From: Physcia stellaris
Lineage: Eukaryota > Ascomycota > Lecanoromycetes > Caliciales > Physciaceae
NCBI GenBank assembly: GCA_018902385.1
Contig: JABSSW010000038.1
Location: 310,001 to 374,000 of the forward strand
DNA length: 64,000 nt
Reading direction: 5' to 3'
The position numbers and the translations under genes are program-made. Within the stretch, counting starts at the first letter, position 1. The number at the start of each line of letters is the position of its first letter. This document shows positions 1 through 64,000 of this stretch, one piece after another. A model generated the notes under the pieces. That model was not told the DNA's origin and ran no database searches. It saw only the letters and a program-made list of their open reading frames with translations.

Positions 1-3000
1 TTTCGTTAAACGATTCACAATCATTAAAATCGAATCGTAAATCGTTTCATTTCATGTTTTATTTGAAAAAAATTCTGTCACGAAATTCATGAAAAAATCA
101 ATTCACTTAAATTCAAAAATCGAAAAAAAAAAAAATTCGTCGTATGATTTGTGTCGTGCAATTTTGTTTCGTTTGCAAACGACGCATGTTTCACAATGTT
201 TTTTGATTTGCTGTCGCATTTCAAAAATTTCGATAAAGTTTTGATTCGATCAATAATATTTTCGACGTATCAATTTCAACGTTCGTTCGATGTCGAAATG
301 ATCAACGAGCGAATTATCGTGATGTGCACGAATAACGTTTTCACGCAAATTTTTTGAAATGTAAACGACATCGTCGTAATACAAAAATTCATTTTTGTGT
401 TGTCAATTGTTTGTTTCTGTTTTCGAAATAATTAATTTTCGACATATTTCAAAGACGAATTGATCTTTAACGATCAAATCACGAACGAGATTCAACAATG
501 AAAATGTTGACTCGTCGTTATATGTCGTTTTCTTTCGTAAAACAATCTGTATTCGAACTTTATGCATTGCGCACTCAAATACAATCGTTGATTTTAACAC
601 AAAAATTCTTCATTCTATGAATGTCACGTTTGACTTTTGTTCAATCGAATGTTTCGAATTTTTTGAATTTTTTGAATCGAATATTTTCGAAACAACGTTA
701 ATTGAAATTCGATTTCGCTTTGAATTTTTGAATCAAATGTTTTCGAAAAACGCTGATTGATTCGATTGTTGAATCATCTAAATACGATCGACGTTTCATG
801 TTATGCATCGCATTCATGAATCGTTTCATGACATGTATCGCATTCATGACTTTGATCGCATTTATTCGCATTTTTTCGAAACGTTTCGAGTTTGCGATCA
901 ATGATTTCTGCAATTGTCTCAAGATTTGACGATTGTTTTCGACGTTTTTCTCAATAATCATCATGTGATCAAATCGTTTTGAAAATTCGTCAACAAAATT
1001 CTTGTTATCGAAACGATAATCGATTAAGAAATTATATCGATTCAATTTTGAATTCATCGAATTTGACGTGACGACAATTTAATTGTGATCATAAATTGTT
1101 TCAAATTGCGATAATCAATAAAAACAAAAATTTGTTTTTTTGCGTTTTCGAAATAGTGTTTTCATTGTTTGAACGAAATCACAATAATCAGCAATTTTTT
1201 GTCATGAATTTCGTAATGACATTCGATCGAAATCAACTTGCGCGAAAATACGTAACAAAATGTCAATGATTTTCGTCGTTTTGTTGACATAAAATGATTT
1301 CAAAAATTTTGTCGAATGCGTCGATTTCGACTCGAATAACACGCTCGAAATTGAAATGACGTAAAATTGATGTTTCGATAAATGTTTTGCGAAATTGTTT
1401 GAAAATTTTCAATGTTTCGCTGATCAGAAAAATGTGAATATTCGATAATTTGTTGCGATTTCGATTCTGATTTCGTTTGCGTTTACGAATATTTTTTCGA
1501 AATTTTTATTTTTTTTTAGCATAACGATCAAAAATTCAACAATTTTACTGAAATGTTTAATGAATCGTCGATAAAAATTAACGATGTCGAGAAATTGCAT
1601 GATGTCGAAAACGTTGCGAAATATTGATCACTGTTGAATAATTTCGATTTTCTTGTTTTGCATTTTCATTTTTTGAAAAAAACGACGAATTCAAGAAAAT
1701 TTATTTCGTCAACGAATCATTTGCATTTCTCAAAAACAATGTATAGTTTATTTTTTTAAAGCGATCAAGAATTCATTTGACATTGTCGACATGAATTTCG
1801 ACGTTCATCGAATAAATTATTATATCATTCAAATATACAATGACGTTAATATCGAAACGAATCGCTAAAATTTTATTGATGAAATTTTGAAACGTCGTCG
1901 AAACGTTAATGAAAAAAAAAAAAATACGTTATATTCGAAATGATCATATCGAATACGAAAAGTCGTTTTTCATTCGTTTTCATGCTTGATACGCAATCGA
2001 TGATAAGCAACAATCAAGTCGATGTTGATATATTTGACAATTTTGTTGAGTCTATTTAAATTTTCATCGATTAACAATAAAGAATATCTATTTTTATCGT
2101 GAAAGCATTAAAATTTTTGTAATTCACGCATAATCGTAAGTTATCGTTTTTTTGACGAACAAAATGAACGTTTTTGCAAAAAATTGTGAAAATCGAATGA
2201 AATCGTTAATTAAATGTTTTTCGATGTAAACACGTAATATTCGAAATTCATTTTCGAATAAAAAGTAAATTGATTCATGCGACGATTTTTTGTTTTTTTT
2301 TAAATCAATAGCATGATCGTTTGAATCATGATTCGATAATTCGTAAATTTTATTTTCGTTATCGAGTTTTTCATACGTTTTCAAAATATCGAAAAAATGA
2401 TTTTGACATCGAAGTTTTCTTTCATTTCAATCAAAACAAATTTTATTTGAATTCGTTTTGAAATATGCATTTCATGCATGTCGAATTGTTTGTCAATATA
2501 CATTCGTACGAACATGAAATACGTTTCGATTTCGTTATCGATGACGTTTTCGATCAATTGTTTTGATTCGATGTTTTCGATACGACATGTGATGAAAATG
2601 AAATGTTTTTTTTTGCAACGTCAAATTTTGATATTGTCGTCGTTTCAATTCACTTTGATTTTCGAAAGTTGTATTCAAAACATGTTTAACGTTAAATTTC
2701 AATTCAGATTCACGATCAAAAACGATTTTTCGAAAAAGCGATTAATTTTTTGACGTTTGACATTTCGAATTGTACGAAATAAACGTCATACGTTTTCAAA
2801 CGATGATTGTCAATTGTTATTGCATCACAATTTAAAATTTCAAAGCGACGAAAATTCAGCTTTTTCGCATAAACATGACTTATCAAATTAATTTTCGTTT
2901 CTGTATCGAGTATTGTTCTCGATTCGTTTCAAATCTTGTTCTCGCTTTGTATGTTAATCTTGATCTTGACGCATTTACGAATCACGAATTCTTTAAATTT

Positions 3001-4200
3001 TTTGCGTCGTTTTTTTTTTGTTAACATGATTTTTGCTCATGTTTGAAAAAAACGACGTATCGAAATCGAAATTCGAAAATTTCTTTTTTTAGCGATTTGA
3101 GCGAAAATCATCAAATCGATTAGTTTTTGATTGCTCAAAAATCTGATCAGCGAAAATGATTTTGTTTTTTTGTCTGTGCAAATTTCGATTTGATGATTTG
3201 ATTTGTCACAATCTATACAATTATTTTTGTTTTGAATTTTCTTGAATTCGCTGACGAATCAACGATACATTCGAATATTTTTCGATTTGACTGATTCGTG
3301 ATTCGAATTGATTTTGTTAGTATTTTTATTTTTTTATTTTTGAATTTCGCAATTTTGAATTTTTTCGTTTTCGTTTTCAAAACTGTCAATATCGAACGAA
3401 ATTTTACGCTTTTTGAAATTTTTGAATTTTTTTCAAAATTTGAACGTTTTTAAATACGTTTGAGTCGTTCAAACAACTTCGTTTTTGTGAAGATTTTTTT
3501 TTTTAAAAAGCATGCAGCGAAATTTCAGACGTAATTCGTTACGAAAATCGTTGAGTTTCATTGCTTTCGTGAGTCTGAATTCGAATTTCAATTCAGCAAA
3601 CATATTTATTCGTTCGACATTGTAATTTTTAATCGATTGATTGTGATTCTGTTTGTGTTTGCGATATTTTTTCAAAAAATTTTGTTGCAACGTGATTGTT
3701 CGTTCGATATTGTTTTTCAAAAAATCTTGAATTCGTTTCAAATGTATTGCTTGTTTGAATGAGAATCGATTTTTGCGTTTCAAAACTTGTTCGCATTTTA
3801 TCTGATTTAAGATAAGTATCAACGTATGCGATCTTGACTAAATTCGAAAATTGAATCATGTGATTCACGTTGTTTTGCGTGAATTGACTTTTCATTTGTT
3901 TGCAATATTTTTTTCATTTTTTGTAATTTTTTTCTTCATATTGATTCGATGTCGTCTCGATAGTTTTCATGACAAAAAACTTTCAAACAAAATCAAAAAC
4001 AAAAATAGATGAAATAAAAACAAATAAAATAAAAATTACAAATTTCGAACGTTCAATATTTCGAATTTGCAGTCTGATTTTCTTTTTATGATTTTTTCGA
4101 TCTGTTTATTTGTAATAAATCAATCAGAAAAATACGTCAACATTCTCGACAAACTCAAAAAGCAAATCATTATCAAAACTCGACATGATGTATGCGAAAC
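1..4200 (-). mobile_element. Element A: broken Ty3/Gypsy retrotransposon, cut by the window edge
   Basis: Reading the minus strand from right to left, gag-like peptides lie at about 3,900-3,470 and the protease region at about 2,900-2,400. The reverse transcriptase start is near 2,380, followed by RT to about 1,500. The end of RNase H is near 1,050 and the linker into the integrase near 600-400. The rest of the integrase and the 3' LTR would lie left of the window. No 5' LTR could be fixed. Many breaks (dozens), so this is an old, dead copy. It lies head to head with element B. Confidence 0.8.
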
Positions 4201-4740
4201 AACAAAATTGTATTTTGTTAAATATACACGAGTGACATCACTCTGAAATATGATAGCGATTAAAATGTAAAATTCGTACTAAAAATAGTATAATTTAATG
4301 AATTATTGACATCAGAAATGTATAGCTTGAAATGTAATATATTGATTTATTAATCGTTACAGAACAGATTACGTTTTGCAGTTGCTTCTTATTCACATTC
4401 TATTTATTCAATCGTACGAATTCGAGCGAATTCGACTGACAATATGAGTTTGTTGAATTTATCGTTGATCGAGTTGTAAAGTGATTGAAACTGATTCTCT
4501 TCGAAATCATTCGAACTTCGATAATCGAATTGCTTGACGAGATGCGAATCGTATTTTCGGAAGTTCTGAATTCTTATTTCTTACACAAATGTTGAACGAA
4601 ATTCACGAAATCGATGAAAAATTCACGATTCGTTACAAATTTCGTCAATTTTTTTTATTTCAAACGTTGTGTCGAATCAAAACGACGATGTCACGCACTT
4701 TTTGAACATAAAAATTGTTCGTCAATTGAAATATTGAATT
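4200..4740. other. Junction between elements A and B, no gene
   Basis: This stretch is less mutated than its flanks: it keeps several CT and AG steps. It may hold remnants of the 5' ends of elements A and B. No second copy of any part of it was found in the window, and the LTR carried at the 3' end of B is not present here. Confidence 0.4.
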
Positions 4741-7700
4741 CAACATCATTTCGACGATTTCTTGAACGTGTTCAATGATTTACGCATCGATCGAGACAAA
4801 TATTTGATCGTTTTAAAGAATTTTCACGAGTTCGTCAAGTTGTTCAAAATTCAAAGAAAAAATCTATTCGATATCGATAATATTCTTGAGCAAATACGCG
4901 ACAAATTTAAAACGTTCGAAAAAGAAAAAAAACGAATGATGAATCAATTCGTTGACAAACGTATTGAATATGACGATTTGATCAAGTTGAATGAAACTCG
5001 TCGTTTTGAACGTGTTTTCAATTTCGATTCAAATGAAAATTCAAACAATATCGATGATAACGAGAAAAAATTTGTTGTTGACGATTCGATCGTTACAAAT
5101 TTTATCAAATTTTCGAAAAAAAAACGCACGAACAAACATTCGAATTTCGATAAATTCACGAACGATTTGAATTTTGATTGATTTACATGAAAAATCAACG
5201 TTCACGATAAATTCACGATCAACAATGATTGATACGAAATTGCTCGTTTCATGATCACGACAATAATTGATTGAATTGAAAAAAAAACAATTAAACATAT
5301 TCAGTCTCGTCGATACAACAATTTGAATTATTTCGAAAATGAAATAATGATAATCAACTTTTTCAAAAACATTTATAAAAATCCAAATCATCAACGCAAC
5401 GTACGTCGAAAATATCGAAATTTGATCATGTTCGACATTCAAAATTTTCAATTTTTTTATTCGAACTTTCATCGTCTGAATATTCAAATCAATTTCGACG
5501 AATTCACGTTAATGAATGATTTAATTGACAAATTCATCATGTCGTTAAAACAAATTTTGAACAATTCGTTTCGTCATTATTTTATTTTGCTCGCGTGAAA
5601 AAATGACATTCAGCAAATGTATAACGATTTGATCAATATTCGAAAAAAAAAAATTCGAATTCGAATTCAAAAATCAATTTTAATGTTTTTCAAATCGATT
5701 TTTGTTGTTTCGATTGCAATTTCGTTTGTTAAATCAATTACGTCGACGTTTTTCGTCAAATTCAAAATCGATCATAAGCACGATTCGATCATTGATCAAT
5801 TGATTGTCACGAACAAATGTTTCACGTGTGATGAATTCGATCACGATTGAAAAAAATGTTTTAACGTCAACAAATTTCAAAAGCGTCAATGACATAAATT
5901 ACAAATACATCAATTGAATTTGAATATCGATTCGAACGAATTTGATTCGAAAAATTGACAATTCACGTCAAAAACGCGATTGATGAATGTTTAAGAATTT
6001 TCTTTATTCACGATAATAATATGTTTGATTTTTTCATCAAACGATTTTTAATCATTATTTGTACGTTATCATTCAACGATAATAAACATAAATTAAAAAT
6101 TTTAATAAACATTGATGCAATCGATTATGCGTTCATTGATAAAAAAATCGCGCAATTTGTATGCAACATGTTGAAGAATAAAATTCGTATTTTTATTGAA
6201 ATCGAAATCATTGATTGAATTCGATGATCGTCATGTTTTTTCTATAATTCACGCGATATATTTCAAGTTGACGATAAAATTACATTTCGAATTGATCGTT
6301 TTTTTGTTAATCATTGATTTCGATAATCATTCGATAATTTTAGAAAAGTCGTGAATGAACAGACATGAAATTATATTGAACATGATTTACGATAAATTGA
6401 TTTTTAAATCGTTCAAATGCAATCATCACGACAACATATTCAGTCAAACGATGCAAATTCGTCGTTTAGAAATTTTCAAATCAAATCGTCGATGAGATGT
6501 ATTTAATTGACGTCGCGATGCAAAATTATCGTCGAAAAATAATACAAAACACATAGCGACGATAAAATTTCGATATATTATTTTGTTTCGTTTCAAAATC
6601 AAGTTTTTATTTTTTATTGTTGAAGACGAATCAAATATAATCGACTCGAAATGTTTCGAATGTTCAATTCATTCAAAAATCAATATCGACGACGAATCGT
6701 CAACAATCGAATCAGACAATTCAAAAATTGATATTACGACTGTTACGAAAACGACATTCGTCAGAAAAAAAAAACTGAAAAATCAACGTAATAAACGATG
6801 AAAATCGAAAAACAACAATCGAAATTTTCGTTATTTTCAAAATTGAATTTTGACGATTCGATGAATATCGCAATGATTGATGCAATTTTTTTTTGCTTGT
6901 TGATCGATGTCAAAAATCGAAAACAAAACGTTCAATGTTTTTTCATTACGATCAATCAAATCGATTTCGCGTTCAAAACATTACAAACGAATTTTGAATC
7001 GTTAAAAATCGTCGTCATGATCAAGAAAATTTTAAAACACGAACAAATCAAATCGATATTCGAACGCATAATGAAAAAATGCCAAAATATTTTCGTCATT
7101 TATCAGAAATATTTGATTTTCAAAAATCATCAAATTGTTTTTTCATAAATTATACGATCATAAAATCGAATTGTTAAACGATAACAATTTTTTGTTTCGC
7201 AATCGAATGTATTTTCTATTCGAATTCAAATTTAAAAAACTGAAAAAATATTTGAAAAAAATTTGCAAAAAAATTTATCGTATTTAGTCAAACGACATAT
7301 GTTTCATTTGTTTTATTTGCGATCAAATTTAACGATCAATTACGTTTGTGTGTGAATTATCGTCGATTCAATCACATTACGAAACGCAATCGATATTTTA
7401 TTTTCTTGATTGAGAAAATTCTGATCAAAATTCAGAATTGCAAATATTTGATCAAACTGAATATCATATCAATCTTCAATAAATTTCGAATGAATGAAAA
7501 AAGCGAAAAATTCATCACGTTCGTCATTTTTATGAAATCGTATAAATATCGAATATTATTTTTTGAATTAATCAACGATTTTGCAAATTGACAACATTAC
7601 ATTAATGATTTTTTGTTCATTTTTTTGAACGAATTTTGTCAAATCTATTTGAATGATATACTCATTTACAGCAAATTTAAAAAAACATATCGTGCACGTT

Positions 7701-8643
7701 CGAACAATGTTGAAAAAATTCAAAAAAATCGATTTACAAATGAATATTGAAAAATGCGAATTTTTCAAGAAAAAAATGATTTTTTTGAACGTTATATTTT
7801 CGATAAATGATTTTCGTATGATTTCAAAAAAGATGCAAATCATAATTAATTGAACACGTTTTATCAATTTCAAAAAAATTCAAATTTTCGTGAATTTCGT
7901 CAATTTTTATCGACGTTTCATTCGCGATTTTTCGAAAAAAATCAAAATTTTCATTCGCATGATCAAGAAATTCGTAAATTTCGAATGAATTACGAAAATC
8001 GAAAAAATTTTCAATTTATTCAAAAAAACGATGATCGAAATTTTTATATTTCGTCATTACGATAAAATCAAACAAGTCATTTTAAAAATCGATTTTTCAA
8101 ATTACGTCAATGCGAAAATGTTATCGCAATACGATGACGAAAAAATTTTGCATTTCGTTGTTTTTTACAATCGAAACATGATTTCAATCGAATGCAATTA
8201 CGAAATTTATGACAAAAAATTATTGATCATCATTCGTTGTTTGAAACATTGACGTTCAAAATTCGAAAACATTGACGAATCGATCAAGATTTTCATCGAT
8301 CACAAAAATTTGAAAATTTTCATGATTTCGAAAAAACTAATTTTTCGTCAAGTTCGTTGAGCAAAAATTTTATCGAAATTCAATATCGTCATTCAATTTC
8401 AGTCAAAAATTCAGAACGTTAAAACAAACGTTTTGATTCGTATGTCGAATTCACGATTTAAAGACGATAACGATGAACGACATCAATATAAAAAGCAAAT
8501 GTTTTTCATTTCAAAACGATTAAAAATTCATGTCGTCGAATTTGACGAGTCAATTTACGAACGAATTTTCGTCGCAAACAAAGCAAACGACGATTGTCGA
8601 ACATATCGTGAAACATTCAATCAAAATTTCATTTTCGTGAATG

Positions 8644-8798
8644 TGTTAAATGCCGATTTTGTTTGCTTGTTGATTGACATCTGTCTGTTTGTTAGCTAAT
8701 TAGTTAACTTTGATTTGACTTGACAGATGAATATATTTCGATTATTCTGTATTTAGCATTTTTCAATTTTTTGCATCTTCATATCATTGCTTTTAACA
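8644..8798 (+). repeat. Left LTR of element C (155 bp)
   Basis: Starts TGTTA and ends TAACA. It matches 15,993-16,139 over its length. It is about 8 bp longer because of small tandem duplications near positions 25-50. Confidence 0.92.
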
Positions 8799-11700
8799 AT
8801 ATGATAGCATCATTTATCACATCATCAAATCAGCATTCTTGCTAGTCATTCAGCTAACAATGTGCAATCAAAAATCTATCATTACTTGATTGTAAATGTT
8901 ATCTCATCAAACAAGTTCTTCGATGTGCTTCATTGAGTCGAAACGATTACGTCACGAATTCGTCATTCGTTTTCGCATCCGCATTTGTTCGCAAAAATGA
9001 ATTCAAACTTTATTGAATTTTTGTTCTTGTTCGATTTTTTTTCATTTCAGTTTTTTTTCTTTTCATTACGTTCGTTATTTCGCATTGAAGTCATTCTTTT
9101 GCTGTCAGATTGCTTTCATCTTGTCAATCAGCTAACTACTGTCACAATTTTTGAATTTTACAGTTTGTTTTTTTATCACAAGTTTCAAGTTGACGAATTT
9201 TAGTTCTGATCGATTTCATTTGACTTTTGTCGTTGTTCGTATCGTTTTTGATTTTCGTCGTTTTCTTGAATTTCATCATCGTTGAATTCGTGAAATCAGC
9301 GAGAACACGATACAATTGATTGTTGCTATAATCACATTCAATCAGTCATTTTCTTTGTCAACAACAGATGTCAAAATCATTATCAGAGTCGACTTTGAAT
9401 TTCTTGATTATTTATCAGAATGAATTATCAACATCACTCGTTTTCGTGATGATATTCAAATTTTTCGAAACGTTACGTTTGATTATCGAACATTCGACGC
9501 TTTTCGAAACTTTTTGCAACTCAAACATTCTAATTCAATTAATAATAATTTCTCGTCAGACGTTTCATCGTCAAAATTTTCACGACGATTTGAAGTTTCG
9601 CGAAATTCTCGTTTTCGTAACGTTTTGAAAAATTCAAATCAGCAATTTCTAATTTTCGTATCTGACATTTCACATTTTTCGAAAAAGTCAACATTTGTCT
9701 CATTCGTCGATTTTGTCAATAACTTAAATACGAGAGAGACTTTTGCGAAGAAAGTCATATATTCATTATTTATAAAATCTAATTTATTAGCTGTCTCAAT
9801 GAATTCAAATTTTCAAACAATTATCATTGTTGTCGTTAATTTTGTCGTTACGCAAACTATCAACGATATCAAAACAAAAATACGTCAAAAATTACAACAA
9901 ATTCAGCAAAACAATGATCAAATTGATCAATCAAAATTTTTGAATTTTTTGATTTTTCAAATTCGTTCGACGAAAATTCGAATATTGACGAAAATTCATT
10001 TTGACGTTCAAAAAATTTAAATTTTTTTGATTTCAAATTGTTTGTATTTTATGATTCAAATTTTATGATTCGAAACGACAAGAATGTTTACTATCGTAAC
10101 GTTCATTTTTTTTGTGAAAAAATTCGAAATCTAACTGTTATCAAAAATGAAAAACTGATTCGAACTAATTTGAATATTTGTTTTTTTGATTACGCATTCA
10201 TCTGATATATTTCGAAATTGAAAACTTTGAGTCGAGTTGATTTGCGTAATTTTTCACTTGAAAATGATTGAATCAAAAAATTTAAATTACGTTTTAAATT
10301 TAATCATTTTGTTGTCATCGACGTTTTCATTTCTGAACGATATATTTTAATCGATGTTCGAAATGATCGCGAATCGTTCAATTATGTGCAACAAGTTGTT
10401 AATCATGTCATGAACGTCAATTTTCAAAACACGCAACAACAATTAACTTGAACATGAAAAAATTTGAATTCTGATTTAAAACGTGATATTTCGACGTCGA
10501 ATGAAATTATTTCGCTCACGAATTTTCTGCACATGATTGAAAACAAGAAAAAAATTTGACAAAAGCTGTACATTCGTGATGAAAATCGAGACGATCGCAA
10601 TGATCGAAATCGACGTTTTAATCGTCAAATCAATAAGTTCAATCGACAAGATAACAATCGTGACGACTATTCATCGTTCGACGACGTTTATGCTTTTTAT
10701 TTTTATTATTCATTTTCTAGCTATTATTTTGCGAATTCAATTTACAATAATCAGAAATATCAATATCGCAATTACGATCGACAATCAAACGACGTCAGAA
10801 ATCAACAACAGCAATTTGTTTTTATTTCAGCATTTCAATTGTTTGTTGCACGTCAGCTTTTTCGCTTAATCAACGAAAACGCGTTCGATTTCAAAAATCA
10901 AAATTCACGATCAAACGTCGAAAAATCTAGTCAACAACGAGAAAAGAAAAAACTAAAATTTACGTAATTGACGAAAAAAATGAAACACAATTGAAAAATA
11001 TTTTGTCGAATGAACATGATTATCATGTTGAAAATGAAAATTTTGAATATTACGATCAAAATAATTATTCGAAAAAAAACGAAATGTTTGTCAATTTCAC
11101 GTCATCAATTGTAATTAAAATTTCAAAATCTCATTGTCGTCGATACAAAAAGATTTTTTTATTTAACAATGAATTACATTATCATTTTCGTGTTGATTGC
11201 AATTTCAAAATTGTAAATTCAATTTTTTTAAAAAAATCGAAATTTCACAACGATATTGAAGCATATTCTGTCAAAAACGTTATCTCTTTTACAATCGATG
11301 CTACAAAGAAAATTAGCAATTTTAATCAATTTGACACGATTACGTTTGACGAGTTTACGAATTTCATCTATCGCTAATTCTATCTCGTTCGAATTCACTA
11401 TTATTCGCTTTAACGTCGACTCGTCAACGAAAATAAAAATCGAATATGAATTTAAAAACTGAAATTATATCAAAACACAAATTTCATTGTCAGCTAAAAT
11501 TACAGTTAAGAATGTTTGTATGAACATTGACGTCGACGTCACATTCGTCGATCGCGTGTTTTTCAAACAGCAAATTTCGAAAAAAATTATACGTATCATG
11601 ATTACGTCGTTGAAAATGCGTGACTTAAATACGAATAGACACGAAAATTGAAAATATGTCATTTGCGACATACATTTTAAAAACATGAAAAATGACAAGT

Positions 11701-14700
11701 CAATTGTCTCGATGTTACGTCGCGAAATTCATTTGATAAATAATTTCAAAATTAACATGCTCATTGACAATGATGTTCTCGATTCGAAAAATGTTGTAAT
11801 AAATTCAATTAAAAAACAAGCTTTCATCATCAACACAGAAATTACTATATTTGTGAATATACGCTCGTCTAAAACATCAATTCAGCGATCAATTTATATT
11901 CGCAAAATTATTGTTATTTCGTCGCAATCTGAAATAGCTATTCTCATTCATCACGTTTTTTTTTCGACTAACAGAAACTTTTTATTCGAGTCAATTGACG
12001 ATATCAATTTTATTTTGTACGTTCATTTAGTGAATGCTTTTATTTCAACTATCTTGATTCGAAATGAACGAAATCAAACTATTCAAATTTTTCGCAATTT
12101 TCGACTAGATCGCATCACAAAACTAAATTTTTCAAATGTTTTTCAAATCAGCATCGAGAATGTCGATAGCGTGAAACATTTGACAGTCAAAAAATCTAAA
12201 TTTATTCACAAAAATGATTGATTCAAGAAGTTATTCGTCGCGTGCGTTATCGCGTATATTGTTGCTGTTGTCGTCAATTCTGATTTCGTTGTCAATCTAA
12301 TTACAATCAATGTAATCAATTTAATTACGTCAGAATCGATGTCATCGATTTTTAGTTTCTTGTCTGAATTCATGTCGCAAATTTCAAGAACTTTCGAGCT
12401 CACAATGCTTAACGAAATTATTATACATCAATTTGATGAAATTGACTCGTTTGCTAAAATAGTTGAAAACTATTCGAAATTATTCAAAAACATTGATTTC
12501 GTCAATGTTTTCGAAAAAAACTGAATGCGCATTTCGCTCAAATTCGACTGAAAAAGTCGAATTTCAAACAAAACTAAAATGTATTTTTTTGATGCTAAGA
12601 ATAAAACTTTGATCGACGAAACGTTTGATAATTTGCATGTCGTTGACAAAATGAACTGAATTAACGAATTTATTTTTTTTTTATTCAATGTTTTGTGTAT
12701 GAAAGTTAAACGTTGATGATCAACGCAAAAATCGCATCGTCATTGATATTCGAAATCTTAATGTCATAATTCAATCAAATGTTTATTTTCTATTTTTTCA
12801 GAATGAAATCATCATGATTGTTCGAAATTGTGATTACATTTTTGTCATCGACTGTTTCGCTTTTTTTTATCAATGACGTGTGCATTTCTCGAATCGACAT
12901 AAATTTACAGTCGTTAATCATCGAGATCAAGAAAATTTCAACGTAATTGTCATGAAATTCAAAAATTCGTCAGTTTACGTTCAACGTCAAATTGATCGAC
13001 TTTTGCGACAACATAAAAATTATGTTCGCGTTTACGTGAATGACATCGTCGTTTTTTTTCGTATCAAGAAGAAACACGAAAAGCATTTACGTGTTGTATT
13101 TTCAATGTTCAAAAAAAACAACATATCGATAAAATTCATCAAGACATTCATCGATTATTTCTCAGTTTCGCTATTAAATCAAAAGATAAATTCGCTAAAT
13201 TTAGTTATTGCAATTGAGAAACTCAAAACTATCGTCAAATTGCGCTTTTCTATCAATTTACGTCAATTAAAATCGTATTTGAATTTCATCGACTGAATGC
13301 GAAATTACATTTTTTTTTACGTCGACATCAATAAATTTTTTCAAAAACGCAAGATCGTTTTACTTAGACATGATTCTGTAATTGACAATGTTAAACGCGC
13401 ATATGTTTTCAAAACGCGTTTGAACAAATTTTTCGAATTAAAGCGTGTTGCTTTCAATATTTTGCAAAACATATTTTCGAAATCATTTTATTTGATTCAT
13501 TCAAATAGCAAACGACAATTATTTATTGATTTAAATGTTAACAAAAAATTCGACTTTGAAATTATGCTTTATTATGTCAAGAAAATTTATTTGAAAAAAT
13601 TATTATCTGATCAATTTTCATCTCGACATGTTATCGAGTCGATTTTATTTCTTAATCGTTTGCTTATTTCAGTCGAAATTCGTTACTGATCAATCGAATT
13701 TGAAATAATTGATATCGTATGAATTTTCAAAAAATCAGACATATTATCGAAATTGTCGACATTTCGACGATTGACAAAATCGTAATTTATACGAATCACG
13801 ATGCAGTTTTAGACATAACTAATCAGACATCGCTTATTACGTCGTTCATTGACAAGTTCAATTTTCGACTTGTTAAAATTTCAAATTACATACAACGTTT
13901 CGATTTCGACATTCGACACAAATTTGACAAACAGCACATCGTTTCGAATGTTTTATTCAAACTAGTTAGCGACAACGTCAATGCATTTAATCATGATAAC
14001 GACGAACTCGACGCGCTGTTTATCATTTCGCTTGTCGAAATGAAATCAGAATTTAAGCAACGTATACTGAATGACTATAAGACTGATTTTAATTGAAAAC
14101 GCATTTCGAAACAGTTAAACGTTGAAATTAGCAGCGAAATCGCTGCAAATTTGTCTTTCTGTAAAAAAAAAACGATTTTATTTTTCGCTCGAATGATTTT
14201 ATTATCGACGATCATGTTTACGAATCTCGCAAATTATGCATATTTCATTCAGTTGTGCAAAATATTTTTGAGTTAATTCATGATGACGAACATTTTGATT
14301 ACGTCAAATGTTTCGAACAAATAATTTTTTTTTGATACATTCGCGAACTTTCTCGCTACTTGAAAAATTATTTTAAACATTGTTCGAATTGTCAAATTTA
14401 TCAAATCAAAAAACATGTTTCATACGAATCGTTACAGTTCATTTTAATTTCAACAATGTCGTTTCATATTATTATTATAAATTTTATTTTGACGTTGTCA
14501 ACTTTCATAAATGATTATGATACAATTATGTCGATATTTTGCAAATTCATCAAAAAAATCATTTTTGTGTTAAACAAATTCATTTGATTTGTTGTTCAAT
14601 GAAAAAAACATTGTTAAATAAATTAGATATTGCTGATTGAAAATTGCTCAAAATTATAATATTTGATCGAAATCGTAAATTTTTGAATGAAATGTGAACA

Positions 14701-15992
14701 ATCATTTTCAAAAAACTAAAAATAAAATTATTTTATTTCATTGTTTATCATTCGCAAACAAATGATCAATTCGAACGTACGAATCAAACGATCGAAATAA
14801 TTTTGCGATTTCATTTAATTATCATGAAAAATTCAAGACAATGATCAATCGTGTTTTCAAGAATTCAACGACATTTCAACAATGTTGTTTCAATTACAAT
14901 TGACAAAAGTTCGAATGAGATTGTTTACGAATTCACATTTTTTCAAATTAATGATTTTTGAAAAATATTCGAAATCGTCATCATCGTTGATGTTGATAAT
15001 CAAATATTTATCGACGCGTTCGTTGATATCAATTTCAATTTCGCAATTCGAACGCGTGTGAAAATCGTTGATTCAATAATTTTTGTTCAAATGAAAATCA
15101 AACGCAATTACGACGACAAACACAAATCAATTTACATGCGCGAAAAAAATTACGTTTTAATCAAATTACATCACGAATACGACATATTTTTTATTGTTGT
15201 GTTTGAATTTAAATTTAATCAACAATTCGTTGAATTTTTTCGCGTGTTGAAACGTATCGAACGTTTAATTTACAAATTGAATTTTTCAATTTATTGACGT
15301 ATACATTCGATATTGTTTATAATTCAATTAAAGTCAATTTTTGCATTTTCAAACGACTTTTTCAGTCGTTCACGTTCAAATCATTCGAATTTTGTTTTCG
15401 TTGAGAACGATATTGAGCGTGTTAAATTTTACGAAATCGACAAACTTATTGACAAAAGACAAACAAAACGTCGAGATAACGAATATCTTGTGCGATGAAA
15501 AGATTACGACGTTCAATTCGATGAATGACGTAATTTGCTCGAATTCGATAATGTCATGAAATTGATTCGAAATTACGAAAACGTTCAAAATTTCATCGTT
15601 CATTTATTTGATCGTTTACAATTATTTAACTTATCGTCAATTGTTGTGAAGTTTTTGACAATTAAAATCAAAATCAAACGTGATCGATTTGTTAAATTAA
15701 TTACGAAATTTTCGTCAATCGAGTCTGTCAATATCTCTACATCTATTTTTACAATTAGCAATTCGAACATCTTTAACATTATCGTCTCGCAAATGTTTTT
15801 CGTCATGTCGAAATTTTTGATCTTATCGACATTTTCAGTCGACGCGTTGTTTCGAAAATCATCTCGTCTATTGATGAACAAATGAGTCGAATGATAAGAA
15901 AAAAATAAAAATGAAAGTTATGACTGACTAAAAAGAGTGATATGAATGATGAACAGCTGAAACAGCGTTCTTTTCTTTTGTTGTGAACAGAT

Positions 15993-16139
15993 TGTTAGAT
16001 GCTGATCTTGTTTGCTTGTTGACATCTGTCTGTTAGTTAGCTAGCTAACTTTGACTTGACTTGACAGATGAATATATTTCGATTATTTTGTACTTAGCAT
16101 TCTTGAATCTTTTGCATCTTCATCGCATTGTTTTTAACA
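15993..16139 (+). repeat. Right LTR of element C (147 bp)
   Basis: Same termini as the left LTR. It retains more unmutated C and G than the element B sequence just outside it. Confidence 0.92.
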
Positions 16140-17987
16140 AAATGAAATCAATTTACGCGATTGTCAAAAAAACGACGATGTTTTATATTACAAAAATCGA
16201 CTATGAATGTTCGTCGATGTTTTTTTGCTCGTTGATTTTTTCAAAAAAAATTATGAATTTTTCGCATCGAATCATTTTGAATTTAATCGCATGAAAAAAT
16301 TTTTTACGTCGTGATTATTATTGATTCAACATGCGCAAAACAATTCGTCGATACGTACGTAATTGTCACGAATGTCAGCGAACTAAAATTTTCAAAAATC
16401 GTAAAAACGAATTGTTCATTTTTTTGATCATATTTTTGCAACGTTGAACAAATATATTCATTGATTTCATCACGAAACTGTTTGACGTTCACGATCATAA
16501 TGTTATTTGCACGATAATCGACAAACTTAATAAAAAACGTCATTATGCATTCTGTACAGCGAAAAACGAAAACACGAATGTCGAAATCACAGCAAAAATA
16601 CTCATTCAATACGTGTTTCGTATTCATGATTTGTTTTTTTTCATAACATCTGATCGAAATTCTCAATTCGTGTTTTTCGTATGACAAGTTTTTTGCAAGA
16701 TTTTCGACATCAAGTGTAAATTTTTCACGATTTTTCATTCAGAAACTGATGATCAAATCGAAAAAATCAATCAGAATATCGAGAAACAATTGCGACAATA
16801 TTGCAATTATATGCAAAACGATTGAGACGTTTGATTATTTATGATCGAATTTGCAAACAATAACGCGATTTTTGCATTTATTGAATTGTTATCGTTTTTC
16901 GTCAACAAAAATTTTCATTCACGTATGAATTTTTCATCGAATTCTATTTCGTATGTTACGACAAAAAAAGCGATTTTTGATCGTTAAAACGAAAAACATC
17001 ACGAACACAATGCAAAACATTTTCGATTATGTACGAATTCACGTCGAAATAATTCAAAAACGCATAACGACACAAATCAACAAACATCGCAAAATCGTCG
17101 AATACGTCGAAAAAAATTACGTTTTTTTGAATCGACGAAACATCAAAATCGTTAAATCATTCGACAAACTTGATGACAAAAAACTTGATTCATACAAAAT
17201 GTTGAAACGTATGAACAATTTTTATCAATTTGAATTGTTTGAAACAATGCGAATTTATGATGTGTTTCATTGTTGATTTTTACGCAAAAATTTTTGTGAT
17301 TTTTTCGAAAATCAAATCAACGAATTTTTCGATTCTGTCATAATCAACGAAAATTTCGAATGAGAAATGAACGATATTTTAAAATTTCGATATCATTACG
17401 ATCGATTTCAATATCGCGTTAATTGATCGAATTGATCGTATAATCGAATTTGATATTACGTCAAAAATAATGAATTCGATAATGTTCATGACGTGATGAA
17501 AAATTATCATCGAAATCATTTTATCGTCGCAAATTCGAAATCATTCAAAATCACATTTTTCGTGTTTCAAATCGATAATCAAGATTCATTTGCGAATCGT
17601 CGTCGTTTTCGAAAAAAAATCGTCGTTTTGACATTCATTGAAATTACGTTCGATTAGAATTTGAAAATTTCAATTGAATTTGAATTCATTTTGATTTCAT
17701 TCATTCGTTTCAGAATTTTTTTTTTCAATTTCAAATTTCATTATTATCGTTTCGACGTTGTTTACAGTCAAAATTTACGTCGCATAAAAAATTGAATCGT
17801 GTCAAAAACATTTTTAAAAATTGTTGTTCGATTTTATTGAATTGTGAATTGATGCAACATATTGAAAAAATCAGAAAATGATGATCGTGAAAATTTCGAA
17901 TTCTGAATTCGTTTAAGACAATCGACAACGTTTTCGTTTCGAATCAACGACGAATCGTCGAAACGACGTTCGCGAAAAAAAAAATAA

Positions 17988-18217
17988 TGTTACGAACATG
18001 TTTGACAAATAAATTTGACAAATGTTTGACAAATAAATAATTGATATGATATGATCGAACAACGAATTATGTTTTAATTTTACGTCGAAATTAACGTGAT
18101 TTGAGATTTGACGTCGCACATTGTTTGCAATTTCAACATTTTGTATTTATTTGTTTTTGCAAACTTATTGTTTTCGTCTAGTTAGTCAATCAATACAATC
18201 ATACAAGCACGATTCAT
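17988..18217 (+). repeat. 3' LTR of element B copy 1
   Basis: Begins TGTTACGAACATG and is nearly identical to 20,712-20,930. The match ends at about 18,217-18,220, where sequence homologous to the RT/RNase H junction of B (about position 8,000) begins directly. The exact right terminus is uncertain by a few bases. Confidence 0.85.
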
Positions 18218-20930
18218 GATATTCGAAAAAATTTTCAATTTTTTCAAAAAAACGATAATCGAAATTTTCATATTACGACATTACGATCGAATCAAACAAA
18301 TCATTTTGAAAATTGATTTTTTTGATTACATCAATGCGAAAATATTATTTCAATACGACGACGAAAAAATTTTGCATTTCGTTGTTTTTTATAATCGTAA
18401 CATGATTTTAATCGAATGCAATTACGAAATTTATAACAAAAAATTGTTGATCATTATTCGTTGTTTAAAACATTGACGTTTTGAATTTGAAAACATTAAA
18501 AAATCAATCAAAATTTTCATCGATCACAAAAATTTGAAAATTTTCATGACGTCAAAAAAACTAATTTTTCGTCAAATTCGTTGAACAGAAATTTTTCGAA
18601 ATTCAATATTGTTATTCAATTTCAATTCGAAATTCAAAACGTTAAAACAAATGTTTTGATTCGTATGTTTGATTCACGATCAAAAAACGATATTAACGAA
18701 CGACATCAATATCGAAAACAAATATTGTTTATTTCGAAACGATTCGAAATTTACGCGATGAAAATTGACGAATTTATTTATGAACGAATTTTTGTTGTCA
18801 ACAAAATTGACGATGATTGCGCGATTTATCGTGAAATCATCGAACAAAATTTCATTTCAATGAATAAAATTGATTTACGAAATTGCATTGAAAAAAACGA
18901 CATTTTGTATCGAAAAATCGATTTTGAATGTTCGTCGATGTTTTTTTATTCGTTGATTTTTTCAAAAAAATCATGAATTTTTTGTTTCGAAACATTCAAA
19001 TTTTAATCGCATGAAAAATTTTATACGTTGCGATTATTATTGATTCAACATGCGCAAAACGATTCGTCGATACGTACGTAATTGTTATGAATGTCAACGC
19101 ACGAAAATTTTCAAAAATCGTAAAAACGATTTATTTATTTTTTTGATCATATTTTTACAACGTTGAATCGACATATCAATGAATTTCATCATCGAATTGT
19201 TCGACGTTCACGATCATAATGTCATATGCACGATAATTGACAAATTTAACAAAAACGTCATTACGTGTTTTGTATCGTTGACGACGAAAATATCAATGTT
19301 AAAATCACGATCAAAATATTCATCAATTACGTATTTCGTACACATGAATTATTTTTCTCGATAACGTTTGATCGAAATTTTCAATTTATATCGTTCGTTT
19401 GACAAACATTTTGTCGAATTTTCGACATCAAATGTAAATTTTTCATTGTTTTTCATTCAAAAATCGATGAACAAATCGAAAAAATCAATCAAAATATCGA
19501 AAAACTATTGCGACAATATTGCAATTACATGCAAAACGATGAAACGTTTGATTGTTCATGATCGAATTTGCAAACAACAACGTAATATTTGCAACAACAA
19601 AATTATTATCATTTTTCATTAATAAAAATTTTCATTTTCGTATAAGTTTTTCATCAAATTTTATTTCGTATGTTACAACGAAAAAACGATTTTTGATCGT
19701 CAAAACAAAAAATATTATCGACACGATGCAAAATATTTTCAATTACGTACGAAATCATGCAAAAATAATTCAAAAACGTATGACAATTCAAATCAACAAA
19801 CATCGAAAAATCGTAAAATACGTCGAAAAAAATTTCGTTTTTTTCGATCGACGAAACATCAAAACGATCAAATCGTTTGACAAATTCGATGACAAAAAAT
19901 TAAATTTTTACAAAATATTACAACGTATGAACAATTCATATCGATTCGAATTGTTTGAAATCATGCATATTTACGATGTGTTTCATTGTTGATTTTTGCG
20001 CAAAAATTTTCGTGATTTATTCGAAAATCAAATTAATGAATTTTTTGATTTTGTCATAATCAACGAAAATTTCGAATGAAAAATGAACGATATTTTGAAA
20101 TTTCGATATCATTACAATCGTTTTCAATATCGTGTCAATTGATCGAATTGATCGCATGATCGAACATAATATTATGTCGACAACGAAAAATTTGATAATG
20201 TTCGCGACGTGATGAACGATTTTTATCGCATTCATTTCACGATTGCAAATTCAAAATCGTTCAAAACGTTGATTTCAATATTTCAAAACGTCGTCAACGA
20301 ATCAGATTTTTCAGCGAATCGTCGTCGTTTTCGAAAAAAATCGTCATGTTGACACAAATCGAAATTACATTCGATTAAAATTTGAAAATTTCGAATTCAA
20401 TACATTCATTTCGATTTCATTTTCGCAATGTTTTCGCAATTTTTAATTTTCGTTATCGTTTCGATATTATTTACAGTCAAAATTTACGTCGTTTGAAAAA
20501 TCAATCGTGTCAAAAACATTTTCAAAAATTGTTGTCAAATTTTATCGAATTTTGAAACAATAACGAAACATTTGAAAATGAAAAATGATGATCGTGAAAT
20601 TTTTGAATTTTGCAAACATTCAAATCAATCAGCAAAATTTTCAACAAAATTTTTCAATTTCGAAACAACAACGAATCGTCGAAACGACGTTCGCGAAAAA
20701 AATAATAATAATGTTACGAACATGTTTGACAAATAAATTTGACAAATAAATAATTGATATGATATGATCGAACAACGAATTATGTTTTAATTTTACGTCG
20801 AAATTAACGTGATTTGAAATTTGACGTCGCACATTGTTTGCAATTTCAACATTTTGTATTTATTTGTTTTTGCAAACTTATTGTTTTCGTCTAGTTAGTC
20901 AATAATACGTTTATTCAAACACGATTCATG
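18218..20930 (+). mobile_element. Element B copy 2: 5'-truncated, broken
   Basis: Starts abruptly inside the RT/RNase H region (matching copy 1 from about 8,000). It runs through RNase H (18,216-18,476), the linker (18,581-18,976), integrase (about 19,030-19,990) and the 3' LTR (20,712-20,930). It matches 7,990-8,643 plus 16,140-18,217 of copy 1, which confirms that C is a later insertion into copy 1. Many breaks. Confidence 0.88.
20712..20930 (+). repeat. 3' LTR of element B copy 2
   Basis: Begins TGTTACGAACATG and matches the LTR at 17,988. It lacks one short repeat of the TTTGACAAA motif near its left end. Sequence to its right fades into less mutated AT-rich DNA up to about 21,060. Confidence 0.85.
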
Positions 20931-21060
20931 ATAACGCAATTCAATTACACAACAATCATGATGTATTATACAATTATTTCGTGAAAACATTGTAATCTCG
21001 TATCGAAATAACGATTTTCTCGTTTTCAATTAATTATATACGATGTGAATTGTTCAAGAA

Positions 21061-22027
21061 AAAAGTTCGAAAAGTGCTTGATTTGAGTGATGTCACGAAG
21101 ACAAATACGGCCAAAAAGCCGATTTTTGGTCCAGACGTGTAGAAGAGAAGCTCGAGCCCTACGACGCTTCGGCTACACGGCCCGAGACAAGAATACAGTA
21201 CGTTTTAAGTACTTAGTGGGCTAGCACAGCGGGAGACTCTTTAGCTCGCTAGAGAATCACTCCTTGTTCAGCAGCGCATGTTTGAGCCTTGAGGTGATAG
21301 TCGCTCTTTGGATGGATACATTCGGCCGATGCGCTTCGATATTAGATTCCAGCGTTCGACCATCTATCAAACCATTACGTACCCGTAAAGTACTCTGCCA
21401 CTTGTTCCCCTCCCGAATACTCCGCCTAGGCCTCAGAGCACACCCTTAATACCCACCCTCACTCCTATTCCCAAGATGGACTCCCAGAGGAACGATGCTC
21501 GTCTCGTCTTGCTGGCGACCTCGCATCCCCCCCCGCTATGATCTCCCATAACTTCTTGCGTTTCAGCTTTGACTAGCCTGGCGTGGGAGGCTTGTGAGTT
21601 GTGACTTCGTGGTCTACAGTGAGTTGGCACAATGCGTGGTTATTGTCAATTAGTTTGTTCTAACCTTTCTAAGTCATTCGTATACACCTGCAGACATATC
21701 TCGGAGCGCACGAGTGTCGGGTAGCGGCAACAACATAGTGGATCGTAGCGTGAAAGGCGATACGACCTTGCAGCATAGCGGATGGCATACCCGGTGTGAA
21801 AATTCAAAGGTAACGTACATATAACCTCAATCTCTGCTTCAACAAGCGTGAAAGATTCCCGTTAACTATCAGAAGGATTGTCTAACACGAAAGGTTGCGG
21901 TCAACGATCCGGTGGTTGTTAGATATACTCGTACAGCATTTTGCTACTCAATACTAGAGGAGGTAAAACACTGCATTCGTCATCTAATCTCCTGATATGG
22001 AAGGAACTGACTAACACATAAGCTCAG
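21061..22027. other. Intergenic, first unmutated DNA after the repeat block
   Basis: Base composition is normal from about 21,061. No recognisable coding region. A plausible small intron (GTAAAA donor near 21,963, CTAAC branch site, CAG acceptor at 22,027) suggests that an upstream exon of the SET-like gene begins here, but that exon could not be read with confidence. Confidence 0.5.
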
Positions 22028-22528
22028 ATGGAGATCGGATGGAGACAGCCCAGCCACCCCAACCAAATCTTCGTTTCGGCAGGGCCTGGCCGCACCTTGA
22101 CCGCTGTTAGTTTAGTCTCTCTCCCCGCAGGAGCATTTTTCGCACCCATCATCGGCATAACGTCATCACGACGCACATGGACTTCAGTTTAGACTAGTGT
22201 TGACGGTGGCGGCATCGACCTGGACTCCGATCTCGTCTTTTGCAACCATTCATGCCGACCTTCGGTAGTGTTTGACATGAGGAAGCTCGAGGTCAGGGTT
22301 GTGGACAACACCCCACTCAAGGCCGGGGATCCTTTGACATTTTTTTACCCCAGTACCGAGTGGGAGATGGCGGCGCCATTTACATGCGAGTGCCCGGCCA
22401 AGGATGCATCCGGGTGTGGAAAACGCATCATGGGCGCAAAACATGCAGATCGCGTATTTCTGGAGCGCTATTGGTTGAATGATCACATCAAAGATCTCCT
22501 CGCTGCTGCAAGATCAGACGAAGCTTGA
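22028..22528 (+). pseudogene. Broken SET-like protein gene
   Basis: One frame reads through a SET/post-SET-like fold common in small fungal proteins: an AGAFFAPI segment, NHSC (part of the SET cofactor and substrate motif), then LTFFYPSTEWEMA and a Cys-rich post-SET-like tail (CECPAKDASGCGKRI) ending RYWLNDHI. The frame is interrupted by an in-frame TAG at 22,190-22,192, where family members usually carry Gln, so it is probably non-functional. An intron ending at that TAG is possible but would delete a conserved segment. Such genes often sit beside fungal PKS or NRPS genes, which fits the NRPS 740 bp downstream. The catalytic activity of this subfamily is unknown to me. Confidence 0.65.
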
Positions 22529-23269
22529 GCATTACCAATCGCTCGATGTTCTCCGCACATCATCAACAGATCGAAAAGCTTCTCTGCTGGTCGAGCCGCC
22601 ACAGACAGGGTGATCATGCAGGGGTCCTGCAAGGCGACAGATTGCAGATGGACGCATCGTAAACGCGTAGTGAGTGAAGTCTGGACAAAGCGAGTAATTG
22701 TCTGAGCGGCTAGATAACCGAAAAGTCGTTACAATGCAAAGCCTTTGTGAAAATTCCAGTATCGCGCAATCGTGCATTGGGCTCTCGTGCTCAAACATTC
22801 TCTGACTCTGGCTCTACCATCTCGGACGTGCAACTCGATTCACTCCTGGCATGTGTATTTTGGGGCACCCGCTCCAATTACGGAGCCATGGGCGCTACTC
22901 CCAGAGACTACTTGGATAACGAGGAAAAGAGGGTTTGCGAGTGTGGAGCCTGCATGTAAAACACCGCAGCACTTGGACTTTCAATGCCCCCTACCTGAGT
23001 CTAAGATTGCTAGTTACACATGCAGATATACGAGGACTGGGGCGGGGCTGTATGCGTCCTTGGCTTGATCATGCGAACGCCTAGAAAGAGACGTATAAGG
23101 TATGTCTAACCGGGATCTATGTTCTGTGGACATGGACTTGAAAGGCGAGTAGTTGCCAGAGACTCTCGTGGCTCTCACGACCCTTTAAATGCAACGAAAA
23201 AACTGTACAACGTGTGAATAAAGGATCACTTCGTTCGTTGTTCACGACGGACCGCGATATCAGATCATC
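22529..23269. promoter_or_regulatory. Upstream region of the NRPS
   Basis: About 740 bp with no gene I can support. It probably holds the NRPS promoter and 5' UTR. No binding site could be assigned. Confidence 0.4.
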
Positions 23270-26200
23270 ATGGAAGTCTCTCCCCTCCATAGAGACAAGC
23301 GGAATGGCACATTGATGCCCCTCAGCAATTACTCAAGCGCTCAAGATGAATCCTACAAGGCTTTTAGTCTGTTGCCTATAGCAGTGGATGTCGCGGCAGT
23401 CATCAAAGATACCGCGTTAGATTGTGGAGTGCGAGTGGAGGATGTCGAGGACGTATATCCCTGCACACCAATCCAGGCAGGGCTCATGATTTCGACACTA
23501 AAGTCCCCGGCCGCTTATATCTGTTATTTCAGCTATGACATCCTTCGAAGTACTGATATAGAACGTTTGAGATCCGCGTGGGAATATCTGAAAGCTACAG
23601 AACCTATTCTGAGGAACCGCATAGTGTGGAATTCTTCAACAAATAGTTTCCTCCAAGCTACGGTTGCGCATCGATGTGGTAGCTCGATTGGGCATCAGTC
23701 GAAGAGCCTTATGGCATTAGGCCACGACCTCTGCAGGGCCAATTTTACGAAAGACCAGCATTGGAAATTTGAACTTAGTATTCATCACTCCATAGTCGAC
23801 GGCTGGTCAATGCAAATTATCTTGCGGAAGTTGAAGGATATTTATGACAAACAGACTCCTTTGCCTGGACCTCCATTTACCAGTTTCGTTTGCTATCTCA
23901 ACACTGGACAATCTCGTATCTGTAAGGAAACTCGTGAATTTTGGAAGCAGTATCTGGATGGCAGCATAGTGCTGGATTTTCCTGGTCCACCTAAAGATCC
24001 TACTCATGAGCCAACGACAAATAGTGCAAAATGCGTCCAGCTACCTTTGGACATACGAAGGATGGTGGGACTTTATGGAGTATCCCCTGCGACATTGTTG
24101 TACGCAGCTTCAGCAATCGTTCTTGGTGGGATGTCTGAATCAGAGGACGTTATATTCGGGCTCACCCTATCTGGACGAGATGTCTTTCTTGATTCGATAG
24201 AAAGCATGCTAGGTCCAACTATCGCCGTTGTACCGTTCCGAACGCGGCTCGATCCCAAGACCAGTTTGGAAGTATTCCTGAAAGGTATCCAATTACAAAT
24301 TATGACACTAATTCCATTCCAACACTATGGATTGCAGAACATCAGAAAGATCAGTTCAGAGGCAGAGACTGGCTGCCAATTCAGAACTTTGGTCACTGTT
24401 CAACCAAGCAACCAGATCATAGCTGACGGCAAGCTATTCGAGAATATCCGAAACCAAACATATGATCTGATCGATCATCTGCCTCTATCGATCGAATTTA
24501 TTCCTCGAGAAGCTCACCTTCAAATCAATTGTAGCTTTCAGTCAGCATGTATCCATGAAAGTGGAGTTGAGCATGTGTTATCGAACCTCAAATATGTCCT
24601 GGAGGCATTATCAGAATTAAGCCCGTCATCCGAGTTAGCTCAGGCCCGGTTCACTAAAGGTCGGGAGTTCTACAGATCGCCTTCCCAGGCTCTGGCTCAA
24701 CATCATCCACCCTTGTCACCAACGCCGAGCTCATGTGGATCAGAGAAGATAGGCACAACAACTAGCCGCCTCCCTGAAACAGATTCGGAGCTCAAGCTTG
24801 AAGCAATATTTCAGCAAACTTTTCAGATTACAGGAAGAGTCGCAACAACGGCCAATTTCTTTGAGCTCGGCGGTGATTCTTTTTCCGCCATAAACATTGC
24901 GGTTGCTGCTAGGAAGCGTGGCTACAAACTCTCAATGGGTCAGATTTATCAAAATCCTCGCCTTGGGGATCTTGCTGCCATCGCCGAGGCTCTCCCTGAA
25001 TCAGTATCCGGTCTCGATGCCAATAATGTTGCCTTTTCCTCACCTCCTGAAAATTTATCACTACTTCGAGTGGAGGCAGCGCGTTTATGCTGTATATCAG
25101 AGGACGATATTGAAGACATATATCCTGCATCGGCGTTCCAAGAGGATCTTACTTCAGGCTTCTTTAGTGAAGCTGCTAGCCTAGGCAACGACAACTATGT
25201 AGCTACCATTGTTTTGGGATTATTCCAAGGAGTAAGTTTTGAGAGGCTCTCGGACGCAGTCATACTTCTGGTCTCTCAAAATCCAATACTTAGAACACGA
25301 TTGATCCATTCCTCACATGGAACAATGCAGGTTGTTACTAAGGGAACTTCGTGGGTGAGTCACTACGTCATAACGTATCATGAGTGTTTCCGAATTCATG
25401 GCGAACACAGCTAACGCATCGTGAAGAGCATGGCCCATGATCCCTCGCAGCGTCTTTACTTCGGAGAGGGCAAGCCACTTTTCTACTACATGCTAGATCC
25501 AGGCCTTGCTGGAAGCCCACCGCGCCTGATTCTGACTATTCACCATACACTGTACGATGCTTGGACTTTGACTATGTTTCAGGACGACCTGAATCATCAG
25601 TACTTCTCTCCGCAAGTAGCACGACGCGGGCGACAGCCATACGCTTGTTTCATTCAGTATCTCGCGACTTTGGACGAAGCAGCAGCAGCAGCCTATTGGA
25701 CCAACCAATTGGCTGATACAACTCTCTTTCAATTCCCTGAAGTTCCTAATACTCACTACAGGCCACAAGCGAAGAGCTTTTCAACAATGAAAGAAAATGT
25801 GAACCTGACTAACATTAAGGCAAAAGGCATATCTGCCGCGACAGTGATAGCATGTGCATGGGCTGTGCTTCTTTCTTCCTATTGCAATACCGAAGCTATC
25901 TGTTTCGGTACGGTATTTTCAGGAAGGGAAGCGTCCATTGAAGACATCGTGGGACCGACAATCTCCACCGTCCCAATGAGACTCACAGTTGATCATTCTC
26001 AGAAGGTTGAAGACTTTTTGACCAGCACACAAAACTGCTTGCTTGAAATGCAAACATTCCAGCATTATGGCCTTGGAAAAATATCAAAACTACTTACTGA
26101 GGGCCCTCAGAACGCTTGTAAATTCACATCGCTTCTAGTTATGCAACAAAATCTGAGCCAATCGATAGCAGAGGAGCATGGAGTTTTGTTCGACATGATT

Positions 26201-29200
26201 GACGAACAGACGCAGATGCATATAAATTACCCCCTGGTCTCGAGTGTTTCTACAACCCATAATAGTGTCAGTATGAATATGCAGTACGATGACCACTGCA
26301 TTAGCGGCGTACAGATACAGAGGATGATGTGCCATTTCTGTCACATCATTAAGCAACTGGCCACCTTAGACGGTCCACTGTGCGAGATCGAGACAATTAC
26401 GCCTGAAGACAAGGTGGAGATCCAGGCCTGGAACCCGCTCCCTCAATCCGGCTCGGTACCATTACTACATCACTTGTTTGAGGAAATGGTGTCTCGGGAA
26501 CCCCTTGCAATTGCAATCGACTGCACCCTTGTTGGCTTTGATGTTCATCAGAAGCTGACATATGGCCAATTGAATGATTATGCAACTGAATTCGCATGCC
26601 AAATAGTTGCGCATGGCTCGCCTAACAAGTTTGTGGGAGTATGCTTGAATAAGTCTGCCCTGGCAGTAATTTCTATGATAGCAATTCTCAAAGCCGGGCG
26701 AGCGTTTGTTCCACTTGATCCGTCAGCACCGACGGCAAGAATACAGACAATCCTTGACAAGTTGGGGCAAGGTGTCTTACTCATCACTGAGCCAGTCCAG
26801 ACCAATCGCTTTGCGAATCAAGACCTCGTAATTGTTGACAGTGCGTCACTAGATATAAAGTGGCAATCGGCGAACGGTTTCATGACATGCTCGTCGTTCG
26901 AGTGCAATACAGGACAGAAAAGCGAGCGCCTTGCGAAGGATTCAACAGCTCCTTTGGGAACACTGCTTGAAGACACTGCCTATGTTCTCCACACTTCTGG
27001 GTCGACAGGAGCACCAAAGGGTATCATTGTCAGTCACAGATGTAGTACTACTGCATTGAAGAGCCTTTGCTCAGCAATGGGTATTAGTCAAGACACGCGA
27101 ATACTGCAAAATGCTTCTTTCATGTTTGATCTCGCCGTCTTAGAGATATTTGCCGCTTTAGTTTCAGGGGGGTGCGTATGCATTATCTCGGATGCACAAA
27201 GATCCGCAGGCGAGCTATGCGTTGCAGTGGGAGTAATGCAAGTGAACTTCTTGTTCCTCACGCCAACTATGGCGGGACTGTTAGAGCCGGAGGATTTTCC
27301 AAGCCTGCAGTGCCTTGCTTTGGTAGGAGAAGTCCCTACGAGACAAATCTTGGAGCGCTGGATAAGTCATCGGAATGATCTTTCTCTCTTCAATGGATAC
27401 GGCCCTGCTGAAGGCGGGTTCATATCTTGCTGGAACGCCTCCATCACAGCAAACGATATATGTAATATTGGGAGACCTGTCGCGTGTCATTTGTTCATTG
27501 CTGATCTCTTCAATTTCGAAAGGCTCGCCCCAATTGGCGCTGTCGGCGAGCTTGTAATCTGTGGCGACAACATAGCCGATGGTTACTTAGGGGATAAGGA
27601 GGCGACATCTCGAGTCTTTGGTGCTGATCCACCATGGTGCCACTGTGAGCCAGACAGACATTCACGATATTACAGGACTGGTGATTTAGCGAGATATGAT
27701 TCTGACGGCTCACTGATATATATCGGAAGGAAAGATCTGCAAAAGAAGATCCACGGCCAGCGCATCGAATTGGGCGAGATCGAGTATCACATCATGAAGT
27801 CCGGAAAATTTTCTGGGGTGGTCGTCGAAGTGTTCGGCTCCAGCACACTTGTTGCATTTCTTGATACCGAGAAATTTCTTGGTGCTTACACAGGTCCGCT
27901 ATCGCCTGATTTCATCGAACCAAAGGTCCTCGACGAACTTATGTCGACTTTGAAACTTGCTCTCCCGTCGTATATGGTTCCTTCCCATTTCGTACCCACA
28001 AAGCATTTCCCTACCACAATGTCCGGTAAGACTGACAGACGCTTACTGTTGTCGTCAGTTGAGCAAGTCATCGGCATCTATCAATACGGCAAAACCAACC
28101 TCAAACGCCCGCCGGAGACAGAGAACCAAGAAATTATGAAGCAATTATGGGCAGAAGCAATCCCTATTGTAGCTGCGGAGATCGGAATTGATGATGATTT
28201 TTTTCTGCTGGGAGGAACCTCAGTCTCCGTCATCCGACTTCTTATGCTGACACGAAAGCATCATATGAAATTTGACGTGAGTACTGTCTACCGTTGCAGA
28301 TCTCTTTTAGAAATGGCAGCCAACTTGGAGATGCACGACCATCAGACTAATGGAGACACGATGTCAACACCATTCTCTATGAAAGGAAGCCTGGACAAAA
28401 AACAATGTATTTTGACCGCATCTAGGAAGTGTGGGATCTCCGAATCGTCAGTCCTCAACATCTATCCTTGCAGCTATATGCAGGAGGCTATGATGATGTT
28501 TTCTGAGAAGTACCCTGGCTCGTACTACATCCACAACGTCTACAGTCTTCCCAGGGAAATGGATAAGACAAGATTGGTTCAGTCCCTTCAAACAGTGTGG
28601 CAAAGGCATGATGTTCTTCGGACTCGTATATATCTCGATGAAAATTTCAACAGTACCCAAGTCGTCGTTGATGAACATCATGAGGTGCCAATCATTGATC
28701 AGGACTACAATGAGTATCTGGCCCAAACTGTGGCTACTGGATACGGCGCATCGCTTTCTAAGTGTGTGATATTGAAGTCGTTCCAGGACCATTATCTCGT
28801 TATTTCCAAGCACCATGCAGTCTTTGATGCGTGGTCGTTGGAGATTTTTTTGCAAGATATCAAAAAGCAATACTCAGATTCATCGGTTGAATCGGTGGAA
28901 ACAGGCGGGTATGCGCAGTTCATCCAACATACCCTGCGAATCCAGAATTCTCCCCACGCCGCTCAATATTGGAGAAGACTGTTGTCAGACTTGAGTACTT
29001 CTCGGTTTCCCCAAGTGAAAAAAGCCGCCTTCAAAACTAACAAAGAACACAAAGCTATCATTAGACTGCCAGATAAGCAGATTGCTTCGCTAGCGATCAT
29101 AGTAGAAGCAGCTTGGGGCATTCTTTTGGGCCGATACTCCGATTCAGAAGATGTGTGCTTCGGGGTAGTGCGATCTGGCAGGACAGCATCGGTGAGAGGT

Positions 29201-32200
29201 ATTGACATGATCATGGGCCCAACACTTGTGTCGATTCCCCGGCGTCTTCACCCGGTCAAAACCCTGCGGCTACCAGATTTCATCAAGCAGGTTGAGAAAT
29301 TGACGAGTGAAGCTTTGCCATGGGAACAATATGGTCTTGGCAATATCCGCAAGCTAAGTGAGACTGCACGTCAGGCTTGCGACTTTCATTCAATGGTAAT
29401 TGTTCAACACTCATCTGAACCTTTGCCAGACGTCAGCGACGGTCTTGACTTGAAGCCAATCAAACAGCACGGTGCTTTCAGTGAAGACTGCCTTACTCTG
29501 GAATGTCAGCCTACTTCAGATGGCAATGTGTCGATATCTTTGACCTACAATGATAAAGCGATATCAGATGCCGAAATTGGATGGATGCTACATCATTTCT
29601 CCCAGCTGATTTCGGAAATGAGCATAAAGCAAGATCGGTGTCTTGAAGAGCTCGATATGACAGGGCCTGATATGATAATGCAGACACATTCGTGGAACAA
29701 GCAGCCAATATACACAACCACACGGCGCATTGAAGAGCTATTCAGCGAAAGGATGCAATCCTGGCCTATGCTCACAGCGATCGACGCTGTTGATGCTAAC
29801 CTTACTTACCGGGAGCTTGAAGACCTATCATCACTACTAGCCTTCGATCTCCAAGCTTCAGGGCTATCGAAGGGGGAGCTTGTACCTCTGTGCTTGGAGA
29901 AATCAGCCATTATGATTGTTGCGATCATTGCAGTACTCAAAGCTGGTGGTGCTTATGTACCGTTAGAATTTAACCATCCAACTGAACGATTAAAATACAT
30001 AGTGAATGATGGTGACGCCCAACGCGTACTCTGTACGCAAGCTCAAGCGACCGTATGTCATGAGTTGGGACGTCCTGTGACCATCATGGATATTGTGTCT
30101 CTGCGGCAGCGTTTCTTAGAACATTCTCAGTAAGTTCAAAGGTCTATCGTCATTCAGGATTTGGCCATCTGCACTAACTCAGAGTTTTCAGGTCACCACT
30201 TATCAAATTCAACCGCAACCAATTTTCTAGCTCTAGCTTGGCCTATATAATGTACACGTACGTGCAAAGTCTCTTCTTAACAGCGCGATTTCTTTGAATT
30301 TCGTCATTCTCGGCCAGGTACTTCTCTACCATTACTAGCATTGTAAAGTCCCTCGTTGCATTTGAGTGTCGAGAAGCGGTGAATTTTCGACATTCCCGTA
30401 GGTATTTCTGTACCTGTGCGTGGATGTTCCGCAAGAATTGTTTGGGCGCACAGCTTCGATGACATGAACGGGGCTATGTTATCACCAGTCCTAGATACTA
30501 ATCCTTGCGTTTTGTAGATCTGGCAGTACAGGGAAGCCTAAAGGAGTCATGATCGATCACACCGCCCTATCCACCACTATCCTACAACGAGCCTCCATAC
30601 TGGGGCACAAAGAAGAAATGAGATGCCTATTATTCTCCTCTTACGCCTTTGATTCTAGCGTTATGGAGATATTCGCACCTTTGCTGCACGGCTCTTGCTT
30701 ATTCATCCCAGACAATAAGCAAAGACTGACAAGTCTACCGGAATACCTGAACAGAAAGAGTATCGAAATGGTCGTCACGACCCCAACGGTTGTCCAGAAT
30801 ATTCTCCAATCTCCTTCCAAATGCCCACGAATCACTACCTTAGATCTCGGAGGAGAAGCCTTGACACAGCTCATCGTCGACGAGTGGAGCGGACATGTCC
30901 GACTGGTCAACGACTATGGACCAACAGAGACTTGTATCGATGCTTGCATGAATTCGAACGTGGCTCTTGATGACGATCCCAATAACATTGGCTATGCGGA
31001 TGGCAGCAGTACACACCTTTGGGTCGTAGAGCCGACTAATCACTCAAGACTGGCCCCTGTAGGCTGTACTGGAGAACTTCTCATCTCAGGCCCTACACTT
31101 GCGTGTGGGTACTTGAATGACGAAGAGAAAACTTCGAAAGCATTCATTGACTGCGGTGCATTCAATTGGGTCAAGAAGGGAGAGGAAAGATGCTATGTCA
31201 CAGGCGATCTGGTACGTCGTAACGCCGATGGGTCTTTGACTTTCTCTGGAAGGAAAGATATGCAGGTTCAGATTAATGGCATTCGCATCGAGATTGGGGA
31301 GATAGAATATGTTCTAGGAGCATGTAAAGGTGTAAAATTAGCGGTGGTCGACAGGGTCTCCCAGAACGGTAGTGACTTTGAGATACTCGTTGCATTTCTC
31401 ACTGTCGAAGGCATCAGCGACGAAAGCTCACGGGAAACCTTGCTTCGTCCCGATCAAAACATACAGGCTCTAGTCAACGACGCTTCGTCTAAACTTCTTG
31501 GCCGTTTGCCGAAATATATGGTGCCGAAGGTTCTTTTGCCTATGCACCGGATTCCAACCTCAACAGGCGGAAAAGTCGACAGGAAAGCACTTCGGAAATT
31601 GTACGAGGATCTCCCAATTGAGACATCGGCGGCGTATAAGTGTCATTCTACCAGCAAAAGGATTCCCCAAACACAGGACCAGAAAGCACTCCAAGAATTA
31701 TGGGGACGGGTTCTGGGTGTTGATGTTAAGCAAGTTGGACTAGACGATGATTTCCTAGTTCTAGGGGGTGACTCGCTAGCAGCTATCAAGCTCTCGTCGA
31801 TGATGACCGAATTCGAACTTCGTCTCGGCGTACCCGAGATCTTCACGCGCACTAGATTCGAAGATATGGCAGCAGGCATTCAGCGGCTACCTAAGGAGGT
31901 ATCTTGGAGCAAGTCCGAAGACCCAGCTCGATTCTCTCTTCTTGAGGGAACTGATATACCGTCGACATTGAACAACCGGGACGACATTGAGGACATCTTT
32001 CCAGCCTCTGCTCTCCAATCATCCTTTATAACAACAGCATTGAAATGGTATCAACCCTGCTACGTCTGGTTTTTTATGGATGTCGATAATCAATTCACTC
32101 CTGCTTGTCTCCAACTCGCTTGTGACAATGCTGTTCAACGTCATCGCGTTCTTCGGACTGCTTTTCATATAATAGGAAAGCAATGCTACCAGGTCGTCCT

Positions 32201-33646
32201 GAAGAATAGCAAAGCAAATTTCAAGGCCCTCCGATCCGCCGGACCAATGGATCATATCTGCTGCCACCTGATCGATCAAGACGTTCCCACATCTGTTCAA
32301 TTAGGTCAAATCCCAACTCGATTTAGACTCATCACCAACGACGCCACAGGCGATCAAAGGCTGGGTATCGGTCTGTCACACGCACAATATGATGGATTTT
32401 GTACGGACAGTATTCTCAGCGAGCTCTTCAATCTGTGCACAGGGACGCTTGACAAAGGGGTCCCTCACAACTACTCGCGCTTCATCAAACACTCCCTTGA
32501 GGTTGCCAAGAAGCCGGAGACGAAGGCTTTCTGGGCTCAACTTTTGAAAAATTCACAGATGACAATGATCAAGTCTCGAAACAGCGTCCAGGAAGACACC
32601 AAACACCGAAGCATCCTACGAACCCTACCATCCACCGGCAAACGCCCAGGAGGCATGTCTTTCGCCGTCGTCATGAAAACAGCGTGGTCCCTCGTCCTGT
32701 CCCGCCTCTCAAACTCCACGGACATAGTATTCGGCTCCGTCGTCTCAGGCCGCAATGCCCCCTTCGAAGGCGCAACAGACGTCGTCGGGCCATGCCTGAA
32801 CGTACTGCCCGTCCGTCTCAAAATCGATCCCGGTCTCACTTTCCAAGACCTGCTGCAGCGTGTCCACGACCAACAGATCGCCATGATTCCCTATGAATCC
32901 ACGCCCTTCGAGCAATTCGCGCAGCAATCACCCTGGCCACCGGGAACACGCTTTGGGTCCGTGGTCCTGCACCAGAATATCCCGCGCACGAGCGTGTCGC
33001 AGGATGGTGGTGCGGATGGTCCGAAGTGGAAGTACGCCGGCGCCGCGGTTTATGACGATGTCATGATTGACTTTGTCGACTTCTGGCTTACTACGCTTCC
33101 GGATCCGGATGGGGGATCAAGTGTTGGCTTACCTACTACGAGGATGGCATTTCGAAGGAAGCGGCTGATTCGGTAATGGACTATTTCATAGCTGTCGTTG
33201 CGAAAATAAATGACAGTGGGGAATCCATGGTTAGTACGCTGGATGAATTGAGCTTCGATCCGGGCTTGGGAGACAGTCATCTCAATCATGTGGCGACTCG
33301 CCAACAACAGGAGCCTGACCTCCACCCTCCTCCAATGCCGATATCTGACGATACATTCAACCGTCTCCAAAGTCTTTGGAAGGAAGCTCTCCTACCACCA
33401 TCCAGTCCGTCATCAGCACCCGATCAATTCGAGCAAGGCACTTTCTTCTCTCTCGGAGGCGACTGCCTCGCTGCTGCACATCTCTCCTGCTTGTGCCAGA
33501 CTGCAGGCCTCGATCTGTCGCTGCAGGACATTTACGATTTCCCAGGATTGAGGGCACAGTGGGAGCTAGTCACGGGAAGGCGTCAGCGTGTGGTGAGGCA
33601 GCGACCGGAGCTAGTCTTTGAGTCGGAGAGGGAGATTGGGGCGTAG
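23270..33646 (+). CDS. Non-ribosomal peptide synthetase, C-T-C-A-T-C-A-T-C-T
   Basis: Assembly-line peptide synthetase. Proposed exons are 23,270-25,354, 25,427-30,129, 30,192-30,257 and 30,518-33,646, all with GT-AG introns in phase; the 66-nt exon restores adenylation motif A3 (LAYIMYT then SGSTGKPKG). Domains in residues: C1 about 60-440 (HHSIVDG), T1 about 540 (LGGDS), C2 about 600-1,030 (HHTLYDA), A1 about 1,035-1,575, T2 about 1,619 (LGGTS), C3 about 1,700-2,100 (HHAVFDA), A2 about 2,130-2,640, T3 about 2,700 (LGGDS), C4 about 2,730-3,170 (SHAQYDG), T4 about 3,265 (LGGDC). Both A domains keep motifs A3-A10, including YRTGD or YVTGD and the A10 lysine. By-eye specificity residues are DLLFAVGFIK for A1 and DSMVDGDIDK for A2; substrates were not assigned. 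There is no leading A domain and no terminal TE or reductase. The frame slips by one base at a 5-G run (33,111-33,115). Allowing for it gives about 3,327 residues. Product unknown. Confidence 0.96.
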
Positions 33647-34107
33647 GTTGTTGAGGGGATTGTGGTGCACATTACATATCATACATGTGATACGTTCCGA
33701 GATGGGGAAAAAGTAATGATAACGATTTGGGTGCTTTTGATGGATGCCTCTGTGAAGCACTATACAGTTCTACATGCTTGACTGGTTAATATGTAGATGC
33801 AAGAGAAATTCTATGTGCAAATATTAGCTCGCCCCTCTCGCGGAGAAATTTACCAGCCAGGTCAGCTTTGGTACGTGCTACAGGATTGCAGCACACCTAA
33901 CAGTGGTGATGCTGTGAATGACTTCATCAGACCCTTGCGCTCTGCCAAAAACTGCCGACCACAAGCTATATCTTGATTCCGTTTCAAAGGTGCATTTTAT
34001 CCAGTCACACTGTTAGAAATTTTTCATCTCATCCCGCAGCTTCCAATATATACCGTCAAAGACGACGTTATCCTCGCAGAAGATATATCGTTTTCCATAT
34101 GAGGTTT
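33647..34107. other. Convergent intergenic region between NRPS and FAD gene
   Basis: Holds the 3' ends of two convergent genes. No gene or strong terminator structure was recognised. Confidence 0.5.
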
Positions 34108-35426
34108 TCACCTACTGCTATATAGTAGCTCATCAACCATATCCGCAATAGCCAACGAGCTCGTCAGGCCCGGACTTTCTATACCCAACAAATTCACAAA
34201 GCCTTCGAAGCCCTCTTCTTTCTTGATCCAGAAATCCGAGAAACCGTCTCCCTTCCCCTTGCGACCGCACTCCCCTTTCCAAGCTTCGGCCTGATCCCGC
34301 TGTAATCCAAGGTGACCTTATCTCTTTGTATGCTCGGTAGGTATGTCTGGATCTCATCGAGTGCAGCAGGCAGTCTCGACTCGTTGACGGAGTAATCGCT
34401 TGGATCATCAACCCATTCGACGTCTGGCCCAAAGCGAATGGCGCCTGTCATGTCCATTGTGAGGTGCGTGCCCAGACCAGCAGCCCCGTCGTTGGAGCAG
34501 GATAGATAAGCGTCTTGGGCCGGGGATGCGAAGACGGGTAGCCGTAATAGGACCCCTTGGCGTAATATGGCTTCACGTGCCTGGACTCGGGAAGTATACT
34601 GTTTGAAAGTGGTACGGCCGCCAGACCGGCACTGTTGATGAGGGTCTCGGCAGTCACTGTATGAACCTCGCCAGACGAGGGCGACTTGGTGTGGATTTTG
34701 TAACCTCCTGCGCCGGAGTCTACGGGCTCGATCGACTGCACCGTTGTGTGATACGCCACATCTCCTCCGAGGCTCTGGAAATCGGACTCCAGGTAAGTCA
34801 TGTATGCGTGGGAATCAATGATTCCGGTGGTAGGGCTCTCGAGGCAGGCTTCTTTGATGAGAACATCTGGTTCTCGAGCGCGAGCTTCTGAAAGAGATAT
34901 GAAATGCGTTGGGACCCCGATTGTCTTCGTGAACTCATGTGTCTTCATGAGCTCCTCATGTTGTTGCTGATCCTGTGCTAGAATCCACTTTTTGGTATTG
35001 CGGTAGGGGATGTCCTGCTTCTCGCAGAGATCGTACATCATCTGCTTGCCTTTGAGGCACAAGGCAGTCTTGAGAGAGTCAGGACCATAGTAAATACCGG
35101 CATGTATCACCTGGAATCGATTAGCCTAAGTTCATCTCTGATGGTACAAAGCCAGACTTCTGAGTTGCGGCTGCTGGTCTCTGTACCTGCAGCCCCATGC
35201 TTCTCGATCAAGAGGGTCGAGGTGCCATCTCTGGCTGCGAGCTTGCGCGCAATTGCCAACCCAACCGCCCCAGCTCCCACGACCTGGTTCGAATGAGCAT
35301 CCCTATTCTCATACGGTGGCACATCAGACCAACCACGTGGGTAAAGTCGGCTCGTTGTGAGAGCGAAGTCGAGAATGTACGGATACTACATTGTCTTATA
35401 GCTAGCCTGGCAGCACAGGCAAACAT
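34108..35426 (-). CDS. Mitochondrial FAD oxidoreductase, L-2-hydroxyglutarate dehydrogenase type
   Basis: DAO-fold flavoenzyme expected to oxidise L-2-hydroxyglutarate or a related 2-hydroxy or amino acid in mitochondria. Proposed exons (minus) are 35,426-35,334, 35,283-35,158 and 35,110-34,108, with 50- and 47-nt introns. The N terminus ([20 protein letters not shown]) is an Arg-rich, acid-free mitochondrial presequence. The FAD-binding [15 protein letters not shown] follows directly. [16 protein letters not shown] spans the second splice and is a family hallmark. Downstream come [17 protein letters not shown] and, near the end, [23 protein letters not shown]. The frame slips by one base at two C runs on the plus strand (34,484-34,487 and 34,272-34,275). 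Allowing one extra base in each gives 407 residues, normal for the family. A role with the NRPS next door is possible, but a housekeeping metabolite-repair role is equally likely. Confidence 0.9.
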
Positions 35427-36007
35427 GTCGATTCAGATAATACATATGCTTGACCGGGAGCAACAGCTGTAAGATTGTACCACTGCACCAAGAGTGAGGC
35501 CCCACAATAGTGAGTAGCGTATGGTGGTATATGAGGATAATTCTGGTCTGACAACAGCGCACAAAAGGAGAATCTCGCCCATGATTTGACGCATCTCCCA
35601 GATGATGAAATCAGACGCTAGAGTGGTCTATCGATAAGAGCGGGCTTTACGGTATCTCCGCTCGGCTCGGCTCGGCTCGGCTCAAATGAAATCAATTCTT
35701 CGCTTCCCCTCGTTCCAAAATCAGAACAACATCAAATCTACCTATCGTCAATGCCACATGCGTCTTTAGATCTCTTGATGTTATGCAACAAAAGCGCAAT
35801 CCCCTCACCAAGCGTACATATGTACTCTATGTGCATCTCTGCAGGTTTTCGTCAAGATGCGGACGTCACCACTCCCATGTTTTGGGCGTTGTTCATTCTC
35901 TTTCCCCCTTCTCAATCTTGACCTCTCATGAATCTACTCAAGTCTTCTCACCTGCCATATCCTCGTTGACGTCTATCTCCTTTTGCTCTTTGAATTCGTA
36001 GTTGACC
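35427..36007. promoter_or_regulatory. Divergent promoter region between FAD gene and transporter
   Basis: About 580 bp between two divergently transcribed genes. It contains a short CTCGG pentamer tract at about 35,660-35,683 and pyrimidine-rich stretches near 35,880-36,000, typical of fungal 5' UTRs. Confidence 0.45.
35659..35683. repeat. Pentanucleotide microsatellite (GCTCG), about 5 copies
   Basis: Perfect tandem repeats of a 5-base unit in the divergent promoter. No function is implied. Confidence 0.85.
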
Positions 36008-36942
36008 ATGCCGCGTTCTTCGCCAACGGATGTCGGCTTTCTTAGCCCTGCCGATGCCACGATTGAGTTGTATGAGACTGGTGTGCACCATCTGAACCAA
36101 GCTGTTCAACTTGTCATTCTGAAGAGCATCTACGGCGGTATTCTCTTTTCATTTGCGGGTGTCTTTTCAGTACTAGCTACCGCTGGCCTCCCCGGCCTTG
36201 AAGAATCAAACCCGGGCATTCCGAGATTGATGCAAGGTGCCACGTTTGCTTTTGGGTTGGTCATTGTCTACTTTGCGGGGGCAGAACTGTAAGACATTTT
36301 CTCGGATCTCTCAGAGTACCCAAATGTGGATGTAGCACTGATCCTTGCGAAAGGCATACTAGCTATCCAATGTGGCTGACCATAACCGCGCTACAACGGC
36401 ATGGCCCACCGATCAAATACATCTTAGCTCTTCTCTCCTCCTGGGTTGGCAACCTCATCGGTGCCCTCTTCGGCTCGGTCATGTTCTCCTATCTGACTCA
36501 CGAACTTGCCGAAGAACCTTACAAATCTGGTCTCATCAATCAGATCAATCGAGATGTTGTATCCTCCCAATGGCACATCATCTTCCTTAAAGCGATTGCT
36601 TGCGGCCATCTCGTCTCCCTCGCCGTTTTCTTTGGCACACAGAATCACGACGGTGTTTCGAAGGCTATAGGGTTTCACTTGCCCTTCTTCATGTCGATTA
36701 CGGCGAGGTTCCCGCATACGGTAGAGTATATGTACCTTGCCCCGACTGCTATGATGCTCGGTGCCCCACTCTCCGTCGGTAGTTTTCTGTGGAAGTGCAT
36801 GTTGCCAATCACACTTGGTAATGCAATTGGCGGAGCAATTTTCGTAGGAGCCTACAATTGGTGGGTCTGGATGTACTGCGAGGATAAAGGGAAGGCAATA
36901 GATCGATGGGTGGATACCATCGGAGGTGACGGGAGAGACTGA
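36008..36942 (+). CDS. Formate/nitrite transporter family protein
   Basis: Pentameric channel-type carrier (FNT family) for small monovalent anions such as formate or nitrite, in the plasma or an internal membrane. Exon 1 starts at the ATG at 36,008 (MPRSSPTDVGFLSPADATIE) and ends at 36,288 with AGAEL; exon 2 is 36,363-36,942. Both are in phase around a 74-nt GTAAGA...TAG intron, giving about 286 residues. Hydrophobic segments match the six-helix FNT layout. Family-like blocks include LKSIYGGILFSFAG, GHLVSLAVFFGT, the LPFFMSITARFPHTVEYMYL block and LPITLGNAIGGAIFVGAYNWW. The family motif after GAEL is usually F-T-x-N, but splicing as proposed gives GAELYPMWLT and loses those residues. Either a micro-exon was missed or the pore loop is unusual. 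Confidence 0.82.
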
Positions 36943-39070
36943 AGTATTCAGGTATTGAAGACATCTATTAGAAGCCGTATAACACGGCTGAATTTTTGCC
37001 GGCAGGTTTGAGAGTGACACCTTATCTCGGGATCGTAGTAACCAGAAGAAGAGGAAACAGCGTTGTTTGGCCACGAGGGGGCCGATCCTTCAAGGTCATT
37101 ACTCGTACAGAATGATAACAACTAATATGCTTTCAGTATACCTTAAGCAAAACCTCTATCATGGGTTTTGCGTAAACGTAATTTTGGGTTGAGGGTTCGA
37201 TACAATGGCTTTCTACATAGAGTCGCGGGATTAGGCCTATTTTAGCAAGTTTCCTACAACAACCTCCATTGAATTTTGAGCTGAATCTCCGAAAGGTCAA
37301 CATGGCACACATGAACCTGACCTGCACAACCGCAGGATCTTCATCTACAGATCAACGCCCGAGCCACGGTCGATCCCGCTTTACTCAATCAAGCAGGATG
37401 CATATCACACCAGAACACCCCGCTGCGATTCATGCGTGCTGGTAAGACTTCAGTGGGCGCACATTGCACGTTCAATGATTGGGGGCTTCTTAGTACGAGA
37501 GGGGGATAGCGTTTTAACATAGTCTATCATTAATGGCATCATCGCACATTCTCTTGGCACGTAAAGGTACGGGTCAGATATAGCTCCTCGCGGTGAATGC
37601 TTGCTTACCGCACAGACAACAACCTTAGAGGACGGGGTCGCCGTCGATTCCTTTGAATCTCACGTTCACGCATCTACTTGGTTGAGCGATCTGGGCAGAA
37701 ACACCTGATGGACCGCACTGACGACTATGGCATCCTCTCCTGTTCGCAAACGACTTCCATTATAGTATGGACCGCTTCAGTACTACCATGAGTTTTCTTG
37801 ATCCACATACCGGTAATGTAAGTTTTGTGGAATAACACCATCTGCGACTGCTCTCAAACTATATGTGATTAGGACTCATACACCTGACTCCTTAGGCTGC
37901 GTTGGTACACTTTTTGTTTGGTCGAGCTGTAATTCGCTTGTTGCAAAATTTTCTGGTCATGCTGGCTTTCCTCTTCACGACGAGATGCTCCGGCATCAAG
38001 CCGTCAATGGGCACATCTATACCATTAGGGCGTTCCTTGCAAGTTCTCTGTTGCAGGAATTGGATGCTTGGAGTTCTCTCCTGGATCTGCGCTATTAACA
38101 GCGCTTGCCGAAGACCATTGCTTGGGACCTGATTGAAAATTGCCTTACTCGCTGAGAACTAGCCTGCCAGCTGGATTCGCGGAGCCAACATCGCACCATT
38201 CGTATTTGGCAAAGGAGTCCGGCCTCTCTATTTTGTGCGTGTCACAGGATATGGAGCAAGAGAGAGTCGACCGAGATCGATGGCTTTTTGATTCTTCGCA
38301 GCTCCTTCGATCACTTACGTCCCCTAAATCTCAAAAACGTCTAGTGGAAGGGTCAGTCCTTGGTTAGACCCAACCGTCCAGGACCGTAATTGGAATGATC
38401 CATTTAAGACTTGATAAGGACTACCCCTTTAAGCTCTTGGTTGGACCCATCCAGTGAGGATCTTGAGCTTAAAACCCTGGCAGTACTCAGAGTCGGAATT
38501 TAAAGTAGATGCAAATGTGTCCTGAGTTGTCGCCCTTCCAAACTCTAGAATGTCCCCCCCAAGCTTGGAAGCCATCAAGCAAGAAAGAGCCATCTCATAA
38601 GCGGTTTTGGAATACTAGTAAAGAGTTATATACCTGAAAAGTTGGGAACTTGGACAACTATTCATTGTCCCGGTGCAGGAAAGTTCTCCGAACGCCTTCA
38701 TATGACGTGTTTGATTGAGACAGTTTTCGGTTCGGTACTTGAAGTTGCCACTATTGCGTCTACTTTTCATTAACTCATTCTCAATTGACACTCTCAAAAT
38801 CGTTTGAGCTACTTTGACGACGACACGAAAGCTCCAAATCAATCTTCTTGGCCAGACGAAGAAGATAGCTCGAACAATCGGACGGACTCTCCCTTCTCTA
38901 CGAAGCAGCAAGTCAATTTCCAGTGTAACAAATACTGTCCTGCAAGCTGTAAGTGCCAAATGCTTACAACGCGATCATCATACTAATTCTCAATCTAGCC
39001 ATGGGGTCAAAACTTCTAAAATGGGAAAAAGAGCCTCACTGGCATCTCCAGCCTCGAGGATGCTGAGATA
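36943..39070. other. 2.1-kb intergenic stretch, no supportable gene
   Basis: Normal composition and only short frames in all phases, none resembling a known protein. One perfect 9-bp inverted repeat is noted separately. It could hold a non-coding RNA or a decayed gene, but nothing identifies one. Confidence 0.45.
38428..38473. repeat. 9-bp inverted repeat (TTTAAGCTC ... GAGCTTAAA)
   Basis: Perfect arms at 38,428-38,436 and 38,465-38,473 with a 28-nt loop. A partly similar TTGGTT-GACCCA segment lies about 70 bp upstream. It may be a hairpin or a fragment of a small repeat; no protein is encoded. Confidence 0.5.
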
Positions 39071-39529
39071 ATGCTGTCACCACAACCATCCTCCTTCGTC
39101 TCCTATATCACGAATTGCTGGGCCCTTTTTTGCATTGGCAATTACTCACATATCTGCATGTGGAGGAAAAGCTTACTGAGCGAGAGCATAGAACAATATC
39201 TCCCGAAGCTGTCTGGGATGTCGACGCTTCTGGAGGATACATACGCATTCAATTTTCCCATACTTCTGGTCTCCATCACCTGCATGATCATCAGCGCTTC
39301 GCTTCTCCTTCGGAACAGCGACAATAAAGCCAGAGCTCTGATCACAACCATCACCCTCTTCCTGCTGGCTCTGGCTGGATCTCAGTGGGGTAGCCTAGGA
39401 GGCTCGGCACTCGAATTCTTCATGCTCTACATGCCATTCGCTCTCAGTATTGGCTGTAGCCTTGGACTCGCTTTACGTCGTAGGACGAGAGCCTATGATG
39501 CTGCTGCGCAAATCTCGGATAAGAAGTGA
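39071..39529 (+). CDS. Possible small membrane protein
   Basis: A 152-codon frame. Three hydrophobic segments are visible: FPILLVSITCMIISASLLL (about residues 63-81), ALITTITLFLLALAG (about 88-103) and FFMLYMPFALSIGCSLGLAL (about 114-135). A basic tail (RRRTRAYDAAAQ) follows. No family was recognised. It lies between the transporter and MCM3 and could be a spurious frame, but three well-spaced membrane segments followed by a charged tail are better than expected by chance. Confidence 0.35.
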   Translation: MLSPQPSSFVSYITNCWALFCIGNYSHICMWRKSLLSESIEQYLPKLSGMSTLLEDTYAFNFPILLVSITCMIISASLLLRNSDNKARALITTITLFLLALAGSQWGSLGGSALEFFMLYMPFALSIGCSLGLALRRRTRAYDAAAQISDKK

Positions 39530-43239
<3,710 letters not shown>

Positions 43240-43780
43240 TTTGCTATTTTGAAGGCTGAAGGAAGTGACTGAGTAGAAGAAGAGGGATTGAATAAGGTGA
43301 CTGAAGTTGAACGTCGCTCGGCTTTGAGGAAGCGCTGGTGAGTGGTGGTGGTAAAGAACGCGCCTTTGGACGTGTCAAAGCGCGTTAAGGATTAAAGTGC
43401 TTGCATGACGCTAACGGCTGATGCCGAGGCTCATCATTCTTAAGAGCACTAAGTATGCAGGCGAGGCAGTATCCACGGATATCAACTCTCAAAATAATCA
43501 TTGTTCATTATCTTTGATGCAAAATGCTTAATGTAAGACTGGTTCAATATCTAATACATCTATATAGATTCGACAGTAACGGAGCCCGGTCTTGTTCCTG
43601 TTGCATACTTTTGCTCCGTGCCATGGAGATCTATCCCACAGGTGTTGTAACATTATCTATACACATTATCTTCCCAGATCACAAGTCTATAAAGGGCACA
43701 ACCCCTTCAATATACAAGGAACTTGGAACACCAAAGTCAAACCGATGCGCGGCAACGATAGAATCAAGCTTCGTTTTGAA
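43240..43780. promoter_or_regulatory. MCM3 promoter and GMC 3' flank
   Basis: About 540 bp. The right part holds the 3' UTR of the GMC gene and the left part the MCM3 promoter. ACGCG steps occur near 43,368-43,386 (AACGCGCC, AAGCGCG), similar to the MluI-box-like sites of fungal S-phase genes, but this is only suggestive. Confidence 0.35.
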
Positions 43781-45445
43781 TCATCCCAGTTTTTGGATCA
43801 GCTCGGAAGCTCTTTCAGCAGCGATCATGATACCCATCTGCGGATTGACCGTCAACGGCGCCACAATCGATCCATCGACTACATGGAGGTTCTTCATCCC
43901 AACCACTATCGTATTGGTATCCACGCATGCCCCAATCCTGCAAGAACTGGACCAGTGATTGACTTGCCCAACCGCGTAGGCTGATGGAGTCGTGATGTAT
44001 TGAGCGATCTGTGCCTGCGTAGCAGATTGAGGAATGTTAAGAGGTGTAATTCCAGTGCCAGGCAACGCGTCAAAGATGCGGCGAATGAAGGTTGCAATAT
44101 CCTGCGCATCCTGTGGGTTACTGTAGTAGACACCCGATTGACCAGGAACGAAATTTGAGTCTAGAACCACCTTGCCTGTTGACTTGAGACCTGATGTGCC
44201 ATAGATATTGAGGGTAACGGTCGAGCTGTTCTGATATCCACTATATCCAGCAGTGCCGATAGTGCCTTGCATTCCCGCCAAGCTACCATCGGCACGTTTG
44301 ACTGTGTCCCAGAATACACTGATCTCTGATGCAAACGAATAAGGTCCTGAACGGTGTTGCAAGTACAACGCCTTATCGGAGGCTGGTGGGTTATCGTAAC
44401 TGTACACGTAAGATTGAAAGTTCGGACTGGAGAGCTCGATGAAGGTGTTTGGGTTGTCGAAAAGCTTAGCTCCAACTGCAGTATTATTGATCCAAGATGT
44501 AGCAGGGATCCCGCCGAGTTTGTTAGCCTTCTGAAGTCGTTCAAGCACAGCTGGGTCACCGATGCCGGATTTCATTAGAAGTTCAGGAGACTTCAGGGCG
44601 CCACCGCTCACAATCACTCGCCCTTTTGCTGACAGTGAATAGGTGGTCAAGACTCCGCTCACATTGGCAACCACGCCAGTAGCTGTGTTTCCATTACGAA
44701 CAACTCGTTGCACCCAGGCACCACTTTGCAAATGGAAGTTGGAACGTGTCAGGGCCTTTTGCATGTAGCTGATTGCAGGACCTCCTCGCTGAGCATTGTT
44801 GTAGTCATAGACTGGATGACCAAAAACCTTGTTCTTCCGTGCGGCGTTCGCGTTGATGGAAAGTTCGGTGAAGCCTGCTTTAGCAACAATCCAATTCTTT
44901 GCTGCAATGTAACCTGACTGCAAGTACTGCATCTTATCCTGCGAAGGCACATCGCTCGATGGTTGAGTCGCATATAATCGGTTGATGGAAGGTACGAGAT
45001 CAGCATGCTTCCAACCAGCGGGGAAGTAGCTGTCAAAATCCGAGGCTGGAGGTTCAAAGAAGAGACCTGCGTTGATGGCACTACTGCCACCAACAGTACA
45101 GCCGCCAAAAGCGTTCACGTTGTTGCCACAGGTCAAACTACTCGGGTTGGAAAAAATGGAGAGGTAAAGTCCGGGGACGTCGACGCGGCTCAGACTGGTT
45201 CCAGCAAGCCAAGCTGGTCGTTCACGACCCCCGGTAACATAGTATGAAGGGCCGCCTCCTTCCAGTAGCAGAACATTCTTTGCGGTATTTTCGCTGAGCC
45301 TAGAGGCAGTTATGATACCTGCCGGACCTGATCCAACTACGATATAGTCCCATGCCGTTGTAGCCAAGGAGCGCCTTTCAGTAGGAGATGCAAAAATCAA
45401 GGTAGCCGCTTGAAAAAGGAGAAATAAGGAAGAGAAACGAACCAT
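43781..45445 (-). CDS. Secreted GMC oxidoreductase (AA3, cellobiose dehydrogenase flavodomain-like)
   Basis: FAD-dependent oxidoreductase, probably secreted and acting on sugars or alcohols. One exon of 554 codons from the ATG at 45,445, which gives a clean signal peptide (MVRFSSLFLLFQAATLIFAS); an upstream in-frame ATG at 45,463 would add six residues and is less likely. DYIVVGSGPAGIITASRL binds FAD near residue 35. GMC signature 1 is near GGCTVGGSSAINAGLFF and signature 2 near GGALKSPELLMKSGIG. The active-site pair is His in GQVNHWSSS and Asn in LTVNPQMG. There is no haem (cytochrome) domain or cellulose-binding module, so this is the flavodomain alone. Substrate not determined. Confidence 0.93.
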   Translation of the reverse strand: MVRFSSLFLLFQAATLIFASPTERRSLATTAWDYIVVGSGPAGIITASRLSENTAKNVLLLEGGGPSYYVTGGRERPAWLAGTSLSRVDVPGLYLSIFSNPSSLTCGNNVNAFGGCTVGGSSAINAGLFFEPPASDFDSYFPAGWKHADLVPSINRLYATQPSSDVPSQDKMQYLQSGYIAAKNWIVAKAGFTELSINANAARKNKVFGHPVYDYNNAQRGGPAISYMQKALTRSNFHLQSGAWVQRVVRNGNTATGVVANVSGVLTTYSLSAKGRVIVSGGALKSPELLMKSGIGDPAVLERLQKANKLGGIPATSWINNTAVGAKLFDNPNTFIELSSPNFQSYVYSYDNPPASDKALYLQHRSGPYSFASEISVFWDTVKRADGSLAGMQGTIGTAGYSGYQNSSTVTLNIYGTSGLKSTGKVVLDSNFVPGQSGVYYSNPQDAQDIATFIRRIFDALPGTGITPLNIPQSATQAQIAQYITTPSAYAVGQVNHWSSSCRIGACVDTNTIVVGMKNLHVVDGSIVAPLTVNPQMGIMIAAERASELIQKLG

Positions 45446-46036
45446 GATGGAGAGGGTAGTCAACAGGCAAATAGATTTGATTTCAACGAAAGTAGTGGAA
45501 GAACCCCTTGAAAATGGGTGATATGATTACTCTTATAACATACCAGATACACAATAGCTAGGAAAAAACGAATGAGGCATGTACAGCCACGATGGGCAAG
45601 GTGGCAACATGTTACAACATATGGTTGCTTTCTCTCGTACAACTCGTATCGCAATGACGGCTAGATGCAATGCAACAGTCAAGCCTCACACCAACTGATG
45701 CCGTCTGACCCGTCTTCCATTCGGAAGGAGTTGCCAGAGGCTGTGACTAAGTAGACTAAAGAGGAGAAAGCATGCGTCTAGAACTAACCTGAACGGAGAT
45801 GCGCGGGGAAAGACAGATGGCAATTGAAGGAGGGAGATTGGAGAGGGAAATTGAAATTGAGGCCAAGCCACGATTATTAAAATAACATTTCGCTTATCCT
45901 TACAAGCTTTCTCTAGTCGCTCATCCCGCATCTCTTGGCGTTGCCCTCGGACCTTGCCGAGATTCTGAAAACACTTGCACTACACTACACGTCAGACTTT
46001 GCAATTCATTCTGGAGCTACAGTCAGCTAAGTTTTC
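45446..46036. promoter_or_regulatory. Divergent promoter region between GMC gene and FYV7
   Basis: About 590 bp between divergent start codons. A pyrimidine-rich tract lies close to the FYV7 start. No specific site was assigned. Confidence 0.4.
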
Positions 46037-46694
46037 ATGGCACCAAAGAGAAAGCGCGATCATTCCGATGCCAGCCAGGAACATGAGGAGAGCAGCAAGA
46101 AACCCAAAAAGGCTTTCACCGTCGGGCCCGCAAACCTTCCAGACGGAACCTATCGCCGCAAGAGTATGTGCCTCCCTGTCCAGGATCACATGAAACTTAT
46201 ACAGCTCTACAGCCAAAAAGATCAAGGATAGCCTCATCCACAAGGCCAAGGTCAAGAAGTCCTACGCAAAAATAAAGGAGCGGGAGCAACCAGACAATTC
46301 CCCAGCCTTCGATCCTTATGCGGTCACAGAAGAGACTCCAAGTCCGACGGTTGAGCTACATCCTGAGCGACAGGCTATGCTTGATAGTCAAGCTGCAATC
46401 GAGAAAACTGAGCCGAAGGACTACTCAGACCATCGAAGGAGAACATCAAGTCGATCGAAACCTCGTCCCTTTGAGTGGGAGGCTCGTCTGGCTGAGCAGA
46501 AACGCGAGGAAGCAAGAGCCAAGCAACTGGTTTTCGAAGCGAGCAGTAGAGAGCGTCAGGAGAAGGCCGAAGAGAGGGAGAGATTGCGCAATGCAATGGC
46601 CAAAGCGCGAAGACCGGACAGGAACGGCCAACGCAAACTAGGGAGAGAAAGTAAGGTCTTGCTTGAAAAAGTAAAGAAGCTGGTGGGCTCATAA
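46037..46694 (+). CDS. FYV7: rRNA-processing protein FYV7 homologue
   Basis: Small basic nucleolar protein of pre-40S ribosome assembly. Exon 1 is 46,037-46,163 and exon 2 is 46,213-46,694, joined in phase over a 49-nt intron (GTATGT ... CTACAG) to give 202 residues. The N terminus is Lys-rich ([11 protein letters not shown]). The hallmark is [16 protein letters not shown], followed across the splice by [20 protein letters not shown]. The C-terminal half is a charged helix ([20 protein letters not shown]), probably coiled coil, ending in KVKKLVGS. Length and order fit the family. Confidence 0.85.
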
Positions 46695-47617
46695 AGTGCT
46701 GATGCGATGCGTTGATCGGATTACATTGAGCTTACAAAAGGTCTTAAAAACATAACCTTGCAATGAGTTTTCGAATGTTACCTACCCAGAGATTGCTCTT
46801 GCGTTTGAGCAGTCCGAGCATTCCTGATAAGGAATGCCATATCGGGACCTCATCGTTGCATTACCATCATCACGGCATACGAGGTACACTGGATGTATGG
46901 AAAAAGACGTATGATCAGTGCAACCGAGAGTAGTGTCTGATACTACTGGATGATCTGACGAAGCAGAAAACTTGGACCACACTTCAGCCTTTGCTCAATG
47001 TAAGATGCAGTCCACTTTCTTAGGGGATCAATGTTCACTCATCTTCTTTAGACCTTTATTCTGAGGTTTACACAAGGATCGCGAGTTAGCATATCCTTTG
47101 GCCTGAGTACATAAAATCGAATGGAAAAGCCTTGGCGGGAGAACATGCGGATGCAGTTGTTCATCCACTATCAGCTGTGACGACGATACACTTAAATTTC
47201 GAGAGGTGAACTCAGCGCCTAGGTCGTCCACATCAATGAGTATCTGCAGATTCTGCGAAAGAACCACTTTACTATATCCGGAACAATTTTTCTAGATGGG
47301 TAGAATACTCGTGTAAGGTTTCGCGATATAATTCTTTTAAGTGCAAGTTGATTAATAACAACACTCCTTTCCTCCTCTCGTAGTAGTATTCAGATTCACA
47401 TTATCTGAGCATACTTATCTCTTCGCTGTCACGCATGCTTACCTAATTCACTGCACGAAGCCGGATAATGCTGGACGATAATTCACCGCATTTCCCTGTG
47501 TTTGCTTGAACATGTCAATCCCGGGAGCTCCGAGTCTGTCAATCTGATTGCTTCAACCATCCTCAGCACAATCTATCGCTGTGAGCGAGCGAGGGCAAAT
47601 ATCTTCGAATACTTCAC
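46695..47617. other. Intergenic, about 920 bp, no supportable gene
   Basis: Short frames only. The right end may include the 5' UTR of the next gene. Nothing recognisable. Confidence 0.4.
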
Positions 47618-49063
47618 ATGATACCCAGTCAAATGCGAAACCTGGCTGGCCCCAGCGCACTGCTGACACATCATCCACCCAGAATCCCGCGGTTCTCAAA
47701 TGCGCATTCCGTGGGACCTCAAGGTGGAGGGACCGAATGGTTGGAAGACGTGCGCCGGGATTTGAGAGATGTGAGACTTGCGGGCTACAAGGTCACAGTT
47801 GAGTCGTTTTCGACGCACGTTCGAGATGAAGGCATGCGCATGTCTTACGTTCAGTGTCGGAAAGAAATCCACAAAGATCCGACCAGTGGGTGCTTCTCGA
47901 ACTCGGTTGTCCACGAGCAGACGCAGTCCAGGAGAGTTTACATCGAGAATCCAGACGATCGCGGCTTGGTAGACCGATCCGATGTTTATGATCGAGAAGA
48001 ACCTAATCGAGAGAATGCCGGATATACGGGTATAGTACATCAGGCTTACCCTCGGCGCGATAGCCACTCGGAGAATGTACCAGCGCCTGCCTTATCTTAT
48101 CCAGATCAACATTATCAAAAAGCAATACCGGAGCCACCTGTTAGGCGACTTCTGGGAGGGCGACATTCTGACCGGCAACAGGTAGAGAGACAACATACGG
48201 ATAGTCGAAAGTCTAGAGATCAACCCGCAGACAAACCTCCTTTTACGAAACAGCACACTCCCAGAAATCAATCCGAAAACCCACGTTCGAGTAGGCAGCA
48301 GAGTACAAGCGCACAGGGCGGTCGGCAGCCGAAACTCGAACCTTCTATAGCCACAAAAGAAGTCCAAGAACTAGACAATTGGATGAGTCTCCTGCTAGCG
48401 TTAAAGGCACTCAATACCAGCATGGCTTTAGAAGAGGTCAATGTCGTGGGGCAGATTTCCGAAACGGCAGGTTTCCACAAACATCCGACATCGCTCTACC
48501 TGCCCGGATATGTGTCGAAAAGTAGGCGGCATTCAAGACAAGGACGGAGGTCAGGTGGGGCTCGGGATCGCAGATCAGGACGTTCCTCCGCATCGTTCCG
48601 CTGCACTGTGACTGGCCCATATTGGGAGTGGGATAGCGTGAGTATTATCCATCTCCAGCATTTCACCATAGGGCGCGTACTGAAAGCGTCTAGCAATCTC
48701 CCGATAGGATCGATCCGAGGCGGTGGTTCTCAGAGCAGAGTCAACAAACCCTGTTTGAGCATGTCGCGCGACTACTCAGGCTGTCTGATCGCCTATCCCA
48801 GGAACCACATCTTTGCAGGCTCATCTACAGACCTCTTCGCGAGTGGATGGCACTTTGTGGAGTGTGCGATACAGACAAAAGCCGCGTCCACTCTGATGAA
48901 TTCAGGATCGTGCTGTTTGGGAGAGAGCGGGTTAGGGCGTCGTTGCTTCAGACATCGGCTCGTTGAATTTACCCTCCTATTCAAAAGGCGTTCGCGGCAA
49001 GATCAATATCGTGCATCTACTCTAGCGAGACAACCTGGTGTTAGCGAGTTGGTCAAATCCTAG
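47618..49063 (+). CDS. Hypothetical protein, mostly disordered
   Basis: A 481-codon frame with no family I recognise. Residues about 1-245 are polar and rich in Arg, Gln, Ser and Pro, suggesting disorder. A short helical stretch (VQELDNWMSLLLALKALNTSMALEEV, about 249-274) follows. Beyond about residue 300 the frame has an odd, Cys- and Ser-rich composition, so the real protein may end or splice near there. There is no signal peptide or membrane segment. The long open frame in GC-balanced DNA supports coding at least in the first half; the exact start and exon structure are uncertain. Confidence 0.4.
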   Translation: MIPSQMRNLAGPSALLTHHPPRIPRFSNAHSVGPQGGGTEWLEDVRRDLRDVRLAGYKVTVESFSTHVRDEGMRMSYVQCRKEIHKDPTSGCFSNSVVHEQTQSRRVYIENPDDRGLVDRSDVYDREEPNRENAGYTGIVHQAYPRRDSHSENVPAPALSYPDQHYQKAIPEPPVRRLLGGRHSDRQQVERQHTDSRKSRDQPADKPPFTKQHTPRNQSENPRSSRQQSTSAQGGRQPKLEPSIATKEVQELDNWMSLLLALKALNTSMALEEVNVVGQISETAGFHKHPTSLYLPGYVSKSRRHSRQGRRSGGARDRRSGRSSASFRCTVTGPYWEWDSVSIIHLQHFTIGRVLKASSNLPIGSIRGGGSQSRVNKPCLSMSRDYSGCLIAYPRNHIFAGSSTDLFASGWHFVECAIQTKAASTLMNSGSCCLGESGLGRRCFRHRLVEFTLLFKRRSRQDQYRASTLARQPGVSELVKS

Positions 49064-50602
49064 GCGAGAAGTGGGGATATTCCAAACAAAGGAAGTCACT
49101 CAATCGAGTGGCAAAATTGTACGAAAAGGAGCTAGGGAGGAAGATATACCTCTATATCACAGGGACCGAGTCTGGATGGGGTTGCGAGGTTCTGAACAAT
49201 ACCCCTCGATCGATCTACTGTGAGTGTTCTATTGTATGTAAAATGGTTACTATTTCGTGGTTGTATCCTCGGGCGTCTACAAGCGGTCTTCTGGCAAAGA
49301 CAATATCTCAAAGAAAGAGTATAAGATATGCACTATCCTAGGCACTTCATCATATCTGTGGACAAAGATCTCTTCGGACTCAGTCTCGATGACCACGAAT
49401 TGACCTGAAAAGCCCTCATTTACCTTCGCAACATACTTGCCTACACTACACCGATCTCAAGCACAGCTCTACCCAATCCCTATTCAAGCTCCCTCTTTAA
49501 CACCCCTTATCGACCGGTGCAAAAAGAACCCCGCGGTACAATCCCCGCTCTGTTTCCATTTTGCCTCCCCTTTCCCACCTACTCTGATCCCAATCTATCC
49601 CTCTTTACCTCATTCCTTGCAGCTCTCAGCGCCAAAACCTACAGACCCCTGCCCCTACTCCTCTCCTCAACACTCCCTTGCTCCAGATAGCACCCCACTC
49701 ACTCCCAAAACCAACCATCTCCAAGCCAAAAACCTAGAAAATCCTCTAAGTATACTAAACGGCGCGAAGGGGGACAGGGATGTGTTCAACATGCTGGAAC
49801 AGCACAGTCTCATTGTTCAGAAGCGGGGGCCAGTATTCTAAGATGGGAGGAGCGGGTGTCGAGAGGGCGATTTGTGTGGTGCGCATGTATATGGGGGAAA
49901 TCTGGAGTTTCTGGTATTTTGCAATCCGAGGACCAAGTCTTCATTATCCTAACGCCATTTCGTCGAGCTCGGTTTCTGTCATTATCGCATAGCATCACGC
50001 AGGAAGCGCGACGACTCTTCAACTAAAGAATGGCTTTTTTTGCCACCATCACATCCAGTAGGCCGTCGAGAATCATAAAGAGATGATATTGTAGGTGTAC
50101 AGAAATAGAGGTGCCATTGACGTAAATATTGATCTGATTCAATCCAACTTCCATTACGGAAAAGTACGCCGCGAGATATGTTTGTGATGTAAGTCATAGA
50201 GTGATCGCGAGTCTAGAGCCTCATCAAGTTTAAAGGCAGCAAGGGAAAAAGTTCTCTGTGGTTCACAATGTTTGGAATGTCATACCTTCAAGCCCTCTGC
50301 CTACTTGAGGTCAGGATATTCATTCTTTGATGTTCGGGGAGTTGAAAGTGTCGGATGACCTAGGATTCAGGGACAGCACCAGTGAGAGTTGAGTGAGCGA
50401 TGTGTGGATCAGTCAAGCATAGACACAGAAAGTGGCCAAGATTGGATAGGATGAAAGAATTGTAGCATGCATACATACTCCGACCCAAAGTTTATTTCCA
50501 CCGCACAATGCAAGCTTATCCACATGGTACCCCAGAACGCCTTATCCCCATCCCCATGCTCGTATACGTCTTCACCATACTCCCGTATGCTTCGGAAGCC
50601 AC
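49064..50602. other. Intergenic, about 1.5 kb, no convincing gene
   Basis: Contains a pyrimidine-rich tract (about 49,440-49,740) that opens a Pro/Ser/Leu-rich frame by composition. This looks more like a fungal leader or untranslated region than a protein gene. Confidence 0.4.
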
Positions 50603-51832
50603 TCAAAACTCCTCTCCGCTATCACTGCCGACCTCAGTCCAGCTGCCAGGCGTACTAATCCCCCCAATCTCACTCATAACGTCCATATCCTCACTCCCAA
50701 TCTGACTGACATGTTCTCCGCTCTCGCTGGCCGTAGGCGTAAGCGTCCCCGCCTTTCCAGCTGTGTCTTGCTCTTGCTCTTGTGTGTCCGGCTGAGACTG
50801 CGGCGCGGAGTAGAAAGAAGTGTTCTCCGCCCATTCATTGATGGACACAGGCCAAGGTGCCGGAGGCGGCGCTTCGTCTCCGTCTGCTTCGGAGAAAGAA
50901 GGGGAAATGGGTGAGAGGGAGGCGAGATCGTCGTGATGCGGGGAGAAAGCAGATGGAACGGTAGGGGAGGAGGTAGGTGTTAAGTCGACTAGTTGCTCGG
51001 ACGGGTGGGTGGAGAGGTCATCCGTGTCGATGAGGAAGGTGTTGGGTGCTGGGGGTGTTGTTGGTGCTTGTTGTTCACGAGGAGATGTTGCGGGTAGAGT
51101 AGGTGTACTGGAGCGGGTATGGGCAATAGGAGTGGTGGATTCGTCGGCAGAGTAGAATTCCATAGGTACCTCGTCAGCGAACGGGTTTGCCAGGGTGGCG
51201 CCCATGGCTGCTCCTGCGGCCTCGGTCTTTCTCTTCTTCAGCTCTGAAGTCTCGGGCTGAGGTATGGGCTCGGCGGCCGTGGTCCTGGCGGCGGTATCAT
51301 GCGTGCTCTTGAGAAGACCGTCTTTGTCCACTAGATCATCGAATGTGCGGGTGTTGGCTCGCTTCTGCCGTCTACGCTCTTCCAGGACTCGACCTCGCTC
51401 TATGATTTCTTGCCTAGCTTTCCGCCTTCGCTCGGCTGCTTCGGCAGATTCATCCTCCCGAGTTGAGGCGTCCCGCCGCGGGTTCGGGTTTCTTGAAGGA
51501 AAAGGAGGTGCTATCTCGTCTCCAAAGTTATGGAGAGCTACGGCAATCTTACGCCGGGAGTTGTCGACCCATTCTCGGATCTCTGGATTATTCTCGTAGA
51601 CGGCAAGGCTGGCGGCAAAGAGAATGGAGAAAGAGAGGATCAAACCTAGATAAGGAGAAATCAGTCAGTGATTGGGAACCATTGTAGTAGTCGACAGAGC
51701 TGCACGGTCAGACAAATTGTTCGACATATGCAGGCAGGAGGGTGGATGAGAATAGTGCAGCTTGCCGAGTGGGGTACTCGGACAATATAGCAGAGCTCAG
51801 AGGTACTGACCTTTGGCCAACGGGGCTGGCAT
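50603..51832 (-). CDS. Fungal protein of unknown function with N-terminal hydrophobic segment
   Basis: Two exons on the minus strand: a 22-nt first exon (51,832-51,811, encoding MPAPLAK plus one base) and 51,645-50,603, joined in phase over a 165-nt intron (GTCAGT ... CTAG) to give 354 residues. The N terminus is then GLILSFSILFAASLAVYE, a single hydrophobic helix or signal anchor. It is followed by NNPEIREWVDNSRRKIAVALHN and a charged coiled-coil-like part (about 75-105, AAERRRKARQEIIERGRVLE). The rest is acidic, Ser/Thr/Pro-rich and probably disordered. The strong, ordered N-terminal 45 residues suggest a membrane-tethered conserved fungal protein; function unknown. Element D lies about 230 bp upstream of its start codon. 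Confidence 0.75.
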
Positions 51833-52065
51833 ATTGAACAGGCAATGATGGATGACTTCCTTCGACGGATGGTATGAATATGTCGTAGTTCAAGAACAGC
51901 AGCATAAGGTGGTGAAGCTTTGCAGCTTTCAGGTAGCCAGTTTGGAAGTCGTCATTGAGACATCCCGCAATGAGGCGTCATTTGTGGCGCAATCACAGGT
52001 TAGGGCTAGGGTTATACTCGGTACAAGGCTGCAAGGCGCCAATGAATCTCTCATCTAGCCATTCC
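51833..52065. promoter_or_regulatory. Promoter remnant between the 354-residue protein gene and element D
   Basis: About 230 bp of unmutated host DNA. It includes TTAGGGCTAGGGTTA at about 52,003-52,017, resembling two and a half telomere units. No other signal. Confidence 0.45.
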
Positions 52066-52301
52066 TGATAGCGTTCACAGAAAAGTGACTCACTAGCACA
52101 TGGTAATAACGTACGAAATAGTATGATGTAATGTCTTCAAGAATAGTCTTATTGAGTGATAGATATCTAAATGAAAATATGTACAAATTGCATATTTCAT
52201 GAAAATGTTTCATAAACAGTCGAATGTCATGTCAATAAAATTTAATTTTATCGATTTTAATTTTCGTTGTTCAATCATTTTCGCATTTTTTTTTGTCAAC
52301 A
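52066..52301 (-). repeat. Left (3') LTR of element D, 236 bp
   Basis: Plus strand begins TGATA and ends CAACA. It has the same length as the right LTR. The left half has normal composition; the right half, from about 52,205 on, is depleted of CC, CT, GG and AG. Confidence 0.9.
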
Positions 52302-55300
52302 TTTTTTTCTCATAACAAATTGTCGTTTTCGACAACAACAACAAATCGTTCGATTAACACGTTATGCGAATCAATGTATGACAATGCGTCATGAATTTCA
52401 AAAATAAAACAAAACAAAACGTGATATAATTGTAAAACAAAATCGAATTCAAACGTTGTATGAAATGACTGAAAATTCAATTTAGTAAATTCAACTTTTT
52501 GTTCAATGATCAGTCATATTGTATTCGATTTCGCAACAATTTTTTGTCGAAATCATGTTATGTTTCGAAATTTTCGTTATTTCGTTTCATTTGATTTTGT
52601 ATGATGTCGAAACAATTGTTTGTTTCGAATACGTGTTTTAATTCGTCAACAAAAATTTTAACGACGATCAAATTTCTCGTAAACGAAGTCTCGAAACGTT
52701 TGTTTTTTCGTTGTTTTTTTACGTGCTTTTTTCATCATTTTACGACGTGTTCTTTTCAAATTTCTCATCATCGAAAGATTTTCTTCGTTGACTTTGCGCA
52801 AATATTCAATACGTTCACGAAATATTCGCAATTGATTTTCATGATGTGTATTTGATGTTGATTTGTTTTCGAGAATTCTGAATTTGTAATTTGATTCGTG
52901 TTTTTTTTCGAATTTTGTTATCACGAACGATTCATTTCAACGTGATTTTGTTTTATTGTGTATTGAATTTGAGTTTCGAAAAAATACAATTTGTTCGAAA
53001 AAATATTTTTGTTGTTTGACGTCGACGTCATATCGTTTTTTCATTTTTTGTTTCGTTTTATCAATTCGTTTGACAACATTTTTACGAAATTTTTCACGAC
53101 GTGTCATATGATTTCAAATGAACGAAATCATTTTTTCGAACGTCGATAACACGATTTTTTCATTTCGAATGATTGTTTGAACGAAATTGATTGTTGCGAA
53201 TGCACGTGATTCGATTTCGAAAATGATTTCGTCAAATGAATATTTCAAATGTTCGATATGTTTTTCATTGCATGCAAAAATCGCTCGACGAAATGTATCA
53301 ACGACATTTTCGTTTTTTTTTTTCATTTTGTTCATCGCAACACGTAAAATTTTATTGATTCGTTTTATCATTTTTATTGATTTATGTGATTGATTGAATG
53401 TTTGAATAAAAACGATGTTGAAATTTTTGATTGTTTCGATCATTTTCGACGATTTGAATGTTGTATCGACGTTTCAATAAATTGCAATTGACATAAAATG
53501 ATTATTAATTTTATGATATTCGAGCGTTTGTTTTACGTTTTCGATCTTAATGTTGATAATAAAATATGAAAATAAACGTTTCGAAAAGTAATTCATCATG
53601 TTGCAAATATGTTTGTAATCGTACTTTGAAAATTTCGACAAATTCATGAAATCAATGTCGAATAAATCATACGATTGATACGTTTGAATTGATTTCAACG
53701 ATATTGTTTTTATTGTTGATGTTCATAGAACACATTTCATGTATTCTTGTACGTAGATTTTGACGTTCGAAATCATATAAAATCAATATATTTTGTCTTT
53801 AATACGAGCGAGTATTATATTAGTAAAAAAATGACTTGTTTCGTCATGCATTTTTTGTAGCAATGACGCAATTTCGTTTTTTTGTAAACAGACGCAATAT
53901 TCATTTTTGTATTTGTGCAATAATCGTTTATTCGTTTCGTCGTATCGATAAATATTTATTTTGCGTTTGAATGTTGTCATTGTCGTTTTATTTATTTCAA
54001 ATGCTTGATTTCATGCGTAATATTTGTAAATATTCGAATATTATTCGTCATTGATGTAATTTGATTCAATCGTTTCATTCTCGTCATTGATCGTTATTGT
54101 TGTTAATAGATTTCGAAATGCATTTTTTCAATTTTTTGTACATCAAATTCGAACGATGATACGTTTTTTTTGAATGTGATTCAATCAACAAAACATGTCG
54201 AAAACATTTTTTTCTCATAACAAGTCGTATGATATATTTTCGAAACGATTTTGTCATCGTATTTTTCAATTCGCTTTTTTGAATTTTCGTTTGACAATTT
54301 CTTGAACATGTCACGATATTTTTCTTTTTCTGTTTTTCAAAATCATTCGTCATCGTTCACATGCTTGATCGTTTTTTGATACAAGTTTTTGACGAATTGA
54401 TTTGATTCACAATTTTCGACGTTGTAAATGATTCGTGATAAATTGTTCGCAACGACGTTTTTTTCGTTTTCAATATATTTTAATTTGATATTATGTATTT
54501 TGAATTTGTTAATTCAACGTGCATAAATATTTTCGTGTTTTTTGACATTCATGAATTCAACGAGAAATTTGTAATTCGTGTGTATAATTGACGTGTTTTT
54601 TGCGTTGAAATAATGTTTATGTTTTTCAATAAAATGAACAATTGCAAATAGTTTTTTTTTGTACGTATCGTAATTGCGTTGAATGAATGTGAAATTGTAC
54701 GAATCGAATAAAATAAATTTCATTTTATCGTTTTGCAATTGTCGAATGTATATTTCGATGTTTTATTTCGATGCGTTTGTAAATGTTTCAATTGAAAAAT
54801 TAAAATCATGATCGAACATGTTCATGACGTTAATCGCAAATTTTTTGAATGTCAAAAACGTCAAATTTTCGAATTCAATTCATTTTCATTCGATTGTTTT
54901 GTTTTGAAAACGTTGAAAAAATCTCGTTATTTCGTCGAAATTTAATATTCATTTGCGTGTAACATTGATTATTTTCATGAAATTTTTCATTTTCGTTTTG
55001 TTTTGCGACACAAATCAATTGCGTATTTTGTTTATTGTTTTTTGTTTGATGTTGAATGAATTTTTTATATTGAACATCTGATTTAAACATTTGATATTCA
55101 ATATTTCAATGCGTAATTTGTCGAAAAATATTTTCATTTTATTTCATATCAAGCGCGAAAAAATTGTTGTATTAAAAATTCGTATAATTGTTGTCAAATT
55201 TCGAATTCGTCAAATATGTCATCGATATAAAATTCAACATTCGAATTTGATTCATTTGCATTATGTAACAATGACGATTTCGAATCAAACGCAAAAATGA

Positions 55301-58300
55301 TTTTCAATAATATGTTCATAAATTTCGTGAACGTGAACGACGACGTTTTAATTTTTTGCGACATTTTCGTTGATTGCAATTGATTTATTTCTGATATGTG
55401 AAACGTTAAATAATGACGATTTTTTGAATGTATTGACATTTTTCAATATTCATGTTTCATATCGATTTCGAAAAACATTTTTCATTTCGAATTCGATATC
55501 AATTTTTGTATTTTTTTGAATAGTTTTATCGTATTTTTTTGTGAATTTTCATAAATATAATGATAATTGAAAATCAAACGATTTTTTTCACTTTTTTTCG
55601 AAATCAATTTGAATAATAAATTGAATTGAAAAATACGATCATTTGTTGTCATTGTTTTTTCGTACATGTTCGCATCAATGCTTTTTTGAATGATTTCGCG
55701 AAATTTTCATTTTTTATCATTGATCAAGCGTGATTGTCGTGTTACGTACGATTTCAAATTTTGACGTGAATGAATTCGATGAGTAATTAAATTTGTAACA
55801 AAAATTTCGACGATATCGTTAATTGTTGCATCACGATAAATTCAAATCAATTGTAAAAATTTCAATCGTTTCGAATTCGATATGTCACGTTCAATTTCGA
55901 TTTTTTGAATTTTGTTTCATTTTTTCAGAAATTTCAATGATTGTGACTCGTCAATAATTCGTCGAATAAAACGTCGTTGAGTAAAAATGACGTAAAAATG
56001 AAATTATCGACGACAACATCAATGTCTAAAACTGTATTGTTGACGTGAAATTTTTCGATTGCATTTTCGTTTTTTTTTTGTTTTCATTCGATTTTTCTGT
56101 TCATTTCAATGCAATAAACATTTTATGTTTTTAAAACATTCACATTTCATCTTTTATCATTCAGAATCGTTTGAGTTTGCAATGTACGATATTCATGAAA
56201 ATTCGTATTCGTTTCATGATGTTTTAAATAAACGTACTCGATATCACAACGACACGTCGAATTGATTTCGTAAAAAATGATTTCATTCAATTTTATTTTG
56301 AAAATTCGAAATGTCGATTTCGAAACAATTTTTTCGATCGTTTTTTCATTATTAATATCAATATGTTTTTCATTTTTTTTTTAACACGTGAACGTTTTTT
56401 ATGATCATTCGCAAAATTTATTGAAAATTCTCGTCGTCGTCAATATCGTTAAAATCGTTCGAATCGTTATCATTTGATTCGTCGATATCAGAATTCGTTT
56501 CGTCAAACGAATTTTTTTTTCTTTTTTTTTTTAAAAATGATCATTCATTATTTTTTTGATTCGTTTGTTTTTTTTTTGATCGTTTTTATTATGTTTTTGA
56601 TCAACGCGAATTCAACAATTTCGAAAAAATTAATGATAATCGAATTTTCATTCAACATTTTGTCATCGATCGTGATAATTTTGATTGCAATATTCAATTG
56701 AATTTTCATTGTTTTGAATCACGAAAAATTTAATAAAAGTTTCGTATTCATTGCGTGTGAATTCACGAATGCGAAAAAACGACGTTTGATATTTTTCGCA
56801 TTGATGTTGAACATAATTCAATGATTCAAAATTTTACGTTGTTCGTTAATCATTGTCATTGTTATTTGATGTTTGACGAACTCGCTCGTATAATAAATTT
56901 TCAATTTCATGTTTTGAATCAGTTTGTTGTCAATGAAAATCAAATCAAAATTTTGATTCGTTTTAGCATGTTGATATTCAAACGAATAACGAGTCGAATC
57001 GTTTTTTTTTTGCAATACAACGAGCATTTCGAATGCAATGAAATTTTTGTTGATTTCGATTCATTTTTTTGTCATTTTCTTGATGTTTGATTTCAACGTT
57101 GACAAATCAATTTGAATCAAATTTATTTTAAAAATTTCGATGTTAATAAAAATTTGTTTTTTTCGTGATTTGCGCGAAACAAAAATTAATCGTTTGAATT
57201 CATTTTTAAAAAAAAATGAAATAGCACAAAATTGAATAACGATCATGATAATAATATTGTTTTTCAGAATTTTCTGAACATTAATTGAAAGTTTGTTTTT
57301 CAAAACATTGATTTTTTTCAATTTTTTGAATTTGTCAATGTTTTTTTTATTTTTTTTTTTTTTTTGACAAATGTTGTTGTTAATGTTTTTTCGATAAATT
57401 CAAATGATTTCGTTGCAAATTTTTTTTTACGTCAAATGTTTCATCGTCGTGTTTCATTCGTTTTTTTTTTTCGAATTTTTATCGTATAAATTTTCGTCGA
57501 TTGATCGACATTTGATTTCGAATCATATTTCGAATTTGCAAATATCGTAATTGAATTCATTGCAAAAAAACGTTGAATGACGATTTTATTCATTTCAAAC
57601 TTTTCGTTTTCTGAGTCGAATTTTTTCATTTGTATTAATTTTGACGTTGATTTTTTCATTTTTGATACAAAATTGTTCGAATTATACATTTCGTCGTATT
57701 TCGTCGTGAAAACTTGTTGATTGTTGTTTTCATTTTCAATTTTTGTATCATATATATAATACATCGCATTTATCGCAAATTGTTGAATGTTGAATGATAT
57801 ATTCGTTATTGTTGTTATTTGTGCAAATGATGTCGTTGAAACAAATAAATCAACAAATCGTTTCAATTTCGTTTGAACAATTTTTTCGAATGTTATAAAA
57901 ATTTTTATGTCAATCAATCATTTTAACAGACGTGCGATTGCATATTTTAAACGATTCATTTCATTCATTGTACAATCGCGAAGTATATGTTTTGTTTCAT
58001 CGCATCGTATGCAAATTTTATCATGTTTGTTTCGATTATATTCAAAAAAATCGTTGATGATTCGATTGTAATGATTTCATCGAATAAATCAAAACGTTTG
58101 ATTTTTTTGTTGTTGACGTATAATCAAATTTGATTCGAATTGACGTCGTTCACGAAATTGTATTGTTTCATTAATTGTTGCGACGAATACAATTGATTGT
58201 TGTTGATCACGCGAATTTTGCGACGAATATTTTGAATATTGTTGCAAAATTGAAATAAATTTCGTGTTAATAATATTTTGTATACGATTTTTGTTGATTA

Positions 58301-59739
58301 TACGATGTAATTGACGTGCAAAACGAAATATTGTTGCGAAATTATTCAAATCGAATTTTAATTTGATTAATCGTATTTGAATTTTTTTGATTTCGTTTGT
58401 TTGATAATGCATATTCGATTTTCAGAAATTAATTGCATTTTGTAAATTTACAAATTTTTTGTTTTTATTCATTTTCAATTGTTTCGTTCGATTTTTCTTT
58501 TTCGATTTCAAAATTGCAAATTGATTTTCGATCGTTTCGTAAACATTTTTTAACGTTTGAAAATTTTTAATGACGTTTACATATTTCGTTTTGATTTTTC
58601 GTCGTAAAACAAAATCGTGAAATTTTGCGACAAATTGTTCAATAATTACATTCATGATGATATCATTTTTATCATCGATTTTTTCGATTGCACGAAAAAA
58701 TTAATCACACGTTCGTAATAATCGTTCAAAATTTCATTTTTTTGCTGTTGAATTGTTTTCAATTTGTTAAATCAATTTTTTCGAATTTTTTGTTTGATTT
58801 TTTTTTTGAAAATCGTTTCAACAACAATGTCACGAAAATATTTTTGTCGACAATGTTAATTTCGACATTTTTTTTGATCATTTGTTGAATCGTGAATGAT
58901 TTTTTTGTTCATGATTCGATTTCGTTTTTCAATTTTGATTCGATTTTTGCAATTCATTCATTTGATTCAAAATCATCGTCGAATGTTTTTTTGATTTTTT
59001 GAAATCATCGTCGTGCAAACTTGTTTTCAATGAAATAATTCAATTGAAATTTTTTCATTTTGATAAATTTGATTGATTGATTTTGAACAATGAATGATTG
59101 TTGTATTAAATTGTTAAAAAGTCGACGATATTGTTAATTCAATTAATTGATTTTTTTGAATGAACGAAATTTTCTTGTTTTATAAAATTTCTTGTGAACG
59201 AAACAAAATTAAAATTATGTGATTGATTAATGTATTTTTCAAATAACGTAATGAACAATTGATTTTTCGAATCAATGTTCGAATGAACAAAATTATTAAT
59301 TCGATTCGTATCAAATGACGATGTAAAAAATTGACGTTTTCGATAAACAATAAATGATGAAATCACGATTTTTTTAAATGAAAACATTTTTTGAATATTG
59401 AAACAAAAAATTATGTTGTAAAATTTTTGCAAATCAAATATTTGTTTCGAATATTAAAAAATTTAAATGCAAATTTTTTTTGAAAATTTTCAAATATATG
59501 CGTATGTCGTTATTTTTCATTAATTCGTTGACATTAATTATTCGAATGATAAATTCGTACGAAACACATTTGATGAATTTTTTGTCAAATAATTGTATGA
59601 ATGATTGATGTTGTCATTGTCGTGAAATAAATATGAATTGTTTTTGATTTTGATGATGTTTCGATAACATTTGATATTCACAACGCAACGAAATTTTTTA
59701 ACGATTTGATTCGTTGATATTGTTGTTATTGTTAAATAA

Positions 59740-60240
59740 TTTGAACGACACGTCGTTTTTTGTCGTTTGATATTGAATGATTCGAACGACACGTCGTTTT
59801 TTGTTTGTTGATATTTTGTTCTGAAAATTTGAACGACACGTCGTTTTTCGTTTGTTTGTATTCGCATTGAATGATTTGAACGACACGTCGTTTTTTGTTT
59901 GTTGATATTTTTCGTTAAATGATTTGAATTGCACGTTGTTTTTAATTTGTAAACATTGATTTTGTTTTGAACAACACGTCGTTTACGAATTTTTTGAATG
60001 ATTTGAACAACACATCGTTCACGATTCATTAACACGTTGTATTTTTTGATTCGAACGACACGTTATTTCAAATTTATTAACACACGATATTGATTTGATT
60101 TGAACGATACGTTATTCACGATTTGCATTAAATGATTTGAACGACACGTCGTTTTTCGTTTGTTGATATTGAATGATTTGAACGACACGTCGTTTTTCGT
60201 CGATTGATATTGATTGACTTGAATTGCACGTCGTTTTTCG
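59740..60240. repeat. Tandem minisatellite in the leader of element D, about 12 units
   Basis: A core close to TTTGAACGACACGTCGTTTT recurs at about 59,741, 59,782, 59,829, 59,876, 59,925, 59,967, 60,003, 60,051, 60,099, 60,137, 60,176 and 60,218, so the period is about 36-49 bp. Units differ in spacer length and by point differences. It lies between the 5' LTR and gag. Confidence 0.88.
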
Positions 60241-60412
60241 TTTGTTAATATTGTAATTTTTGAATGTTGAATGATTGATTATCGTTTTTAATGTTTCATA
60301 ATTTGATGTGCGTTGAATTTTTTTGTAAAAATGTTGAAATGAATCATTTTACAATTTCGATATTTTTGTCAAAAACGATTAACAGCGATTTGTTTTGACG
60401 TTCGAATTATTT

Positions 60413-60648
60413 TGACAAAATTTTCAAAAAAGTGACTCATTAACACATGGTAATAACGTACGAAATAATATGATATAATGTTTTCAAAAATAATTTTATT
60501 GAATGATAAATATTTAAATGAAAATATGTACAAATTGCATATTTCATGAAGATGTTTCATAAACAGTCGAATGTCATGCCAATAGGGCCTAATCTTATCG
60601 ATCCTAGTTTTCGTTGCCCAGCCATTTTCGCACTCTTCCCTGCCAACA
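60413..60648 (-). repeat. Right (5') LTR of element D, 236 bp
   Basis: Plus strand begins TGACA and ends CAACA. The left half is hypermutated; the right half, from about 60,550 on, is unmutated. This is the mirror image of the left LTR. No perfect 5-bp target duplication lies at the TG/CA ends. CATTC occurs at 52,060-52,064 and 60,647-60,651, offset by one or two bases. Confidence 0.9.
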
Positions 60649-61136
60649 TTCACGTTTTACCTGGGCAATTTCAATGTCAATGGCTCGCAAGGTTATATGC
60701 TCGTTGCTGTTTCTTCTCCAAATGCACCATCAGAAACCAGGCTCTAATTGTATGTTTTGTCGTACCGGTTTTCCAGGTTTAAGATAAGTGGAGGAGCAAG
60801 CGAGTTACGACAGAGCCAATAGGAGGTGACACTAGTTCTAGGATGATTGAGATAGCGCGAGCGTCGGGCGACCAAAGATGGGCTAAAGCACTTTTATCCC
60901 CTTACTGTCGCATAGACAAGCTTGCCTATGACGAGGAACAACTCACGACGGAGCCATTGAATGCTGCCTTCAGCCTCCCTTCGCATATAATTAGCCTTCA
61001 TGCGTAGTTGGAAGATGAGATCCTTTGCCTGTCATGGAGCTCAAGCATCTCGTGGCGCTTATAATGTGTTAGTAACACGATACAGTCAATCATCGCAGCG
61101 GACATCCACACGTATTCAACCAATTGCCCAGTGCCA
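60649..61136. promoter_or_regulatory. Upstream region of the Zn2Cys6 factor gene
   Basis: About 490 bp of unmutated DNA between element D and the start codon at 61,137. No regulatory site could be assigned. Confidence 0.4.
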
Positions 61137-63181
61137 ATGTCGACGCCGAAAATATCGGAAAAGAAATCCAAGGGAACTAGAGCTGGAGGATTCCACGTGA
61201 AGACAGGATGCAAGACCTGCAAGTAGGTTAGCATATCTACTTTGTCTTTGGCTACATATGTCATGTGCTGTTCCTCTAGTCATGATGTGGCATATCTATT
61301 CTCTTTTCTCCGTTCCGAACGAGTCATCTTCTTGGGCAGTTTATGGGCTGGGCTTGGGAGATACCTTATTAAACAAGAGACGATCCAGACCAGTGTCTCA
61401 TTAAAAGTTGTGTCCCTAGTCGTGCCGTCAGCCCCTCGTCAATCGATAGACGGCTGTAGAAGGGAGCAGTCTGCTGGTGTCTTCTGTCGGGCAGCGACTC
61501 TATGGTCGGGTTTGACCGATCTGGCTTCAACGTGACCTCGGAACCCCAGTAGGATGAAACACGCCATGCATTCTGTCGCTCGTTGTCGGTTTGACACTCT
61601 ATGTTTAACACTCCCCTAACACCTATGATAGGATCCGACATGTCAAATGCGACGAAGAAAAGCCTAGCTGCCTGCAATGCAGTAGGACAGGTCGTGTCTG
61701 CGATGGGTACGAGGACAATATTTCTAATGCTAAGGCAATGTCGAGGCTGCCTTCATACACTCCGCCATACAAATCGACTCCAGCCATACACAAGCTAGCA
61801 CCTCGATTCTCTGGCAACATCGATGAGATCCAAAGCTTCGACTTCTTTCGATCAAAAATTGGTCCCGCCTTGTTCCAAGCCTTCAACCTTACTACAGTCG
61901 ATCAAATTATAATGCAACTAAGCCAAGCCGACGATACTGTAAAGCACGCAGTTGTCGCCCTCGGTTCTCTTGGAGAACAACTTGAGAAGAATAGGGCGCT
62001 CAGCCCAATGATTATGGACCATGATAACCATCTACAATTCGCTCGGCTACAAAATTTCAAGGCGATACAGCAGCTTCGAAAGAGCATCTCTTATGGCGAG
62101 CGACGTTCTGTGGAGCTGGCTCTTATCTCTTGTTTCCTGTTCGCCATATTCGACTTCTTTATAGGAGACGACGAAAATTCTTATATTCATCTCAAGGCCG
62201 GGTTGAATATACTCCGTGGGTTTTATGCTATGCGAGATGGTGGCAGCATATCCAAAGATCGAGCAGTATTTATAGATCAAAACCCCCTAGTTCAGGACTT
62301 TGCAAGAATTTTCTCGGAAATGGACCTTCACGCTGTGATTTGGCTTGGCCTGGGATCATGCCAGTCACCTCCACTTATTGAGATAGTTAATGCTGTTACC
62401 ACGCTTGAACTGGTGAAATCGTTCCAAAGCCTGGACGATGCAGCTGACAGTCTGCACTACCAAATGATGCGGATTCACATGTTCTGCCACTCGCTTGCAG
62501 AGTACAAATTTGCAGCTTTCAGTAACGGTACGTAGCTCTAGCCTCCAGCAAGTAGCGAAAAGCTACAGCGGAACAAGGCGGGAGTGGAGGTGGGATGTTT
62601 TGATTCATACTCGGCATAGCCCTTCACCAAGAGCAATGCTGACATACTACTCACGGCTATTAGTTCCCTTCCATGTACGAGCTAGGAAAGAAAGCCTTCT
62701 TCATGATTTACAAGCCTGGCCCCTTGCCTTAGACACTCTCTTGGATATTATCGACCCCTTAACCATTACAGACGAGTTCTCACGACGCCTAAGATTGTTA
62801 AGAATGAACTATCTCTCGACCCTGGTCAATGTCTCTACCTTACTGCAACCCTGCGGGATCGACAAGTATCAAGAATCCACCACTGTATTTAGACAGATTA
62901 TGCATTTAGCCAAGTCGATACTTTGTCCAGCGACCGCGAAAAGCCGCACCGACCTCGTACGTGCTATTGTGATCGAGGACACCATGCCGATCCTTGCATT
63001 TGTGGCCGGCGCAGTACAGCCGCTGTACATGGTCGCAGATAAATGCGTCGATAGTAAGCTATGCCTAGAGGCCATTAAGCTGTTGGAAGAGCGGCCATGG
63101 AGAGAGGGAGCCTGTATGTATAACTCGGAGCCAACTGCACCCCCTTTGTACAATTTAGTCGATTTTTTACCATGCGTTTGA
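61137..63181 (+). CDS. Zn2Cys6 fungal transcription factor
   Basis: Sequence-specific DNA-binding regulator, nuclear. Exon 1 (61,137-61,222) reads MSTPKISEKKSKG... and ends inside the zinc cluster at TGCKTCK. A 409-nt intron (GTAGGT ... CTAAC ... GATAG, 61,223-61,631) follows. Exon 2 continues IRHVKCDEEKPSCLQC and SRTGRVCDGYE, completing C-x2-C-x6-C-x6-C-x2-C-x6-C. Residues beyond about 90 form a helical middle region (AVVALGSLGEQLEKN, ELALISCFLFAIFDFF, HLKAGLNILRGF) typical of the fungal-specific regulatory domain. Exon 2 probably ends at a GTACGT donor at 62,528. The C-terminal exon ends at 63,181 (about 170-200 residues); its left splice site is uncertain, with about 62,632 giving an in-phase join. 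Neither the NRPS nor another target can be assigned by position alone. Confidence 0.88.
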
Positions 63182-64000
63182 AGCCAGAGTGGTTTATGAG
63201 CTCCCAAGGCATCTCGCAAGACTACACCTGCTTAGCAATGCTAACTTTGATATTTCCCGTAGGGGACAGCCTAGTCATGGCGACTATTGTGAGGAAAAAG
63301 CTTAAAAGACTCCACGCGGTTGGCTTGTAATTATTCAAAAGGCAGTCACCGTACATCAAGGCCTTTGTGATTCTTTCAGGAGGCCTAAACATAAGCAGGG
63401 AGGGTAATCACCTCCCCCACTGCAGGTTCGACTTGAGAAGGAATTGATGACGTCCACATAGCCTGTGCCTAAGAGCCAGATAGTGTGGCTGCATAAGTCG
63501 TGCGGAGGGCAACACGAGTATAGCGAGGTAGGAAATGAGCCCCTGTCAGCAAACCGCTGTCAAGAGCTCGGCAGCGGCGTTCCTTGCCGTTCTTGTCCTA
63601 AATACTCACGGGAAGCGAGATGGGATAGATATGTGACGAATAGTCTGAGATCGATATGAAGGAAATAGCAGAGACAAGATCGTTCTGCAGAACGATATGT
63701 AATATTACTGACGCACCTCGTCAACGAGACACTGCCATGACCTCGAATGCGACTTTCACGTGTTCCTCAATGAAGTCGAGCTGCCGAACATCAAGATATC
63801 CTGGGAGTAAACGTTAGATCGCTAAAAAAAGGGTCGATACGGCCTCCGGTCTCAATTGTTACTGAAGTGTTTTAGGAATGTACATTCTCCACAAAAACGA
63901 TCGAGACTTTGATCAATACGAGAGGACATACGCAATGTAAGATGCCCAGCCCTCAGGCTCAGAAAGACCTATGCTAACATCTCGATCGTATGCAGTAATT
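63182..64000. other. Right flank, no supportable gene
   Basis: About 820 bp of normal composition with only short frames, none recognised. It may hold the 3' UTR of the Zn2Cys6 gene and the start of a neighbour beyond the window. Confidence 0.4.

Follow-up and report, generated by a model that had tools for sequence, protein, structure and literature searches.

Which process has removed cytosines from the repeats of Physcia stellaris, a lichen-forming ascomycete and the single genome on which our findings bear, is the question raised by element D, a gypsy-like LTR retrotransposon in the 64,000-nucleotide stretch of DNA analysed here (the window). A first-pass annotation of the window had proposed that C was mutated before C or T, with CpA and CpG spared. 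Table 1 lists the features concerned. Three sister copies of D share its LTR borders as judged by eye, each within a 5-bp duplication of its own, and one sister copy encodes RNase H and integrase domains, with a zinc knuckle slightly below the cut-off.

Table 1. Coordinates of element D, the left island and the control DNA within the window
Feature	Positions	Strand	Basis
Second AT-rich island, several repeats, D-like signature	1-21050		CC/GG count and observed/expected (o/e) ratios
Gene-bearing unmutated control DNA	21101-52060		GC 0.49; CpC o/e 0.93, CpT o/e 1.06 (21001-52060)
Left target-site duplication TTCAC	52074-52078		Identical to 60649-60653
Left LTR (3' LTR in the coding sense)	52079-52301	-	Gapless alignment with right LTR
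Hypermutated tract of element D (gypsy-like LTR retrotransposon)	52204-60514	-	CC/GG count and dinucleotide o/e ratios
Right LTR (5' LTR in the coding sense)	60426-60648	-	Gapless alignment with left LTR
Right target-site duplication TTCAC	60649-60653		Identical to 52074-52078

The two LTRs of D align without gaps at an offset of 8347, over 223 bp rather than the 236 bp first reported, and changes between them were polarised through the unmutated half of each LTR. That each LTR has a mutated and an unmutated half, as annotated, is borne out: the left LTR is unmutated through 52167 and mutated starting at 52204, and the right LTR is its mirror image, mutated through 60514 and unmutated starting at 60551. 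C-to-T/G-to-A is the sole class of difference. Changed sites comprise 11/12 CpC, 20/22 CpT, 1/32 CpA and 0/12 CpG, that is, 31/34 CpY against 1/44 CpR (Fisher p = 3e-17). These counts reproduce exactly the earlier estimate of about 31 of 34 CpC/CpT sites, the single changed CpA/TpG site and the absence of CpG changes; the total of CpA/TpG sites is 32 and not roughly 25. Between 52190 and 60560 one CC/GG remains, and over 52200-60570 the o/e ratios are 0.00 for CpC, 0.12 for CpT, 1.40 for CpA and 3.37 for CpG.

The interior of D was compared with a little-mutated sister copy, a yardstick that is itself a diverged member of the family. Relative to this copy, D has lost 813/850 CpC, 937/1041 CpT, 76/1118 CpA and 43/935 CpG sites, against a reverse-transition baseline of 55/4166; changes of C to A or G were found at 55 of 4146 C sites, and mutation in D consists almost exclusively of C:G to T:A transitions. 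Both strands were struck in the same copy, with no strand runs (CpT changed at 632/699 sites on the top strand and 336/396 on the bottom). The 5' neighbour has no effect in D (ACC 209/216, CCC 145/156, GCC 212/231, TCC 284/301). A preference for CpA, typical of RIP although not strictly defining it, is absent from D. Classical CpA-directed RIP is contradicted by the loss of 76/1118 CpA against 813/850 CpC, and by the stop codons of transposon genes described below.

Four copies of this element form a series from the little-mutated C11 through C9 and C24 to D. CpC and CpT were changed at 700/858 and 403/1051 sites in C9, and at 743/860 and 489/1050 sites in C24; in these two half-way copies CpC mutated 3.2-3.5 times faster than CpT on either strand. 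CpC is thus consumed ahead of CpT, a feature that goes beyond the first-pass annotation. A mild effect of the 5' neighbour is seen in C9 and C24, with GCC lower. Across the series CpA and CpG changes amount to 4-7%, above the reverse-transition baseline of 1.3-2.2%, and there may be weak activity at these sites. Mutated CpT positions are common to several copies more often than independence would predict (odds ratio 1.9-3.0), an excess that may in part reflect site preference or common descent.

The signature extends well outside D. The proposal that the 3' neighbour sets the rule is supported in D and in the left island, as well as by transposon stop codons genome-wide. Of 13 further family members, whole or fragmentary, 10 conform to it, one carries the signature weakly and two are little mutated. 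The left island (21 kb; 1-21000) retains five CC/GG, with o/e ratios of 0.01 for CpC, 0.31 for CpT, 1.25 for CpA and 3.15 for CpG; one of its repeats (16295-18190) has at least 44 genome match rows, counting its self match and fragments, with 40 of 694 candidates scored. Among eight hand-placed stretches, all three AT-rich ones carry the signature. In 497 windows of 500 bp, a set biased toward loci of D's element, the CpC o/e ratio is 0.88-1.04 above 44% GC and 0.00-0.01 at 20-32% GC. Neither outcome named in advance as fatal to the proposal was encountered: CpA-to-TpA was not the main change in the stop-codon spectrum or the copy comparisons, which cover part of the genome, and the gene-bearing DNA examined shows no CpY depletion (Table 1). 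Repeats are mutated and the single-copy DNA examined is spared, though some repeat copies escape. The escaped or nearly unmutated copies are the full-length C11 and two shorter fragments, L050 and L052. The LTRs of C11, the least-mutated full-length copy, differ from each other at 12 places, including transversions, indicating that this copy is not young, and its escape sits uneasily with a defence aimed at all repeats.

It could be argued that methylated C, common in fungal repeats, has simply been lost through slow spontaneous deamination with no directed mutator. We regard this as very improbable, since 94-96% of CpC in D is changed, compared with 1.3-2.2% for reverse transitions and about 5% for CpG, and this contrast in rates contradicts passive loss. 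Furthermore, the limits of mutation fall within LTRs, identical LTR sequence is changed in one copy only, and the older C11 is scarcely changed.

The same context rule is legible in the stop codons of transposon genes. Among scored candidates genome-wide, transposon domains contain 695 TGA, 137 TAA and 6 TAG stops (TGA/TAA/TAG 250/33/3 in RVT_1, 401/101/3 in RVT_2 and 44/3/0 in DDE_1), compared with 14/18/18 in host P450 exons. The integrase family rve, with six matches of which one has stops (2 TGA), was excluded from this tally. An excess of TGA is what loss of the first C of CCA, turning TGG into TGA, would produce. For example, in two open reading frames 12/12 tryptophan codons were turned to stops in each of three mutated copies, and 36 of the 41 new stops in these frames and copies lie at tryptophan codons. 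Recoding of TGA was also considered; the TGA positions are TGG in the sister copy.

APOBEC-type zinc-dependent deaminases cause C-to-T hypermutation of retroelements, and such an enzyme might have edited retrotransposon cDNA or single-stranded DNA here. These deaminases read the 5' base, however, and their editing of cDNA is one-stranded. In Physcia mutation depends on the 3' base with hardly any influence of the 5' base, both strands are equally struck, and DNA-transposon genes bear the same TGA stops, all of which contradict editing of this type and leave it highly unlikely.

Less probable still is an assembly artefact in which nanopore reads called modified C as T and repeats were left unpolished. 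The P. stellaris assembly is indeed a nanopore/Illumina hybrid, according to the part of its report consulted (PMC7513301), and repeats are hard to polish. Misreading of modified C would nevertheless be expected to affect one strand, whereas C-to-T and G-to-A changes are about equally complete. Change is also graded among copies with CpC ahead of CpT, the two LTR halves contrast sharply, and 10 of 150 reverse transcriptase matches are free of stops.

The position of the tract limits bears on the mechanism. A break in mutation lies 57-167 bp inside the repeat end at 10 of 14 ends and within 15 bp of it at three, and one end has no clear break; these fits leave 6-21 misfitting sites among 44-49, with flanks assessed by composition. 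Mutation is thus confined roughly to the repeat, with limits at or inside its ends. In D the transition between unmutated and mutated sequence falls at a similar place in both LTRs, as though the transcribed unit alone had been mutated; other copies break elsewhere in the LTR, and this idea was rejected.

A search for RID and DIM-2 homologues, proposed in the first-pass annotation, yielded a DIM-2-like gene and two RID-type genes, a complement that the annotation had not foreseen. One RID-type gene (on contig C5) has the usual motifs, with a PF00145 domain, catalytic PCQ and EQT in motif VI. The other (on contig C6) encodes a diverged enzyme with PF00145, PCQ and EET in motif VI; with two short introns removed, it can be translated into an intact protein of 513 aa. 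Hallmarks of the RID class, in the portion of PMC6709928 consulted, are EQT/EET replacing ENV in motif VI and a short target recognition region of about 80 aa. Judged by these sequence features, both genes would belong to the RID/Masc1 class. PCQ and EQT/EET are common to the two. A recognition region of this short kind occurs in C5 and also in a C6-type protein from Heterodermia; when the latter is aligned with C5, about 80 residues, counted by eye, separate its QxRRR motif from EREFACLQ. The Physcia C6 reading contains a stretch similar to this region. C6-type enzymes, found in Physcia, Heterodermia and other records, differ from the rest of the class in forming a separate clade and in the catalytic loop after PCQ (e.g., SPAQVVKPEDFEDKQ as opposed to the HTVMGKDDDMN type elsewhere). 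The predicted structure of the Heterodermia protein has a mean pLDDT of 82.7 and plays no part in our argument.

With a DIM-2-like gene in the genome, heterochromatin-linked methylation of CpT and CpC followed by deamination, independent of RID, deserves consideration. Neurospora DIM-2 methylation is mostly non-CpG with CpT preferred, as stated in the section of a 2026 review that was consulted (PMC13297926). Nevertheless, this pathway appears unlikely, although less so than the alternatives above: at 10 of 14 ends the tracts stop inside the repeat with no spread beyond, and CpC in D is nearly saturated (94-96%) while other substitutions are few, which calls for an active mutator. We also know of no CpC preference for DIM-2.

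We therefore favour, with a probability of roughly three in four, a RIP-like defence with the order CpC > CpT >> CpA, CpG, performed by one of the RID-class enzymes of Physcia. Under such a defence, D and most of the other transposon copies examined would have been mutated in place, repeat copies would be recognised through homology, and a RID/Masc1-class cytosine-5 methyltransferase would act on C followed by a pyrimidine, with a deaminase optional. "RIP-like" is the fitting strength of claim for this CpY process. Of the two RID-type enzymes we prefer the diverged C6 enzyme as the CpC-first enzyme reading the 3' pyrimidine, but this is a tentative suggestion, somewhat less likely to be right than wrong.

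The RID-dependent RIP of Neurospora crassa shares with Physcia the two-strand C:G to T:A mutation of repeats, the sparing of genes and a RID-type gene. Neurospora RIP prefers CpA, however, as do most of the repeat-mutation systems known in fungi, and CpC is its least favoured context, whereas in Physcia CpA is near background and CpC comes first. CpT-rich RIP has been described in Magnaporthe oryzae and Botrytis cinerea T4, with CpA secondary (PMC4352252), in five CpT-biased families of Colletotrichum truncatum with a CpA index of 0.08-0.12 (PMC6180176), in alignments of RIP-capable control fungi (PMC7882544) and in Neurospora Tad1 (PMC2621366). CpT (complement ApG) can be among the leading contexts in these systems, as it is in Physcia; they strike CpA too, whereas in Physcia CpC comes first and the CpA index stands at 1.36. 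The consulted portions of these four reports name no case of CpC as the leading context. Hypermutation at CpG or TpCpG in Microbotryum and rusts and a CpG signature in Tuber (PMC4352252, PMC4014442; consulted in part) likewise represent RIP-like mutation in another context, but CpG in Physcia is almost intact (o/e >3).

Among lichen fungi, Cladonia rangiformis shares with Physcia its AT-rich transposon islands and its RID and DIM-2 homologues (PMC12542154). Its RIP is reported through GC content, and CpA, CpC and "dinucleotide" are absent from the text consulted; according to the same portion, its repeats mostly have 10-20% GC, compared with 26% in D, suggesting that more contexts are hit there. 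A 2025 survey of 1,239 fungi, using a k-mer screen not bound to CpA, describes RIP-like defences as sharing a CpA preference, and the 130 species in which it detected strong and recent signals fall, in the part consulted, in four classes that do not include Lecanoromycetes (PMC12543289). In the literature that we could search, where the biases are CpA, CpT and CpG, no CpC-leading repeat mutation was found.

The standard RIP composite index is -0.95 for D, which reads as un-RIPped, and -0.63 for neighbouring genes; D scores as less RIP-like than the adjacent genes because common indices measure CpA and TpA. These indices are blind to CpC-first mutation. RID activity has yet to be seen in vitro (PMC13297926, table), one reason why the basis of RIP sequence preference is still a question for the field. 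A CpC-first, CpA-sparing system in a genome with both a usual-motif RID and a diverged paralogue turns RIP specificity into a domain-swap question. Since TGG becomes TGA when CpC is struck, tryptophan codons are the main gene-killing site of a CpC-first defence. If the C6-type enzyme is indeed responsible, some lichen fungi would have a RIP system of their own, one that would escape CpA-based indices and kill genes chiefly through their tryptophan codons.

The repeats of Physcia stellaris, a lichen-forming ascomycete (Physciaceae, Caliciales), are in our reading mutated by a RIP-like process that prefers CpC to CpT, largely spares CpA and CpG, and is carried out by a RID-class enzyme (probability about 0.75). 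The preference for CpC over CpT is real, and the pattern was seen in every repeat family examined in the genome, though not in every copy. The process works like RIP and may also be RIP in the strict sense (duplication-triggered, premeiotic and RID-dependent). The window corresponds to G000:C38:310001-374000. The genome analysed (44 Mb, 147 contigs) is somewhat smaller than the published nanopore/Illumina hybrid assembly from an ascospore culture (46.57 Mb, 184 scaffolds; PMC7513301), and the term 'repeat-induced' is absent from the available part of that paper.

Features of the window and their coordinates
Feature	Position	Remarks
Left island	1 to ~21050	second AT-rich stretch
NRPS-type ORFs	23222-33176	condensation, AMP-binding and carrier domains; adjoin AT-rich island
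FAD oxidoreductase (DAO) gene	34448-35125	between islands
Formate/nitrite transporter gene	36202-36942	between islands
MCM3-like gene	40259-42376	between islands
GMC oxidoreductase gene	43781-45526	between islands
Element D	52079-60648	LTR retrotransposon
LTRs of D	52079-52301, 60426-60648	223 bp each
Mutated tract of D, start	between 52168 and 52204	
Mutated tract of D, end	between 60514 and 60550	
Direct repeats in D	59723-60252	93-nt copies, spacing 41-261

The rule is clearest in the two LTRs of element D. The first-pass annotation had estimated that about 31 of 34 CpC/CpT sites were changed between them, and this count proves exact: CpC 11/12 and CpT 20/22, with CpA at 1/32 and CpG at 0/12 (p = 3e-17), and no other kind of change anywhere in the pair. 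Compared with the interior of the little-mutated sister copy on contig C11, D is changed at 813/850 CpC, 937/1041 CpT, 76/1118 CpA and 43/935 CpG sites; in the same order, the sister on C24 gives 743/860, 489/1050, 50/1119 and 43/938, and that on C9 gives 700/858, 403/1051, 45/1118 and 44/938. These graded counts therefore form a series, from C11 through C9 and C24 to D, in which CpC is lost first, with CpC:CpT hazard ratios of 3.5 and 3.2 in the half-way copies C9 and C24. Reverse transitions, the baseline, stand at 55/4166 (D), 85/4170 (C24) and 90/4168 (C9); because CpA and CpG changes slightly exceed them, there may be weak mutator activity at these sites. The 5' base has no effect in D and a mild one in C9 and C24 (in C9, GCC 168/234 versus ACC 189/216). 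CpT sites are changed on the top and bottom strands at 632/699 and 336/396 (D), 295/702 and 212/402 (C24), and 269/703 and 146/402 (C9), and no strand runs of mutation were found in these three copies. Mutated CpT sites are common to copies beyond independence (odds ratios 1.9-3.0), and of the 91 CpT sites that D retains, 34 have been changed in C9 or C24; the copies were to a large part struck independently of each other.

D is bordered by the 5-bp target duplication TTCAC and has its LTR ends in common with the sisters on C11, C24 and C9, each of which has its own 5-bp duplication. The C11 copy carries RNase H, integrase zinc-binding and (weak) integrase core domains, and a zinc-knuckle match slightly below the Pfam cut-off; this gypsy order suggests a gypsy-like element. 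Relative to D's plus orientation these domains are encoded on the other strand, which puts the reading direction of D on the minus strand. Immediately inside D's right LTR, and thus near the coding-strand start, are direct repeats containing the palindrome ACGACACGTCGT. A short element of ~1.3 kb (L044, 3488-4763), with the LTRs and edge pattern of the family, is a probable non-autonomous derivative.

Among 14 copies or fragments compared with the C11 copy, 11 show the strong pattern (D, C24, C9, L044, L045, L046, L047, L048, L049, L051 and L054; CpC 74-95%, CpT 38-88%, CpA 4-12%, CpG 4-16%). The diverged L053 shows it weakly (65%, 59%, 24% and 20%), and there is little mutation in L050 and L052 (CpC 13/101 and 28/98). 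The C11 copy itself (G000:C11:416988-425579; L040, L041) is full-length and little mutated, and its LTRs differ at 12 places, transversions included; the LTR pairs of C24 and C9 show no differences but transitions (23 and 17), and that of D none but C-to-T/G-to-A. The C11 copy thus seems to predate the sisters that are heavily mutated, and still it was spared. Incomplete action of the process may explain this, or else exchange between its LTRs; because so old a full-length copy escaped, our confidence in a CpC-first, RID-class process is 0.75 rather than 0.78.

Stop codons bear on the same rule. Loss of the first C in CCA, with CpA spared, must turn TGG into TGA, where CpA-directed RIP would give TAG and TAA. 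Two ORFs of the C11 copy contain 12 TGG codons, every one of which has become a stop in each of C9, C24 and D (35 TGA, 1 TAA); these make up 36 of the 41 new stops there. Across the genome, TGA/TAA/TAG counts are 250/33/3 for RVT_1 (150 matches, 140 with stops; 150 of 527 candidates scored), 401/101/3 for RVT_2 (137 matches, 133 with stops; 150 of 165 scored) and 44/3/0 for the DNA transposon domain DDE_1 (10 matches, 9 with stops; 11 of 11 scored), versus 14/18/18 for P450 host exons (108 matches, 23 with stops; 92 of 248 scored), where the stops are probably introns read through. The spectrum differs (chi-square p = 3e-20, from copies that are not independent). Scarce TAG would also be expected if existing TAG were turned into TAA via ApG.

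At 10 of the 14 LTR ends examined the break lies 57-167 bp inside the element; at three, the mutated part stops no more than 15 bp short of the end (that of C9 fits poorly and adjoins AT-rich DNA), and in one LTR the break is unclear. Out of 44-49 sites, 6-21 do not agree with the fits, and some of these are family differences.

The left island holds 5 CC/GG in 21 kb, with observed/expected ratios of 0.01 (CpC), 0.31 (CpT), 1.25 (CpA) and 3.15 (CpG), versus 0.93, 1.06, 1.12 and 0.89 in the gene-bearing 21001-52060. With 40 of 694 candidates scored, one repeat in it gives at least 44 match rows across the genome, a count that takes in fragments and the match to itself; four of the matches, each 1.6-1.9 kb long, contain 0, 5, 0 and 0 CC/GG and 60, 105, 0 and 53 CT/AG. 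In 497 500-bp windows, biased to D-family loci, the CpC ratio is 0.00-0.01 at 20-32% GC and 0.88-1.04 above 44%. Eight 1-kb stretches were placed by hand, three on contigs with the left-island repeat, as well as one on C44 and another on C7; five have normal GC and 109-154 CC/GG each, and three are AT-rich (C62, C89, C125) with 0, 0 and 1. In one stretch (L063, C62:10001-11000; 20% GC), CC, GG, CT and AG are all absent, and it is the end point of the mutation process.

CpT as a leading context is not new. In the available parts of the literature, Amselem et al. describe CpA, CpT and CpG signatures, with CpA/CpT linked to RID-type genes and no occurrence of CpC (PMC4352252). CpT and ApG changes dominate alignments of RIP-capable fungi (van Wyk et al., PMC7882544), CpT exceeds CpA in Neurospora Tad1 (RIPCAL, PMC2621366), and CpT occurs alongside CpA in Anisogramma (PMC10998396), Metarhizium (PMC4133081) and N. 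crassa rDNA (PMC5555474). Badet and Croll concluded from 1,239 fungi that CpA preference is common to RIP-like defences; the 130 species in which they saw strong recent signals belong to four classes, which do not include Lecanoromycetes (PMC12543289). CpC depletion is described in Stagonospora repeats, together with CpA (PMC2621366), and for Rhizoctonia solani AG8 a table without abundance correction gives CpC changes the highest density of all classes, but with a lower density in repeats than genes (PMC4014442); a Cladonia study appears to have worked from GC alone (PMC12542154). D has product, substrate and composite indices of 0.41, 1.36 and -0.95, outside all three published thresholds (> 1.15, <= 0.75 and > 0; PMC7882544), and its composite index is lower than that of neighbouring genes (-0.63). 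CpC-first RIP was not found in titles and abstract openings of the searched literature, which has few subscription journals; what is new here is that CpC leads while CpA is spared.

The search for RID and DIM-2 homologues proposed in the first-pass annotation found one DIM-2-like and two RID/Masc1-class genes, from four matches to the PF00145 profile. The DIM-2-like gene (C3) has PCQ then GFSQ, DUF7893 and a BAH match under the cut-off. The C5 gene has PPCQFFSDAHT and EQT, and its methyltransferase shares 99% identity with G7Y79_00005g016670 of Physcia stellaris. The C6 gene, with PPCQSFSPAQ and EET, can give a 513-aa reading if two GT-AG introns are removed, nine splice choices being possible in frame and the chosen one matching a Heterodermia protein by eye. 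C5 and C6 are placed in the RID/Masc1 class by the marks of that class, a short recognition region together with EQT (C5) or EET (C6) (PMC6709928, in the part available). Further RID-type proteins (P0039-P0099), many of which carry EET or ENT together with loops like HTRPGKDDEMN, include those of Loekoesia and Gyalolechia, lichens of Teloschistales; the PF00145 search found no gene of this type in Physcia.

In a tree of 65 rows the C6-type clade (SH-aLRT 99) is separate from the C5 clade (99), with a weak deepest joint (73). Named holders of the C6 type are Physcia and Heterodermia, the latter having both types. Within protein rows P0001-P0038, less P0005, P0009 and P0034, the C6-type rows inspected have the loop ED-F/Y-E-D/E/N-KQ or close to it, in all except P0027. 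By analogy with bacterial enzymes, the loop after the catalytic cysteine might contact the neighbour base. Botrytis cinerea offers a likeness in the sources as available, its RID being given with EET (PMC6709928) and T4 having a CpT signature (PMC4352252); C6 of Physcia likewise has EET. The C6-type paralogue is the most interesting candidate for the enzyme.
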